Source: Bryoerythrophyllum caledonicum
Lineage: Eukaryota; Streptophyta; Bryopsida; Pottiales; Pottiaceae
DNA length: 64,000 nucleotides
Reading direction: 5' to 3'
Assembly: GCA_963971425.1 (NCBI GenBank)
Contig: OZ020514.1
Location: 15,691,218 to 15,755,217, forward strand
Position 1 is the stretch's first letter. Each line of letters starts with the position of its first letter. Of this stretch, positions 1 to 64,000 are shown in pieces. A program made the translations under genes and the position numbers. The notes beneath the pieces were generated by a model. The model was not told the origin of the DNA and did not search any database. It saw only the letters and a program-made list of their open reading frames with translations.

Positions 1-2
1 CA

Positions 3-584
3 GCCAAACATCCATCGATGCAGCTTGGAAGTATGTCTGACATAGAGTCGTGGAAGCATGACCCGGACGACCTTGCCATGATCGCTACTCAGTGCCCCGA
101 TTTTGGACATGTGAATTACACGGAAGACGATGAACCATCCCAAGAGTCTACAAGAAGTTTGGAGGTTCTGTAGTCAAGAATGTCCGTGAACCATATGCGG
201 CCGGGTTCTAGCAAAACTGGTGAAGCGTCCATTGTTGAGGTTCATCCAGTAGGACAATGGCTTGGAGTCGACATACCAGTCGGTTCAAGGGAGTTCGTAT
301 TACTTAGACCAACAGCCATAATGTCCACGGCCGAAGAATTACCGTTCATTTCCTTGCAACACGGATACGATTCACTTGTTCATACACTCCACCGGACCGT
401 CTTGTGGAGAAAGGCACATGTCATAATTCCATCCAAAGATCTCCGGTCAGACAATTCTCCATTTGTACCACGAGAGCGTTGGGTTGGACTTGAAGTGCAG
501 GGATGGACGGAAATGGGTTGGTCCTCTGCTCTAGGAGAATCATGGCCGCATTACCAGCGGATCGTTTCCATAGTAGTTGGTTAG
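3..584 (+). pseudogene. Upstream ORFs of the DUF7869-type element, probable N-terminal part
   Basis: Frame 3 is open from the window edge to a TAG at about 171 and reads as an acidic segment (MSDIESWKHDPDDLAM and then a D/E-rich stretch). A second open stretch in the same frame runs from ATG 180 to 584. Neither piece matches a domain I can name. They lie just upstream, on the same strand, of the recognisable DUF7869-type coding sequence that starts near 644, so they are most simply its 5' exons or retained introns. A GATC-centred repeat (433-446) sits inside the second ORF, which argues that part of it is not coding. The true start is outside the window or lost. Confidence 0.35.
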
Positions 585-3500
585 GAGAAGATAATATTGG
601 TATTACGGTCCTCGACGTTTTCGTGGGGGACACGTAGAGAATTATGAATCATGAATTGTGGCCCATTCTTGAATGTTGTTTCTCTTCCGGGCAGTCTTTG
701 ATAAGCACAATTGATCATTTCGCATCCTTGCCTTCACAACATGATTTTGATGCTCATCTGGGGGATCGTCCAAAGGAGCCATACCGCTTCATTTCCCAAG
801 AGCAAGACCTTAAGAAGAAGGAATCCTTGTACACAAAGACGACTACTGACGACAAAATTTGCAAGGTCAGCTCGGAAAGGTGCTGTCCAAAATGTTGCTG
901 CCAATATTTTCAACAATCCTGGACTCTTTCTGTTAGACAAAAGTTCTATGACAAATCCTTTGGAGACAGAAAGGAGTATGCAATCTCGGTAGGCAGGTAG
1001 TTTCACTCTATTGACGAGGACCGGAAGAGAAAATACATCATGCTGTTGGGAACGGAGGTCTGCTCCGTTGCATGGTACACGATTCATGGAATTCGGAAGT
1101 CCACGTTTCACATGTGTATGGGACAATTTAGTAGAGGAATCATCTATGCTACTCACGGTAACAAGGGCATCAAGCGCCCACGGCTTGTCACTACAAGCCA
1201 TGGAATCAATGATGTCGTTTATTAATGACAACGCGGATCAAATGCCTCAGCAAATGAAGAGTGTCGGGAATGGTCGAATTGACACTCTCAAGTATCTTCC
1301 TGCGGGAAACAATAGGAAGCAGATTCGAGCCAGTGTCAATGATGTACTTAATTTGTCCTTGCATATTGATATGGACTTGTACTCTCTTTTCTCAGTCGAC
1401 CAATGTCGTAGTTTCTGAACCGGAGATCTCCGGCTGGGTCTTTGCTGATATGCATGGACTACTTATTGATTACCTTTGTATTTCGTACTATCTGTTGGAT
1501 CGTTCTTCAGAAATTCTCCTCCCCCTTGGTTATTGTTTCATTTTGTAGACAAACGACTCCTATGGATTCCCGCCTGTAAGTCAGTCCGTAGTTAGCAGGG
1601 TCACAAAGGAATTCTTCGGAAATGTTGCAATCAAGCCATCTGGAAGCACCTTCGCAAAATGCAGTACTTGCGATGAGTTCAATCAATTCTTACTGACGAC
1701 TCCAAAGGGAACGCCCGCGTACGAGATATTCTATAGCAACAAGCAGGCTCACTTAAATCACCAACAATCATGCCAGAAGCTTTATGCAACATGGAGAGAA
1801 GAGTCGAAGGCGAAGCCGCTGACCTTTCTTTGTGTCATTCACGATAAGATGGACACTACGAAGACGGCCCTTCCACGCATGTGGAGGACGACTAAGGCAA
1901 CATCTGGTCTCGGACAGCTTCCCATGAATGTCACCGGAATGGTGGCACACGATCATGTCGACAGAGCGTATGCACACTATGCTCCTGCTTTATGGCCTCA
2001 AGATTTGAACGCCACCATTTCCTCTCTGGCGAAACTTTTTAGGCGGCTTAAGGGAGCACCATTACATGAAACGCGCGCGCTCTTCGAGCACCCACCTCCA
2101 AACTCAATGTTTGCAGCGCTCTTGAGGGGGAAGAGCAGGTGCCTCGACACTTTAGAGCCCTTGGAGCCGAGTGCTTTTAAGGGTCCGAAATCGTTGCCAC
2201 CAAAATTGTTTCTAGAGCTCGACAACTCAGCAAAGGACAACAAGAACCAATACTTGATGGCATTCTTATCACTGCTAACTGCTCGAGGTGTTTTCAAGGA
2301 GATTCAGATAGGCCTCTTGGTGGTCGGACATATGCATGAAGATATTGATGCTTACTTTACTCATCTATCAAAAGAACTCAAGAAAAGCAGTACATATATT
2401 CTAGCGGATCTCATGAAGGCATTCATGAAGTCACAAAAACTTGCCTTCATGCCCAGAGTTATCTAAGAGGTGGCCGACTTTAAATAGTATGTCAATGGCT
2501 ACCTATGCGGCGGGGCGGCACGTCTGGTGGGAATAAGTGATATGCTTCTTTTCAAGTTCTACGTTGACAATGACGGTGTTCTGGTCATAAACTTCAAGGA
2601 AATCTGCCATTGACGCAGAGTGGCTACCCATGAATAGAGACCCGATTAAACTCTGGAAGGTAGATGAATGCAAACGTCCCAAGCTTCCAACAGGATCTCC
2701 CAAGCCCGTTCCTTTCAAGCCCATGTGGGGTAATGAGGAGAAAAACCCGGTAAAAAACCAAGATGTTGCCAGCGACAAGGCCAGAAAAGCGACAGAGAAC
2801 ATGAACATCATAAAGATGGGGCTCCAGAAGTACATGGACTACTGGGCATCCGGAATGTCTAAGTGCGAAGGGTATACAGACTCCATCTGCCCATACATGC
2901 AGTATTGGAAGGACGTCATCGACGAGCTTGACAAGCCACTTCCTCAGACGCCCTCTGAACTTGAAGAGGGATTTTGGCATGCCCATGATTGGAGAGGCCC
3001 TCACGAGGGAGGTGGAGATCCCTTCGGATTGTTTCCACAACCATTGGATGTCACTCCCGAAGATGAGGTTCTAGAGCCTTACTGCGGACCCGCCAATGAA
3101 GCCCCAAAGTCCACTATTAATCCTTGGCGTGACATTCGTCAGAGGTCTTGGATTTTAGTAAGACCTAGTGATCCATACATCTATCATGTCTGGCAGAGTA
3201 GAGCACTTTCGGACGTCGTCAAAGATGAGGGTAGTACCAACCACAAAAAAATTCTCGTTAAATAATGGGAGCCTAATAACAAGGAGAAAAATCTGAAGAA
3301 GAAGTAGCAGGGCTGTTGGTTAACCACATGGGTTCCGGACCAAGAGAAGCATGTATGGTATCATATGAGTTATGTGTTGTTTGCGACTAGGTCAAGCAAA
3401 GCAAACCAACTTATCAGGTCCATTCCGCGTAAAATGAAGGATGCAGCGGTTGTGAACTTAGAGAAAGCAAATGCTGCTAACCCCTGAGGGCAGACCATTC

Positions 3501-4026
3501 TATCAAGTTTCTCACGCTCATTTGTAATATTAGAAAGAAGAGATGAACTGTAGAAAGTCTATGAGTTTGGGATACGGTGATCAGTTCCAATATCTACATC
3601 TCTGGTGTGTAGTAGAAAAATCTCGAAGAGTCTCCACGTCCTCACAGAAGTGCACCAGAGATCTCTGGATGTGAAGACGATTAAAATTCGGTCCCAAGTT
3701 CGACATCCCACCCTTCAACTCCCGCAAGTCATCTTGAAGATAACCAAATCCGTGCTCTTCCAGCCAATGTAATTAGGATTCATAGAGTAGTGACAGTATC
3801 ACAATTGACTGGTGTGTGTCACCAGATTATTTTAAGGCCCGCACGTCTCGCCAAAAGCTTACCAGAGATCTCCGGCTCTTTAATCGGTAGAAGAACCGCT
3901 TCTCCTCGACTTCCATAGCTGACAACGGCTGTTGTAAGGCTAGATGTTATCATCAAAAAACGTGGATATAAGGATGTTCATGTATTGCCATGTACACTCG
4001 GTGAAGATCTAGCCGGAGATCTTTGG
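433..4026. repeat. Dispersed GATC-centred palindrome, consensus CCGGAGATCTCCGG
   Basis: Five related 14-mers lie in 3.6 kb: 433-446 CCAAAGATCTCCGG, 1420-1433 CCGGAGATCTCCGG (perfect palindrome), 3655-3668 CCAGAGATCTCTGG (perfect palindrome), 3862-3875 CCAGAGATCTCCGG and 4013-4026 CCGGAGATCTTTGG. Partial copies occur near 4113 and 5431. All full copies are in or next to the DUF7869-type element, at least one inside its probable intron. They may be internal protein-binding sites of the element or a small mobile palindrome. Confidence 0.7.
644..3264 (+). pseudogene. DUF7869-type transposase-like protein, decayed
   Basis: This matches, by recalled family pattern, a large plant protein family ending in a DUF7869 domain that occurs in many copies in bryophytes and behaves like a transposon-encoded protein. 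Pieces in order: a Cys-rich N-terminal motif (ERCCPKCCCQYF) near 880-910; the AWYTIHGIRKSTFH segment near 1070; NADQMPQQMK near 1235; a long open exon in frame 1 from about 1553 to 2466 with FAKCSTC, IHDKMD, LELDNSAKDNKN and GHMHEDIDAYF; and a C-terminal part in frame 2 (2630-3264). The conserved acids of IHDKMD, LELDN and HEDIDA look like a DDE/RNase H-like set; that is inference. Breaks: in-frame TAG at 998-1000 (AGG TAG, consistent with a lost Gln), a one-base frameshift near 1188, a stop and frameshift near 2610. A probable intron covers about 1350-1550. No intact product is possible. Confidence 0.75.
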
Positions 4027-4614
4027 ATAGGAGATTCACATCCACCATTCTCTACAATGGAATCCATGAAGAAGATCATGAGAGTACCTAGGTGTCATGA
4101 AGAGCAAATTATCCAAAGATCTTCACTGACTAAAAAACTGCAATTCATCTGTCGATGGTACTTGATCAAAACAATTAGAGACCTCTAGGGCTTTCTAGTG
4201 GCAGTTCCTTTCTTAGATTTAAAACATGCCATTGCTAAAATGAAAAGGGGCGATCAAAGACCGAGTATATATCAATCATCTGAGTACCTTCTTTTTATTC
4301 AAGTGATGCTGATGGTTGGCGGCGGAGATAGTACTCCCCATAGAACATTACGATAGGACGCTTGATGTGTGGCTCACCATGCTTAATTTCCCATAATGTT
4401 GATTCATGACTCTGGAATCTACCTTTAATTATATCAATCTCGATGTTATGGCAACTCAACTCAATGACGCTTCCTCTACCTACGCTCAAGAATTGTAATG
4501 AATGGGTGGGTAGGGAGGAAAGTATAAGACATGGTTCAGGAGTACAACAATCCATATGTTTTGTTGTTTAACCTTAAGTCTTGTTGGTCCATAGCTAGGG
4601 TGGAGAGAGAGGAG
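3265..4614. other. Non-coding flank of the DUF7869-type element
   Basis: No gene is supported. A short open stretch at 3985-4188 overlaps two palindrome copies and has no recognisable motif. The ORF on the minus strand at 4295-4555 also has no family signature. The segment holds three of the five full GATC-centred palindromes. Confidence 0.5.
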
Positions 4615-4941
4615 ATGGCTACCCCAAGTAGGAAGAGGGAGAGCGAAGATACGGATATGGTAGAGAAGAGAGTTACACGAAGGATGGAGAGAGAGTATGT
4701 TTAAGAGGAGGGCGACGGCATCGACTATGAAGCGGAGGACGAGAAGGAGATCGACTCCGAAGTGGATGAGACCCTCAATGGAGATGCATCAGCTAAAGAA
4801 GAAGAGGACGACGACCCGTGGTATGAAGATGAGGAGGAATTTTATTTAGAGGGCGGCTGCAGCCCATTTCAAACTGGATGTGACACAGGGTCTGGTGTTG
4901 ATTCGGACATGCACGCACTGGCACATTGGAAGGATCTTTAG
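4615..4941 (+). pseudogene. Basic-acidic N-terminal ORF with a stop, unrecognised
   Basis: ATG at 4615 opens a charged sequence (MATPSRKRESEDTDMVEKR) interrupted by TAA at 4702-4704. The same frame then continues as a strongly acidic D/E-rich run to a TAG near 4939. Acidic leaders of this kind begin several element proteins in this window, for example the exon at 50889-51105 on the minus strand. It could be the first exon of the decayed gene that follows. I do not recognise a domain. Confidence 0.35.
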
Positions 4942-5559
4942 AGCTCTTTAGAGAGGTACTGCCAGGTTAGAAATTGTTGTTAGATCCAAGAGTTTTGCTG
5001 AGACCAATCACAATTGTCTTGTAGATTTGCTCTTATATCAGACGTTGTTGTAAAGAGACTCCCTTCCGAAGAAGCATTATAGTTTTCGAACAACCAAGCA
5101 ACTATCTCTTGAATACTCTGCTTCCGAATGGATTTCTCCGCATGGCTGAACGGCATTCCTGACATGTCAATGCTTCAAGCTTTAAAATATACTATACTCT
5201 TCTTGTACAGCTTTACGTATCATTGTTCACAGGAAGGACACTAGTCGTCCACCCATGTTTTTTGGTCCTTCTCCACTATACTACCACAGAAATGTACACT
5301 ACACCATATTACATGGTATATTTTATAAACATGTTAGCTTGAAAGTTGTTATCATATTGTCGATCACGACTAATAAAATTCCACGCTTGTTCTATCACTA
5401 AATCAATCTATATCGTATTACTTAAATCATTCGGAGATATCCGGATGATTGATCAAAATATATTCAACGGGTATCCCTGTCAATTTCTTTGGTGCCACTA
5501 TTTTACTAGACTAAAATCCTTCTTCCTTATTTTTGGACTTTGCAAAGTCCAAAAATAGT

Positions 5560-6300
5560 TAAACACAACATCCTTGTATTCTAAGGATGAATATGATAAG
5601 ACTGCAACGGAGTACAAGGTCATCAAAGCCACCATCGAAACGTGGTATTAGAAGAATATTTAGGACCCTGCTAGAGAGCGGTTCTTCTTGAAGCGAGGAT
5701 CTGCCTTAGCCCCCTCAAACAAGGAGGATGACATTCCAACTATTCCGAGGATGCTCTTTGAACACTAGAAGGCCATCAAAGAGAATCGTATTGAAATCAC
5801 CCCAACCTCATTTCGATTGTCGCTTTCAACGAAGTACAAATTCAGTTGGATAAATAGATAATCCGTAGACGTGGCCAAGACTTTGATGTTGGGCACTTAA
5901 AAAATGTTGCAATGGACAAAAAAGGATGCAAAGGTGGCTCTTGCGTACTGCTTTGTCAATAACAAAGATAAAAGAAAACCTGCTTTTTCAATAATGGAAC
6001 AGATTTTGAAAACTTTGCAAGCTATGGAGCATAAGGATGAAAACCAGTTCTAGAGGGTCCGTTACGTAGGTGTGTTTATCACAGATTGGACAAGAATGGT
6101 CAAGATTGCCAACACTTTAGCCGAGAAGGGAGCAATTGTTACACAAATCCTACCTTGGTTTCACATCCCCACTTTGTATATTACCTAGGGAACCAAGGGC
6201 TTTGTTTGGCACATTGGGGGCGCCAAACAATATTATTGTCAACATTGGTGGAGATCCTTCAATTACCTGGATTGGTTTGGTAAGATGGTCATAGGATACT
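5560..6300 (+). pseudogene. Decayed coding-like stretch, unrecognised
   Basis: Fragments with protein-like composition can be read with several stops and frame changes, including AYCFVNNKDKRKPAFSIMEQ near 5945-6005 and FITDWTRMVKIANTLAEKG near 6078-6130. It lies directly upstream of the linker/FCP1 copy at 6.5 kb, in the position occupied by the recombinase in the other copy. I could not align it to that recombinase. It may be a different N-terminal module or an unrelated element. Confidence 0.3.
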
Positions 6301-6505
6301 ACGATCTCTAGAGCACATCTCTCTATTTATTCAAGTTTGCTCTTCCACACTATCTTTACATCATATGAATGTCTTTTTTGTTATTAGATTCTACCTACTA
6401 TTTTTTGCTCTTGACTAAAGGTACACAAATCATGAAGTCTTCTTCTCTAAGGAAGAAGTGACTAAAGCCGATAAGACAATGAGCAATATCTAGGAAAGTG
6501 CTCAG

Positions 6506-8110
6506 ATGTTGGCAATAGCGGTAAGTGCCATGGCGGCTTTGACTATGTGCAAGAAGAAGAAGAAGATTGCAAGAGGCAAAAAAAAGATGATTGTCATTTC
6601 CACCACCAAGAGTTACAACTCCAACGACTCGAACGAGCCTTTCTTCAACAAGGGCAATGATGCAAAGGAGGAGGAGATTAAGGAGGAGGAGCAACCTCTT
6701 GACGACAGTTGCAAGGGCAAGTCCAAAGCTCAAAGAAAATTGCACATGGAAAAGTAGGTGCAAATCAACTTGACAATTCCACCTACTTCACAAGTTGGGG
6801 CCACCAAGAAAACATTATATTATGCACATGCTAAATTTAATCACTGTCAACATACATACAATTTCTTAGAAAATTTAAAATAATACAACCATGTGAAGTG
6901 ATCGGCAATGCAATGTGGTTAATATTTCGTTTGCATGTTGTTTGTATTCATCTTCATATCCCAAGTCCATGTTGGAAACTGAGGCAGTTCATAATTGCCG
7001 TCTACATACGTCCCTTTTTGGAGACATTGATATGATCAACATTGCTTTGCTTGTAGTTTTTACAACTTGGATTATAAGTATCAATGGATCCATCACTACG
7101 CCATAGAGTCATCACTTACTACTTGATGAGTGCTTCAGGATCATAATATTCTTCTATCCTTTTTTGTCTTTCCTGAGAGAAATTTATTTATACCAAGTTC
7201 TAAGCGTTGTAGTTATGTATATGTGATTTGGTACACAAAGCACTTCATGCCAGACCCCCTTCCATCCATCTTGATCGTTAGTTTCTCATTTGCAGTTCCT
7301 GACTGGGACAACAACTTCATTGACCTTATCCAATGGGCGCAATATCTCCAAATGGCTTATGACGATGATGTGCCAATTACTTCAGCTGTGGCGGAGCATG
7401 TCTACTTCCAAGCTCCCCACGCAATTCACCTATTCATGATACTGACGATGACAATTCGAGTAGCAATTATGAAGAGGATGATAGCACCCTTCAAGCTCTA
7501 GTTAACAAACTGTCGAAAGAGTACTATGAGGACCAAAGTTGTGGAGGAGGTGAACTTTAGTAGATGAGTTCTCTTTGAGATGAAGAGAGGACAAAAAGAG
7601 AAGAGGAGGCGCCGTTGTTCTTCGAGGAAGAGTTCTTTGCATCTGAAACCAGGACGACTGTCTGGAATGTACCACCTTCAAAGCCAACAACATCAGGCAT
7701 TGTTCACCCCTTGTCGTCCGGACACCAATGGAGATAGTACCACCGTCTCATCCTTCATCTAGCCAAGCCATAAAGATTACGACAAATTGTGAACAAGACT
7801 CTGCGGCAATGATTCTTGCTAGTTTATAGGCCATGGATTTGACTATTTCACCCCCACTCTGTAAAGCGCTGTTTGACAAGGAACTTACGATAGGCATATT
7901 CAAGGAGACCAGTCAGTCGCTAAAGGCCTTCAACCCCCTAGGAACGTTTCAAGTGTAGTTGATGTTGAGGACTACTTTGATGACCCTCCAAATTTCAGCT
8001 AAGATATTTAGCCAACAACCTTTAGTATTGTCTCGAGACCTGTTGATGTTGAGGCTCCTGATGCTAAAAAGGGTGCTCCATCTGCTCAACATATTGATTC
8101 CAGACTCGTT
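6506..8110 (+). pseudogene. Linker region of the FCP1-like gene, decayed copy
   Basis: A K/E-rich exon (6506-6757) is followed by a second coding-like exon after a TTTGCAG acceptor near 7297 (PDWDNNFIDLIQWAQYLQ) and by an acidic stretch to about 7560 that aligns with 47.9-48.1 kb on the minus strand. Later parts (7840-8100) align with the acidic exon at 47416-47748. Stops are frequent and the frame changes between 7430 and 7465. No enzymatic domain is visible; it is a charged, probably disordered spacer between the N-terminal module and the phosphatase domains. Confidence 0.6.
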
Positions 8111-8228
8111 GTAGAAGGTATGTGTCTATTAAATTCTACTACCTTGTTGTTTTGTGTGTATTTGAAATGTTCAAGGTTCACATTGATATCTTCAGGGTAT
8201 ATCGGGATCTGCAATCCTAAATACAATG

Positions 8229-8296
8229 GTAAGATCTTACGATTCCATTTGGGAGGATAAGATCCTATAATCCTCAATGGGATTGTAGGATCCTAC
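8229..8296. repeat. GATC-centred palindromes of the FCP1 element, plus-strand copy
   Basis: GTAAGATCTTAC (8229-8240), ATAAGATCCTAT (about 8257-8268) and GTAGGATCCTAC (8285-8296) occur within 70 bp in a presumed intron. They correspond in position to the cluster at 47198-47291 in the minus-strand copy. Eroded copies are also visible at about 9363 and 9440. Confidence 0.7.
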
Positions 8297-8620
8297 TACC
8301 CTCAAGCACAGCTGTCACAAAATGCTCGCAACTTCTAAGCATTCCAAATGACTTATGGGTTGTGTATTCTTCACTAATGACCTTCTTTGTATAAGCAAAG
8401 GAGATTTCTAGGACTGCTCAACTTTGTAAAAAGGTTCAATCATCCGCAGCACATAAGGATTTTGGTCCCTCTAGAGAAGATATGTTTCTAGGCAATTCCA
8501 CATATTATTATTTGTATTCTATATTGCAAACTTATTCTTGCAACATTGGTTTTCTGGAGGGACCAAAATTAGCCCTGGTTTTTTAGCCCTGGTTTTTTAG
8601 AGCAAAGGTAAGACAACCTT

Positions 8621-9226
8621 GGTACACTGTTGTGTTGGACTTGAATGGATTTCTGGTTCACATATCGTACGATAAGGGGCGTAAAATTGTCGCAAGACCC
8701 GAGTGTACAGATTTTCTAAAGGTGCTGACAAAAAAGGCTACTATTGTGGTATACAATTGCGCCATGAATAAAGATGTCGATAGCATGTTACCGGTGGCTT
8801 TGGATAGTTCTAGTGGAAAGCTAAAGGACCTATCAGTTATATCACAATCTGTATTACGGAGTCGAGCTTTTTTAGAGCGGGGAACAACATTGAGAAGAAG
8901 TACATGCTCAAGGACCTAAAAAATTTCACGGAAATTGTTGAGCACGTGGACCTTAGATTGACATTGCTCATTGACAGTTGTCCGAAGAAGAACCTCTTCA
9001 ACAATGAGTTCAGTGCGATTCATCCTCAAATATAGATAGGTGACGCAAAGGACAAGTTCCTTATAAACACTATGCTTTGATGGCTCAAGAATATGTTTTC
9101 TTCAAACCTCTCTATGGCCAAATATGTTCGTAACCAACCCCTTGCCGGATGTCTAGAACCTGAAAAATTAAGGTCCATTGCGTTGGCTCAGAATATTTTA
9201 ATTAAATGTTCTAAAAAATCAAAGTG
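8621..9226 (+). pseudogene. FCP1/NIF-like HAD phosphatase domain 1, decayed copy
   Basis: FCP1-type phosphatases are HAD-fold enzymes with a DxDx(T/V) nucleophile motif. Here the motif reads VVLDLNGFLV, so the second Asp is Asn. It is followed by RPECTDFLKVL and a VVYNCAMNKDVDSML strand-helix. A frameshift near 8860 moves the reading to the part that aligns with FIDDTPEKNLLNNEFSAI of the other copy. In this copy that site reads LIDSCPKKNLFNNEFSAI, so one of the two conserved Asp residues is also changed. The end fits a splice donor (AA|GTGAGT) near 9226. Confidence 0.7.
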
Positions 9227-9564
9227 AGTAGTCATTGGTGATGTGTATATTTTATATCTCTTGTAGTATGTACCTCTAATTTGTGAAACGATCTTCAATA
9301 TTGTGGCCATCATTTTATTTTGAATATTATTAATTGCAATATCACTCTGAATTATCTTTAGGATGTTAGGACCTACAACCCTGAGGAATATAGTAGTTAA
9401 GGATATTGTATGATTTTTGTAGTACGGATAGTTGTGTTGTTGGATCCTATGACCCTCATGGATGCAATAGTTAAGGATCTTGAACAAATGATTATTTGTG
9501 GTATTAATGGCAGTGTGGTAGAATCCTACGATCCATAATGTTGTTCATAACTTCTATCTTTCTC

Positions 9565-10055
9565 TATGATCTTAGCGATGCGACGGCTCAAAAAATTTAT
9601 CGTGTTGTTTGTCAACGGATTGCTTTATTTCAAGCAATACAATAACTACAGCGCGCGACGTTTCAATTGGAACAACATCATACTTTAGCCTCGTCTCCTA
9701 GAGTTCTTCAGAATACTTTTGAGATCCTTCCAAGTTGGTATTTGGTCGGCCATGGTCCTTGCGAGCCTAAAAAATGTTTTGAAGTCCTCCTAAAATCCAT
9801 TAGGTCAAGCCTTCATTTTTGTTATAGAAGAAACAAGTGTTCAAGGCCACAATTGTATCTTTTTAGTGAATACGTTCTCGGAAGACTCAACGAACCAAAA
9901 GACAAAGCAACTTTGTTTTCCTAACAAAACGTTGATGGTTGATGACCAACCAATGCAACATATCTTCAACAAAGACCTCGATTGCTACTTTCCAAAGTCT
10001 TGGCATGGTGAAATGACCTTATCCAATGCATCCAATACATTGAGTTCTTTAGTGG
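9565..10055 (+). pseudogene. FCP1/NIF-like domain 2, decayed copy
   Basis: This aligns with the minus-strand domain at 45269-45895. Conserved pieces are HFCYRRNKCSRPQLYLF near 9810-9865 and LMVDDQPMQHIFNKDLDCYF near 9930-9990, followed by PKSWHGEMTLSNASN. The two parts are in different frames and the nucleophile strand near 9590-9660 is broken by stops. The downstream 10060-10440 segment matches the 3' tail of the other copy and contains one copy of a unit that is tandemly duplicated there. Confidence 0.7.
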
Positions 10056-10440
10056 CTTGCTTTCATTCAATATATTCTATGATTAAAGTTGTCACTAGTT
10101 ATTACCCTCATTCCCCACGCCTATTTGATTGCATATTTATCTGATTATACTACATTGATTGCCCTATATGTATTGTTAGATTGTAGGATTCCTCTATATT
10201 AACTATGTATCTTGGATTGCTAGATTCCACTACTTCATTTGATGCCTTTTTATACTTCATCTCTAAGTGAACGTTGCATGCTATATTTATTGAAATATTC
10301 ATGATGCCAATGGTAACATTGTAAGATCTCATGGTCTTGCTTCCAACATCAAGAATTGATCCAAAGTCCAGAATTCATCCTAAAGTCTAGATTTACTTAA
10401 ATGTTGCATCTTTATAAAACCAAAACTAAATAACACAAAA

Positions 10441-13146
10441 CACAAACTATTTTTGAGAAGATTATTGTCCAATGCAATTAATATTTTACATCATCCATTG
10501 GTTATTATGTCAAAAGATAAAAATTGGAGTTTGACATTGCATCATACAATGTTAGTGCCTCACGTTGGACTATTTAGAGTATTGTCCAGCTGAAGGTTGT
10601 TGAGGCAATAGATTAAACATTGTTAAACCTAGTACCCACGAGCAAGTTCATGTTCATCATCTCATCTACCTACTACATACTGAGTCATCACCACCGGCTC
10701 CTCTAGCTTTGACTTCCACCTCTCCGTACCGTCGTCTCTGCCCCTTGGCAAGTTGTCGTCTTTTTCTAATGATGATGATGCATTGTACTTCATGCTACTA
10801 ATCCAACTGCAAGGAATATTGCGAGTTGAAGTGGCAGTCAAAATGCTAGGGGGATTGAGGAGGACAAAAATATTTGAATCAGGGCCCCTCTTTGATCTTT
10901 CCTCCCGTGACGTTCTTTTTTATTCCACCCATGTTACAATTTTGTTACAATTTTGTCGTCCTGCTCCTCTTGCTCCTTGCTCTCCTCTTGCTCCTCTTGC
11001 TCTTCTGTTTTTTCTTGCTTTGCTAAAGCCTGCCTGCCACTATTACACCAAAGTTGTTCTGATGTAGATGCTTGCCCCTTTTTCTTTCCCTTATCTTGTT
11101 TCTTCTTTTTCTTCGATGGTGGAGTTTCAAGAACAAGAATTTCAAGCACACTACAAAAAGCCCAAATTTCCTTTGCATACTTAAAGAGAGTACCTGGACT
11201 TAGTGTAGTATAGGTATTCTTGAAGACCCTTGCTAAGATAGTAGACACCAAGACTCATATATGAGAGAAATGCTCAAGAAATACCAATATTCACTTGAAT
11301 AACAGAAATTTCTATGCAATGAACGGAAGTGGAGAAGTGATTGAGGGATCCTTTAATGATAAAATTAACAAATCTAGGTGATTGCGGAACTCCTTTCTAC
11401 GTTGACAATGATGTTGTTGGCACGACTTCGTGGGTCGATCAGCTTGTCAACCGCGTCAAAGTTGAATTTTGCTAGTCTCTCATGGCTATTCCTATAGTAA
11501 TTCCATTGATAAATCAAAGCCCAAAATCACTTACTTTAATATGTGTATATGACGTATGAGGTGTAGGAATTCTTGTGCTCAATGTTTATCAATTAACCTT
11601 GATAGTTAAAATCCATTCATGTGCAAAAGTGCAAAGTTGGACCGATAATAAATGAGATAGCCATGAATTGAAACAAAATATAACAATTGGAAAATAAACA
11701 TTTAAAAAATGTATCAGTATGAACTTATCACAAAAAAGAAATTGTTAATCAAATACAATAAGTGAAATCATAAATTCATAATCTAACTAAGCTTGAAATA
11801 TAAAATACCTTTAGCATTATCATTTAAATAACATAAAATAACTAGATAAATTTTTGGTTTGTTATATTTATAAGCATTTTTGTATTGTTGTTGGTTTCTA
11901 GATATTCATTCTTTAATTATTCTACAAATATAAAATATACTCTATACTAAAATTGGTATTTAGTGTTATCCACACTAATTTCTTTTTATTTGCTATAAGA
12001 TTTTATTCATTTTGGATATTTTTATGAATTAGGTATGCATTGACCCCATTCTCAAGTAGTTGAAATAGAAGTGCTTTATATTAAAAAACTCTCCAAAAGT
12101 AAAAATTTATAGCATTCCATAACAATTACTCAGGTTATAATTGGTGTAAAACTTTCAATATTATCTATTTGGAAATAACATCATTTACTAGTTTCCCAAA
12201 GATTCAAAGATTCACTACAATAAAAATCAATTGTTTTGTGGGGGAATTTCTTTTTTGCTTTAAGTATACATCAAATTTTGTTATGAGATTATTTTATTTA
12301 GGATCTTTATTATTGAATATGATTTTAAAGATATTTTGGTGAATTTGTTAATTGGCAAATATATGTGTATCAAATATAAAATGATATAATTTCTTTTGTT
12401 CAAAATCTAATTAGTAGTGAAAGAAACCAATTATCCTTGTATCTTTTTCTAATTTCTACTATAGAAAGCAGGTCTTCTTCACAATTATGATATTAAAACA
12501 AAGTAGTTTATTTTTTAATTTTTTTAATAAGAAGGTGTCACCCAGATATCGCAACGTTGTTGGAAATACTAAAGAGCAATGCTGCTAAATGCCCAAGGAT
12601 ATCACTCGGGTATTATAGGATCGGGTATGATTGAATGTTTGGTACGCAGACATGACTTTAGGGTTCCAAGTCCACAGTTTTAGGTATAGGGTTTCCACTA
12701 CACATCCCACAAGAATCCCAAATTGTCCTTTTCTCTTTTTTATTTTGATCGAGAGTGTCGCATGTGCGTTAGGGTTTTAGTGGCTTTGCTGCATTTTGGG
12801 TGTAGGTTGTTGAAATGTGTTGGCGTGTGTGTTAGGGTTATAGCGTGAAAGGATGTTACCTCGCTAATTTTGTAGTTTGAGAGTATTGCAAAGAGGTAGT
12901 TCATCTGAGACACGTTGAGAAGAATTTAGGGTATAATTTTGAAGTTGGAATTAAGAAGACGCAATTTAGAAGTTGGAAGTCAATGTCTGAAAAGGAATTG
13001 CCACAATATTTTCTCCAAGAGCATGGGCAAATTCCGGAAGGAGTAATAGGCTTCAGTATTGACAAGGTAAATTGATGCAATGAAAACCTATTAATTAAGG
13101 TTTAGGATGGCGTTTTTGAAAGTTTTTTGTGTGTACATTTGTGTGA

Positions 13147-13150
<4 letters not shown>
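10441..13150. other. AT-rich region without a supported gene
   Basis: Overlapping open frames at 10753-11251 on both strands come from a low-complexity stretch (CTCCTCTTGCTC-type repeats) that gives a K/E-rich peptide on the minus strand. I do not accept them as genes. From 11500 to 12550 the DNA is very AT-rich and featureless. 12600-13100 is less biased but has no ORF with a recognisable motif. Confidence 0.6.
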
Positions 13151-13194
<44 letters not shown>

Positions 13195-13430
13195 ATGTGT
13201 TTCTTTCTATTCCTCTATGTTTTAATTTTTTGAATTTGTGTGTGCTTTCATGTGTATTCAGTTCTGTCTATGTGTGGAGATGTGTTTGTGTGCTTTTTTG
13301 TGTCTGTCTTCACTTTTGTGTGTGCGCACATGTATGTGTGTGTGTGTGCATGTGTGTATAAACGCACATGTGTATGCGCTCATGTGCATGTGTGTGAACA
13401 CAAGTGGGTATGTGAGGATAATCTGTGAAG
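13151..13430. repeat. (AT)n microsatellite followed by TG-rich low-complexity DNA
   Basis: (AT)15 at 13151-13180 runs directly into a GT repeat and then about 240 bp of TGTG-rich imperfect repeat. Open frames in this block encode only V/C/F-rich low-complexity peptides and are artefacts of the repeat. Confidence 0.95.
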
Positions 13431-13899
13431 TTTTTTTTTCATGTTTGAGTCTGCATAGTAGTGTGCACATCTTATTGTATGTATTTCTATGCATCCTTGT
13501 TATTAAAAGGTTTTTGCTGCATTTATATGCAGTTCGTTGAATGAGAGCACTTCTATGTGATAATCAATGTTTTTAATTGGTTTTGGTTGGTTTTTTAATG
13601 TATGTTAGTGTTTTTGTTTGGTTTGTTGTCAATATTGTATGTTTGTATGATTGTTTATTTCTATGATTCAATGATTCAGTCTGTGACATGGTTCATGAGT
13701 GTTTTTTTGCAGACAATTTAGAATGTGGTTCTTGTTGAAAGACATAGTTATTTGTTGGAATTGATGTGCTTAAAGTTGTTTAGTAAAAGGCTGAAAGGTA
13801 AAGACTTTAATCCTAAATCTGAAACCTAAACCTTGAAACCTACACCGCAAATTCTTTTTCGATAAAAGAAAACCTAACACTCTAAAATGGATAGAGTTC

Positions 13900-15110
13900 A
13901 TATGTTCCTGGCTACAGTTTAGTTTTAACCAAGCTAAAGTGTGGGCACCAGATCCTCTAAACAACATGATTTGAACCCAACTTAAGGCAAAGTGAATTAT
14001 TCTAATAAAAAGCATTATTCAATTTAGCGTCAATAAGTTTGCAAGGCAACTACACTTTAGCTACAATCAAGTTGAAGTGGACAAGATAAGTTGACTTAGC
14101 CCAATTTTGCAAAAGATCTTGTCTAGATTCTAGGTGAGGCCTTTTTAAAAAATGCGCAAAGTTAGCTCATCTTGTCCATTTTTGCTCAAGCATAGCTGTG
14201 GAATAAATAGTAGCTCAACAATAAATGATTGAAATGTAAGCCCTCTATATTTCAAGCTGAAATAACTTTCTTTATATGAAAAATATTCTTCATTCAGGCC
14301 AAATTGGATCAACACCATGCACTTTAGCTCAAATTGAGCTAAAATATGCAAGAAAAGCCAACTTTGCCTATTTTTGTAAAAAACCTTGCCTGGATTTGTT
14401 GGAGAGGCTCTTTCTAAAAATGAGCAAAGTCAACTCATCTTGTGCATCTTTACTCGAGCATCGTTTTTCTATACTTAGGTTTTAAACGATAGATCGTTGA
14501 AATGATGCCTTCCAAGTCTTTAGTTGAATTAATTTGCCTTATATAAAAAAGTTTTATATTCACACCAAATCATATCATTATCATTCACTGTAGCTTGAAT
14601 CGAACTTAAGTGTACAAGGTAAGCTGACTTTGTACAGGTTTGCATAGGACCTCATCTAAATTCTAGAGGAGGTCTTGTCCAAGACTGCGTGAAGTCATAT
14701 TTTCTTGTGTTTTTTTGCTCGACGGTAGCTCTTTTGTATAGAATTGCTCTAGAGTAGGTGATGTAATGATAATCCAATTTCAACTTTCATCTACGTTGTT
14801 TAAATAACTCTTCAATAGCTCAATTCAAGCTAAAGTGTACTATACATGAAAAATTGATTTTGCCCAGTTTTCCATAGAGGCTTCTTTAGATTCTAGGTGG
14901 GATCTTTTTAAATTCAAGGCAAAGTCATCTCCTATTGTGCATTTGCTCAAGTGTAGCTGATTTGTACTAGGTTCCTCATTGGTAGGTGATAACAATGATG
15001 CTCTCCATTTTTTGGACTCTATTCTCTTCTCTAATATTTTAAGAAATCTTCATTTGGATCCAATGAGATCAATTGTATGCACTTAAGCTCGAATAGAGCT
15101 AAAGTGTATA
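13900..15110. repeat. Tandem repeat of about 265 bp, five or more diverged copies
   Basis: Each unit begins with an imperfect palindrome close to TTAGCTCAAATTGAGCTAA followed by AGTGTAC, seen at 14056-14080, 14324-14342, 14591-14615, 14816-14840 and 15084-15108. The spacings are about 270, 265, 225 and 268 bp. The bodies also match, for example TTGCAAAAGATCTTGTCTAG against TTGTAAAAAACCTTGCCTGG and the AGGTGAGGCCTTTTTAAA blocks. A further eroded unit precedes 14056. No coding function is apparent. Confidence 0.8.
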
Positions 15111-15196
15111 CCCTCGAGCACTCTTAGAAGATCAATTTAAGTATCTGATAATATTGATGTGCTTCCACTTGCTCCAAGATTGAAAAGGACAAGATT

Positions 15197-16480
15197 GTGA
15201 CCGAACTGCAGCACTTTTTCCAACCAAAGCCAATCGACCTAAATAACGACGATGGAAACGACAACAAGGACAACAACAACCGCTTGGATTGTTGGGAGCT
15301 TTACAATAGTACAAAAGTAGGAAAAAATCGCACTCAATTTGGTGTTGCAATTCTTTCGACCACATTGTTCGAACAATTCAACACTGTTCAGACGAAGACG
15401 TCAAAGTGGACGCTTATCTCGGCCCCTTGGAAAAATAATTTGGTCTTTGGTCATATTTTTTTAAGTGATGTCTCAAACCCAAATCACATACATTACAAAA
15501 CAAAAATCACGAATGTAGTACACGAGGATAACTAGCACGTGGAAGTGTCCTCTTTGATAACCATTGAGAGCCTTGATCCGTATATGTTCACTATAGTAAT
15601 AGACAGTGAAGTATCACCCTTTTCTATCAAAGATTGTGTCAAGACACTGAGAGGGTGTAAGTTTGATGAAACAGTAGCTCACATGGACCACGAAATGTCC
15701 TAGAAAAAATTGGAGACTAGTAATGGTCAATTGCTAAAGGCAAAAGCAGTAGCAAATAAACTTTGCATAATCCTATCATGACTGCAAATCAATAAATTTG
15801 CAGTACTAGAGAAGAAAAAACCAATCGCAAGTAGGCGGCCCATCAACTATTTTTGTAATGACACGGATTGGAACGAGCACTGAGCTTGTGCACCGATACA
15901 AACATCAGATGATCAAACAACCAGAAGCAATGTACAGAATACGCCGTCCATGTCACCTCTAAAGAAGTGTGCTTGTCCTAAGAAGCTAGAGAGCTCATCA
16001 AGGAAGCAGACAAACTCGTCTTCAAGGAAGATTAAACCAACAACATGGCCTCTACATTCTCGCAACTCCCACATGCACTCGGATTTGGAGAAACTATTGA
16101 CTACAACAACGTCCAGGAAATATACCAGAAGTTCTAGGCGAAGTGTCAAGACTGCTTTATCTTCGACGACTCAGAGAGGAAGGTCAAGCTCAACATTCTA
16201 AGGCTCTTGAATGCATTATCAGAGTGGATAATCCATGCATTTAAACCTAGGGGGATGGACGAGTTAATCCATTATTACATCCAAGTGCTTGATAAGTTGC
16301 AAAAATAGACTCACTATGTCATGCCCAAGCTGGATTAGAAGCAATCATTCGATGAGGAGAAAGGAGGTTGCAACTTCAATATCAATGGCAAGCATAGCAT
16401 TGTAACGTCAAGAGCCTTGATAAACAACAATGTTCGTGAAATAAACAAGGAACACTTCAGAACCTCGTAATGTTGTATTG
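15197..16480 (+). pseudogene. Decayed multi-part gene, unrecognised
   Basis: Frame 2 stays coding-like from 15197 to about 16000 with only a few stops (TAG at 15533-15535, another near 15702). It starts with a D/N-rich stretch (DLNNDDGNDNKDNNN). Around 16000 the coding-like reading moves to another frame and gives the segment CQDCFIFDDSERKVKLNILR and then WIIHAFKPRGMDELIHYYIQ near 16230-16290. No named domain is recognised. The composition suggests a former gene of several hundred codons, perhaps transposon-encoded. Confidence 0.4.
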
Positions 16481-16831
16481 TCTAGGCACAAGACCTGGAG
16501 AAGGTAAAAAAAAATTCTACTTGTTAGAATCCCGTGAACCACTTGGTTCAATTGTAGTCAGCGTGAGAAACTACAGTCTTAGGAGCTCAAGTTGCATGGA
16601 TTAGCATTCGACAACCAATGCCCAACCACTCTGTGAAGGGCGTTAGAGGTTTGTATAAGTTAGGGCAAAGAACAATAATGGAGTCTACAAACGATAAACA
16701 TTTGAGGTAAGATTTTCCAAACAAACTTAGGCACTTCTGCTCGACTTGGGGTTGAATGTGAGTAGGATTTCCCATACTTGTTATTTTATACTTAATGCTC
16801 CAAATCCATATTTGGCATTCTTTTTGTTTCA

Positions 16832-16951
16832 CCTTAGCTCAAGGTGAGCTAAAATGTGAGAATCGGACATCAATATTGAAATACTTGATATGAAGTACAC
16901 ATTAGCTTGACTTGAACTAATGTGTACATTGTCACTATGTATTTCAATATG
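16832..16951. repeat. TTAGCTYRA palindrome copy and an adjacent 80-bp hairpin
   Basis: 16832-16860 carries the same palindrome core as the 13.9-15.1 kb satellite. Next to it, 16870-16951 is an interrupted inverted repeat: CAATATTGAAATAC and GTACACATTAG on the left pair with CTAATGTGTAC and GTATTTCAATAT on the right, with the TTAGCT-type core in the loop. This looks like a miniature foldback element. Another copy of the palindrome is at about 18656-18684. Confidence 0.6.
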
Positions 16952-16962
16952 ATTTAACGATA

Positions 16963-18195
16963 ATGATCCATTCATTAACCGGATTATTTTTATACTTGCA
17001 AAAAATTTCAAATGCTGTTTGGGATCAATTTTCCATGATTGACGTTGCAAAGAGCCAAGTATTGCTGAAAAAGTCCAGAAAGAGTAGATTACTCACCTCA
17101 ACGAACAAAGTCAAGATCATCACCGCGTCAAAAGATACCTTTAAGTTGTGGCAAGAGGTCATCTCTTTGGCCATACATGGCGACCTCATCAACATGGATT
17201 TGGAAGAGATGCCAAAGACAAAGTTCAAAGGCCTAAAGTTCTAGGTCCCCGAGGAAAATGGAATATTCTAGAGAGAGTTTTTTAAGCTTCCTGGCATTAT
17301 GTCCGAGGTTGATCACTCAAAAATGTGTAAGCACATCCTCAATCAATTAGGGCCATTCCGGAGAATGCCTTATCTTGAGGTGGTTGTGAAACTGCATGAG
17401 GTAATGTTGCGGACTGCTACAATGCACGAGACTGGGTCAATTGGAGGAAGATGAAAGGGGTTGCTTGAATGGAACTCAACATCATCAAGCCAGAGTTACG
17501 CATGTTCAAGTGCAAAAAGGTAATTCAACCAATTCAACTAGAAGAAAGTTAAGGACTGCAACGTCAACAAGGCTTCAAAGTGTGTCCTCTTGGATTGGGG
17601 TCCATCGGATTTGTATTATGCCACCACAAAATAGACTCAGCTCCAAAATTGCAAATGTGAAGATCTCTCGCCCTATGTAAATAGGTTCTTTAGGGTCTTC
17701 CTCCAAAATTGGTTGCAATTTCTTGCACCGTAAAAGGCCTTGCAATTTTGTGCGTACAAGGCAGAGTCAAATTTGCTTAGGACGTAGCCTCTAAATCCTG
17801 GGGCAATCTTGGTTGTAACATAAAGCTCGAGATTATCAACTTCCAAAACATTCATGGATTCTCTAGAAAGTCTTCAATGAATTTATGACCATGTTTGTTT
17901 GCAAATGTTGGACCTAGAGGCATTGTCCATCTCTCACAATTTTGATGAAGAGGATTTTAATGAAGCTGCAAAGATTGCATTGATGTTGGACAAGATAAGT
18001 TTGTCCCCGGTGGATATGATGTGAACAAGGAGAAGTTCCCACATCTTGGCAAGGCCGTTGTTGAGGGACAAGAGAAAGCAAGTGCTGACAACGCCGATGA
18101 AGAAGAAGATGAGGACCAAAGCTCCATGGATGGAGCTCAAAGCTCTAGCATAGATACTTTGGATAAGAACCCGTTGACAAATTTGACAACATGAC
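16963..18195 (+). pseudogene. Decayed coding-like stretch, unrecognised, acidic C-terminus
   Basis: An open piece at 16963-17244 (KLWQEVISLAIHGDLINMDL) is followed by coding-like text in changing frames, such as FRRMPYLEVVVKLHEV near 17355-17400, and by an acidic tail (NADEEEDEDQSSMDGAQSSS near 18090-18150). It lies on the same strand as the decayed gene at 15.2-16.5 kb and may be its continuation, separated by the foldback at 16.87 kb. No domain is recognised. Confidence 0.35.
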
Positions 18196-18204
18196 TCATC
18201 TAGA

Positions 18205-19642
18205 GCTTAGTTTGTCCAAAAATGCCCTTCTACTTTCAACATAGTCGTACAAGAATGATGGTTCCAAAGAGGAACTACTGCCATATGTCTTTGACTTTCA
18301 TCTCTTCTAGGGCACTCTAGCAGAATATTGGTCCATACATCCCTTGGATCGGAACATGTTCTATAATGAGCAGAAGACATGTGGTCAATACACAAATATT
18401 TTGAACGCTATTGAGCCAATTCTTGATAGGATGAATTCTCCTTCGCCAGTGTAGCCAATTTTTGCTCCTCAATTTCCACATTTGAATTTGGAGGGTTTTA
18501 CTCCTATACACCAGACTCTATATGCTAATTTGAAGGAAAACCTTGTGTCACATCACGTTTACGATTCAGTTCTATCCATGTATTCAAGATCCTTTATTAT
18601 GCTTTCTATATCTAGTACATAGTAGTTTGGGACGAGCTGCATTACACTAATACAACTTAGCTTCATTTTAGCTAAAATGTATTACAATGTATTGAAAATG
18701 TGCTTGGCATTATTCAACCAAAGTATACTTTACTAGATAATTTTACATTTAATTGAGACTGTCTAAATTTTTTTTGGCTATACCTGATGTATACCATTTA
18801 CCTTTGTAAATCCTACACTGTATTTGTTTACATTATGCGTGATGCATGTGTGTAGGAAGCCTTAGCCAATCATCTCTATCCTCGGATTTCTCAGGAGAAG
18901 CGTGTTGAGAACACAACAAATTTGGGGTATCAACCTTAACGCAACTCGCTTCTTGAATAAAGCAAAAGCGACCTTTGTATCAAAAAAATATAGACATGCT
19001 GGTCATTTATATCTTGACGGTCTTAATAACCATCAGTGTCAATCTAGGTCGTTACACACGTACGTAGTCCAAGCCCTCAAACGTCCCGGACATCCCGTTT
19101 GTCTCAAAGACTAGATGCGTGCAAATAGGCGGTGGCCCAATTTACCACGGTTGTTGCCAGTTGCCCAGGTCGCCCCGGTCACCCCAAAATTACAATGTTT
19201 GAAGTGATGAAGAAGGAATTTTCTTCCCTCGATAAGTGCATTCGTACGCTTTAACTTTGGCTATTGTAAGAATTTTGCATTACAAAAATTCTAAATCTTA
19301 TACTAATATGGTGTACATGAGGTTAGATCCTTGTATTACAATTTCTAGAGGTAAATGTGGGGTGAAGCATTTTCTAAAAAATTGTGGAAGGTTCGGTGTT
19401 TTGAAAACTCACCAGTTTACATTTTAATTCTCTCATTATTCATGTTCTCAAATATTGCAAATTGAGATGGAAAAAATAAATATTCAATTGGCTTTTCCTA
19501 TTACAAAAAATAAAATGAGGAAGCAAATCAAAGTATGTAATATATCTATGGAAATAAGATTTCTTTAAACGCTATTCTGCTTCTAGCACGACAAATAAGG
19601 AGGATTTAGCACTCGAATCAAGCGTTGATATGCCAAGTACTA
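18205..19642. other. No supported gene
   Basis: Short open frames only, none with a recognisable motif. One satellite palindrome copy lies near 18656-18684. 19030-19190 is locally more GC-rich without an identifiable feature. Confidence 0.5.
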
Positions 19643-19992
19643 CTACACTAAAGATTGAATTTATTAGAGTGGACACTAAATACGAACCTGGACACTAAAT
19701 GCAAAGTTGGCAAATACTGTAATGACACTAAATGCAAATTAGCACACTATTTGTCAAAAGTAGAAGATTGAGGACAAAAAGTCATTGACTCTAATCAAAA
19801 TTTGGTTTCAATGAGGATGGGAAGTCTATAGGGGAGAATAAAGCCATGACGGCTTGTAGCCTATGGACAATTGATTGAAGCTCACATTAAAGAGATTGGC
19901 GGCCACACGTTAATTGTTGACTTGTTTGCAAATAGTGTCCAAGGAAAATTACACTATTCATACCATGACACTTAATGCAATCTTCACTGTAG
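19643..19992. mobile_element. MITE-like element, 350 bp
   Basis: The left end CTACACTAAAGATTGAATTT (19643-19662) and the reverse complement of the right end at 19971-19992 (CTACAGTGAAGATTGCATTA) match at most positions, giving imperfect terminal inverted repeats of about 21 bp. The interior is AT-rich with repeated GACACTAAATGCAAA motifs and no ORF. The termini resemble those of the larger element at 39.7-40.9 kb (CACTACACTAAAGATGG). I could not identify a target-site duplication. Confidence 0.55.
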
Positions 19993-20779
19993 CAAATTGA
20001 TTGGTACAGAGCCCCAAAATCAGCCTTTGCCGAATCTTTGGTCTTACACATTCGGACCAAAGGTCAAGATGGCAAGGGCACCAAAATGCCTACGTGGCAT
20101 CACTTTCTAGAAGTTTTGGTGCCAAGACTTTGACACCTAGAGGAATGATTGGGTTTCTATTTGCGATTGGAGTAAAACCTCGCCGAGGTGCCGAACATTA
20201 TTCTCTTGTTCTGATGCTTGCGTTGCAATTGTTTGTCTAATGAGCATTGTAACCATTTTTAATGATTTTAATTCTGTAAATGTGTTTTATTATAAGCTCC
20301 ATGACGGAAGAGAATGGGACAAGATTTTTTTTTAAATGAGGACCTATAAGAAGTAAAAGTTGGAACTTGTTACATAGTTGGGTCAAGGACTTTCAACTTA
20401 GTACCTTGGGCTTTCACACTACAAGGACCCAAATTCCGCAAATGGAAAATTAAATATTCTTTTTGAGCTCCAAAACTATGCAACTTGGCATAGTTTGGTT
20501 CTCTATGGAGCACTCAACATCTCAATGCTTGCTCCAAGGATAAAATCCCCCCTAATGCACATAATTCAAATTTAAACCAAATCTCTTAGATAGAACTGTG
20601 AGCTAGTATTATTAATAATTAAAATATTGAAAATTTACAAAATTTGGCATTCATCTTCTATATGGTCATTTGTCCAACAATTGACTTTGTATATATATAA
20701 AATAATCCTATACACCTACAACTCTAACGCATGCGCTCTACGACAACAATTTCACTTTTGACCCTTCGTTCTTTGAAGC
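19993..20779. other. No supported gene
   Basis: Contains a short open frame at 20001-20240 without recognisable motifs and AT-rich DNA from 20250 on. Small inverted repeats around 20030-20080 and 20070-20125 (AAGGGCACCAAAA against TTTTGGTGCC) suggest eroded foldback sequence. Confidence 0.4.
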
Positions 20780-20809
20780 ATGCTCATAGACACTCCACCA
20801 TTGTTATCT

Positions 20810-22260
20810 TTGCTTGGTGCAATTGAAGCTATCTGGAATGGCTTGATGATGCGAAGGTTGAAACGGTTGCTCGCACTTAGAGGCTCGCATAGCTTTTCCA
20901 CCATTACAAACATGGCTGATTCCGCCCGCGTTGTATCACACTCGCCTCAAGCACATGCATAGTGGTCGAATCCTTTATGCCATAGCATTCAAGCCACCAC
21001 CCCCTCGTTTGTACAAGCCATTACCATGAGCTTTGCCTCACGGTTGTTGGTGTTGTAGTTGGCGGCCTTCAATTAGACGACGAAGTTGGTAGCCTCCTCC
21101 AACTTTGTCTGCCTCTCGCGATGAATTTTATTTTCAAGGCACGCTTGCTCAAGTTGTGCCAAAATATTGTTGATGATTTGATTGTAATACTCTTATTCTG
21201 CAGCTTGAAGCAACGCTTGCTTTTTGGATCTCTTGTCCATTTGGTTGCGGAGTTTCTTGAAAAGCAACCTTTCACTTTAGCCGCAATTCCCCATGTTTTG
21301 TAGCGATGTGAACACGACCCATTACAACGCTCTCGCCTGCCTATAATTACTTGCCTACATATGCCACGGTTGTCTACATAAACGGACTAGGGCCCAAAGA
21401 TAGCAGACAAATGTGCAGTCGGACGGACGGGCATGACCAACATCACCCTTTTTTGAGAGATTCCTAGGATAGTCTCCAAAACTATATGAATATTTCCAAA
21501 TATTCTAGAATATTTTCTATCAAACGGACAAGAATCGCTATCAAACGGATAATGGGGCAGACGGACACTACCAGACAGACGAGTGTCGGAACAACCACAA
21601 CAAATGTCGCTAGCTCTTTTGCATTGTCAATTGCAATTGGTGATTAAAGATCGGCAAATATGGCCTCAACGTTGTCTTCTTACGCCGCAGACTTAACACC
21701 TTTGCTTGAAGTTAGATTCGCATCTTCTATTACTGCCAGGCCATTGCCATTGATGGCCGGTGCAACAACTTCCGTTGGCACGACATCTTTGTTTGGAGTG
21801 GATTCTAGGATTGGAGCTCTAAGTCTTTGTCCTCAACGACCTCCAATTCAGGAGCCTCTTGAGCACCAATTCCGCGTACATCATTTGCATGTGCAACTTG
21901 GTGCCAAACTTTGGTGGCCTCGTCACATCTGGCGTCATCCAATAATAGACCTCCAGGTACCATTGCTTCATAATTGTTTGACAAGCAATTGGGGAGATGG
22001 AATTTGTTGCGCGCATTCCACGTCACCATCACCAGTCCTTTTTCCATTAAATGAATCAAATGCAACTTTGTGATGTAGTCGTTGTAGGTCTTTTTAGTCC
22101 AAAATCCATCACCCTCTAGGCCCAACTTGCCCATCCATTCATTGAGGGCATGGTTATATGGATTGTTAAAAATTGAATTGTCAAGTAGTATTGATACGCC
22201 CTTACTGCCGCGTTTGCCCATTGCGGATGCGGTGGAGACTTTCTCCGTGACTTTGTACAC
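20810..22260 (-). pseudogene. Decayed ORFs, unrecognised, with coiled-coil-like segment
   Basis: The longest open part (22260 down to 21805) starts MYKVTEKVSTASAMGKRG and includes FWTKKTYNDYITKLHLIHLM, with no family I can name. Further down the minus strand, about 21290-20810, a coding-like reading with stops gives ERLLFKKLRNQMDKRSKKQA and NQIINNILAQLEQACLENKI, which look like coiled coil. A Myb/SANT-like accessory protein of a DNA transposon is possible but not shown. Several stops and frame changes exclude a working gene. Confidence 0.35.
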
Positions 22261-22703
22261 ATGACGTTCACTTTGAAAACGTTAGTGACATTTGTAACAA
22301 CGTCTAATACGCATTCTCAAAATATCATTGCTATTACTCTTTACCAAATTCCTTGAAAAAAAATTATTATTTAAATGGAATCATTTTTAGTTATTACCTT
22401 TCAGATAAAATTTTTGCAAGCCCTTGATATGAAAATAGCGCAACTCTTGCTTTCCTCACAAAATTTACACATGAGCTTTCCAAAATAACAAAATATTGTC
22501 ATGGGGACACCTATAAGATTGTCTTCCACCTCTTCACTCATCATTCTCAGGATTACCACGGTTGACTAATTGAGAAAGACTCTCATTATAAAAAATTTGG
22601 AGTTCTCGATCAAATCATGTGGTTACGGTTGAAAGTTGTTCCAACTTGACCGGGAGAATTTTTTTGCAATTTATTTCATTCTGCAGGCCATAAAAGATCA
22701 ACC

Positions 22704-23499
22704 ATGGAGGGCACTTCAAACAACCCCATAATGTTCCAAGGTAAATGCAAGAAGAACAATCGTGGACATAAGAGGAAGAATGAGCCTCAAAAGTATGCAA
22801 TGTCTAACTTGAAGGCTACTGCCAGTGATGCCAATCAACTTGATAATCTGAGTAACGAGTGCAAGACCCTCATCACAAGGTCAATTTACAATTATAACAA
22901 GTAGATATTGTAGATGAGGTTGAATCTCGGTTATTTCATGTATCGTCCATAGAACGGGAAAAAGGCGTTCTTGGCCAATTTAAGGAAGAGGTTCATACAA
23001 GCGCTCAAGGATGACAAGTGGTCTAAGGACAAGCGCAAGAGAGGCTTTGAGAAGTGGATCGAGCACCGGTTGAAGGATTCTCTGTTGAATTTGGCACAGC
23101 TACTCAAGAAGTATTCATGCCATGATCAAACTAAGGGCTCCGTCAAGTACACAGAATACAAGGCCAAATTGGAGGCGGACGTTTGGGTACACGGAATACA
23201 AGACTATGTTGGAGGCGGACGGCGAGGTCAAAAAGTGCTAAATTCAAGGAAACCAGAGGATTCCCCCACACTCGGCCTCAGTGAGCAAGAGGCCAAATTA
23301 CACCACTATCGCAATCAAGGTTCGTCAATTTCAAGCCGAGGCCCTTGCCAAACGATTTCCGTACCGCGATTGCATCAAGTGGCTAGCTGTGCACGACAAA
23401 CACTCCAAGGGCTTTGGTTTGTGGTGGAATGGCGATACGTTGCAGCACATGTTCAACCTTGAAGCCGCTTTTGGATCAAATGCCAACGAGATGATCTAA
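22704..23499 (+). pseudogene. Decayed ORFs, unrecognised
   Basis: Two open pieces (22704-22904 and 22971-23462) are separated by stops. The second is basic and helical (KDDKWSKDKRKRGFEKWIEH). Near 23290 the reading changes to a frame that gives IAIKVRQFQAEALAKRFPYR. A direct duplication of about 57 bp at 23145-23220 (repeat of GTACAC-GAATACAAG and TTGGAGGCGGACG) falls at the frame change and may have caused it. No domain is recognised. Confidence 0.35.
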
Positions 23500-23559
23500 G
23501 CCCAAAGGCTCACGTAAGGATTTCGCAACGATATAATTCAAGAGGAGCGATGTGTCAAG

Positions 23560-26240
23560 TCTTTAGAATAAATTGCGCTGTGTTATTTGTTCTCCCTCGA
23601 TGTTGCCTTCCATGGTAGGCACAGCGTAATTATCACCTAGTCATATGACGTCAATAAGTCAGTCATAGTCCCAAACATCCTCCAAATCATCTAAAAAATG
23701 TTCTTTGATGCATTCTTCACAATCAGGCATGAGCTCTCAACATTAGTAAGGTTAGATGGTATTAATTTCACCAATTCTCAACCCTCAATATAAGATTTAT
23801 TGACAATTAGTGCAATCAATGCTAAAGCAATATGCACAAAAGCATGACAATTTCCGAATAAATAGCAAGGTTGGGTCCGATATAGAGTACGAGTAGATTG
23901 AATGACGAGCTTGAGATCCTTTAACTGTTCTGAAGTCAAAATTGCATTCCCTCATGTAATCTTTTGGAATTTTCCAAACATATCCATTAGCTTACTTGAT
24001 GCTCGTCGTCTTAAAATTTGTATTTACTGGCCATGTCATCGTCTCATATAGAATTGATACTACGTCATCTGCATCCTTCTCCATGTGTCATGTAGTTCAA
24101 ATTGCCGCAAAGCATGTTTAAGAACAACACCTATATCATCTCATTCCCCCTTTCCGTGCCCTGTACCAAAATTATGGTGCAACCATTGTATAGGTTAGGA
24201 TACCTTGCAATGAAGTCAAACACTTGAGCACCCTTGAACTGGCCTACACATTTGTTAGACCATACAACATGGTGTTTTGGGCAGATACATGCATAAACAA
24301 AATTTACAAACAGATGTTGATAATTTTAAATCATTGTCAAACTGAATATTCTGTACATAGTGTATTCTTTTGGACATAGTGATGCTTTAGTTCATAGTGT
24401 GTAAGTTTATACAGTTTGTAAAATACATACATACACGTTTTTCGAACGCCGTAAAAAAATGCAATAACATATCTTGAGATTGCAGCCATTGCCACTATTG
24501 CAGTAAATTGTATTGATCAAAGAGGGATTCATGCTTCTCATTATTGGATAAATAGTAATGAGAATCCTTCACGGTATCTCGGTTTCCATTAATCCTATAC
24601 GTAATGTGTACAGAGATACTAATTTATGTTGAGCACCAATACATGCTTTGTATTTGGTCTTGAATCTCAAAAGTGTAGTTCTCTGCGTAGTCAATATGAG
24701 ACAAAATCATGTCTTCATCCAAGCATTTCATCAACAACTTGTTGAGGTGATTCTGCCACCGTGCAATGAAATTGTGCCGGACAAACTGGGGCAATTTTGA
24801 CCTCAAGTATTCAAAAAATATTGGGTGGAGGTCTCTTTGAATGCCACTACAACCTTCTTCCTTGCTTTTACCTTCGGAGTGGGTTTTATTACTTCATTCT
24901 CAAAACACTTCAATGTATGTTGTAGATGTCAAAGATTCCAAGGGAAAAATTGGCAGCATCCAAATACCACAATCATTGCACGTACCCATGACACATGACA
25001 ATGCATGCCACTCCGCATTCTCTACTTTGGAGCAAACAATCTCTTGTGAAAGTGATGTTGTTCCAACAAAAACCTTTAAATGAGCTTAACAATTTACTTC
25101 ATCAATTTGACATTGACAAATGGCACACTTGCACTTGCACTCTTAAAGGAAGAGGATTCTTTTTGTGCATCTCAAATGCGATTAAATGCTTCTCTAAGCA
25201 TATCAATCTCAAGGTGGTAGCGGCAGCAACATAAATTCCTCTCATTACAAGCTCTTACGAAATATGGCTTTAGTTTTTCAAAAGTCCTCAACTTAATTGC
25301 AACCTCGAGATGCGCTTCTACAAACCTGTTGTAAAAGGCAATGTGCATAAAAGTGAAGAAACTATAAAAAAAAACATGAGAATAAGTGAGTTCAATCCAG
25401 CCAATAATCGCACACATTTGAGTAGAGTTTTGCATAAACAAAACAACGTCTCTTATAATTCTGACAACAATTGTTAAATAAGTGGGATTTATTCTTGATC
25501 ATTGGACTTATCCACTTCTATACGGTCTCCTTCATGTTGGGGCTTATACAAGTCTCATCAATCTACCACCAGCCAACAAAGTCCTTCATTTCTTCAAATA
25601 TGCCTAGCCTCTTCTTTCTTTTTCTCAATGCAAAAGAAAGTTCTATCCAAACGCACAATCTTGCGTTGCAATGCTAACTTTAAGTAGGTAGGATTCACCT
25701 TTAAAATCTTGGACAACTTTAATGTCTGTTGCATTTCTAGATGCATTTGCAACTAGAAGTACGACCTTCCTAGCAAGCTTGTCCGTAGATTAAGCACCCT
25801 TGCCGGCCTCCAACTCCTGCTCATAATTTTACAAAAATTCAATCTGAGCCTAAGCATCTTGTTTACAAGGATATTACTCTGAAAGGATTGGCTTGATTTT
25901 CTCATATTCCAAGAAGCACTCCATAATCTTCAGCCTTGAAAATCCCATAGAACAAGCTTGCATCTTATACATGAAAAAAATCACGATCTCGGATACTATA
26001 CCGCATACTTTGCGTGAAGACACCTCACTTCTTTCCTGTCCCATTGTTGGAGGACTAGCAAGCAATCTTGACCCTTCTTCCCTCTCCACTTGCAGCTACC
26101 AACGTTCTCATTTTTGATCTACCTCCCATTCTCTCAGGCTTTGTAGAAAATCAACCTGTTCCGTAGCCCTTATACGAGGATCCTTCATCTTTGTTCCCGA
26201 ATCCCTATTGGCATTGTGGGTGTTTGCCATTGCCCGCAGC
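23560..26240 (-). pseudogene. GHGKG/DYAENY-type transposase-like gene, decayed
   Basis: By recalled pattern this matches a large protein family of plants and invertebrates that is repetitive and usually unannotated. Visible pieces, 5' to 3' on the minus strand: a charged N-terminus near 26.1-25.9 kb; TFEKLKPYFVRACNERNLCC followed by CRYH near 25.29-25.22; RHNFIARWQNHLNK near 24.78-24.74; HIDYAENYTFEIQDQIQSMY near 24.70-24.64; CVGQFKGAQVFDFIARYPNL near 24.23-24.17; a GTGHGKG motif near 24.15; and a CDFRTVKGSQARHS-like tail near 23.95-23.85. The Asp of DYAENY and acids near the later motifs would suit an RNase H-like catalytic site; this is inference. Many stops and frameshifts make it a relic. 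Confidence 0.65.
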
Positions 26241-26244
26241 AAAC

Positions 26245-28150
26245 CAACTTTGGCACGGTACAACCCTAAACTTTACAAACAAAACATGTTAAACACAAAA
26301 ACCAAAAACCTTTAAGACTCTATAAGTTGCATCAACCCTAAACTGTCTTACCTCGCGGCAATCTCAAACACACCAATTGTTGCATAACCCAATCCAATCT
26401 CGGATAGATTGTATAAGACATGCAACAAAACACAATATGCATGATGGCCACAATTTGCCCCAAATCAAATATGCCACGAGAATCTTGGAGAATCCAAATT
26501 TTGCACAGTTTGTACCAGTCGTACTCAATTATGTTTGTTGTCGAAAGATCTCAAGTTCGGCAAGGGGTGGACCGTAGTATACGGCCACCTCGACATACTA
26601 TACTAACAAAAGTCGTGAATTACTTTTTGTTGCCAGTGTTCAACTAGCCAATTCCGGTGGAAATATTGTGTTCGTATGGCAATAGCGGGAGTTTTAAATA
26701 AATGCCTCATTTTTTTAACAGTGTAGCATAGGCCAAGTAGTCATAGAGGCCATTTTCTCCATTGTCCCATGGGTTTTTATTTATACCTTTTACCTTGCAT
26801 CTTCAAATGAGTATGACTAGTATGTTTTGCTCCATGCGTCCTTTTATGTGCAACCAAATAACATGATATTTGTTGATATTATTTTTGCTACCAAATAACA
26901 TGTAATTAATTTTTCTGAATATGCTATGCCTTTTTTTGCACCTTGAAATATTGGTGTACAATGACCTAGTATCATGCTTGATATGAGAGTAAATTAATCC
27001 ATTTATTATAAAAATAAACCATACTCCCAATTTACAACATTAACATTGTTTAGTTTGTATGGAATCAGAATGGAAATTTACAAAAAAACTCATTGGGCAA
27101 TGATCTTTACTCCTAAGAGCCCATTAAACCTTCGAATGTGGATTTTTTTATTTTAGAATACAAATCTAAAATTTGAAGAGAAAAAAAATTTCTTTAGAAT
27201 TTTCTTACCACATTGTTTGGGGTCGTTGATAAGAGCTTGGTGGAGATTCTTTTTTTTGGATTCACGGTTTGAAAGTAAGTACGATGATAGTATTCAACTT
27301 TCGAGTAAATGAGAGGGACTTTGAGAAACTCCAAATGTTTTTCTAAGAGTTTCTATTGACATTGAAATTCATAAACATAGAGAATAGTAGTTTCCTTGAA
27401 GATGTCAAAACACAATCCTTGTATTTTACTTATTAAGTCAGAAGTCAAAACCAATTGAAGTAGGTTACTTATTAAGTCGGATCATTTTTTTCACAATATA
27501 AAGAGGAATGTAGCATATTCGTTTTCCTATGATGTTAATTTCCAAAATTCCACTTTGAAATTTTTCTCTAGGACATTACTAAAATCTCAGTAAAGGACAA
27601 TCTATTCCTCAATCCAACATGTAATGAAAAAATTATAGGATTCTGAATTTCAAATGGAGAGAGCAAGTACGGTAGGCACTTCCAAAAACTTTTGCTAAGA
27701 CTATCTATTGAATGTGAGATTTTAAGTAGTAGCAAGTAATATTTTTTCCCTTCATATTGTGAAAAACAAATTCTTCTCTTTAGCGTAAATTTTCTAATTG
27801 ACCATTCAGAATATCAATCTAAAACATATTAATTTCACAAAAATATTGAACACAAACTGGCAAATTTTGAACCTCCACTCCTTGAAAATGCTACACCCCG
27901 CTTCTATCCATAAAATTTGGTGAATAATGAATTAACATCATGCTCAATACAATGGTAATGGATTTACACCTTGTGTAGTGTAAAAATTTGACTCCAAATG
28001 AAGTCAAAGTTTGCTAATCCACCAAACGAAGGAAGAAAATGAACCATATGTTTGACTTTAAACACTATAATTTCTCAATCCATGTGCTCAAAGTTTATGA
28101 AATTTTGTAAGTATCTTACTTATTTAGTCGTATTTGAGATCTTTATTAAG
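26245..28150. other. AT-rich DNA without a supported gene
   Basis: Short open frames at 26.38-26.65 kb have no family signature. 26.7-28.15 kb is AT-rich with related phrases such as TACTTATTAAGTCRGA (27427 and 27468) that hint at old repeats. 28.15-28.4 kb becomes suddenly GC-rich without an identifiable gene. Confidence 0.5.
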
Positions 28151-28516
28151 GACCTCTATTGGGGGGTGAGCGGCAATTGACCAGGTTGGTCTTTCCTAGA
28201 GAAGGTCTTCACGAGCGACCTTGGAAGGGCAGCCCCTCCCGGAGGACAATCAACCAGGTGATCGGCTCCGTCGCCTCGGCGGTCGTCCTGTCAAAGGGGT
28301 CGCCCCCTGGCAACTTTCGTAGGGAAACTCCTTCTAAAAAGTGACTAGCACAGCGTCTGACCCGATCGACTCCGATCGCCCACAGCAATTGCCATGATCA
28401 TCCAACCTCAAAACCGCCACGTAGACTAGCCTTCAAAAGGATCGGTCGGCGCATTTTTAATCACTTCTAATCCTCCTTTTTGAATTGAGCATTCAAGGTT
28501 TGTCTTTTGAGACGCC

Positions 28517-29460
28517 TTGGATCAATCTTGGTCGAGGAATTTATCGTCACAAGCATTAGGTTGGGCTGATTTTTTGCGCCCTCTCGTTGTAGAGCGATGG
28601 CAAGGAGGACTGCCCAACACATGCTTGTACCATTTTACTAATACATGTTGCATCTTACCAAATGCATCGGACATTGGGTGCTTAGAGACTGAAAGGACTA
28701 TTGTGGACTGTACACGTCTTGTTTACTATAGCTTTGTTTGTTGCATTAGTTTTCAACAATGGGGAGAGAGAGAACAAGGAAAGGCAGACTTGTATTGATA
28801 TTGAAGGTCGTTGGAGCTCTAGGAGATAGTTGAAACGGAAGCCTCAAATTCTTCTGCTGGAATTTACACTAGACAACGTTATCAAGGCTCAACCAAGTTT
28901 AAGTAGGTAGAGGAGCCGTGGACTTTAACTACGGCAAGGAAGTTTGTGAAGATCTGCCACATTATTAAGGTGTTCAACAAGGATCAGTGGCCGCATAATC
29001 ACAAGAAAAATGAGATAAGCGTCGACCATTCAATTGATCCTCACTTTGTTCACCATGCTCATGAAGTGCAAAAAACGTTGTTTCCTGAGTGGGCCTTTCC
29101 AAAGGGCAAGATGAGCTACGGACTTGCCACGATGGTCTACGCAGAATTGAGATTGGATAGGAAGAGAGATTGAAAGACCTTACCTCGTGCAGAAGACTCT
29201 GCTCATGAGGCAAGTGACATCCGCGATCTATACGTGCTAAACACGGAGGAAGTGCCTACATAAGAAGGAAAATTTGGAACACATTGTATAGGAGATGCAA
29301 GCATCGTTGGCCCCGTGCTCCATACCAAGAGTAGCATAGAACTAACATCAAAGGACAATTTGGTACACGGAATTGGAAGGCACCACTCTTGATTGTGGAG
29401 CCCAAGTTTAGGGAACGATGTAGACTCGCTTGGCCCTCTTGCTACAATTGCCGCCCCTAA
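28517..29460 (+). pseudogene. Coding-like stretch upstream of the RING pseudogene, unrecognised
   Basis: Frame 2 is coding-like across 28517-29460, with stops at about 28799, 28816, 28902 and 29171. Readable parts include FVKICHIIKVFNKDQWPHNH and LFPEWAFPKGKMSYGLATMV. It is on the same strand as the coiled-coil/RING pseudogene that begins near 29590 and could be its 5' exons. I do not recognise a domain. Confidence 0.35.
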
Positions 29461-29589
29461 ACACCGCCTCTCTACTTCTGAAAGGCACCTTATATTGACC
29501 CAATTCGAGTTTAATTGAGCTGATATTACAAGGATTGTCTTTGAGCTGGACGCGTTGTCAGTAGAAGGACAAGATCAAGGCAATCCCTC

Positions 29590-31110
29590 GTCAGAGTAGA
29601 GGAGCAATTGACACAACATAACAAAAATTGTGACATAATAGAACGGGCCCTAGATGAAGGTGTGAACTACGAGTTAGACAACCTCAAGGAACGATACGAG
29701 AAACTCCGGCTAGAAAAAGGGCAGGTATTGGAGGACAAGTAGGTTGTAGAGGGGATGGTAGAGGACTTAAAGAATCACATGACTAATTTGGAGGATGTTG
29801 TAGCATTAATCCGTGCTATAATTATGAGGTTGAGAGGGAAGTTGTGAGAGGCCAATGAGAGAAGGGCTTTCTTGGAGGAGAACATTGATGCGAGCAAGAA
29901 AGAACGCAGAGACGTCCTCGTGCGCAAGATTTGTGAGTTACACGAGGAGTTGAATTTGAAAGAAGTAGATACCATGGTCTCAGAAATCACTGGAACCATT
30001 GTTATCAATGACGATGACCACTTGGTGCGCCAAGCCGAGTGTGTAGCAACAAAGCACAAACGTCATGCACGCCTTCCATCAATACTTGAACCCCCACGAC
30101 AGTCAACGGAGGATACCTTGACGTTGCCTATAGATAGTGACGGCAACCTCAACACTTGGTAGCAATAGCCGGAGGCAAGCCCTATAACTATGGACAAGAA
30201 CGTACAAACATTGTTGTCATATAGTTTAGCTGAAGAACAGATACCCTTGGAGGCCACATTGGACTCAAAGGTGGAAAAGATGGTACCAAAGATTGTCATT
30301 TGAGAAGGCAAGTGTGGACGAGAGAAGGTTTGAAGTACGTTTGAAGGAGGAGGTCCAACAACTTTGTATAAAGAGCATCTCACTTGACCACGACCTTTGC
30401 AAAGAGGAAGTAGTGGCATAAGCTTTGGAAAAGAAAGAGTCCATTATCCTTTTGCAGAAGGGAAAAGATTAACAAAAATGGGCAGAGAAGAAGCCGTGAA
30501 CGAGCTAGTTGCACAGGGAGTGCACAAGCGTGTAAACAACCTGGACGCACTGATGTTGCGCGTTGATTTGGCTTCCACCTTATTGGCTCTTTCAACCACG
30601 GTGTTGAATTGGATGGTGGTTACAGAAATAAAGGAAAAGAGGGACCAACAAGCTTGGTGTAGGCTTGTCCTTCAAGCATTGCTATGCAGCACATGCGCCA
30701 ACTATATGAAGCGTTCTTTGGACGCGGTGATTCACTCCAAAGTTATCAACTTGACAACCCACGTAACGTGTTAAAAAGATTGCAATACCATATTTGAGAG
30801 GTTGCGTCATTCAAATGAGGCCTTGACCGGCAATGGCGCAATTGACTGGTCAAATGAGCAAAAAGAGGAGTGGGTGCGGTATGCCATGGAAAAATGTGGT
30901 ATTGATTCCATGAAGGCAACCATAAGGGCGCCCGAAAGCTTTCTGGAGTGGCTTAAAGATAGAACAATGTGCTCGATCTGTCTGGAGAGATCTGGTCCAA
31001 AGGAAGCATATATGCTAGGATTTTGTATGCATGTCTTCCATCCAACATGCTTTGATAACATGGCAGACATGAATAGATTTTATCCCACGTGTTGAATGCC
31101 AAATTCTACG
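29590..31110 (+). pseudogene. Coiled-coil protein with C-terminal RING-type zinc finger, decayed
   Basis: RING proteins are E3 ubiquitin ligase components. The C-terminus (30961-31098) reads CSICLERSG, then GFCMHVFHPTC and FYPTC, which fits the Cys/His order of a RING finger except for the last CPxC pair, eroded and followed by TGA. Upstream, frame 1 carries coiled-coil-like sequence from 29590 to 30160 (EELNLKEVDTMVSEITGTI) and again from 30480 to 30770. The intervening part (30320-30480) reads in another frame (LKEEVQQLCIKSISLDHDL). In-frame stops include TAG after 29740, TGA near 29846 and TAG near 30160. A coiled-coil plus RING layout is common for plant E3 ligases. Exact identity is unknown. 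Confidence 0.55.
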
Positions 31111-31789
31111 GCAGTTATACGAGCTTTTGGGCATCATGTAAGACATGCCAACGGAATACAAATACAATTGATAGAACCTTCCACTCGACCAAGAGTCTCA
31201 CAAATTTCTCAATTACAAGTTTTGGGGTGATTCGATGAATTGGAACTCATGTGTCTGAAGGGACGGGTTATATCAATTTGAGCACCTAGATCCACAATTT
31301 TGGGTGACCAATCACTTCAAGGTTTATACCTGAGCACGAGCTTAGGACGATCCAACACAACGAGAATTATCCTGCAAAATTATTGGTGGCCAATGGTGCA
31401 AGGAGCATGATTGGTTCTTCGGGTTTCCGCCACTGCAAACACCTATGCGAGAAGACAACAATACCACGGGGGTCCAAGGGGAAAGGTACAAGAACACTCA
31501 CATTGCACGTGCTAAGGTCCTCAAGAAGCTTTTCCACGACGGATTCTTCCATAAACACAACGACCATGGCACACTCAAGATCTTCCATCCAATTTGCAAT
31601 GATGTGGATCATGCGGTTCTTGACAGCCCTCATTGTCGTCTTCGGATTCAACCTCTTCTCTCTCCATGTTGTTTGGCACCCCAATAGGCACCAATATAGA
31701 GTTGAATTGCCACTGGTTGAGCAGATGCTAGTCCATTAGGTCATGGTTGTCATCCTCGTCATTGATGGGACTCTAATCACCGCCGTCTT

Positions 31790-33510
31790 CTTAAAGAGGT
31801 CCGCCATGAGCTGAAGCATCATCCAACCCCGCTTCATTCTTGTCAACCATTGAATCGCCATCACCATCCAAATCCAAGGCCTCTTGATTATTGTTCATTT
31901 TGTACCACTCTACCTCTGCATTGTCCTTGAGCCGAGGCCTATCCATCTTCAGCTTGGAGTTCGAGTACATGTAGACGAGGTCATGGGCCCATACAATGTG
32001 CAATCGGTTCCTACTTTTAATATGCACAAAAGAGTAGTGGTTCCAATTACGCTTGCACGAGGAAGAAGACACCACCTGCGCCAACACATGATGAGCTAGG
32101 TTCCATAAATGTTTTCCACAATATCCTAGTTGGTTGCACTAGAATCCTCTTGGCTATTTACATCCCACCTGGCATTGTACGGATCAACCTTATATTGGTA
32201 CGCATGGAACTCACGAGACAATCCACCGAGCACATGCGTATTGCCGGCCGCATACGTTTATAATACTCTATGTATCGCAATCCTCGCATCGCAGTCATTG
32301 TCGAGCAACCTGTCATTGATGAGATATAGGTTCAATAGAGCTCATGCCTAGTGGAAGTCAATACGTAGCTGAGACCACCATATTTCAACACGCTCCTCCA
32401 CCTCGTTTGCAATAGAAGACAGCAACAACACTGGTTCATTTTGAAGTGACCGCATGTGCTTCTCAAGGTTTTTCATGATGACATGCACCTTGGCCATGCA
32501 AGGGCTCTTCCCGTTGAACTTCCTCTACTCGAAGACGACCTTTTTCATCCCCGCAGAGTTGTTGGTGCAGATTTGTACGACGTTGATAGGATCCACAGCC
32601 TCCACGTACTTTGTTATGATGCTCGCCACATACTTGTGGACATTAAATTCCCAAAGGTGTTTACGGACGCGAAGAACTCGTCGCCAACGTGGCAAACCAG
32701 CATAATATTATCAAGGGCCTGTTGGTCACACAACTCCATCCATCTATAGAGATGGTGCAATCAAAGTTGTGGATAAAAGACCCCATCTTTACCTTCATGT
32801 CATTAAAAAGTTCATTTATCTTCTAATCTAGTAGTTGTTTTCAAAGATTGTTGTACGATGGAGGTAGGTAGGGGCGACATAGGTCAGCAGATTCTTTGGC
32901 TGCATGTCTAAGATTTGCAGACCGGGCCACGGCAAACGGAATGTTCTGCTTGTAGAAGAACAAGGCCCATGCATGGTCCACCTTCTTTTTCATGGCCTTG
33001 GCAAAGCCGTGTTCCAATGTGGCCTGTTGTAGGGACCAGTTCCCAACACTCAAGGGTCTACTAGAGAAGGGGTCCAATTTGGAAAGGGTTGGGGTCGCTT
33101 TCTCAGATTGATTAGGAGATGTTCCACACAAATCCACTTAGCAGAGGACAGCGTGCAAAAGCAAGTGGAATTTGATAGGAGAGCGCTCCTTTCCGGCGCT
33201 TCAAGTTGCAAAACCTTTGATAAAAGGGCATGTCGATGCGACACCAGTTCCTAGCAGTTAATGAATGCATTGTAGATGAGCACGTTGGCAACCAAAATTT
33301 TGTAGGTGGCAACACCAACAGCCGTGCCATTGAAGATATATCCCACATGACCAAACATCCTTGCCAGCTTGTCCGCAAAAACATGGTCACAAAGCTTGTA
33401 AGAATCTCTTAACCATTCCAGTTCATTGCACCATGCCTTCCACTCTACCCTCATTTCTAAGAATGCCTCAAGAGTTACTTGCGCGTGCAATGGTGGTCGA
33501 CACAAGCTCG
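31790..33510 (-). pseudogene. hAT superfamily transposase (DUF659 type), decayed
   Basis: hAT transposases cut and paste DNA using an RNase H-like fold. Order on the minus strand: DHAWALFFYKQNIPFAVARS and YLPPSYNNL (33.0-32.85 kb); CTISIDGWS plus RPLIILCW (32.76-32.70 kb), the typical DGW(S/T) catalytic segment of DUF659; DPINVVQICTNNSAGMKK (32.60-32.54 kb); and the C-terminal dimerisation region VSSSSCKRNWNHYSFVH and RNRLHIVWAHDLVYMYSN (32.08-31.94 kb). The readings lie in different frames with stops between them, so it cannot be translated. The N-terminal BED finger usual in this family was not found. Terminal inverted repeats and the 8-bp target duplication were not identified. Confidence 0.8.
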
Positions 33511-35660
33511 CAACTTAATCATCATACACTTTCGACGCTCCCACAATACCAACAAGGAAAATGCAACAGCATCCAAGGACGCCACCACAACCCACCCCAC
33601 AACGCAGCTTCAGACATAGCTTTCCAAGAGGCAAACTGAACCTTCTAAAGCCAAAGGCGACCTAGAGAGTGGTCCAAAAGGACTTCACAAGCCCAATAAG
33701 TACGACTATTCCCTCCAGGACGCAAAGAATGTGGTATGGGATATCCCGAACCTAGCACTAGTGACTTGTGCCCATGTAGAGAGGTGAGAGAAATCAATGA
33801 ACACTTAAATCGGGACGGCCGGGGCAACTGAACCTATCAGGGAGGGTGACCGAGCAGCAACCGTGGCGATTGGCGATAAATGAGGTAAGGAAAGTTTAAG
33901 AATATCTCCTCCAAGTTACAGACGTCTCGCACAGCTCTCGGACAAACGTCCCGTCCTATTGCAACAACGTAGGCATCAATTAGTAATACTCAAGCATATT
34001 TTGAGGGTTTAGACCCTCAATCCTAGAAAAATTGATTAGTGATAATAGGTTCTTGTAGCATTTAGGAGTAGGAGAGTAATGTGTGATTTTTGTTCATGAT
34101 ATTTAAATGCAGCATGGTATAAAAGAACATACTTTTATTTATCTTTTTTTATATGAACTAATTTGTCTATTGAAGTGCATCTTTATAATGAAATATAGCT
34201 TTATCAATGCTTGAGTTTCATGCATTGTTGTCAAAATTCACTTTCAAAATCAATAAAGAAAGAGCATATACCTTTCAAAGTTGTGGAAATTCCTGAGTGG
34301 TACAAATATGGTGGTTTTACATATTAAAAAGGTATATTCTTAAGATTTGTAACCATTTTCTTAAACTTATTGTTGTGATATGAGATCCAAAGTTGGTTAT
34401 CTCAATAAAACGTATAGTTCTTACTCCAGTATTTATAAAATAATAAATCATGGAATTTATAAAATCTTCTTTTAATTAAAAAAGTTATCGACCTTTAAAC
34501 AAATTTATAATTGCAAATTTACAAACTTGTATTATAGAGATTCTTACTCAGTAAATTCATCATTAAATAATATTTATTCATTACATGTACAAATTATGTC
34601 CTTTGGCTTATTTCAAAGAATATAGCATGTGTGTTTTCTACTCTTTTTGTTTTCAATTGATTGGAGAATTCAAACCACGAATTTCTTCAGAAATAATATA
34701 CTAGAATCTCATTATATTCATTAATGTAGTATGTATATTTCTTTAGTTTATATTCTAAAATCCAAACTAGCACTTTTTGGAAGTGTTTTTATTGTAATTA
34801 TTGAATGATTTGATTTTAAATTTAAGTATATGCTTATATTACCCATATTTTTATTATCTGCCTTGCAGCCAAATTATTTTGTGGAATAAATGGTCCTTTA
34901 GGGGATAGATAAATCTCCTAATATCTCATCGTAAAGAGGCAGTTTTAGAGTAGATCTGTTGAAATTTAGTGAGGCCTTTAGAGTTCAAGTTAATATCTCC
35001 AACAAAAAATTTACTTCATTTCAAATGCTCTCATCCTTTAATTTGTTACTGTCCATATGAACCCAATAATTTGCTTTCGATTTAGGCAGATGTAAAAATT
35101 CAAATTGAATTTGATGGGAATGATCACTCCGATTGTAAACCTCACAAATGAAAATCCAATTCATGACTGATTCCCGCCAGATCCCACTTTCGACGTCTGA
35201 GTGACCATTTCAGGGCCTTACCACACGGGAGGGGGAGGAAGTTTCACAACTTCCTTAACATGGCACTAGTGGCACGAAAAATATTCTTTTTCTCCAACGG
35301 TGCCTGGTAGTTTTCAACGGCAATTATTGTGCCAAGTCATTGCTATGTAGATTCCAAAGCAACATCCAATGCAAATTCCAAAGCTACAAAGTTGCTCCAT
35401 GTCATTCTTGCCACTCCCCCTACTTCCTCTCATGTGGCAACCACTTGCTAATTTGAACCAATGTGAGTCATCCAACTCACTGCCTTTCCTCTCGTGTGGT
35501 TTGGCCCTTAGTAAGGTCGTTTCATACGCACCATGCTAGAGCTGAGTCCGATCTGTTCCGAAACAGGCTTCCAACATCTAAGAGATTTAGAAACAGTGCT
35601 TCTGAAATGGTCGGGTATACCATGCGGTTCAGTGGTTGACATTTCGGAAGGATGGACAAA
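33511..35660. other. No supported gene; AT-rich
   Basis: 33.5-33.95 kb may hold eroded 5' sequence of the hAT element but nothing specific. 34.0-35.1 kb is AT-rich. 35.15-35.65 kb is of mixed composition and forms the 3' flank of the methyltransferase gene. No clear terminator or polyadenylation signal can be assigned. Confidence 0.5.
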
Positions 35661-35666
35661 TGTACA

Positions 35667-38600
35667 CTAGTTATGCCAGAGGGGTTTTAGACAAGAGATG
35701 AGTTTGTCCTTGCCGTGAGGACCACTCTCGGTTTCTAGAATGCGGGTTTTCCAACGCACGGACATGGCCAAATCTTGCACGCGGTAGGCCATTTCGTTGG
35801 ACTCCCGGATCAGCGCCCAGCCGCCGGGTCGCAGAATGCGATCCATCTCCAACACAATATGGGCGACGTTGCACCTAGAGATCAAGCGCATCAGTTGTAC
35901 AAAATGAGATCCTCAACACTAACTTCCAAACATTATCATTTATACAGCATTGTGAGCATTCCCAAGAGAAAATTCATGTAGGGAAAACGTAACATAAAAT
36001 AGGATTAATGAAACCAGCTGAAGAGAGAACCTTGGTTGCTCATGAGAGAAGAGCTCGACCGCATGCAGCATATCATACGTTCTTGGGTGTGTGTCAAAAG
36101 GCTCACACCTAGATACGAAACAACCAAAGCTCAGTTAAAAACTCGTATTCGTTGAACTACTGGAATTAAACTACTGAACGATTACTACTAGTTAACAATG
36201 TCTCACCAATCGTGTGAGACGCCGATGAATCCCCTATCGTAAATTGCAGGCAGAGTGTCGGGTCCACTGATGGGAACAACGTTCATGACCCACCAGTCGA
36301 CTTTCTGGTTCACCAACGCTGTCGCGAATCTACAGAGGCGGTTACAGGAATGAAATATTTACTTACAGAAACCAAGAATCTTTTATTGAAAACGATTCTA
36401 AAGAATCTAACTGAGTAAGCCTTTTCTTTCAGTGAGTGAGATCCTCACCCTCCATACATAGCGCGCATGTCCATAATATTCCGGAACTCTTCTTTGTGAA
36501 GGCCTAGACCCCGAAGGTAGCTTTCCACTACAGTGTGCCAGTATCTCTGATCTGATTTAAACACCTCTGTCTTTGATAGTCTACCATCGGTGACAACCGT
36601 CTCTAGCCTTCGAGGGGGAGTCAATAATCTTACAGGCCATTCCGGGAGGTTCCCGCCAAGCCCATTTTCAGGGAGCAAAGTTATGCAAGGTAGCAGTGGA
36701 ACATACCTTAAAGTATCAATTCCAGCATGATCAGGACTTGCCAATAACTTTGAGCACAAACAGCGGATCACTGTTCACAACGCTACAGAATCGTAACTCA
36801 GCTCATTAAAAGCGTAATTAATCTACCACATATGTCAAACGAATGTCAACAGCACGACCTTACCAGTTTTTATCAGGATCAACGGTTACATCACATAGAG
36901 GAGGGCCTCTGTCCAAAGGTCGACTCTTTAAGCAAATGTTATTTACAGACTTACGCCAGATAGCAACCTGCCCATCATTTCCAACCTGTTCCCAACATAA
37001 GCGTTTTGCCAGCTCCTCCATCTCTGCAGTTTATAAATAAATTTCAATACATTACTTCTTAAATTAAAATGCATGGGACAAGATTGAAAGCAGCACTTAT
37101 GTGGCTAGCAAATTATTAAAACCGAGTACCTGTCAGGATGGTACCCTGATCGCCTTGGGGCGACCACACAAACCATGCACCAGCTCTGAGTACACGATCC
37201 ACCTCCACTAGTAAAAGTCCACCTGATTGCATCAGAACAAAAATAAAAACTTCAAAATCAATAACGAACCTCTTAATCTGTACGGACTCCTCCTCAAGCG
37301 ATGAGATACTATATAAGGAAACAGCAAACTGTGAGGTCTGCAAGAGTAACTTACCAAAGATGCCTCTAAACCTCACTCAGGTATGGAGCCAATATCGACG
37401 GTGGCAATTGTAACAGAAAAGGTAATGATGTCTCCGTAACAGTCTCGCTACTGCGAATAGATATGACATAAATAGAAAGAGCCATACCATCACGAGTCCA
37501 GGCAATCTGGCAGCGAGAGCAATGTATCAGATCAAAGGCCTGACTAGGAAACAGTAGCCGGCGAGTTGCCAGGACAGCAACAAGAGCTGGTACACCACGC
37601 TCCAGTGCAAATTGACTTTGATTACCATCCTCGGGAGCGATCGAAAGAGTGATTACGCTTCGATCAAACAAGTAGGCTCCAAAGCTTGCTACACCACAGC
37701 CAATATCAAGTGCAACGCGTGTACGGCTCCCGTAACCAATGTCGGGCAGCATCTGCAATGGAAAGATCCTTCTAGATCATCAAACAAAATAACAGAGGAA
37801 ATACAATCTTAGTACATTTGAAATAGGTTAAACGAGCCTAATAGTTGTTTCATACTTCACCAATATGGTCAAGGTATCGACGGGCGCCAAGGCTTGATTG
37901 AATGTCGCCGCCAGAAAATCTCAACATGTCTTTCCATTGGTTCATCCAGTTCTCTCCGCCCATGACTGCTAGAAATTGCATATATGGGACATTGCAGTAA
38001 CGAATCTGCGTCAGAGGGTACCAACAATGTAAACCCAAAAGCGTACAGGTGACCAAACCAAAGAACATGGATATGCTTCTGGAAGGATATGGAACGCTGA
38101 CCTCATTACGGCTTCTCGGCCACCTGATCGGAAGTTTATAGTTAAGCGGCGCAGCAATCAAACAGCACATGGTGACTCTGCGAGGACAATGCCGTTCCCA
38201 AATTTCACCCCGAGTGCACAATTTCAGCTTTGCAATAGCACCAGAGTTATCACGATAAGGAATAAAATCCTTCCACCGAGGAGCACAAACTTCAAAATTG
38301 TACGCCTTAAAAGTCTCGTTAGCTCCCGAGCTCCAAGATGGATAATAGTCTGACACACCTCCAACGTCCTGCAAATAAAAATCATTCATTAAATGTTCCC
38401 TAAGCACACTCCACCAAATGCCACATCTTAGATAACTCCCAAACCCTTAATAAAGATGAAATGGTTGCAAAACTTTGACAAGAGATAAAAATTCACGAGC
38501 TATCCTTATCCCCAAAAGTGTGCATATTTTGTAATCTGCGGGCATTGTAGAAGCTTTCTCAAAAAGCACGTGATCAACTTACGGAAATAACACACAAGCT

Positions 38601-39290
38601 CCACGTCAATCACACATTATCAAAAAGCTACGGAACGAAGAGTGACTTACCAGAGCTAAGTCAACATTAAATCCATCTCCAATTGCATTGATATCACCCA
38701 GAAATCCTCCATCCACGTCTAAAAATCCCAAATTTATACTGTAAGTACCTGCATCCCAAGGAACGGAGCAAGAGGAATAAACTCGCACAGCTGCTGTAAA
38801 AGTGCAATGTAGTAATAAGCAACTGGACTGGCAATCCCCACGCAAGAAGAAAGAACGTCCATTCACAAATAACTGCTTCTGCTGTTTGGCCAAATGCGAA
38901 CACGACATTCAAATAAGCCGACTTCGCACGTCTCCTACGACAGACACCGAATACAGAGTTTCAAAATGCCCATCCTCAAACTTCATTAAACTCACCAGGA
39001 ATCTGAATTCCTGCTAGCCTCCTGCTACTTCGTGGAGTCTGCCCCAGCCGCTCACTGCTTTCAACGTAGGCATAAGGACGATAAATTCTCTCAACATCTC
39101 CGCTTTCCAAGTCAAATCGACTCCAACCAGCCAAGCATGACTCATTTTCAACCAAGAACACAACCCAAAACACAACAACTGCGACAGACCAACACTGCCA
39201 TGATTGTGTCCACACCTCCATCCAGACTGACCTCTGTAACAGCATAAACTTCGAATGCTGCCAAACTACCTGAGCTTCCACACATTTCAA
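35667..39290 (-). CDS. PMT-type (DUF248) SAM-dependent methyltransferase, putative pectin methyltransferase
   Basis: PMT proteins are Golgi type II membrane enzymes, several implicated in homogalacturonan methylation. Eleven exons splice in phase with GT-AG introns: 39290-38996, 38748-38651, 38368-38102, 38005-37856, 37752-37488, 37222-37130, 37023-36864, 36706-36449, 36329-36207, 36108-36031, 35874-35667. They sum to 1995 bp, 664 codons plus TAG, and no internal stop was seen. Domains: one membrane anchor at residues about 34-47; [10 protein letters not shown] and ERHCPRR around 150-190; SAM motif [16 protein letters not shown] near 283-298; HCSRCQIAW near 345; [26 protein letters not shown] near 520; [34 protein letters not shown] near the end. 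The HGKDK and [10 protein letters not shown] phrases recall the PMT4/PMT5 (QUASIMODO2-like) group; not tested. Met24 is an alternative start just before the anchor. Two MITE-like elements begin about 130 bp upstream. Confidence 0.93.
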
Positions 39291-39420
39291 TCCTCACTTC
39301 GCAACCGCCACTTCGAGAATCACGTTTAATAAAAAAAAAGCAAAAACAAAATAACAAACAGATAAAACAAAGGACAGAGGGGGAAAATAAAAATAAAAAC
39401 CCTCGAGAATGTGCCACCAC

Positions 39421-39714
39421 CCTAGTGAGGGCCAGGGCGAATTGACCCCCTCGCCGGGACTTACCCGAGCTGGCCCGCCTTTATTGCATGGGGTCATTTT
39501 TCTGGCCCTCTTAGTTTGGGGTCTAGAGGCTTTTTTTGGAATTTTTATTGACAAATTTGGGGCCTATTGCCATTGTTTGTTGCGGAGAATCCTCCCTTGC
39601 TATGAATAGGGCCCATCCAAAAATAAAATTGGGGCTAGGTTTGGCCCCACCACCTCGTGGCCCCCTCGGGTAAGTTCCAACGAGGGGGTCAATTTGCACT
39701 GGCCCCTAGTGAGG
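39421..39714. mobile_element. MITE-like element with about 50-bp inverted repeats, beside the PMT gene start
   Basis: The left arm (39421-39472) and the reverse complement of the right arm (39714 back to 39661) share GGGCCAG, AATTGACCCCCTCG and ACTTACCCGAG in the same order with few mismatches. The interior is about 190 bp, with no ORF. It lies about 130 bp upstream of the PMT start codon, within the likely promoter. I found no clear target-site duplication, so the outer few bases are uncertain. Confidence 0.75.
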
Positions 39715-39717
39715 CTA

Positions 39718-40888
39718 TAAGAGTGTGAGAGGTAAGCAGTGGTCACTACACTAAAGATGGCTTTTAGTGTAATTGTACATATAGTGTAGTTATCCTAGTA
39801 CACTATTTGTTAACAAGTTGGCAATTAGTGTTAGCCACCACTGTCATGAATATTATCCCTCAATCATCCACCTGATCTAGTACCTTTAGTATTAGCCTCC
39901 AATCAACCACCTACCCTAGCACAAAAAATTGTTAATAAGTTGATAAATAGTGTTAGCCTTCAATCAACCACCTACCGGCCGCCATGCATTTATTCTCCTT
40001 GTCTCATCCTCACTTCATCTCTTCATCCTCCCATTCTCAACTATTCCAATTCACATCTCTTGCATTCCTTGAATTTTTTAAGGAATATTTAATGAATTTT
40101 CAATGAATGTTTAAAGAATATTTAAATAATGTTTATAGAATGTTTGTATATTTAATGTATATTTGTATATTTAAAGAATATTTAGAATACATTTGTATAT
40201 TTAAAGAATATAAAAAGAATATTTAATGTATATTTATATGTTTAAAAGAACATGTAAAGAATACTCAAATAATATTTGATTAACCTTTAGAAGTTTAGAT
40301 GTATATTTAATGATTATTTAATGAATATTTAATGAATAAAAATGAATATTTAATGCATATTTTATGCATACTTAATGAATATCTAATGAATATTTAATGT
40401 ATATTTCTATATTTATCGTATAATTATGTTTTTTTCCTTTTCCGATATTCTTTTTTTTCTCACTTTCCTTCTAAATCAAAGTTCTTATTTTTTTAATCTT
40501 GTACTTGTAGTTTCATTTTCCCTCCATATGTACATTCTTCTTTGTCCAATTTTGGAGATTTTCCTTTTGTTCCATATCTACGTTCTATTTTTTCAAATAT
40601 TTCTTTTGCAAATTCTTGTTTTTCTACATGCGTTCAAAATCTTCTTTACCTTGAAACCTAGAAAAAGATAACGTGTACATTTTGAGCAACATACACTTCA
40701 TGTTTATAAGTAAAAAATCTTATGTTCCACTATTTATTAGAATTGACATTTAGTGTAGTAGTTGACATTTGGTGTATACGTTTGTCACTACACTAATTGT
40801 TGACTTTACAAATAGGGTATGGATTTGTATTTAGTGTCCACTACACTAAAAGCCATCTCTAGTGTAGTGATTACGACTCACACTCTTA
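39718..40888. mobile_element. MITE-like element of about 1.17 kb with CACTA-like inverted repeats
   Basis: Left arm CACTACACTAAAGATGGC at 39744 continues as TTTTAGTGTA to 39771. The right arm at 40842-40869 is its reverse complement with one or two mismatches. An outer pair (TAAGAGTGTGAG at 39718-39729, CTCACACTCTTA at 40877-40888) extends the symmetry. The interior is AT-rich, dominated by imperfect repeats of GAATATTTAATGAATATTTA between 40080 and 40410, and has no transposase ORF. CACTA-superfamily ends begin with CACTA, which fits, but the flanking 3 bp do not match, so the assignment is tentative. It abuts the previous element. Confidence 0.65.
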
Positions 40889-43465
40889 CAAAAATGCTAA
40901 TTATGAACCTTTTTTGTCAGCAATTTAATATAGAAGTATCTAGAAAGGTGGATTGAGTCTAAACTTGATAATATTACACTTGTTTATAGAACACCTTGAT
41001 ATTATCACCCAAAACCTTGAAAGCCGTTTTCTTGGTTTAATACTTTCTTGTCACTATCCCTATCACCCTTGATAATATCATTTTTTTTTCCAAAATTCGT
41101 AGCGTAAGTCTGATAATAACAAATTTCATAAATGAATAAGTGTCGGATGAATGACATCACGGTCACATGTGTTGTTGCCCTTACACTGTTGGGCTTGAAC
41201 CCTCGCCAAGTATTGCCTAAGCCTTAGGTCCATAAAAAAATCAGAAATTTGATATAATATTTTACAGACACAACAAGATCAGCGGTACTATGCAGAATCA
41301 ATAGAATTGGTGGCTGAAAATTGGGCAGGTCCTTGCCTCCCGTAGCAAGGCCGCTTCTCCTTGTAGGATGGTTTATGGTCAAACCCTGTTCACAGCCCAT
41401 CCACCCGTGAGCTCGCCCTTGCCCTTGTCCCAAATTCGCCTCTTGCAGTTGCCATATCCATTGCAGATTCCCCATGTCCTTGCTACGCTATGTTCCAAAA
41501 CTCCATATCGCCAAATTTGCCCTCCTTTGAACGCAATGTCCTTTGATTATTATCCCATTAGACCCCTCGTTGTCCCGTCAGAGAGCATTTGGAGGTGTCT
41601 AAATAATGCAAGGCTTCGGTCTTAGTTTTGACACAATTTTCGTCTCCAACCATTGCCTTCCTATTATCTTTTGTCCAACTCCATCAATTAATATTTTCAT
41701 TGCCTGGGTGATGTATGTTCTGTGGTGACTTATACCATGGCAAATCTACCTTTAATTTTTGTGAGAGTTTGTTGGGTTCTTGGATGTTGGTGATATGGTT
41801 TGGCCAGGGAAGGAGACTGGTCATTGTTGGTCATATGTATTGTTCATTGTTGGTCATGTATTGGTCACTAGTGATCTGTTTAAGTGAGTAATGGTCATCT
41901 AATGATAATGGATGCATATTGTAAAATCTTCCATGTTGAAGAGTGATAGTGATTTGTTTTTTTGTTTCCGTGAGTGATTGCTATAACATGATAATTGATT
42001 AAAATTGCAAAACCTTGCCTGTGCTAAAGTTGTTTTGTTTGCTATTTTCAGATTTTATGAAATTCTTTATGTTGTTTTTGTTTTTTTATGACATGACATT
42101 ATGCATAAATCTGCCATGTGTGATATTATCAAATATGTCACACCTTGTTTGTGTCACATTTTTTGGTGAAACAAAGAATGAGATATTATGAAGGTTTAGA
42201 TAATATAAGCTTTTTCAAGTACAATTAATAAAATCAGATATAATAATGTTTAGTAATTAAACAATAAACAAATAAGCATTCTTCCTACGATTCTTAAATT
42301 TTGGATTGATCATATTTTAGATTGCACAAGTAACCTTAGTATTCTTGCTTGGCATGAACTTGCACTCCAATAGATTTGCATGGATTCAAAATTTCTATCA
42401 AATTTCTAAGTCTTTAACATTTATAAGTTTCTCAGCTACAAGTTAATGTAGAATATAATGTACACATCAATAAGTTTTGGACACTTTGCAAAATTAATTA
42501 TTTTTTCCTATTCACAATGGTTCACACACAATCGATACGACCTTGGTATTACATGAGCATCAACTAGATATTACATGGATATGACCTTGGCATTACATAG
42601 GTATCACCTTCGACAAATTCCTTGAATTTTCAATAAATTTTGGACAATCTCCATTGTCAGTTGATTATGTACAAAACTGATCAACACGCAGGGTAGATGA
42701 AAATCCATTGTAATATTTAAATTTGGATGCAATATTCCAAGAATTCATATAAAAATTTGATTATTTAGAGACCAATTTCAGCTTATTTGGTTTTTGGTAG
42801 AAGAAATTCATGACTTGGTGGCGAGTTCTATGAGATTATAATGTCTCTACCTTATCTTATCGTCACTTATTTAATGTTTGGCATTGGCAAGTTCAAATCA
42901 TTAAAAAAACATCAATCATTATAGCCACTTATTGGCATCTTTGTGCATGTAAGGATTTTAACCACCATTCAATGGCAATGGATTTCATTTTTCAAGTGAA
43001 TCAATGGAGGTATTGCTTGATGATGCAAGAAAGTTAAAGACTTCATTTATTCTTCAAATATTTTGACTATTTTGTTTTCTACATTTCATTTTGACATGCA
43101 TTGTTAATTTGGAACATTTCTCAAAATTTCTTCTAAAAATGCTAGAGTGTGATCATCTTTGTTTAATTTTTTCAAATTAAAGGATAGGTTAGGTTGCGTT
43201 GCAATTAAAAAATATGTAAAAATGGAGGCTATGTATATTTAAGTAGAGAATTTCATTTGACGTATTGCAAAGTCTATTGGAGGTATGGTGCATAAAAGAA
43301 TATACAATTCTTTCATACATGCATTACTTGGAGAAATCTAAAGTCTAAAATCTTTTCTTAACCTTCAATGATTAGGATCTTGGTTTTTGTTTGTTGCCTT
43401 GAAGATTAGATTTTTGTTTTTTTATCATCTTGTTATGTAAATATATCATCATACTACTAAAATCA
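40889..43465. other. No supported gene
   Basis: Open frames on both strands at 41.22-41.63 kb have no family signature. The rest is AT-rich intergenic DNA. I see no repeats with convincing ends. Confidence 0.5.
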
Positions 43466-43469
43466 TAAT

Positions 43470-43578
43470 CCACGCAGTGAACCACGCAGCGATTAATTGC
43501 GTTGTCAACCGTGCAGTGAACTATAGGAACGGTGTAGTCAATCGCGTAATTTATTGCGCAGCCAAGCGCGTAGTGAAT
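43470..43578. repeat. Short degenerate repeat cluster (GCAGTGAA / GCGTAGTGAATC)
   Basis: About 110 bp with repeated variants of CCACGCAGTGAACC, CCGTGCAGTGAACT, GGTGTAGTCAATCGCG and GCGCGTAGTGAATC, spaced about 20-30 bp apart and alternating with GCGATTAATTGCG-like inverted forms. It stands out from its AT-rich surroundings by its CG content. Function unknown. Confidence 0.5.
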
Positions 43579-43589
43579 CATGTTACCTT

Positions 43590-44330
43590 TTTTTTAATAT
43601 AGTTTGTAATATAAAAACTACATTGAAATGGTTGGACTAATGCGTTATAAAGCATTAGCTTGAGTTTTTGGGGTGTGACAAATTTGCATTTGTGTGATGC
43701 AATTTGTGCTCTTGATTACAGATTTGATGTTCAAATTATTTTTTGAGTTAAGCACTAAAAGATTGAATTGTAAATTATGAGTTGTAAACTTGGAGTGAAA
43801 TAGTTGTGAAGTTGGAGTTGTGATTTTGGAGGTTGGCATACAAAGTTGGAGTTGCAAAATTGCATATTCGAGTTGTGGAGATTGAAATTACAAGTTTTGA
43901 GGTGAGATTCCAAGTTTTAAGATTGTTATTGCAAATTGTATTTGTGGGTGTGTGAATTTGAGACTGTAATTGCAAATTGAGTTTGTGGGTGTGTGAAATT
44001 GAGATTGTAATTGCAAGTTGAGATTGTGGGTGTGTCAAAAATGGATTTGTGTGCTGCAATTTGTGCTTATCCAAAATAAATTTGAAACTCTTGATTACAA
44101 ATTTGACATTCATAACATTTTTGAAATTCCATGTTAAAATGCAAAAAATCTAAAACCTAATTAATTTTTTTCTATTCTATTCTATTACATTATTAAAATT
44201 CATGCATAGGTTTTAAAGACATATTTATATTCTATGTGGATTGTTATTACCTTTTTTTTTTAATATTTTGTGATATAAAAACTACATTAGAATGGTTGAA
44301 CCAATGCGTTGCAAAGCCAGCCCCAACTGC
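43590..44330. repeat. Direct-repeat-flanked unit containing a 41-bp minisatellite
   Basis: About 70 bp around 43588-43660 (AATATAAAAACTACATTGAA, then ATGGTTGGACTAATGCGTT) recurs at about 44262-44330 as ATATAAAAACTACATTAGAA, then ATGGTTGAACCAATGCGTT. Between them a 41-bp unit is repeated at 43928-43968, 43969-44009 and partly from 44010 (core TTTGTGGGTGTGTGAA). A second internal pair (GCAATTTGTGCT and CTTGATTACA) occurs near 43700 and 44060-44100. No ORF is credible; the repeats could be arms of a small retroelement or products of local duplication. Confidence 0.6.
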
Positions 44331-44869
44331 TAGTATTGTACTGAACAACAAATAGAGTGCTTGAAATCAACATCAAACATATAATTAAACATCAATTATA
44401 AAAGCTTAACAATTACACCTCTCAGAGAGAATTAAACATCCATAGTATAAAAGTTAAGCGATAGTCCCACTTCAAAGGAAGGATCTTAGATTGCAAGTGT
44501 GAGACAAAGTGTGATAAGTTTATTAAATGATAATCATTATCTTCAAGTAGTTCTAACGACACAATTTTGTCTTTATATTCAGCTAGTAAACCTGATAAAT
44601 GAATTACGTTGAAGAAAATTTCTCTATTATACATTAAATTTTTTGTAAATGCGACATTTAAGTAAATGTGGACTTTAAGATGAATTCTGGACTTTGGATC
44701 AATTCTTGATATAGGAAGCAAGATCATGAGATCATACGGTGTTACCATTGGCATCAGGAATATTTCAATAAATATAGGATTGAGCCTACAAATTAGAGGT
44801 AACTGCAACATTCACTTAGGGATGAAGTATAAAAAGGCATTAAACAATGTAGTGGGATCTGGCGATCCA

Positions 44870-45290
44870 AGATACATCGCTTACATAGTGGGATCCTACA
44901 ATCTAACAACACATGTAGGGCAATCAATGTAGTACACATCAAACAAAGAAGCATTCAATTAGGCGCGGAGAATGGGGGTAAGAACCACTGACAACTTTAC
45001 TCATAGAGTATACCGAACAAAAGTAAGCCGCTGAAGAATTGAATGTAGGGAAGCGGCTACATACTTTGTAATACTCGCTCAAGATACATAGCGTACATAG
45101 TAAGATCCTACGGTCTAACAATACATGTAGGGCAATCAATGTAGTACACAAAAAAAAATAAGCAACCAAATAGGCGTGGAGAATGGGGGTAATGACTATC
45201 AAAAAAATATATTCATAGAATAAATTGGATGAAAATCAACGCCAACAGAACTCAATGTAGGGAACCAACTACGTAGTTCGTAACACTAGC
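44870..45290. repeat. 212-bp tandem duplication in the 3' tail of the recombinase/FCP1 element
   Basis: The unit from about 44870 to 45081 is repeated from about 45082 to 45290. Matching phrases are GATACATCGCTTACATAG and GATACATAGCGTACATAG, CATGTAGGGCAATCAATGTA in both, and GGAGAATGGGGGTAA in both. Each unit includes one GATC-centred palindrome (44888-44899, 45100-45111). The plus-strand copy has a single unit at about 10080-10200, so the duplication arose in this copy. Confidence 0.8.
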
Positions 45291-45895
45291 TCAAAGTGCC
45301 ATGGTTTAAGCATTCTACGATTAAATTTTACATCCATCGGGTGCCCTCGCAGATACTGCTTCACTGAGGCGTAAGATTGCAGCGGAAGGATGAACGGAAG
45401 CAACGTTGTGCCAATATTAGGTATAACATTGGATGTGTTGGGTAAGGTCATTTCACCATGCCATGACTTCGGAAAGTAGCAAGCAAGGTCTCCGTTGAAG
45501 ACATGATGCATTGGCTGGTCATCAACCATCAACATTTTGTCAGGAAGATAGAACTGCTTCGTCTTCCGGTTCGTCGAGAGTCTCTGAAGAATCTTGTCAC
45601 CAAAAGGATACAATTGTGGCCTTGAACACTTGTTTCGTCCATAACAAAAAATAAGTCTTGACCTTATGTCTTCGGGGAGGAGGACTTCAAGGACCTTCTT
45701 CAGGCGCGCGGGGACCATGGACGACCATATACCAACTTGGAAGGACCTCAGAAGTATACTGAAGAACTCTAGGAGACCAGGCCGAACAATGATGTTGTTT
45801 CGATTGAAGCATTGCAGGGAGCAATTATCGTATTGCTCGAAACAAAGCAATCCGTTGATAGACAACACGATAACTTTTGTCGAGTCATCGCGTCG
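45269..45895 (-). pseudogene. FCP1/NIF-like domain 2, HAD fold with altered nucleophile
   Basis: The domain is open for about 205 codons. The HAD nucleophile strand reads VIVLSINGLL, so the catalytic first Asp of DxDx(T/V) is Ser and the second is Asn; phosphatase activity is unlikely. Other FCP1 features are kept: RPGLLEFFSILL, VGIWSSMVPARLKKVLEVLL, the second-motif region LMVDDQPMHHVF with two Asp, and YFPKSWHGEMTLPNTSN. It ends in a TAG at 45269. It is the second of two tandem FCP1-like domains, separated from the first by an intron that carries two GTAGGATCCTAC palindromes. It could act as a binding module (pseudophosphatase). Confidence 0.7.
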
Positions 45896-46021
45896 CTATG
45901 ATCATAGAGAAAGATAGAAGTTATAAACAACATCATGGATCGTAGGATTCCACCTCAGTGCCATCCATACTACAAACAAATCATCCATACAAGATCCTTA
46001 ACTACTCCATCCATGAGGGTC

Positions 46022-47291
46022 GTAGGATCCTACCACACTGCTATCCGCGTCACAAAAATCATACAGTATCCTTAACTACTACATTCCTCAGGGTCGTAGG
46101 ATCCTACCACCCTAAGGATAATTCATGGGAGATATTGCGATTAATAACATTCAAAATTAGATGATGGCCTCAATACTGAAGAGTGTCTGATAAAGTAGAG
46201 GTACATCCTACAAGTTTATATTGAAACAAAATATACACATCACCGATATGAGTGAGTAGTCATTGAAATGCCCCGACTTTGGAATTCCATTTTCGAGAAC
46301 ACCCAATTACAATGTTCTGAGCCAACACAGTGGACCTAAATTCTCCAGGAACCAAACATCCGGGAAGGGGATGGTTACGGACATATTCGGCCACAGAGAG
46401 ATTTGAAGAAAACATATTCTCGAGCCATGGAAGCAAAGTGTTCATGAGGAACTTGTCCTTCAGGTCACCTGTCCACGTTTGAGGTTGAATCGCACTGAAC
46501 TCGTTGTTGAGGAGGTTCTTCTCCGGGGTGTCGTCAATGAACAATGTCAGACTGAGGTCTACGTGGTCAACATATTTCCTGACGTTTTTGAGGTCCTTGA
46601 GCATGTACTTCTTCTCAAAGTAGTTCCTCGCTCTCGGAAATCCCAACTCCGTAATATCAGATTGTGACATAACTGTAAGGTCCTCTAGCTTTACAGTAGA
46701 ACTACCCAAAGCCACCTATAACATGCTATTGACATTTTTCCTCATGGTACAACTCCATACCACGACAGTAACCTTATTTGTCAGCACCTTCAGAAAATTT
46801 ACACACTCAGGTGTAGCGACAGTTTTACTCCCCACATCTTACAATCTGTGAATAAGAAATCCATTCAAGTCCAGCACAACAATGTACGGAGGTTGCCATA
46901 CCTTTGCTGATTTATTAGCGGGTACACTAAGTTTTCCTGTAGAAAACCAATGTTGCAAGAATGAGTCTCCAATACAGAAAACTAATAATAGCAGTAGGAT
47001 TGTCTAGAATCATACCTTCTCTAGAGGAACCAGAGCCCTTATGTGCCACCAATAATGGAACCTTTTCACAACGTTGAGCAGTCCTTGACATCCTCCCTAT
47101 CCAAAAAAAGAAGGTCATTAGTGAAGAATACACGACCCATAAGCCATTCAAAACGCTTATACATTGCCAACATTCGAGACAACAATGCTCGAGAGTAGTA
47201 GGATCCTACCATCCCATTGGAATCGTAGGATCCTACCAACCGAATGGGAAAGTAAGATCCTACTCTCCCCAAAGGGATCATAAGATCCTAC
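46022..47291. repeat. GATC-centred palindrome family, consensus GTAGGATCCTAC, minus-strand copy
   Basis: Perfect 12-bp palindromes GTAGGATCCTAC occur at 46022-46033, 46096-46107, 47198-47209 and 47225-47236. One-mismatch copies occur at 47252-47263 and 47280-47291, plus GTGGGATCCTAC at 44888-44899, GTAAGATCCTAC at 45100-45111 and GTAGGATTCCAC at 45942-45953. All lie in presumed introns or the 3' tail of the recombinase/FCP1 element, often followed by CACCCTNAGG-like text. A 12-mer is expected far less than once in this length by chance. Confidence 0.9.
46260..46905 (-). pseudogene. FCP1/NIF-like HAD phosphatase domain 1
   Basis: It reads IVVLDLNGFLIH at the nucleophile position (first Asp present, second Asp replaced by Asn), followed by a VVVWSCTMRKNVNSML segment, then LFIDDTPEKNLLNNEFSAI, the paired-Asp motif of FCP1-like phosphatases, and DKFLMNTLLPWLENMF. 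Two in-frame stops lie in the first third (a TAA about 10 codons after the nucleophile and a TAG just before 46715). The rest, 46715-46260, is open. DLNG variants of FCP1-like proteins exist among plant and animal genes, so the Asn may be ancestral rather than damage. The exon that precedes it (47107-47015) and the short exon near 46920 match the plus-strand copy. Confidence 0.75.
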
Positions 47292-47415
47292 CATGGCCGT
47301 TAGGATCGCCGATCCTAATATCCCCTGAGGATAATAGTGTGAACATAGAACATAAAAGATACACAAAAAACAACAGGATGGTAGAATTTAATAGCCACAT
47401 ACCTTCTGCACAAGG

Positions 47416-48122
47416 TCATACATCGATATTTTGTGCAGATGGAGGACCTTTTTCAACAGCATCAACCTCAACATCCGGTCTTGGGACGATCCTAAAGATT
47501 GTTGGCTGAATTTCTTGACTGAAATTCAAAGAATCATCCAAGTAGTCCTCAACAATAGGTGCATTCGAAACATTCCTAGCAGGGCTGAAGACCTGTAGCA
47601 ACTGACTAGCCTCCTCGAATATGCCTATGATAAGCTCCCTCTCGAACGGCGCTTTACTTACTGGGGGTGAAACAGTCGGATCAATGTCTTGTAACCTGGC
47701 AAGTGTATTTGCGGCAGAGTGTTGCTCAGAATCTATCGTAGTCTCCATGTCCTGGCTGAAGGAAGGATGAGAGATGGTTCTAACTCCATCGGTGTAGGTC
47801 CAGACAACAGGAGATGACGCACGTCCGATCTTCTCGACTTTAAAGGTAATACATTTGTGATGGTCATCGAAGTTCGAAGAGCATGTAACTCTTCCTCCTT
47901 GAGCAACGACGACTCCTCTTCTCTTCTTGTCCTCTCCTGATCTGGAACAGAACTCACCTCCAGAAGTTCACCTCCTCGACAACTCAGGTCCTCATGGCAC
48001 TCATCGGGCAAGTCGTTAACTAGAGCCTGAAGGCTGCTATCCTCTTCTTCATAAATTGTGCAGGCATTGACATGGACAATATCATGAAATATGCAGATGC
48101 CAATTATGAACTTCCGCAGCTC
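47416..48122 (-). pseudogene. Acidic linker between recombinase and FCP1-like domains
   Basis: Two overlapping open pieces (48122-47733 and 47748-47416) encode a charged, probably disordered spacer. The first, after a CATGCAG acceptor near 48122, includes IYEEEDSSLQALVNDLPDE and a long R/E-rich stretch. The second includes IVEDYLDDSLNFSQEIQPT. The frame changes between them near 47740. A donor (AAG|GTATGT) near 47400 ends the region. Compared with the plus-strand copy, about 400 bp has been lost near 48075, which probably removed an exon. Confidence 0.55.
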
Positions 48123-48282
48123 CCTGCATGGAGTTGGGATATGATGATGCATACAACGAATATGCAAACAGAAAATTAACCACACTACATTGCTGATCAG
48201 TTCACATGGTTATTGTAATATACAACTATCCTAGAAACAGTTTGTCCGTTGACAGAGATAAAATTTAGCGTGTGTATCATAC

Positions 48283-50228
48283 AATGGTCGCCTCATGGCC
48301 ATCGGGTTGTGTAGAAGAGGGAGGAGTCAAGTTGATCTGCTCCTTGTTATCCAACGGGACTCTTCGATGAGTCTTGGACCTGCCCTTGCGCCTATTGTTC
48401 AAAGGCTGATCCGAATCAGAGGCCGCCTCTTTCTTGAGAACCTGAAAATATTTATCATCAATACCAAGCAAAAACAAAATAAAAAATTCATAACCTGATA
48501 AGATCCTTTCTGAATAACCTCTGCAGCAGAGGCCAAGTCCACCACCTGAAATATCACATAAAATATTAGAAAATTCAATGAATAATAAAAGAACTAACAA
48601 CACAGAAAATCACTTCACATTACCTTAAAGACTTTTACTTTCTGTTCTTCCTCAAGGAGCAACTCTCCAAACTTAGCAGCTTTGCCAGATTCCAAACGAG
48701 CTAAATCCCCGTTTATCGCACGTTGACAAACACTCATATCAACCTGATCGGAATTGGCGTTGTATTGTTGATAAGACTTCTCATCCCGGTGACCAATAAC
48801 ACGCATACCTTTTTCGGTAGGAATATTCGCCTCCAGCATCCTCGTGATACCAATTCGCCGCGGTGTCTTGTTACTAAACTTACGGCCCACCACGTTAATG
48901 CCTGGTGTAGACTCAATGAGGTCTCTAACAAGATTACCCAAGGGATTCTTCCCCATTGGACGCGGATGAAACCAAACTTTGTTGGTACACTTAATCTTCA
49001 ATTTCGGCATCAAGAAAAGAGGATGACCAACTTTATCAAACTTTGCTTCCATCACCGATTTCTCTGGCTGGTGCTCCATGACAGTGTTGAAAGTCAAGAT
49101 TATGTCAGGATCAGCCATGTCCACAGGATGCTGAATCGAGTGGCTGGAGCATCGCTCTACAGTGAATTTGTAATTTTTAGACAAGATTGGTTTATACCTG
49201 ACATTCCCACATGAAACGAGAAGCAAAGAATACATAAGAAAAGTATAAGTACACATAAGCAAAGTGCATAACTTACCTAAGGAGCTCCTGGCCGTTCACC
49301 AACACCAATTCAAACTAGTCCAGGATAGTAGACCGTAACTCCTCCTTGCCGCGAGTGAACATATTCCTGCAAGCACAATAACCAAGCCGCGAATTGCAAC
49401 CTTGCGGATGCTCCAAACTAGCACCAGAACTCCTCAGCACACGGACCTCCTCCTCGAATGAAAGTACATCACTGGTAGATGCTTTGGTACCAAGACCTTG
49501 CTTTAATGCTCGCAATACAGCCGCCATCCCTACGTCCTTCACCTTCCGATAACGAACATCTCTAAAAATGTCAAAAGGAATCTCTGGAACAGACGTTTCT
49601 GTAATACGCTGCTCTTAGCGCTTACGAATCACACGACCAATAGCGCGAAGCAGATTCTGGATACTGAAAAACCGAACACAAAGATAAGCACAAATATAAA
49701 AACAATAATTTGAAGCAAAAACTTCACCAAACATTACTTACGAGCCAGGCGGGTAAAGTGTGCCGTCCTTCTTCGTAACCTGTAGGGCAATTCGTGTAGC
49801 ATCTGAACGAATCCACGAACATCGGCCTGCTCCGAGAGCTACTCAACAGTCAAATCAATGGAATGTTCAAAACAAACACGCCATTCATCAAACGCGTTGT
49901 GCCCAAATTTCTGAGTGTTTACTCTTCCGATCACCGCTGGCAACAACAAGAGCTACTTCCTTCTTGTCCAGATCAAGAAAACGACGTTGTCCTCCACCAG
50001 AACCACCACCAGAGCCAGAAATAACGTCGCCCTTGCTATCAGCCAAAGGAGGTCCACCAGAATCATCCTCTTCATCAAAATCCACAAGGCTGGGAGTGAA
50101 AACACCAGAATCTAGATTTGGATTGTCTTTATCCGGGAAAGACTTGATATCACCAACAGGAACCTCCAAATCCACTTCCTCTTCTTCTTGTTCACCGTCA
50201 CTATCTCCATTAGTATCACTGTCCTCAC
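48283..50228 (-). pseudogene. Crypton-type (DUF3504-like) tyrosine recombinase, nearly complete
   Basis: Tyrosine recombinases cut and rejoin DNA with an R...HxR...Y site. Exons: 50228-49742, 49663-49277, 49197-48624, 48545-48495, 48441-48283; the last four joins are GT-AG and in phase. The first exon is acidic, then WA, NAFDEWRVCFEHS and VTKKDGTLYPPGS, the N-terminal signature shared with ZMYM2/KIAA1958-like Crypton proteins. The second has LLRAIGRVIRK, RALKQGLGTKAS, LSFEEEVRVL and TRGKEEL. The third is catalytic: WFHPRPMGKNPLGNLVRDLI, KFSNKTPRRIGITRMLEAN with the Arg, MRVIGHRDEKSYQQY with HxR and Tyr. The last two give VVDLASAAEVIQKG and the charged start of the linker. Breaks: a frame disturbance near 49890, TAA at 49615-49617, TAG at 49319-49321. 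Confidence 0.8.
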
Positions 50229-50888
50229 CTGAGCAAACAAGGCAACTAATCAACAAAGATGCAAGATAAACAAAGATGCAAGATAATCAACACGATTAAA
50301 AAATAAATCAGGTCCAATAAACAAAAAATAAATCAGATTAAATAATTACATATATGAACAACATACATCAAAATATACAAACGACAAACAACAGATCAGA
50401 TCAAAACAACCTATAAGTAACAACAGCATCCACAACTGCGTCATTAAAATCTTTGCCACCTGCAGAAAAATCAATCAAAACTTGCAATCTAACAAATCGA
50501 ACTTATAAACCAGCGCTGCCGCGCGGCGACTATCCAGCCAATGCCGGCTATGTCGGAATTTTTTCTTAACAGAATTCTTTTATAACTTGCATTAATGACC
50601 TGATAGAACTAAATTTACTAAGTAAGAGACAACATACAATGGTTGCACCACTCTTTGAACAAGGAACATAAAAGATGCTAAACATCAATACACAACAAAT
50701 CATATCAATAAACTACCTACCAGTACCTACACCATCGGCAACAACATTCCCCACACCTATACAGAAACAAAAGATAATCAATAAAACAACACACAATCTA
50801 ACAAACTCACATCAAGAATTACTAGTAACCAAAGCAGGCTATGTCCGAGCATTTTAAAAACAAATTTCTGCACTACGAGTTGCATTAC

Positions 50889-51350
50889 CTGATAGAACTT
50901 GTTCTGACTGAGTTAGAAACTCGTCAAAGGAAAGGTTGCACCACTCATTGACAGCGGCGTCATCATCTTTTGATTCGGGAATCAACTCCTCATCATCCGC
51001 ACAATCTTGATCAAGCTGTTGAAGGTCCAGCGGATGTTGGACATCATCTTCTTCAGAAGTCAAAGGAATTTCGCCATCTGGCACATACTTGGATTGATTT
51101 TCTAAGACAGACATAGAATAACATGTCAGAGTTAGGCAAACATTCTACAACATGTCCAAGAATTACAACCATACATGTTTGGCACTCAGTCTTCACAGGA
51201 AGAATACTGCATCTGATGCCGAGGTTAAACAAATGCGAAGGTGGACAGTCCTCCAAAATGTAGTATTCGCCGTCACACTTCCTCCTCTTCTTCCCTTCCG
51301 TAACCTCCATCCTACACACATCAATGCAAAAAATGTGACAAAGAAAAGCG
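50889..51350 (-). pseudogene. Probable 5' exons of the recombinase gene
   Basis: One exon, 51105 to 50889, is strongly acidic (EEDDVQHPLDLQQLDQDC, then PESKDDDAAVNEWCNLSFDE) and ends in TCAG|GTAATG. An earlier one, about 51315 to 51173, starts after a TGTGTAG acceptor and gives KKRRKCDGEYYILEDCPPS, with five Cys in total that might bind zinc. A leader with ATG near 51668 (MDLVRPEVGVNEALFKMFYD) is possible further upstream. Small candidate exons lie between 50.76 and 50.40 kb, but I could not make their phases agree, so the 5' gene structure is provisional. Confidence 0.45.
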
Positions 51351-51699
51351 CAAAATAAAACCAAACTCAAAGATATATAACGCACCTGCTGACGCGCACA
51401 AAGAAACAACAAGTGAAAGACAGGACGATAAGTGAGATACGAAAAACGAGTGAGAAACAATGAGACAGATAGGATGACAAAGTACACATCACCTGATTTT
51501 GAGAACCTTCCGAATCCGCAGTCATCCGTCCAAGAACCACGGTCATACATCACGCAAGCGCCATCGCCATCGAGCTTTCTCCCTTCGCGCCATAGAAAAA
51601 GCCTCATTGTCGTAGAACATTTTGAAAAGAGCCTCATTGACGCCAACCTCAGGCCTCACAAGATCCATGCCCAAATGTACTCTGCAGTAAGAACCACGT

Positions 51700-53620
51700 T
51701 TTTCTTATGAGAAGCTTACAAATTGTAAATATAGTAAATAATACAAATTTTTTGACTTACTACGGCCCTACAAAACTTACAACGTGCGCAGAAACTTGTG
51801 TTGCTGCATCGCACCATCGCCAAAGTTCGCCATCGCCCCACGCTCACAACGACATACACAAAACATTAGAACCTCAACAAAAACAAGAACTCAAGTTGTT
51901 TACCACGACTCATGCGTTGATGACCAAGAATTTTTAAGTACACGGGCCAAACACGCCTTTAGCACACAGGCTGAGCTCGAAATCTGCCATCGCCAATACA
52001 ACGAGTTGCGCGCCATCCGCCATCGCCAGCACAACAAGTTTCGCGCCATGAGCCAAGTTGCGCGCCATATGGAAAGAAACAAGTGCACTGCAACGAAACT
52101 ATTCTGGACCATGCACAGCAAATGAAAAAACATGAAAAAACAGCGGCACGAGCAAAACCAAGAGAAAAATAGAGCCCTAGATCGGATATGGCAACCCATC
52201 AGGATCGACGGTCGACATCGTCGCGTATTATGAACGCAAGATCCAATGGTCTAGAATCAAACACGTGATCGGATGAATGACTCTTGTCGTGAATGAAAGC
52301 ACACTCATCGACACTGATAACCGGTGACTTGCGGAATTGGTCACCTTCTCGAAGGTTCCCTGCCCTCGATCGGACGGTTGTGAGTTGCTTCCCTTGATCG
52401 GGCGGCTATAGAGTTAGGTCATCTTGTTACTGTTGCAACCTGCTTTTCTGAGACGAGGAGAGATTTTCTGTACTATTTTCATGTCTCATGGATGAGCGGA
52501 GGGGGAGAGAGAGATTGTCGCTCTTGGCTTCGTGCTGCTGGCTTTTGTTTTTATGGAGCACTGCATTGGAGATTAGGAGATGAGGAGAAGACTCGTGTGC
52601 GGCGTGACTTGTGGAGAGGTCACCATGGTGAAGTCGACGTCGCGACGTTTGCGGGGAAGCCCGAGACACCAGTGAATAATAGTAAGTGTTGTGTCATTCT
52701 TTTCAATCTTTCTGTCTCTCACATGTCGTGAAGTTTGGTGACATTATGATCCATACTCACTCTGTCAATGTTGAGTTATGAAGCTGACTTGAGATGGTTG
52801 AGAATGTAGGTGGCGGAGTCGGAGGGCGGCACTGCTGCTGTTGTGTCCATGAGCGTCTCGCCCTCGTCGTCGCCATGGTCGGAAGTCGAGTGAGGCATGA
52901 CTCACACACCATACTGCAGCTGCTGCCCGCGACGCTCTTCCGCCTTGCGGCCATCGCCACCCATTTCGCGCCTCTTCCTCACCATAGCAAGACCACGACC
53001 TATGGCCTGCAGCTGCCTCAATTCAGCTCAGACAATATCCACTCAGATCGCGACACTGGTGGAATCTCGGCTGTGGCGTGCAACGCAAACTCTGTTGCTG
53101 ATGGCCAAGGGTGATGTCCCTGCTGTCACGAATCGTCGGAATCAATCTCACCAGCACAGTAGTAGCGCCCACCTCATCTGGTAAATATGGTAGACTCGCG
53201 AGTCGCAGTGAATATATCATGATTCGTGATTCGTCCCGAATTCAATAACTGGCAACACCGGGAGAGCGCGAATGTTGCGGACATGTTGCCCATCTTGGTC
53301 CACAGCCATTCCCCCGTCAACTTCACCTCCTTAACTTGCAGGTTTGAAATTTGGACAGACGCGACGAGCACATCATAAAATATTCAGAAAAACTTTTATA
53401 ATTTTATTTTATTGTAACAATGGCGATACAATTGTGACTCCAGTTGAGCCGCAACGACACAATTTTTGAGCTTGTAAACCACGTAAGATATACCAAGATG
53501 AAACAGTTATAAGCCGAGGCAATCTCGGGCAGGCCCTCCTTGCGTAGGCAGGCTTGGTAAGCTCGGCAGGTTTGGTCTGTGCGGGCAAGCGCAGGCAAAA
53601 AAACCCGAATGGGTGTTACG
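51700..53620. other. GC-richer intergenic block without a supported gene
   Basis: The block contains CGCCATCGCC-type repeats (51.8-52.07 kb) and related phrases CCCTCGATCGGACGGTTGTGAG and CCTTGATCGGGCGGCTATAGAG (about 52365 and 52393). Overlapping open frames on both strands between 52.4 and 53.4 kb have low-complexity, GC-driven composition and no motif. It may include the promoter of the minus-strand recombinase gene and parts of captured gene sequence. Confidence 0.45.
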
Positions 53621-53622
53621 CC

Positions 53623-53749
53623 GGGTGAGGTCCCGATTTTCGGGCCTCACCGGTTGTCTGGTGCCCTTCTCATCGGGTCGGGCTACCGCCCTTGCCCTCT
53701 TCGTCGTGCACCTCACAACCAGTGAGGCCCTCAAATCGGGGCCTCACCC
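53623..53749. repeat. Hairpin with 35-bp inverted repeats
   Basis: 53623-53657 begins GGGTGAGGTCCCGATTTTCG. The reverse complement of 53715-53749 begins GGGTGAGGCCCCGATTTGAG and the two arms agree at about 31 of 35 positions. The loop is 57 bp. It is GC-rich and lies 420 bp upstream of the BES1/BZR1 fragment. It may be a small foldback element. It is not a bacterial-type terminator. Confidence 0.8.
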
Positions 53750-54172
53750 TATACATGATTTGGGGGATACTAGGTGGAGCGCTACTAGACAATTTGGGAT
53801 CTCCGTAATTGTGCAGCAGGAGCGTTTCAAGGGTGAGCCAGGAAGTCGCCCATCTGCCCGCACGACGCAAGATCGGCCTTCTCGAAGTCCCTTGAGCTAG
53901 GTCCAAAGTCCCCCAGTTCCACCGCTCCCCGTTCCCATTGCACCGTTCCCTGCAGTAGGGTTCCGCGCTCCAACTTTGGCCACCGCCGCTTGCCCGCGCG
54001 GCCTACCTTCTCCGCGCTCCACACAACGCTGCTCCCCGACATCGCCTTGCTCCTCGACGTCGACACTCCTTCTTCACTGCTTGCCTCCTTCGACGTGCGC
54101 GCTGCTTCCTTCCTTTGACGCGCTGCTCTTTCTTCGTGACCGTGTCGATACCTTTGTGCTGCTCGTCTGGTA

Positions 54173-54655
54173 TGGAAGGAGCGCGAGAACAACAAGCGGA
54201 GGGAGCGGAGTCGGCGCGCCATCGCTGCAAAGATCTTTGCTGGGCTGCGGCTCTATGGGAATTACAACCTGCCAAAGCACTGTAACAACAACATGGTGCT
54301 TAAGGCGATGTGCGCTGAAGCTGGGTGGACCGTGGACGGGTGGACCGTGGAGGAAGACGGCACCACCTATCGCAAGGTAGGTGATTGAGAATTTGAGGGA
54401 TGGGTGCAATGCTATAGGTTTTTACCAATTGGCAATGGATTTCAGGGATGCAAGCCGCCGGGGGAGACAAAAATGGACACACTATCGGACACCAGTTCCA
54501 CAAACTCGTATCCGGGGAGCGGCGAGTCGCCCATTCCGTGGCTGAAGATGTTTTCCGGTCCGAGCGCCACTTCTAGACTTCCGCCATTGCACGTGAAGCG
54601 GCGCGGCATGGCGAGAGCGCCCGTGACGCCCCCCAGCAGCTCGCCGCTCATGTAC
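54173..54655 (+). pseudogene. BES1/BZR1-type transcription factor, 5'- and 3'-truncated fragment
   Basis: BES1/BZR1 proteins bind E-box/BRRE DNA and mediate brassinosteroid responses in angiosperms. The first exon reads [49 protein letters not shown] and [10 protein letters not shown], the diagnostic N-terminal domain. A GT-AG intron (about 54376-54445) leads to GCKPPGETKMD and ends SPLMY-stop. Oddities: an imperfect 15-bp duplication inserts five residues (GWTVDGWTV) inside the DNA-binding domain near 54330-54358; no in-frame ATG precedes WKERE (stops at 54116 and 54137); the protein stops right after the APVTPPSSSP motif, where the family continues with its regulatory half. High GC and retained intron suggest a captured genomic fragment near a MULE, or a decayed gene. 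Confidence 0.85.
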
Positions 54656-54659
54656 TAAT

Positions 54660-55355
54660 TAGCAATCATACTTAGTGATACTGATTTGAAGCCATACTAG
54701 GTGATATTAAGAATTGGTTCAGCAGTAAAAAGCTTGATACTAGAATTCTTTCTTGCAATGACAAAGGAACTATGGCACAAGTTAATTCTTCAACACCAGA
54801 AGAATTCCCAAATTTCATTCAAGTGTGTGATCTAATTTTTCATTCAATTTAAGTGAATTGTCTTATTTCATTTGACAGAGATGAATCACATGTTCTGATT
54901 TTGTCACAAAAAATTCATATTTTTTTTGGAAATTTGAAATTATTATGAGTTTTTAAAGAAATAGTGAGAAAAATCATATTAAATATAAATTGTGCAAAAA
55001 AATTCAGAAATTTTCTCTAGAGGTTCACATCATCGTGCCAAAACCTGTGGTGTAAATGAAACTTCCATTTTCAGCTATAAATAGAAATTCGGTTACAGTT
55101 CCAAATTCACGCGTTGCATTAATCCCCCCATCAAACTTCTATTTTTGGGCGCCGCCGCTGCCCGTGGCTTGCTGCCCGATGACGGGTCCCTCTCCTCGAC
55201 AGTGGACCCGAGGTCTGGAGCTGGGTTTGGACAGTTGACCCGTTAAAGGGTCTGGATGTCAGGCCGGGTTCCTTTTTGCACCCGATATCCAAATGATGGG
55301 TCCATCCTCGACCATGGACGATATTTTTGTGACAGATGCAATGGATGATATTTGT
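54660..55355. other. No supported gene
   Basis: 54.66-55.05 kb is AT-rich. 55.05-55.3 kb is more GC-rich with GACGGGTCCC, TTGACCCGTTAAAGGGTC and GATGGGTCCATC phrases that form short inverted matches. This could be the left flank or a terminal region of the MULE, but I did not find a long terminal inverted repeat partner. Confidence 0.4.
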
Positions 55356-58300
55356 TGCACTACCCAATATAGAGAATATGCTTAGTGGACCCTTTCACCC
55401 TAGTGTAGTGCAAGTGTAGCTGTAGTGCAAATTGTCATGTTCGTAGGATTGTACTGCGTAGCGTAGGATTGGGCCCTTTGGGCTATTATGATATATTGTA
55501 TAACAATTTGTCCTACAAACGAAGGTGGATATGTAGTGCAACGATAATTTTGTGCTACCTGAAATTTTGGATCTGAGAATTTTGAAACTGGTACTGCATC
55601 CTCCACCTAATGAAGGGATAAATTGATGCTTCGGGCCACTTATTCCACGGTCCTCCATGTTTCCTAAATCCTGGGATTTGTCTGAAGCGTAGAGATTCGT
55701 TCCTACTGAATGTTCTAGTTTGTAGAGGAGAGGTTGCTAGTTCTCTTTGTTGACATGGTTGACGTTTAAGGGTGAATATGGCAACAGAGGGGTCTCGGTG
55801 GTCGAGTTTAGCAGTACTTGTTCTGGTGAGGATGATACACACTTTGATTCTTCCTATGAGCAAAACAAAGAATGTTGCATACCATCTCTAATGCGTCACT
55901 AGGTACCTGATTTCATTGATCTTACAGGCCCTTCCAACTATGACAGGAAGAATGCCCTAGGTAGAACTGTGTCAGAAACGCATGAAAGTACAACATTATC
56001 AGCCCATAAGCTTAACTATGTCGATCTTGAGGATGAGAGTAATTGTCATGTGCTCTTAGGTCGATGGAAGGAGAGTCTTCATAACAGAGCATCATATGTT
56101 GATATAAGCTGTGAGAGAGATCGTCTTCCACTCCGAGTAGTTCTGCCAACAGGACCAGATCATCACTCTCCTGAGGACGTGCAATCCGTCCGTAGTGTGA
56201 CAAGTGCTCCAGACCCATCACTACTTGGCGCAATGTTTCCTCTTGAGCATCCTGGGCATAGTGACTCAATCCGAACTGCGACCTCCCTTGCTTCCACGGG
56301 GTCTGAGGATGGAGGTTTAGACTTTGCTGCAGATATATCGTCGTGTTCTACAGAATTGTCCCAGACAAGTTCAATTACGTCTACCGGTGTGTCCTTGGGA
56401 GCTCAGTGTCCTGCAACGGCAAGCACGCAACCACTGTATTTTGACCTTTCCTCTAGCGATTGTACATCATGTTCATCTTACTATGACAAACAGAAGTTAG
56501 ACGATCCCAGAGGTAGTGAGTACGAAGTAACCTCAAATTCGAACCCTTCCTTCAATCCAAGAGGGCATGTTGTTGAAGAAGTTGTATTATCAAGCCCTCA
56601 GCACAGCCACAGAGAATTCTCTAACGTGAGTAGTGATAGGAATGTCACATTTGTTGAGAGGAAGACCGTCCCTAAGGGAAAGGCTAGGAGCAGTAGAAGT
56701 GATAAACCAACAACCAGGCCGCCGTTGAAGAAGGAAAACCAAAAAGAGAGCAAACCCATGCGGCATATCTTGTCTGAGGATTGGGAGGAAGAGGACATTC
56801 CATACCAGGGGCCTGAGCGTGAGGAAGAGCTAGTTAGAAGGCTTTGAGAGATGAAGCAAACTCCTCCACCTGGTCCATTTTGCAGGGAGGATCTCACGTG
56901 GGAACCAATTCGTACCCAGGGCGGAGGCCGTCATTACATACACGAGGTCACAGTCATCCCTTGGAAGAGGCTTTCAGACTTGAGGGAGGGCGAGGGACAG
57001 GACAAATCGTATCCTTGTAGATTCAACAAGGAGACAGTCTCGAAGAATAAGCCAGGGAGCTTGGTACTACCAAGGGCTAACAGTGCTGCCAAGGTTATTA
57101 AGTAAGTCCCGAACTTGACCTAAATCTGCTCCTTCGTTGTTTTTGGTTGTAGTGCAACATTGTGTATACTGTGTGTCCGGGAATGGATTTAGGGCACCGA
57201 GTGTAGTGCATCCATTGTATACGTTCAACTCAGAATAGGCTATGTCCTTTCTCTGTAGTGCATGTAGATCTACTAGTCTTACTAATTGTTTGAACTTGAG
57301 CAGGTTCAGCTGTAATTTTGGACTTGAAGATAATTCCCATATTTACATTAAAGACTTGAAGGGCCTTCTTCAAGCGGAAAAGCAAAGGAGGAAGAAGAGG
57401 GCTATAACTGCATTAGAGAAGAAGCGCAAAGGGAAGAAGGTTATCCCGGATTTCAATGCAATGTCTACTGATGGAAGCACAGGGCAGAAGAAGCCACGCA
57501 TAGGTCACAAGGCTACTGGCATGTCTATGAAGCGAGGATGCTAGCGCCATTTCCTGGCAAAGCAGAACTATATGGACACTACATTGTGTCAATTGGTGTA
57601 CAAGGTTAGTGAGCACGTAAACGTGCATGGTGAGCAGTGCCACAGTATCACGGTGCCTGGATTCAAGCACTCCATGGGAACATCGTTGACGGATAATATG
57701 AAGAACAAACTGGGCAGTATGTTAGACATGGGATTGACTTCTACTCAAGTTATGATCCAACACAAGGCATGGGTGATGGAGATGGCGCTGTCGAACGCCC
57801 TAGTGAGTAGAGATATGTTTGTCAAGGCACACGACGTCCGGAACATAGCAAACAAGCGTGCACAAGAGATTTGGATGAAGCACAAGAAGGAGACCGTTAG
57901 CATCAGGCTCTGGAAGGACAAAAACATCAAGGAGGTTTTCTTTTATCAAGAACACGGTCTGCTGGATATTAACAAGAAGGAACAGGACGATGCCCCCTTC
58001 ACCCTTGGATTTCAGACAGCCTGGCAGAAGACTATGCTTGTGAAATTTGGCCATCAAAGTGCTATTTCCATAGACGCCACGTTTGGTATAAGTCACTCCC
58101 GGGTAAGCAGAGTTCTAAATAACTTGAGTACCTAGAAATGTTAGTTGGTATATGTGTAGTGCGAGAAGAGTAGGTGATTACTTACTGTGACTTGTACCTA
58201 AACCTTGCTCTGATACCAAACTCCTTGTGCGTTATGATTTGATGCAGTACCCATTGTATACCGTTATGGTGTTTGACGAATGGCGGAATGGTATACCGGT

Positions 58301-58522
58301 TGCTTATTTCATTATCTCCAGTTCCACCGAGAACGCCTTGAAACCTGTGCTACAGGCACTGAAGGACAAAGCCTTATCTGTCAAACTTGACTGGGAGCCC
58401 TTGTCGGTAATTGTGGACAATGCTCAAGCTGAATTGAACGTCCTAAAGTAAGTAAATGTCTCTCTTTTCATTTCTTTTGAATTTAAAGGATGTGTATTTA
58501 CTCAATGATCACGTGTAGTGCA
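55356..58522. repeat. GTAGTGCA motif repeated in the flank and introns of the MULE
   Basis: GTAGTGCA occurs at 55405-55412, 55422-55429, 55533-55540, 57149-57156, 57203-57210, 57255-57262 and 58515-58522, with GTAGTGC at 58156-58162 and the reverse form TGCACTAC at 55356-55363. Most copies are in the three introns and the 5' flank, none in the exons listed for the transposase. An 8-mer would be expected about 0.1 times in this length on both strands. Confidence 0.85.
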
Positions 58523-59673
58523 TCTTTCTCACGGCCATGCTGCACTATAGGGAGTTGTGGCCGAGGTCCAAGATCCTACTCTGTTTCTGGCATGTTAAGA
58601 AGGCATGGGTAGAAAATGCGAAGAGCAAGATAAGTCGGATAGAGGATAGCGCGAATACACTGAAGGAGGTTGGAGAAGTTCTGTATGGCAAGAGGTATGT
58701 TGTTGGGACAGATCCTGTGGCGTGGGCTAACAAGGAGCTCGACAAGATCAAGGAGCAACGCCCTTCGGCTGCTAAGTTCATGAAATACATCGGCAAGCAC
58801 TTGAGAAAGAAGATTGGGATGTGGTGTGCCGCAAATCGGAACGTCCCTCATACTAGACAGAACACAAATGCTGGTATTGAGTCTTTCCACGCTAATTTGA
58901 AGAGGATTCTGTTGCTGGAGAAGCAAAGATTCGCAGGGCGCCGGTTGGATTGGTTAGCTGATGATCTCAAGAATAAGGTTACAGGACACTACTGGTATGC
59001 CCGAGCCTTGAAGGAGTTTGGTTTTATTCGCAATATCAAACAGGAGTTTCTCATTGCCAATGCAATCCTCCTTGCCTATGGGATCCCGGACTCGTATGTT
59101 TACATGAATCCAGAGGGGGAAGATATTGCGTTGGTGGTTTCTGTTGAGAATTATCCCAAAATTTGGACAGGATATGGAACCGACACTGAGTGGGCACAAT
59201 GTGATTGTTTATTGGACAACAGAACACCATGTACAAGCATGTTATGAAGGTTTTTCTTATGAAGCATCCTGAGATTGATGAAGGACTGATTCTTAGGGAA
59301 GCTGGGACAAGGTGTGGGATTGAGAGGACCATTCCAATGGTGGATGCGTTTCGATCCAAGGGGGACTACATTGAGGATGAGGAGGAGGATCTGCCAGGCC
59401 TCCCGGAGGAGGACAAAGCCTATGCTGCGTGTCTGTCAGATAGAGGCCATGCCGGGCTGCACAGCAATCAGGCGGGTCTTGGAACGGAGTCTAATCCGAT
59501 TGTTCTTCGAGATGTATCTCAGCCACAAGAGTACAAGTCTAAAAAGATACTACGGAAATGCTTTGGTATTGAAGAAAATCCAATTGTCCTTAACCCCGTT
59601 CCCCAGCCACAGAGCCAAAATTTCAAATCTACTTCCTGTAGGATACCTTTAAGCACGTGCTATTCACTCTGAG
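55741..59673 (+). pseudogene. Mutator-like (MULE) transposase with SWIM zinc finger, recently disrupted
   Basis: MULE transposases move DNA by cut and paste with a DDE site. Exons: about 55741-57101 (Ser-rich and basic N-terminus, no domain), 57304-58102, 58248-58447, 58551-59673; all joins are GT-AG and in phase. Catalytic residues: Asp in SIDATFG (codon 58073), Asp in VIVDNAQAE (58416), the CFWHVKKAW helix near 58577, and Glu in NAGIESFHANLK (58879). A SWIM-type CxCx(n)CxH finger (AQCDCLLDNRTPC then KHVMKVF) ends the core at 59.2 kb. Breaks are few: TAG 55900-55902, TGA 56845-56847, TAG 57542-57544 and a one-base deletion near 59215 within the SWIM motif. It is therefore close to intact. 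It faces the convergent zinc-finger gene at 59.66 kb, which it nearly touches. Confidence 0.88.
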
Positions 59674-60489
59674 TAAACGTTGGATACATTTTCAACACTC
59701 TAGTTCCAACTTCCTTCCACTTATCACACTGATCCTTATAACGATGATACGAAACTGCATTCTTGTCGCGAAAGTCTTCATGACAATACTTGCACCAATA
59801 GTAATAGCGCTTCTCGTGCCCAGGGTTCTCATAGAAGTGATAACGGCATGTGTAGTGCGCTTCGACTACCAGACTTTTGTATTCCTGTTCAGTATAGAGA
59901 CATGAGCATGGAACTCTACCATGTTTCAGCTCTGCTCTATAGACCCTCTTGCCTCCAACTGTATACCTTTGCAACGTGGAACGCAGCCCCTCAGAGACCT
60001 ACACCAAATTTTAGGACAACATTGAGTGCAAACTACAATGACGTGCTACAGGTTATTCTGCTAATTGTGACGTACCTCTTGCAAACCTTGCACTCCGTTT
60101 AGCAGTAGCATCTTCCATGTCGCAAGTCCCAGCCCATCTATAAGGCGCCTGTCCTCGTTGACAACCAATTTTTCGTCCTTAGGGAAATGAATTCTGGGAC
60201 TTGCCACACTAACACCTAGGAAAGATATGGAGCCAGTGCTTATGGCTGGGGGCAATTGTGGTCTACTCTCAATTGTAGCCCCGCTACATCTTCCGCCCTG
60301 TTTGGACCGTCCTGGCACAGGTTCTTCGAATACAAGGTCCGTGTCTGTAGAAGCATCGCTGTCTTCTCCTACACCATTTCGCAGCCCCAACAATGGTTCA
60401 ATCGTTGCATCAATACTAGTTTCTCCTAGAGCGACCTGTTGCAACCTTGCCCTTGTAACTTTGCGGCTCTTATCTACGGTACATCAGAA
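59660..60489 (-). CDS. Zinc-finger protein convergent with the MULE transposase
   Basis: Two exons (60489-60076 and 59998-59660) join at GAG|GTACGT and GTGTAG|GTC in phase and end at a stop at 59660. The first exon is acidic and disordered in appearance (GEDSDASTDTDLVFEEP). The second has CSCLYTEQEY, CRYHFYENPG and then YYWCKYCHEDF with a His and Cys after 12 and 18 residues, giving a CxxC...H...C arrangement like a BED-type or C2HC finger. No in-frame stop is present in this span. A TGA lies just upstream at about 60492-60494, so the start is either a further exon (an acceptor CCGTAG is present) or lost. Its tail-to-tail position with the transposase suggests an accessory DNA-binding protein of the element. 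Confidence 0.55.
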
Positions 60490-60499
60490 AAAGAGAGAA

Positions 60500-61420
60500 G
60501 ACCCACATTCAGCGAAGAGCTGTTCTGGAGCAAAATGACAGTGAAGAACCCTGCTGAAGCAAAACGATCTCATTGCGACCCAGACAACGCTATTAAAACT
60601 TTCTGCAACTCCATTCCGACCTCCTCCTCCCTGCCTCAACGGGAGGCCCCAACATTCACCAGTAACCCTAACGCAGTACAAGAATAAACTCATCTGCAAG
60701 CTCCGGTGACGAATCACAATATCCAACACTTAAATTCTTGGCGCAGCACCTGTCTGCCCAAATCAGACATTCAACATGCCTTACCCCGACAACCCACCTG
60801 CAAAAAATGAAGCTACACTGAAGGAAAATACAAAGGCGCACTCATCCCTAACCCCTGCTTCTGGAATTTCTATCACTCACCTGATTCCATCCCGTCGTCT
60901 TAATCTTCACAGAGAACTCCGCCACAACCATCGCCGCCCCTCTGTCCCGACTAAAACGATGCTATCTAAGGGATTACACCCAGGATTGTAGGATCGCGCT
61001 AAGGTCCCCCCCCACGCCAATGCTGCTCCAAAACGAGGTCGCCCCACATCTTGCTTGGCAAAGGTGCGACTCCTCTCTCCAATGAAGAGACCACCTCCGT
61101 TGGAGCTAAGCAGGCCTTCCTACAGAACATGCAAGGAGCAGCACAAGGCAGGGCTACAAAGGCGAATGACTATATGAAGTAGCCACCCGCCGAGACAGGT
61201 GGTGGCTTTTATATTTTTCCGAAGTCGCGGTTGGATGTCTCCCAACCTTGCAGGGAAATCCCTGATTCGCACTGACACTTCCACACCCTTCACGCTCTTA
61301 AAGAAAATGACCACCGCCAAGATTCCAATAAAAAGTAGGCCTCCAGACTTTGGAAACCGTATGTTCGTATGTTTAAATTTTTGCAATTGCCGAAGGTCAT
61401 GAGAGTACATATGAGGAAAC
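60500..61420. other. No supported gene; right flank of the MULE region
   Basis: Minus-strand open frame 60729-60484 could be an upstream exon of the zinc-finger gene but carries no motif. The other short open frames to 61.41 kb are not supported. A CCCCCCCC run (about 61006) and balanced composition mark the edge before the AT-rich block. Long terminal inverted repeats matching the left side were not found. Confidence 0.4.
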
Positions 61421-63230
61421 GATCATTAAAACCTACGCATGCAATATATTATTTACCAAAAATAATGTCATTTTCAATTAGATGTTTCCAAAAAAAAAAT
61501 CGAATAAAATATATAATCATATTAAGCTTCTAACTAGATCGTAAAGTTAATCAAGTAACACATGTTCGTTCATATATTGATATATTGTTGATAATTCATC
61601 TGTAATTTATGGAATACCAATTGTTGTTGAATTCTCTTGACTTCCTAATGGTTTTTTTTATTTCACCCTTTTAATTTTGGGTATATTATGTTGTCTAGTA
61701 TTCTTTTTTAGGTACTTGCGCAATTCCGTTACTATTTACTATTTTCTTAGTGTCTTCAATTATTATTCTTGTCTATGTTCTCATTTCTGTCTTGCAAAGC
61801 TTAAGATTAGTCATTGATTTGTTTATCCATCTATATATATACAACTATATATATATGATATATATATAGTATAGTATAGTAATTTGCTTCATGAAATAAA
61901 TTGCTTGTGTATTATATTTATTACGTATATTATTTTATATTGTACTTCTTTATTTATTGTTTTACTTGTATTATTTTTTGTTATCCGTTATGATTTTCTA
62001 CCTTATTTACTTCCTTATATAGCCACTTATCTTTTATCCAAGGTATCTCTTTATTTTTTTATCATCTCAAGTTTATATCTTGTTTTTGTAGTAGTCTATT
62101 ATCTTATCTTTAAGAACATTCATAAATAAATGTTATACTTTTCAATCCTTTTAATTGCGTTCAATTTATCTATTTGTGATGTTTATATTTGACGTTCTTA
62201 TTATTTATTTTATCTATTCTCTAGTTTCTCTTCTATTACTTTCTCTTCCTTCATGTTTTATTTAATTTATTTATTAAATTTTTATTCCTGTTATTTGTTT
62301 CTTATTAGTTTTTATTTACTTCTCCATTTTATCCTTCTTTTTAATGCTTTATCTTTGTCTTCGTGTCATCTGAAGTTTCCCTTTTTTTAAAAAAAAAATC
62401 CGTTATCTAACCTTTATCTTTACTTATAATTTAACGATTTCTTTTTTAGTCTTATAATTGCGACCGATTTATCCCTTTGCGATTTATTTTTCTCGTACTT
62501 CTTATTTAACTTATCTATTCTCAAGTTTCTCCTCTATTACTTTTCCTACTTTCCCTTTTTTTTTTCATTTTAAACTTTCTTCATCTAATTTATTTAATTT
62601 TGCTTTCATTTGCTGCTCCCTATTGCTTTTTTTTTTTTGCTATTTTTTTTATCTTTTATCATCTGAAGTTTACATCTTATGTTAAAAGTTTTTATTTCAA
62701 TCTACTTTCTTATGATTCAACTTTTTTTTTTACTTACGTCATTTTAATCTTCTCTTTGATGATATTCCTCGGTTTACATATATTCTCATATAAGTTGTTT
62801 TGTATTTTCTTATTCATTTATTGGTGTCTTTCATATTTCTTTCTTCTTCTTGCTATTCATTTAATCTTTTATCTTTTAATTTTGTATTCTGCATTTTTAT
62901 TTTTTTTCAATTCTCTCTAATTCAAATCCTTTTACTTCTAATTTTCTTTTCTCAACATTCATCCAGTCGAATTTTCCTTCTAATTTATCCTTTGTAATTG
63001 TTTTCCTCCTTTTTTTGACTTCTTTCCCTCTTATGTCCTGATATAGTTCCTTAATATTTTTTTTTCATTTTTCATCTGTTTTCCAATGTGGTTATTTGTT
63101 TGCACCAAAGTCTTTAACGTTGGTAACCATATAGTTTTTAAATTTTTTTTTCATTCTTTTTTATTTGTGAAATTATAATGTTTTCATCATGGACCGATTG
63201 CGGAAATGTATATAAATATCTTGAAAGGTA
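61421..63230. repeat. T-rich degenerate satellite, unit about 300 bp
   Basis: The plus strand is extremely T-rich. Recurrent phrases show a period near 300 bp: TTTATCATCTCAAGTTTATA (62059), TCATCTGAAGTTTCCC (62367) and TTTATCATCTGAAGTTTACA (62654). Likewise TTGCGTTCAATTTATC at about 62155 recurs as TTGCGACCGATTTATC at about 62458, both followed by TATTCTCNAGTTTCTCYTCT about 60 bp later. Open frames here are hydrophobic only because of the base composition. A short TA-rich palindromic run lies at 61832-61870. Confidence 0.7.
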
Positions 63231-63599
63231 CAGAAAAAAATGTACATTTAAAAAATTTTACAAAAATGTACAAATCATAATATACAGCTGAACCCAGAAA
63301 ATGGCGGCAAAACATGATTTACTGAATCTAAATACTACACCAATTTTACTTGCTATGACGAGGGGCTTGCATCACCATCCTCATAAAAGCCAACTGAAAC
63401 ACTACAACTGCGGCAACCTGCCATTCCGCTCCGTACTGCAGATAATATAGCTTCCTTCAATCCCTTCCGTAGTACAAAGATCTCGCTATGCTCAAAACAA
63501 TCGGACATTTGCACACATCATGGAAACATTCATATTATGTTAAAAATTAAATGAAGAGAACCTTAACCCTAAGCCTTGGTCTTGGTAAACAGACAAATA
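63231..63599. other. No supported gene
   Basis: Mixed-composition DNA between the T-rich satellite and the CACTACA array. No ORF or repeat with recognisable structure. Confidence 0.5.
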
Positions 63600-63715
63600 C
63601 CACTTGCACTATAGTCACTACAGCACAATACACGATCTACACTACAGCACTACAATCACTACAGCACTACAATCACTACAACACTACAATCACTACAGCA
63701 CTACAATCATCCAAG
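63600..63715. repeat. CACTACA minisatellite
   Basis: About 110 bp composed of imperfect repeats of GCACTACAATCACTACA, with near-perfect 17-bp units between about 63650 and 63710. The reverse complement contains GTAGTG and GTAGTGCTGTAG, close to the GTAGTGCA motif of the MULE region 4-8 kb away. The open frame across it is an artefact. Confidence 0.9.
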
Positions 63716-63734
63716 TAGCCCATAGAATAGAATA

Positions 63735-64000
63735 CTTACAGCATCCTACCAGTCCCTCTCGTTGGCGGTGGTTTCCTTCAAGTACGAACTCACCATCACA
63801 ATGTAGCACGCCACATAGAATCCACACGTCCAATTGTCTGGTTGCTATGGACAATTGGCATGGACCCATGACTGAATAGAGGCCACCCTCTTCCACTCAT
63901 GAGTACCCGGTCCATGTCCATTGGCCATGCACCACAACTTCGCCATTGCCTCGTGGAGACGCTGTGGGCCATGGAAGTTCGGATTTGTGTGATAACCAGA
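63735..64000 (-). pseudogene. Ulp1-like (C48) cysteine peptidase, C-terminal part, cut by the window edge
   Basis: Ulp1-type peptidases remove SUMO, and diverged copies are carried by several plant DNA transposons. The minus strand reads NFHGPQRLHEAMAKLWCMAN near 63980-63920, KRVASIQSWVHANCP, then QPDNWTCGFYVACYIVMVSS near 63832-63775. The Gln of QP and the Cys of WTCGFYV match the oxyanion Gln and catalytic Cys of the family. The catalytic His and Asp would lie beyond the window. Two in-frame TAGs (before QPDNW, and in the DW-stop-D segment) indicate decay. Confidence 0.6.

Follow-up and report, generated by a model that had tools for sequence, protein, structure and literature searches.

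Cryptons, as presented in the parts of Kojima and Jurka (2011, PMC3212892) used here, are multicopy elements that carry a tyrosine recombinase and no reverse transcriptase; 6-bp direct repeats are given for their ends, and a legend in that paper names only Chlamydomonas reinhardtii among plants. The same parts state that the DUF3504 proteins have lost most of their catalytic residues. These domesticated single-copy genes (KIAA1958, ZMYM2, and QRICH1) carry a recombinase fold derived from Cryptons. The plant ALOG domain has likewise been traced to a mobile-element tyrosine recombinase, that of DIRS1-type retroelements, in the portion of PMC3537659 used here. The second family of relevance is the NIF/FCP1-like HAD family (PF03031), which includes SCP, Dullard, and Tim50. 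Its active phosphatases have the catalytic motif DxDx(T/V).

Our study concerns a stretch of 64,000 nucleotides of Bryoerythrophyllum caledonicum, referred to in full as the window, and all genome searches were conducted in the 437 Mb genome from which it comes. The locus combines a recombinase coding region and two FCP1-like domains on the same strand (Table 1), and the first-pass annotation had interpreted it as a plant Crypton relative with a double FCP1-like tail. The Crypton-like family is supported, and the tail, which is found in 0 of 20 fetched relatives, is not. We consider the arrangement, with a probability of about 0.9, to be a chimera, dead as a gene, in which copies from two mobile-element families met by chance; each of the repeat families behind the apparent fusion is interesting in its own right.

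Table 1. Features of the locus and of the second FCP1-element copy, in window positions.
Feature	Positions	Strand	Remarks
Element A: tyrosine-recombinase transposon copy	48413..53756	-	3' side missing, cut at 48413-48411
Imperfect palindrome, ~130 bp, 5' end of element A	53620..53756	.	self inverted match 53623-53749
N-terminal piece, start MEVTEGKKRRK	51121..51309	-	87-89% identical in L020-L022
Acidic region of recombinase gene	49891..50286	-	matched in 18/20 fetched copies
Recombinase exon with box I Arg, two in-frame stops	49277..49662	-	matched in 19/20 copies
Catalytic exon, open 191 aa	48625..49199	-	contains NKTPRRI, GHR, QQY
Chimeric exon VLKKEAASDS/DQPLNNRRK...	48283..48441	-	A to 48413-48411, B from 48412
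Element B: FCP1-element fragment, 5'-truncated	44649..48412	-	natural 3' end ...TTAAATGTCGCAT at 44649
FCP1-like domain 1 (DLNGF), two in-frame stops	46263..46889	-	PF03031 E=4.7e-12, read-through of 46883-46263
FCP1-like domain 2 (SINGL), open 208 aa	45272..45895	-	PF03031 E=4.7e-8
Second FCP1-element copy, decayed	5572..10409	+	own upstream module, no recombinase, 3' end same as element B

The joint at 48412/48413

The DNA that the window has in common with its four closest recombinase copies ends at 48413-48411, and the DNA common to the FCP1-element copies begins at 48412. Where the window turns to FCP1-element DNA, these four copies continue with a 3' part of their own; this, together with the 20 fetched relatives that have no tail, led us to reject the tail as a normal recombinase C-terminus. 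Neither the linker nor FCP1-1 or FCP1-2 was found within ~6 kb downstream in any of the 20 fetched recombinase loci (of 69 other loci), and, among the matches listed, no recombinase and FCP1 match elsewhere in the genome lie closer to each other than 43 kb, versus 3.4 kb in the window. The two parts were found together in 0 of 20 fetched loci, which is near the outcome (recombinase and FCP1-like domains never together) that the annotation itself had named as contradicting it. It is important to consider that downstream sequence was compared at 20 of the 69 other recombinase loci and that 150 of 1943 FCP1 candidates were scored, so that a few further chimeras could be missed.

In favour of a fusion, the reading frame continues through the joint, and possible splice sites are present. 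The exon joins described after the catalytic domain can also be drawn in frame, the third of them entering the exon that contains the breakpoint (48441-48283); the linker that follows this exon is without 424 bp that are found in the second FCP1 copy at 7009-7432. Because homology ends at the joint and the fetched relatives have no tail, the locus is read as a truncated element A that adjoins a truncated element B, and the in-frame appearance is a coincidence. The 3' part of element A and the 5' part of element B would have been lost and the remaining ends fused at 48412/48413, with deletion or illegitimate recombination between neighbouring copies as the probable cause.

A single open transcription unit, as first proposed, was not confirmed, given five stops, one frame slip, and the chimeric exon. 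The stops are located at 49839-49841 (TAG), 49615-49617 (TAA), and 49315-49317 (TAG) in the recombinase part, where the frame slip lies ahead of QVTKKDGTLYPP, and at 46839-46841 (TAA) and 46716-46718 (TAG) in FCP1 domain 1. These stops, together with the absence of the tail from all 20 fetched relatives, a breakpoint at which similarity to one repeat family stops and similarity to the other starts, and the absence of the second catalytic Asp from both FCP1-like domains, make it extremely unlikely that the locus is a Crypton-derived gene with a double FCP1-like tail directed at chromatin or at the CTD of Pol II, even though the parts are on the same strand, the phase-0 joins can be drawn, and both domains are recognisable.

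Two further explanations can be considered. The recombinase element could have captured FCP1-element DNA by transduction and moved with it as a unit to further places; the joint within an exon, the preserved frame, and the natural ends of the composite (5' from A, 3' from B) are in favour of this. The chimera was, however, not seen in the 20 fetched loci and no other pair lies within 43 kb among the matches listed, and we regard transduction as very unlikely. The other explanation is a mis-join of two repeats during assembly, an error to which dispersed repeats such as these two are prone. Contig C1, however, measures 65 Mb, and the closest relatives found are ~85-87% identical for the recombinase DNA and 92% identical for the FCP1 DNA, which makes confusion between copies unlikely and leaves an artefact with a negligible probability.

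Element A and its relation to Cryptons

The recombinase exon has 83 matches in the genome, which merge into 70 loci with the window included. E-values elsewhere in the genome reach down to 7.5e-120 for the recombinase and 2.3e-129 for FCP1-2, so that chance similarity is excluded. The 5' end of element A is at ~53754-53756, and the DNA from there to the cut is common to copies L020, L022, and others. Two copies with both ends measure ~6.4 and ~7.3 kb, and full copies elsewhere extend ~1-1.9 kb beyond the cut in the window. The 5' palindrome is the same in L020 and L022 and shorter in L021, and the repeat CGTAACrCCCATTCGGG is found directly inward of it. At or near the ends there is a 21-bp inverted repeat (19/21 in L020 and 18/21 in L022), and no target duplication was clear by eye at the ends of these two copies. 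Cryptons are not known to have terminal inverted repeats. The spliced gene distinguishes element A from them, and the inverted repeat may do so too.

The tyrosine-recombinase signature claimed for the minus strand was confirmed in its residues but not in its wording: box II is a Lys (KTPR), and the HxR motif is a later GHR. The LYPP and EEE motifs are present in the translation, as had been reported. The box I Arg (49353-49351) is intact in 14 of 17 readable copies; the catalytic exon supplies Lys 48869-48867, Arg 48860-48858, His 48791-48789, and Tyr 48764-48762. Within the family, Arg114 is conserved in 19 of 20 copies and Tyr146 in all 20, and Lys replaces the His of the Crypton R-H-R-Y tetrad in 20 of 20. 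Purifying selection on the recombinase is seen in most usable pairs. From these conserved residues, the enzyme would be expected to cut and rejoin DNA via its tyrosine. Unlike the single-copy DUF3504 genes, element A keeps its catalytic residues and has 83 matches, while the fold is common to both.

No reverse transcriptase was found in the six frames of one copy, L020, read from past the initial 1.2 kb (in L040) as far as position 5196, where the element ends; an RVT_1 match is located beyond that end, at ~6055-6847. The scanned part therefore differs from DIRS/Ngaro retroelements and agrees with Cryptons. A DUF3504 sequence that matches PF12012 (E=2.7e-17) aligned with the window's protein (E=9e-13), which is not independent evidence; the PF12012 profile itself gave no match to this protein and nothing in its own genome, where 14 controls were equally silent. 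For the recombinase exon, NCBIfam gave no match and the AlphaFold model of this single exon was unusable (pLDDT 34.7). PHROGs gave no useful match, no relative was confirmed in a GTDB scan with the DUF3504 sequence, and no viral relative was confirmed in IMG/VR with the recombinase exon, the DUF3504 sequence, their alignment, FCP1-2, or the 469-aa ORF. Element A, a transposon whose tyrosine-recombinase gene is spliced, can still be read as a plant Crypton-like transposon.

Element B, the FCP1-bearing repeat

For FCP1-2, 150 genome matches were scored among 1943 candidates. The repeat has many copies on one chromosome-scale contig, some of them recent and 98% identical. Its size is ~10.2 kb or more, with two FCP1-like domains and unrecognised upstream modules, a tandem array at the 5' side, and a precise 3' end formed by a small palindrome plus CGCAT. 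Two copies are 97.9% identical over 8.78 kb and have other modules upstream, with the recombinase absent; the window's second FCP1 copy shares this upstream module with them. The two window copies are 66-81% identical in coding and 78-86% in noncoding parts, and their dN/dS of 0.42-1.11 (seven blocks, codons with stops omitted) says little, since both parts diverged alike. We rejected a possible remnant of the recombinase ahead of the second copy, with a best protein score of 59 (~3494-3780) and DNA similarity at noise level. This score is the highest for recombinase protein in the window outside the locus.

The two FCP1-like domains stood up to verification, both scoring above the PF03031 gathering threshold and containing the (V/I)DDxP motif of the family. 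Where NIF/FCP1 proteins have DxDxT, element B has DLNG and SING (DLNGF and SVNGL in copies L043 and L044), and it is an abundant repeat that carries them. Neither domain has the second Asp, so that they are unlikely to dephosphorylate the Pol II CTD or otherwise to act on it as proposed. The PDB search produced weak matches alone (best Tim50, E=0.098, for FCP1-1), and the dullard-like NCBIfam match of FCP1-1 (7.5e-6) is below its cut-off; plant FCP1 homology domain C1271.03c-like proteins are presumably among the closest known. We tentatively suggest, as a doubtful reading, that the repeat represents a class of large mobile element so far undescribed in plants, which moves without a Pfam-recognised enzyme, possibly mobilised in trans, with the catalytically impaired FCP1-like domains as binding modules.

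Significance for land-plant repeats

These results remove a tempting gene fusion that is very probably false. They also show directly that a land plant contains a multicopy family of tyrosine-recombinase transposons, with signs of purifying selection; our searches of the open-access literature turned up no land-plant family of this kind, including the parts of PMC3212892, PMC11630846, and PMC3537659 used here. Finally, they reveal an abundant repeat with FCP1-like pseudo-phosphatase domains, whose copies could be mistaken for FCP1 genes of the host when a genome is annotated.

A joint between two repeats

The first-pass annotation had read the recombinase and the FCP1-like domains as one transcription unit with a single product, but five stops (three in the recombinase part, two in FCP1-like domain 1, FCP1-1) and a frame slip in the recombinase part lie between 50.2 and 45.3 kb, and no single protein can be read there today. 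The window DNA is similar to the four closest recombinase-family copies elsewhere in the genome (L020-L023) as far as 48413-48411, and to copies of the FCP1 element from 48412 onward. Because the homologies switch at this point, exon 48441-48283 consists in one half of the one repeat and in the other half of the second, with the reading frame intact across the joint. Past the position matching 48413, the gene of L020-L023 continues to its own exon end and through a further shared 3' stretch of about 1.0-1.9 kb, which was not found in the window. The joint is best read as the scar of a deletion or of illegitimate recombination.

The association was not repeated in the related loci examined. We fetched 20 of the 69 other recombinase loci, mostly the closest ones, together with flanks of about 3.4 kb (upstream) and 6 kb (downstream); within these spans the linker between recombinase and FCP1-1, FCP1-1 itself and FCP1-like domain 2 (FCP1-2) were found in 0 of 20 (tblastn E<=1e-3). 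Among the 83 recombinase places listed and the best 150 of 1943 FCP1-2 places, the nearest pair is that of the window, at 3.4 kb, followed by pairs at 43 and 44 kb. Our literature searches found no paper combining NIF, FCP1 and tyrosine recombinase, and none on FCP1 together with a transposable element and a plant genome.

Features of the window
Feature	Position	Strand	Remarks
DUF7869 ORF (PF25273)	1549-2463	+	E=5.5e-33; same strand as, and upstream of, second FCP1 copy
Second FCP1 copy	6688-10409	+
RING-finger piece	30775-31092	+	PF13639 E=1.1e-6; PF17123 E=1e-6
Methyltransf_29 (PF03141) gene pieces	36448-38446	-	E 3.4e-40, 1.4e-19, 4.8e-15; plant-typical family, in favour of a plant source
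Element B (main FCP1 copy)	44649-48412	-	5'-truncated
212-bp tandem duplication	44868-45294		3' part of FCP1 element
Element A (recombinase)	48413-53756	-	3' side cut off

The recombinase transposon family

The catalytic exon has at least 83 matches in the 437-Mb genome, window counted (E 1.4e-127 to 3.3e-4), which form 70 loci after merging within 12 kb; the window recombinase is a member of a transposon family. At tblastn E<=1e-3, the fetched loci contain the catalytic exon (20/20), the box I exon (19), the acidic region (18) and the piece 51144-50857 (17). The aligned catalytic exon is stop-free in 15 of the 20 copies, which preserve Lys111 of box II (20/20), Arg114 (19/20), GHR (20/20) and Tyr146 (20/20); the box I Arg is present in 14 of 17 readable copies, the other three having Cys. 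For this exon, dN/dS was 0.05, 0.19, 0.20, 0.21, 0.39 and 0.62 in six of ten copy pairs; the other four gave no ratio (dN 0.024 and dS 0 for L028-L031, dS not computable in three). The window gave 0.12 against L020, 0.32 against L022 and 0.52 against L023. These values indicate a family that, for the most part, stayed subject to protein-coding selection until recent times.

Profile searches lent little to the identification of the protein as a tyrosine recombinase: Phage_integrase matched the exon ORF weakly (E=0.15), and the joined read-through matched no family. Alignments with three annotated cyanobacterial integrases, chosen from tblastn results at E<=10, scored 76, 77 and 74, equalled by 0 of 1000 shuffles each, and place Lys111, Arg114, His137 and Tyr146 in the catalytic columns; they give the better support. 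The tblastn matches, individually weak, comprised 101 phage records (of 15 listed at E 3-6, 14 are integrases by name) as well as 11 from plasmids, at E 0.4-9, of which 3 are named integrase or recombinase.

The 5' end, at window 53754-53756, is common to L020, L022 and the window and bears a palindrome of about 130 bp, shortened in L021. The 3' end is common to L020-L023 and reads ...ATCGGGCGTTACG in L020, L022 and L023 and ...GCGTTA in L021. A 21-bp inverted repeat connects both sides (19/21 in L020, 18/21 in L022). The element measures about 6.4 kb in L020 and 7.3 kb in L022. A scan of the L020 element, from 1.2 kb inward of its 5' end to its 3' end, detected no reverse transcriptase. An RVT_1 reverse transcriptase (E=1.9e-25) lies in the flank past its 3' end, at L020 ~6055-6847 (-).

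Cryptons are thought to move by tyrosine-recombinase strand exchange at their ends. Conserved residues, ends and copy number were observed for element A; strand exchange at its ends is what we infer as its most likely mode of movement.

The FCP1 element

Both FCP1-like domains proposed earlier were confirmed by PF03031 (profile search, E=4.7e-12 and 4.7e-8). The second window copy is collinear with the main one at about 73-80% DNA identity, and tblastn found no recombinase upstream of it. Instead, a decayed module begins at 5572, with 69% protein identity to its counterparts in L043 and L044, the two other genomic copies examined, where a module of this kind likewise precedes the FCP1 domains. 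The main copy is missing 424 bp of the second, and L043 and L044 have DNA there too. A repeat like the 212-bp duplication is present in L043 and L044; in the second window copy it is not doubled as aligned.

L043 and L044 are 97.9% identical across 8.78 kb and share about 10.2 kb in all, running on the 5' side into a tandem array of ~54-bp units. Both end directly after ...ACATTTACTTAAATGTCGCAT, as does the main window copy; the second ends there too, with one base changed in this stretch and two upstream. Among eight scanned ORFs of L044, NIF exceeded the cut-off twice and the rest gave weak or no matches; no mobilising enzyme was recognised in them, and nothing matched in the antisense frames. 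A 469-aa ORF (L044 247-1653, +), also present in L043, has no Pfam match; its GGQHCVAAHR has what we take to be a ParB-like look. Just past the element's 3' end, an ORF at L044 7782-8300 (+) has a weak endonuclease-like match (E=0.042).

The best 150 of 1943 FCP1-2 candidates were scored, window counted, with 61-91% identity outside the window. Contig C1 holds 82 of these, where its length would predict 22.4 (P=1.6e-29), and every one of the 82 lies above 12.6 Mb; this share may not hold for the remaining candidates because the 150 are the best-scored; recombinase matches are not enriched there (8/83 vs 12.4 expected). It is possible that C1 is a repeat-rich or sex-linked chromosome. At 65 Mb, it is the longest contig seen.

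The FCP1-like domains keep the fold motifs without retaining both catalytic aspartates, and for this reason binding is a better guess at their role than dephosphorylation.
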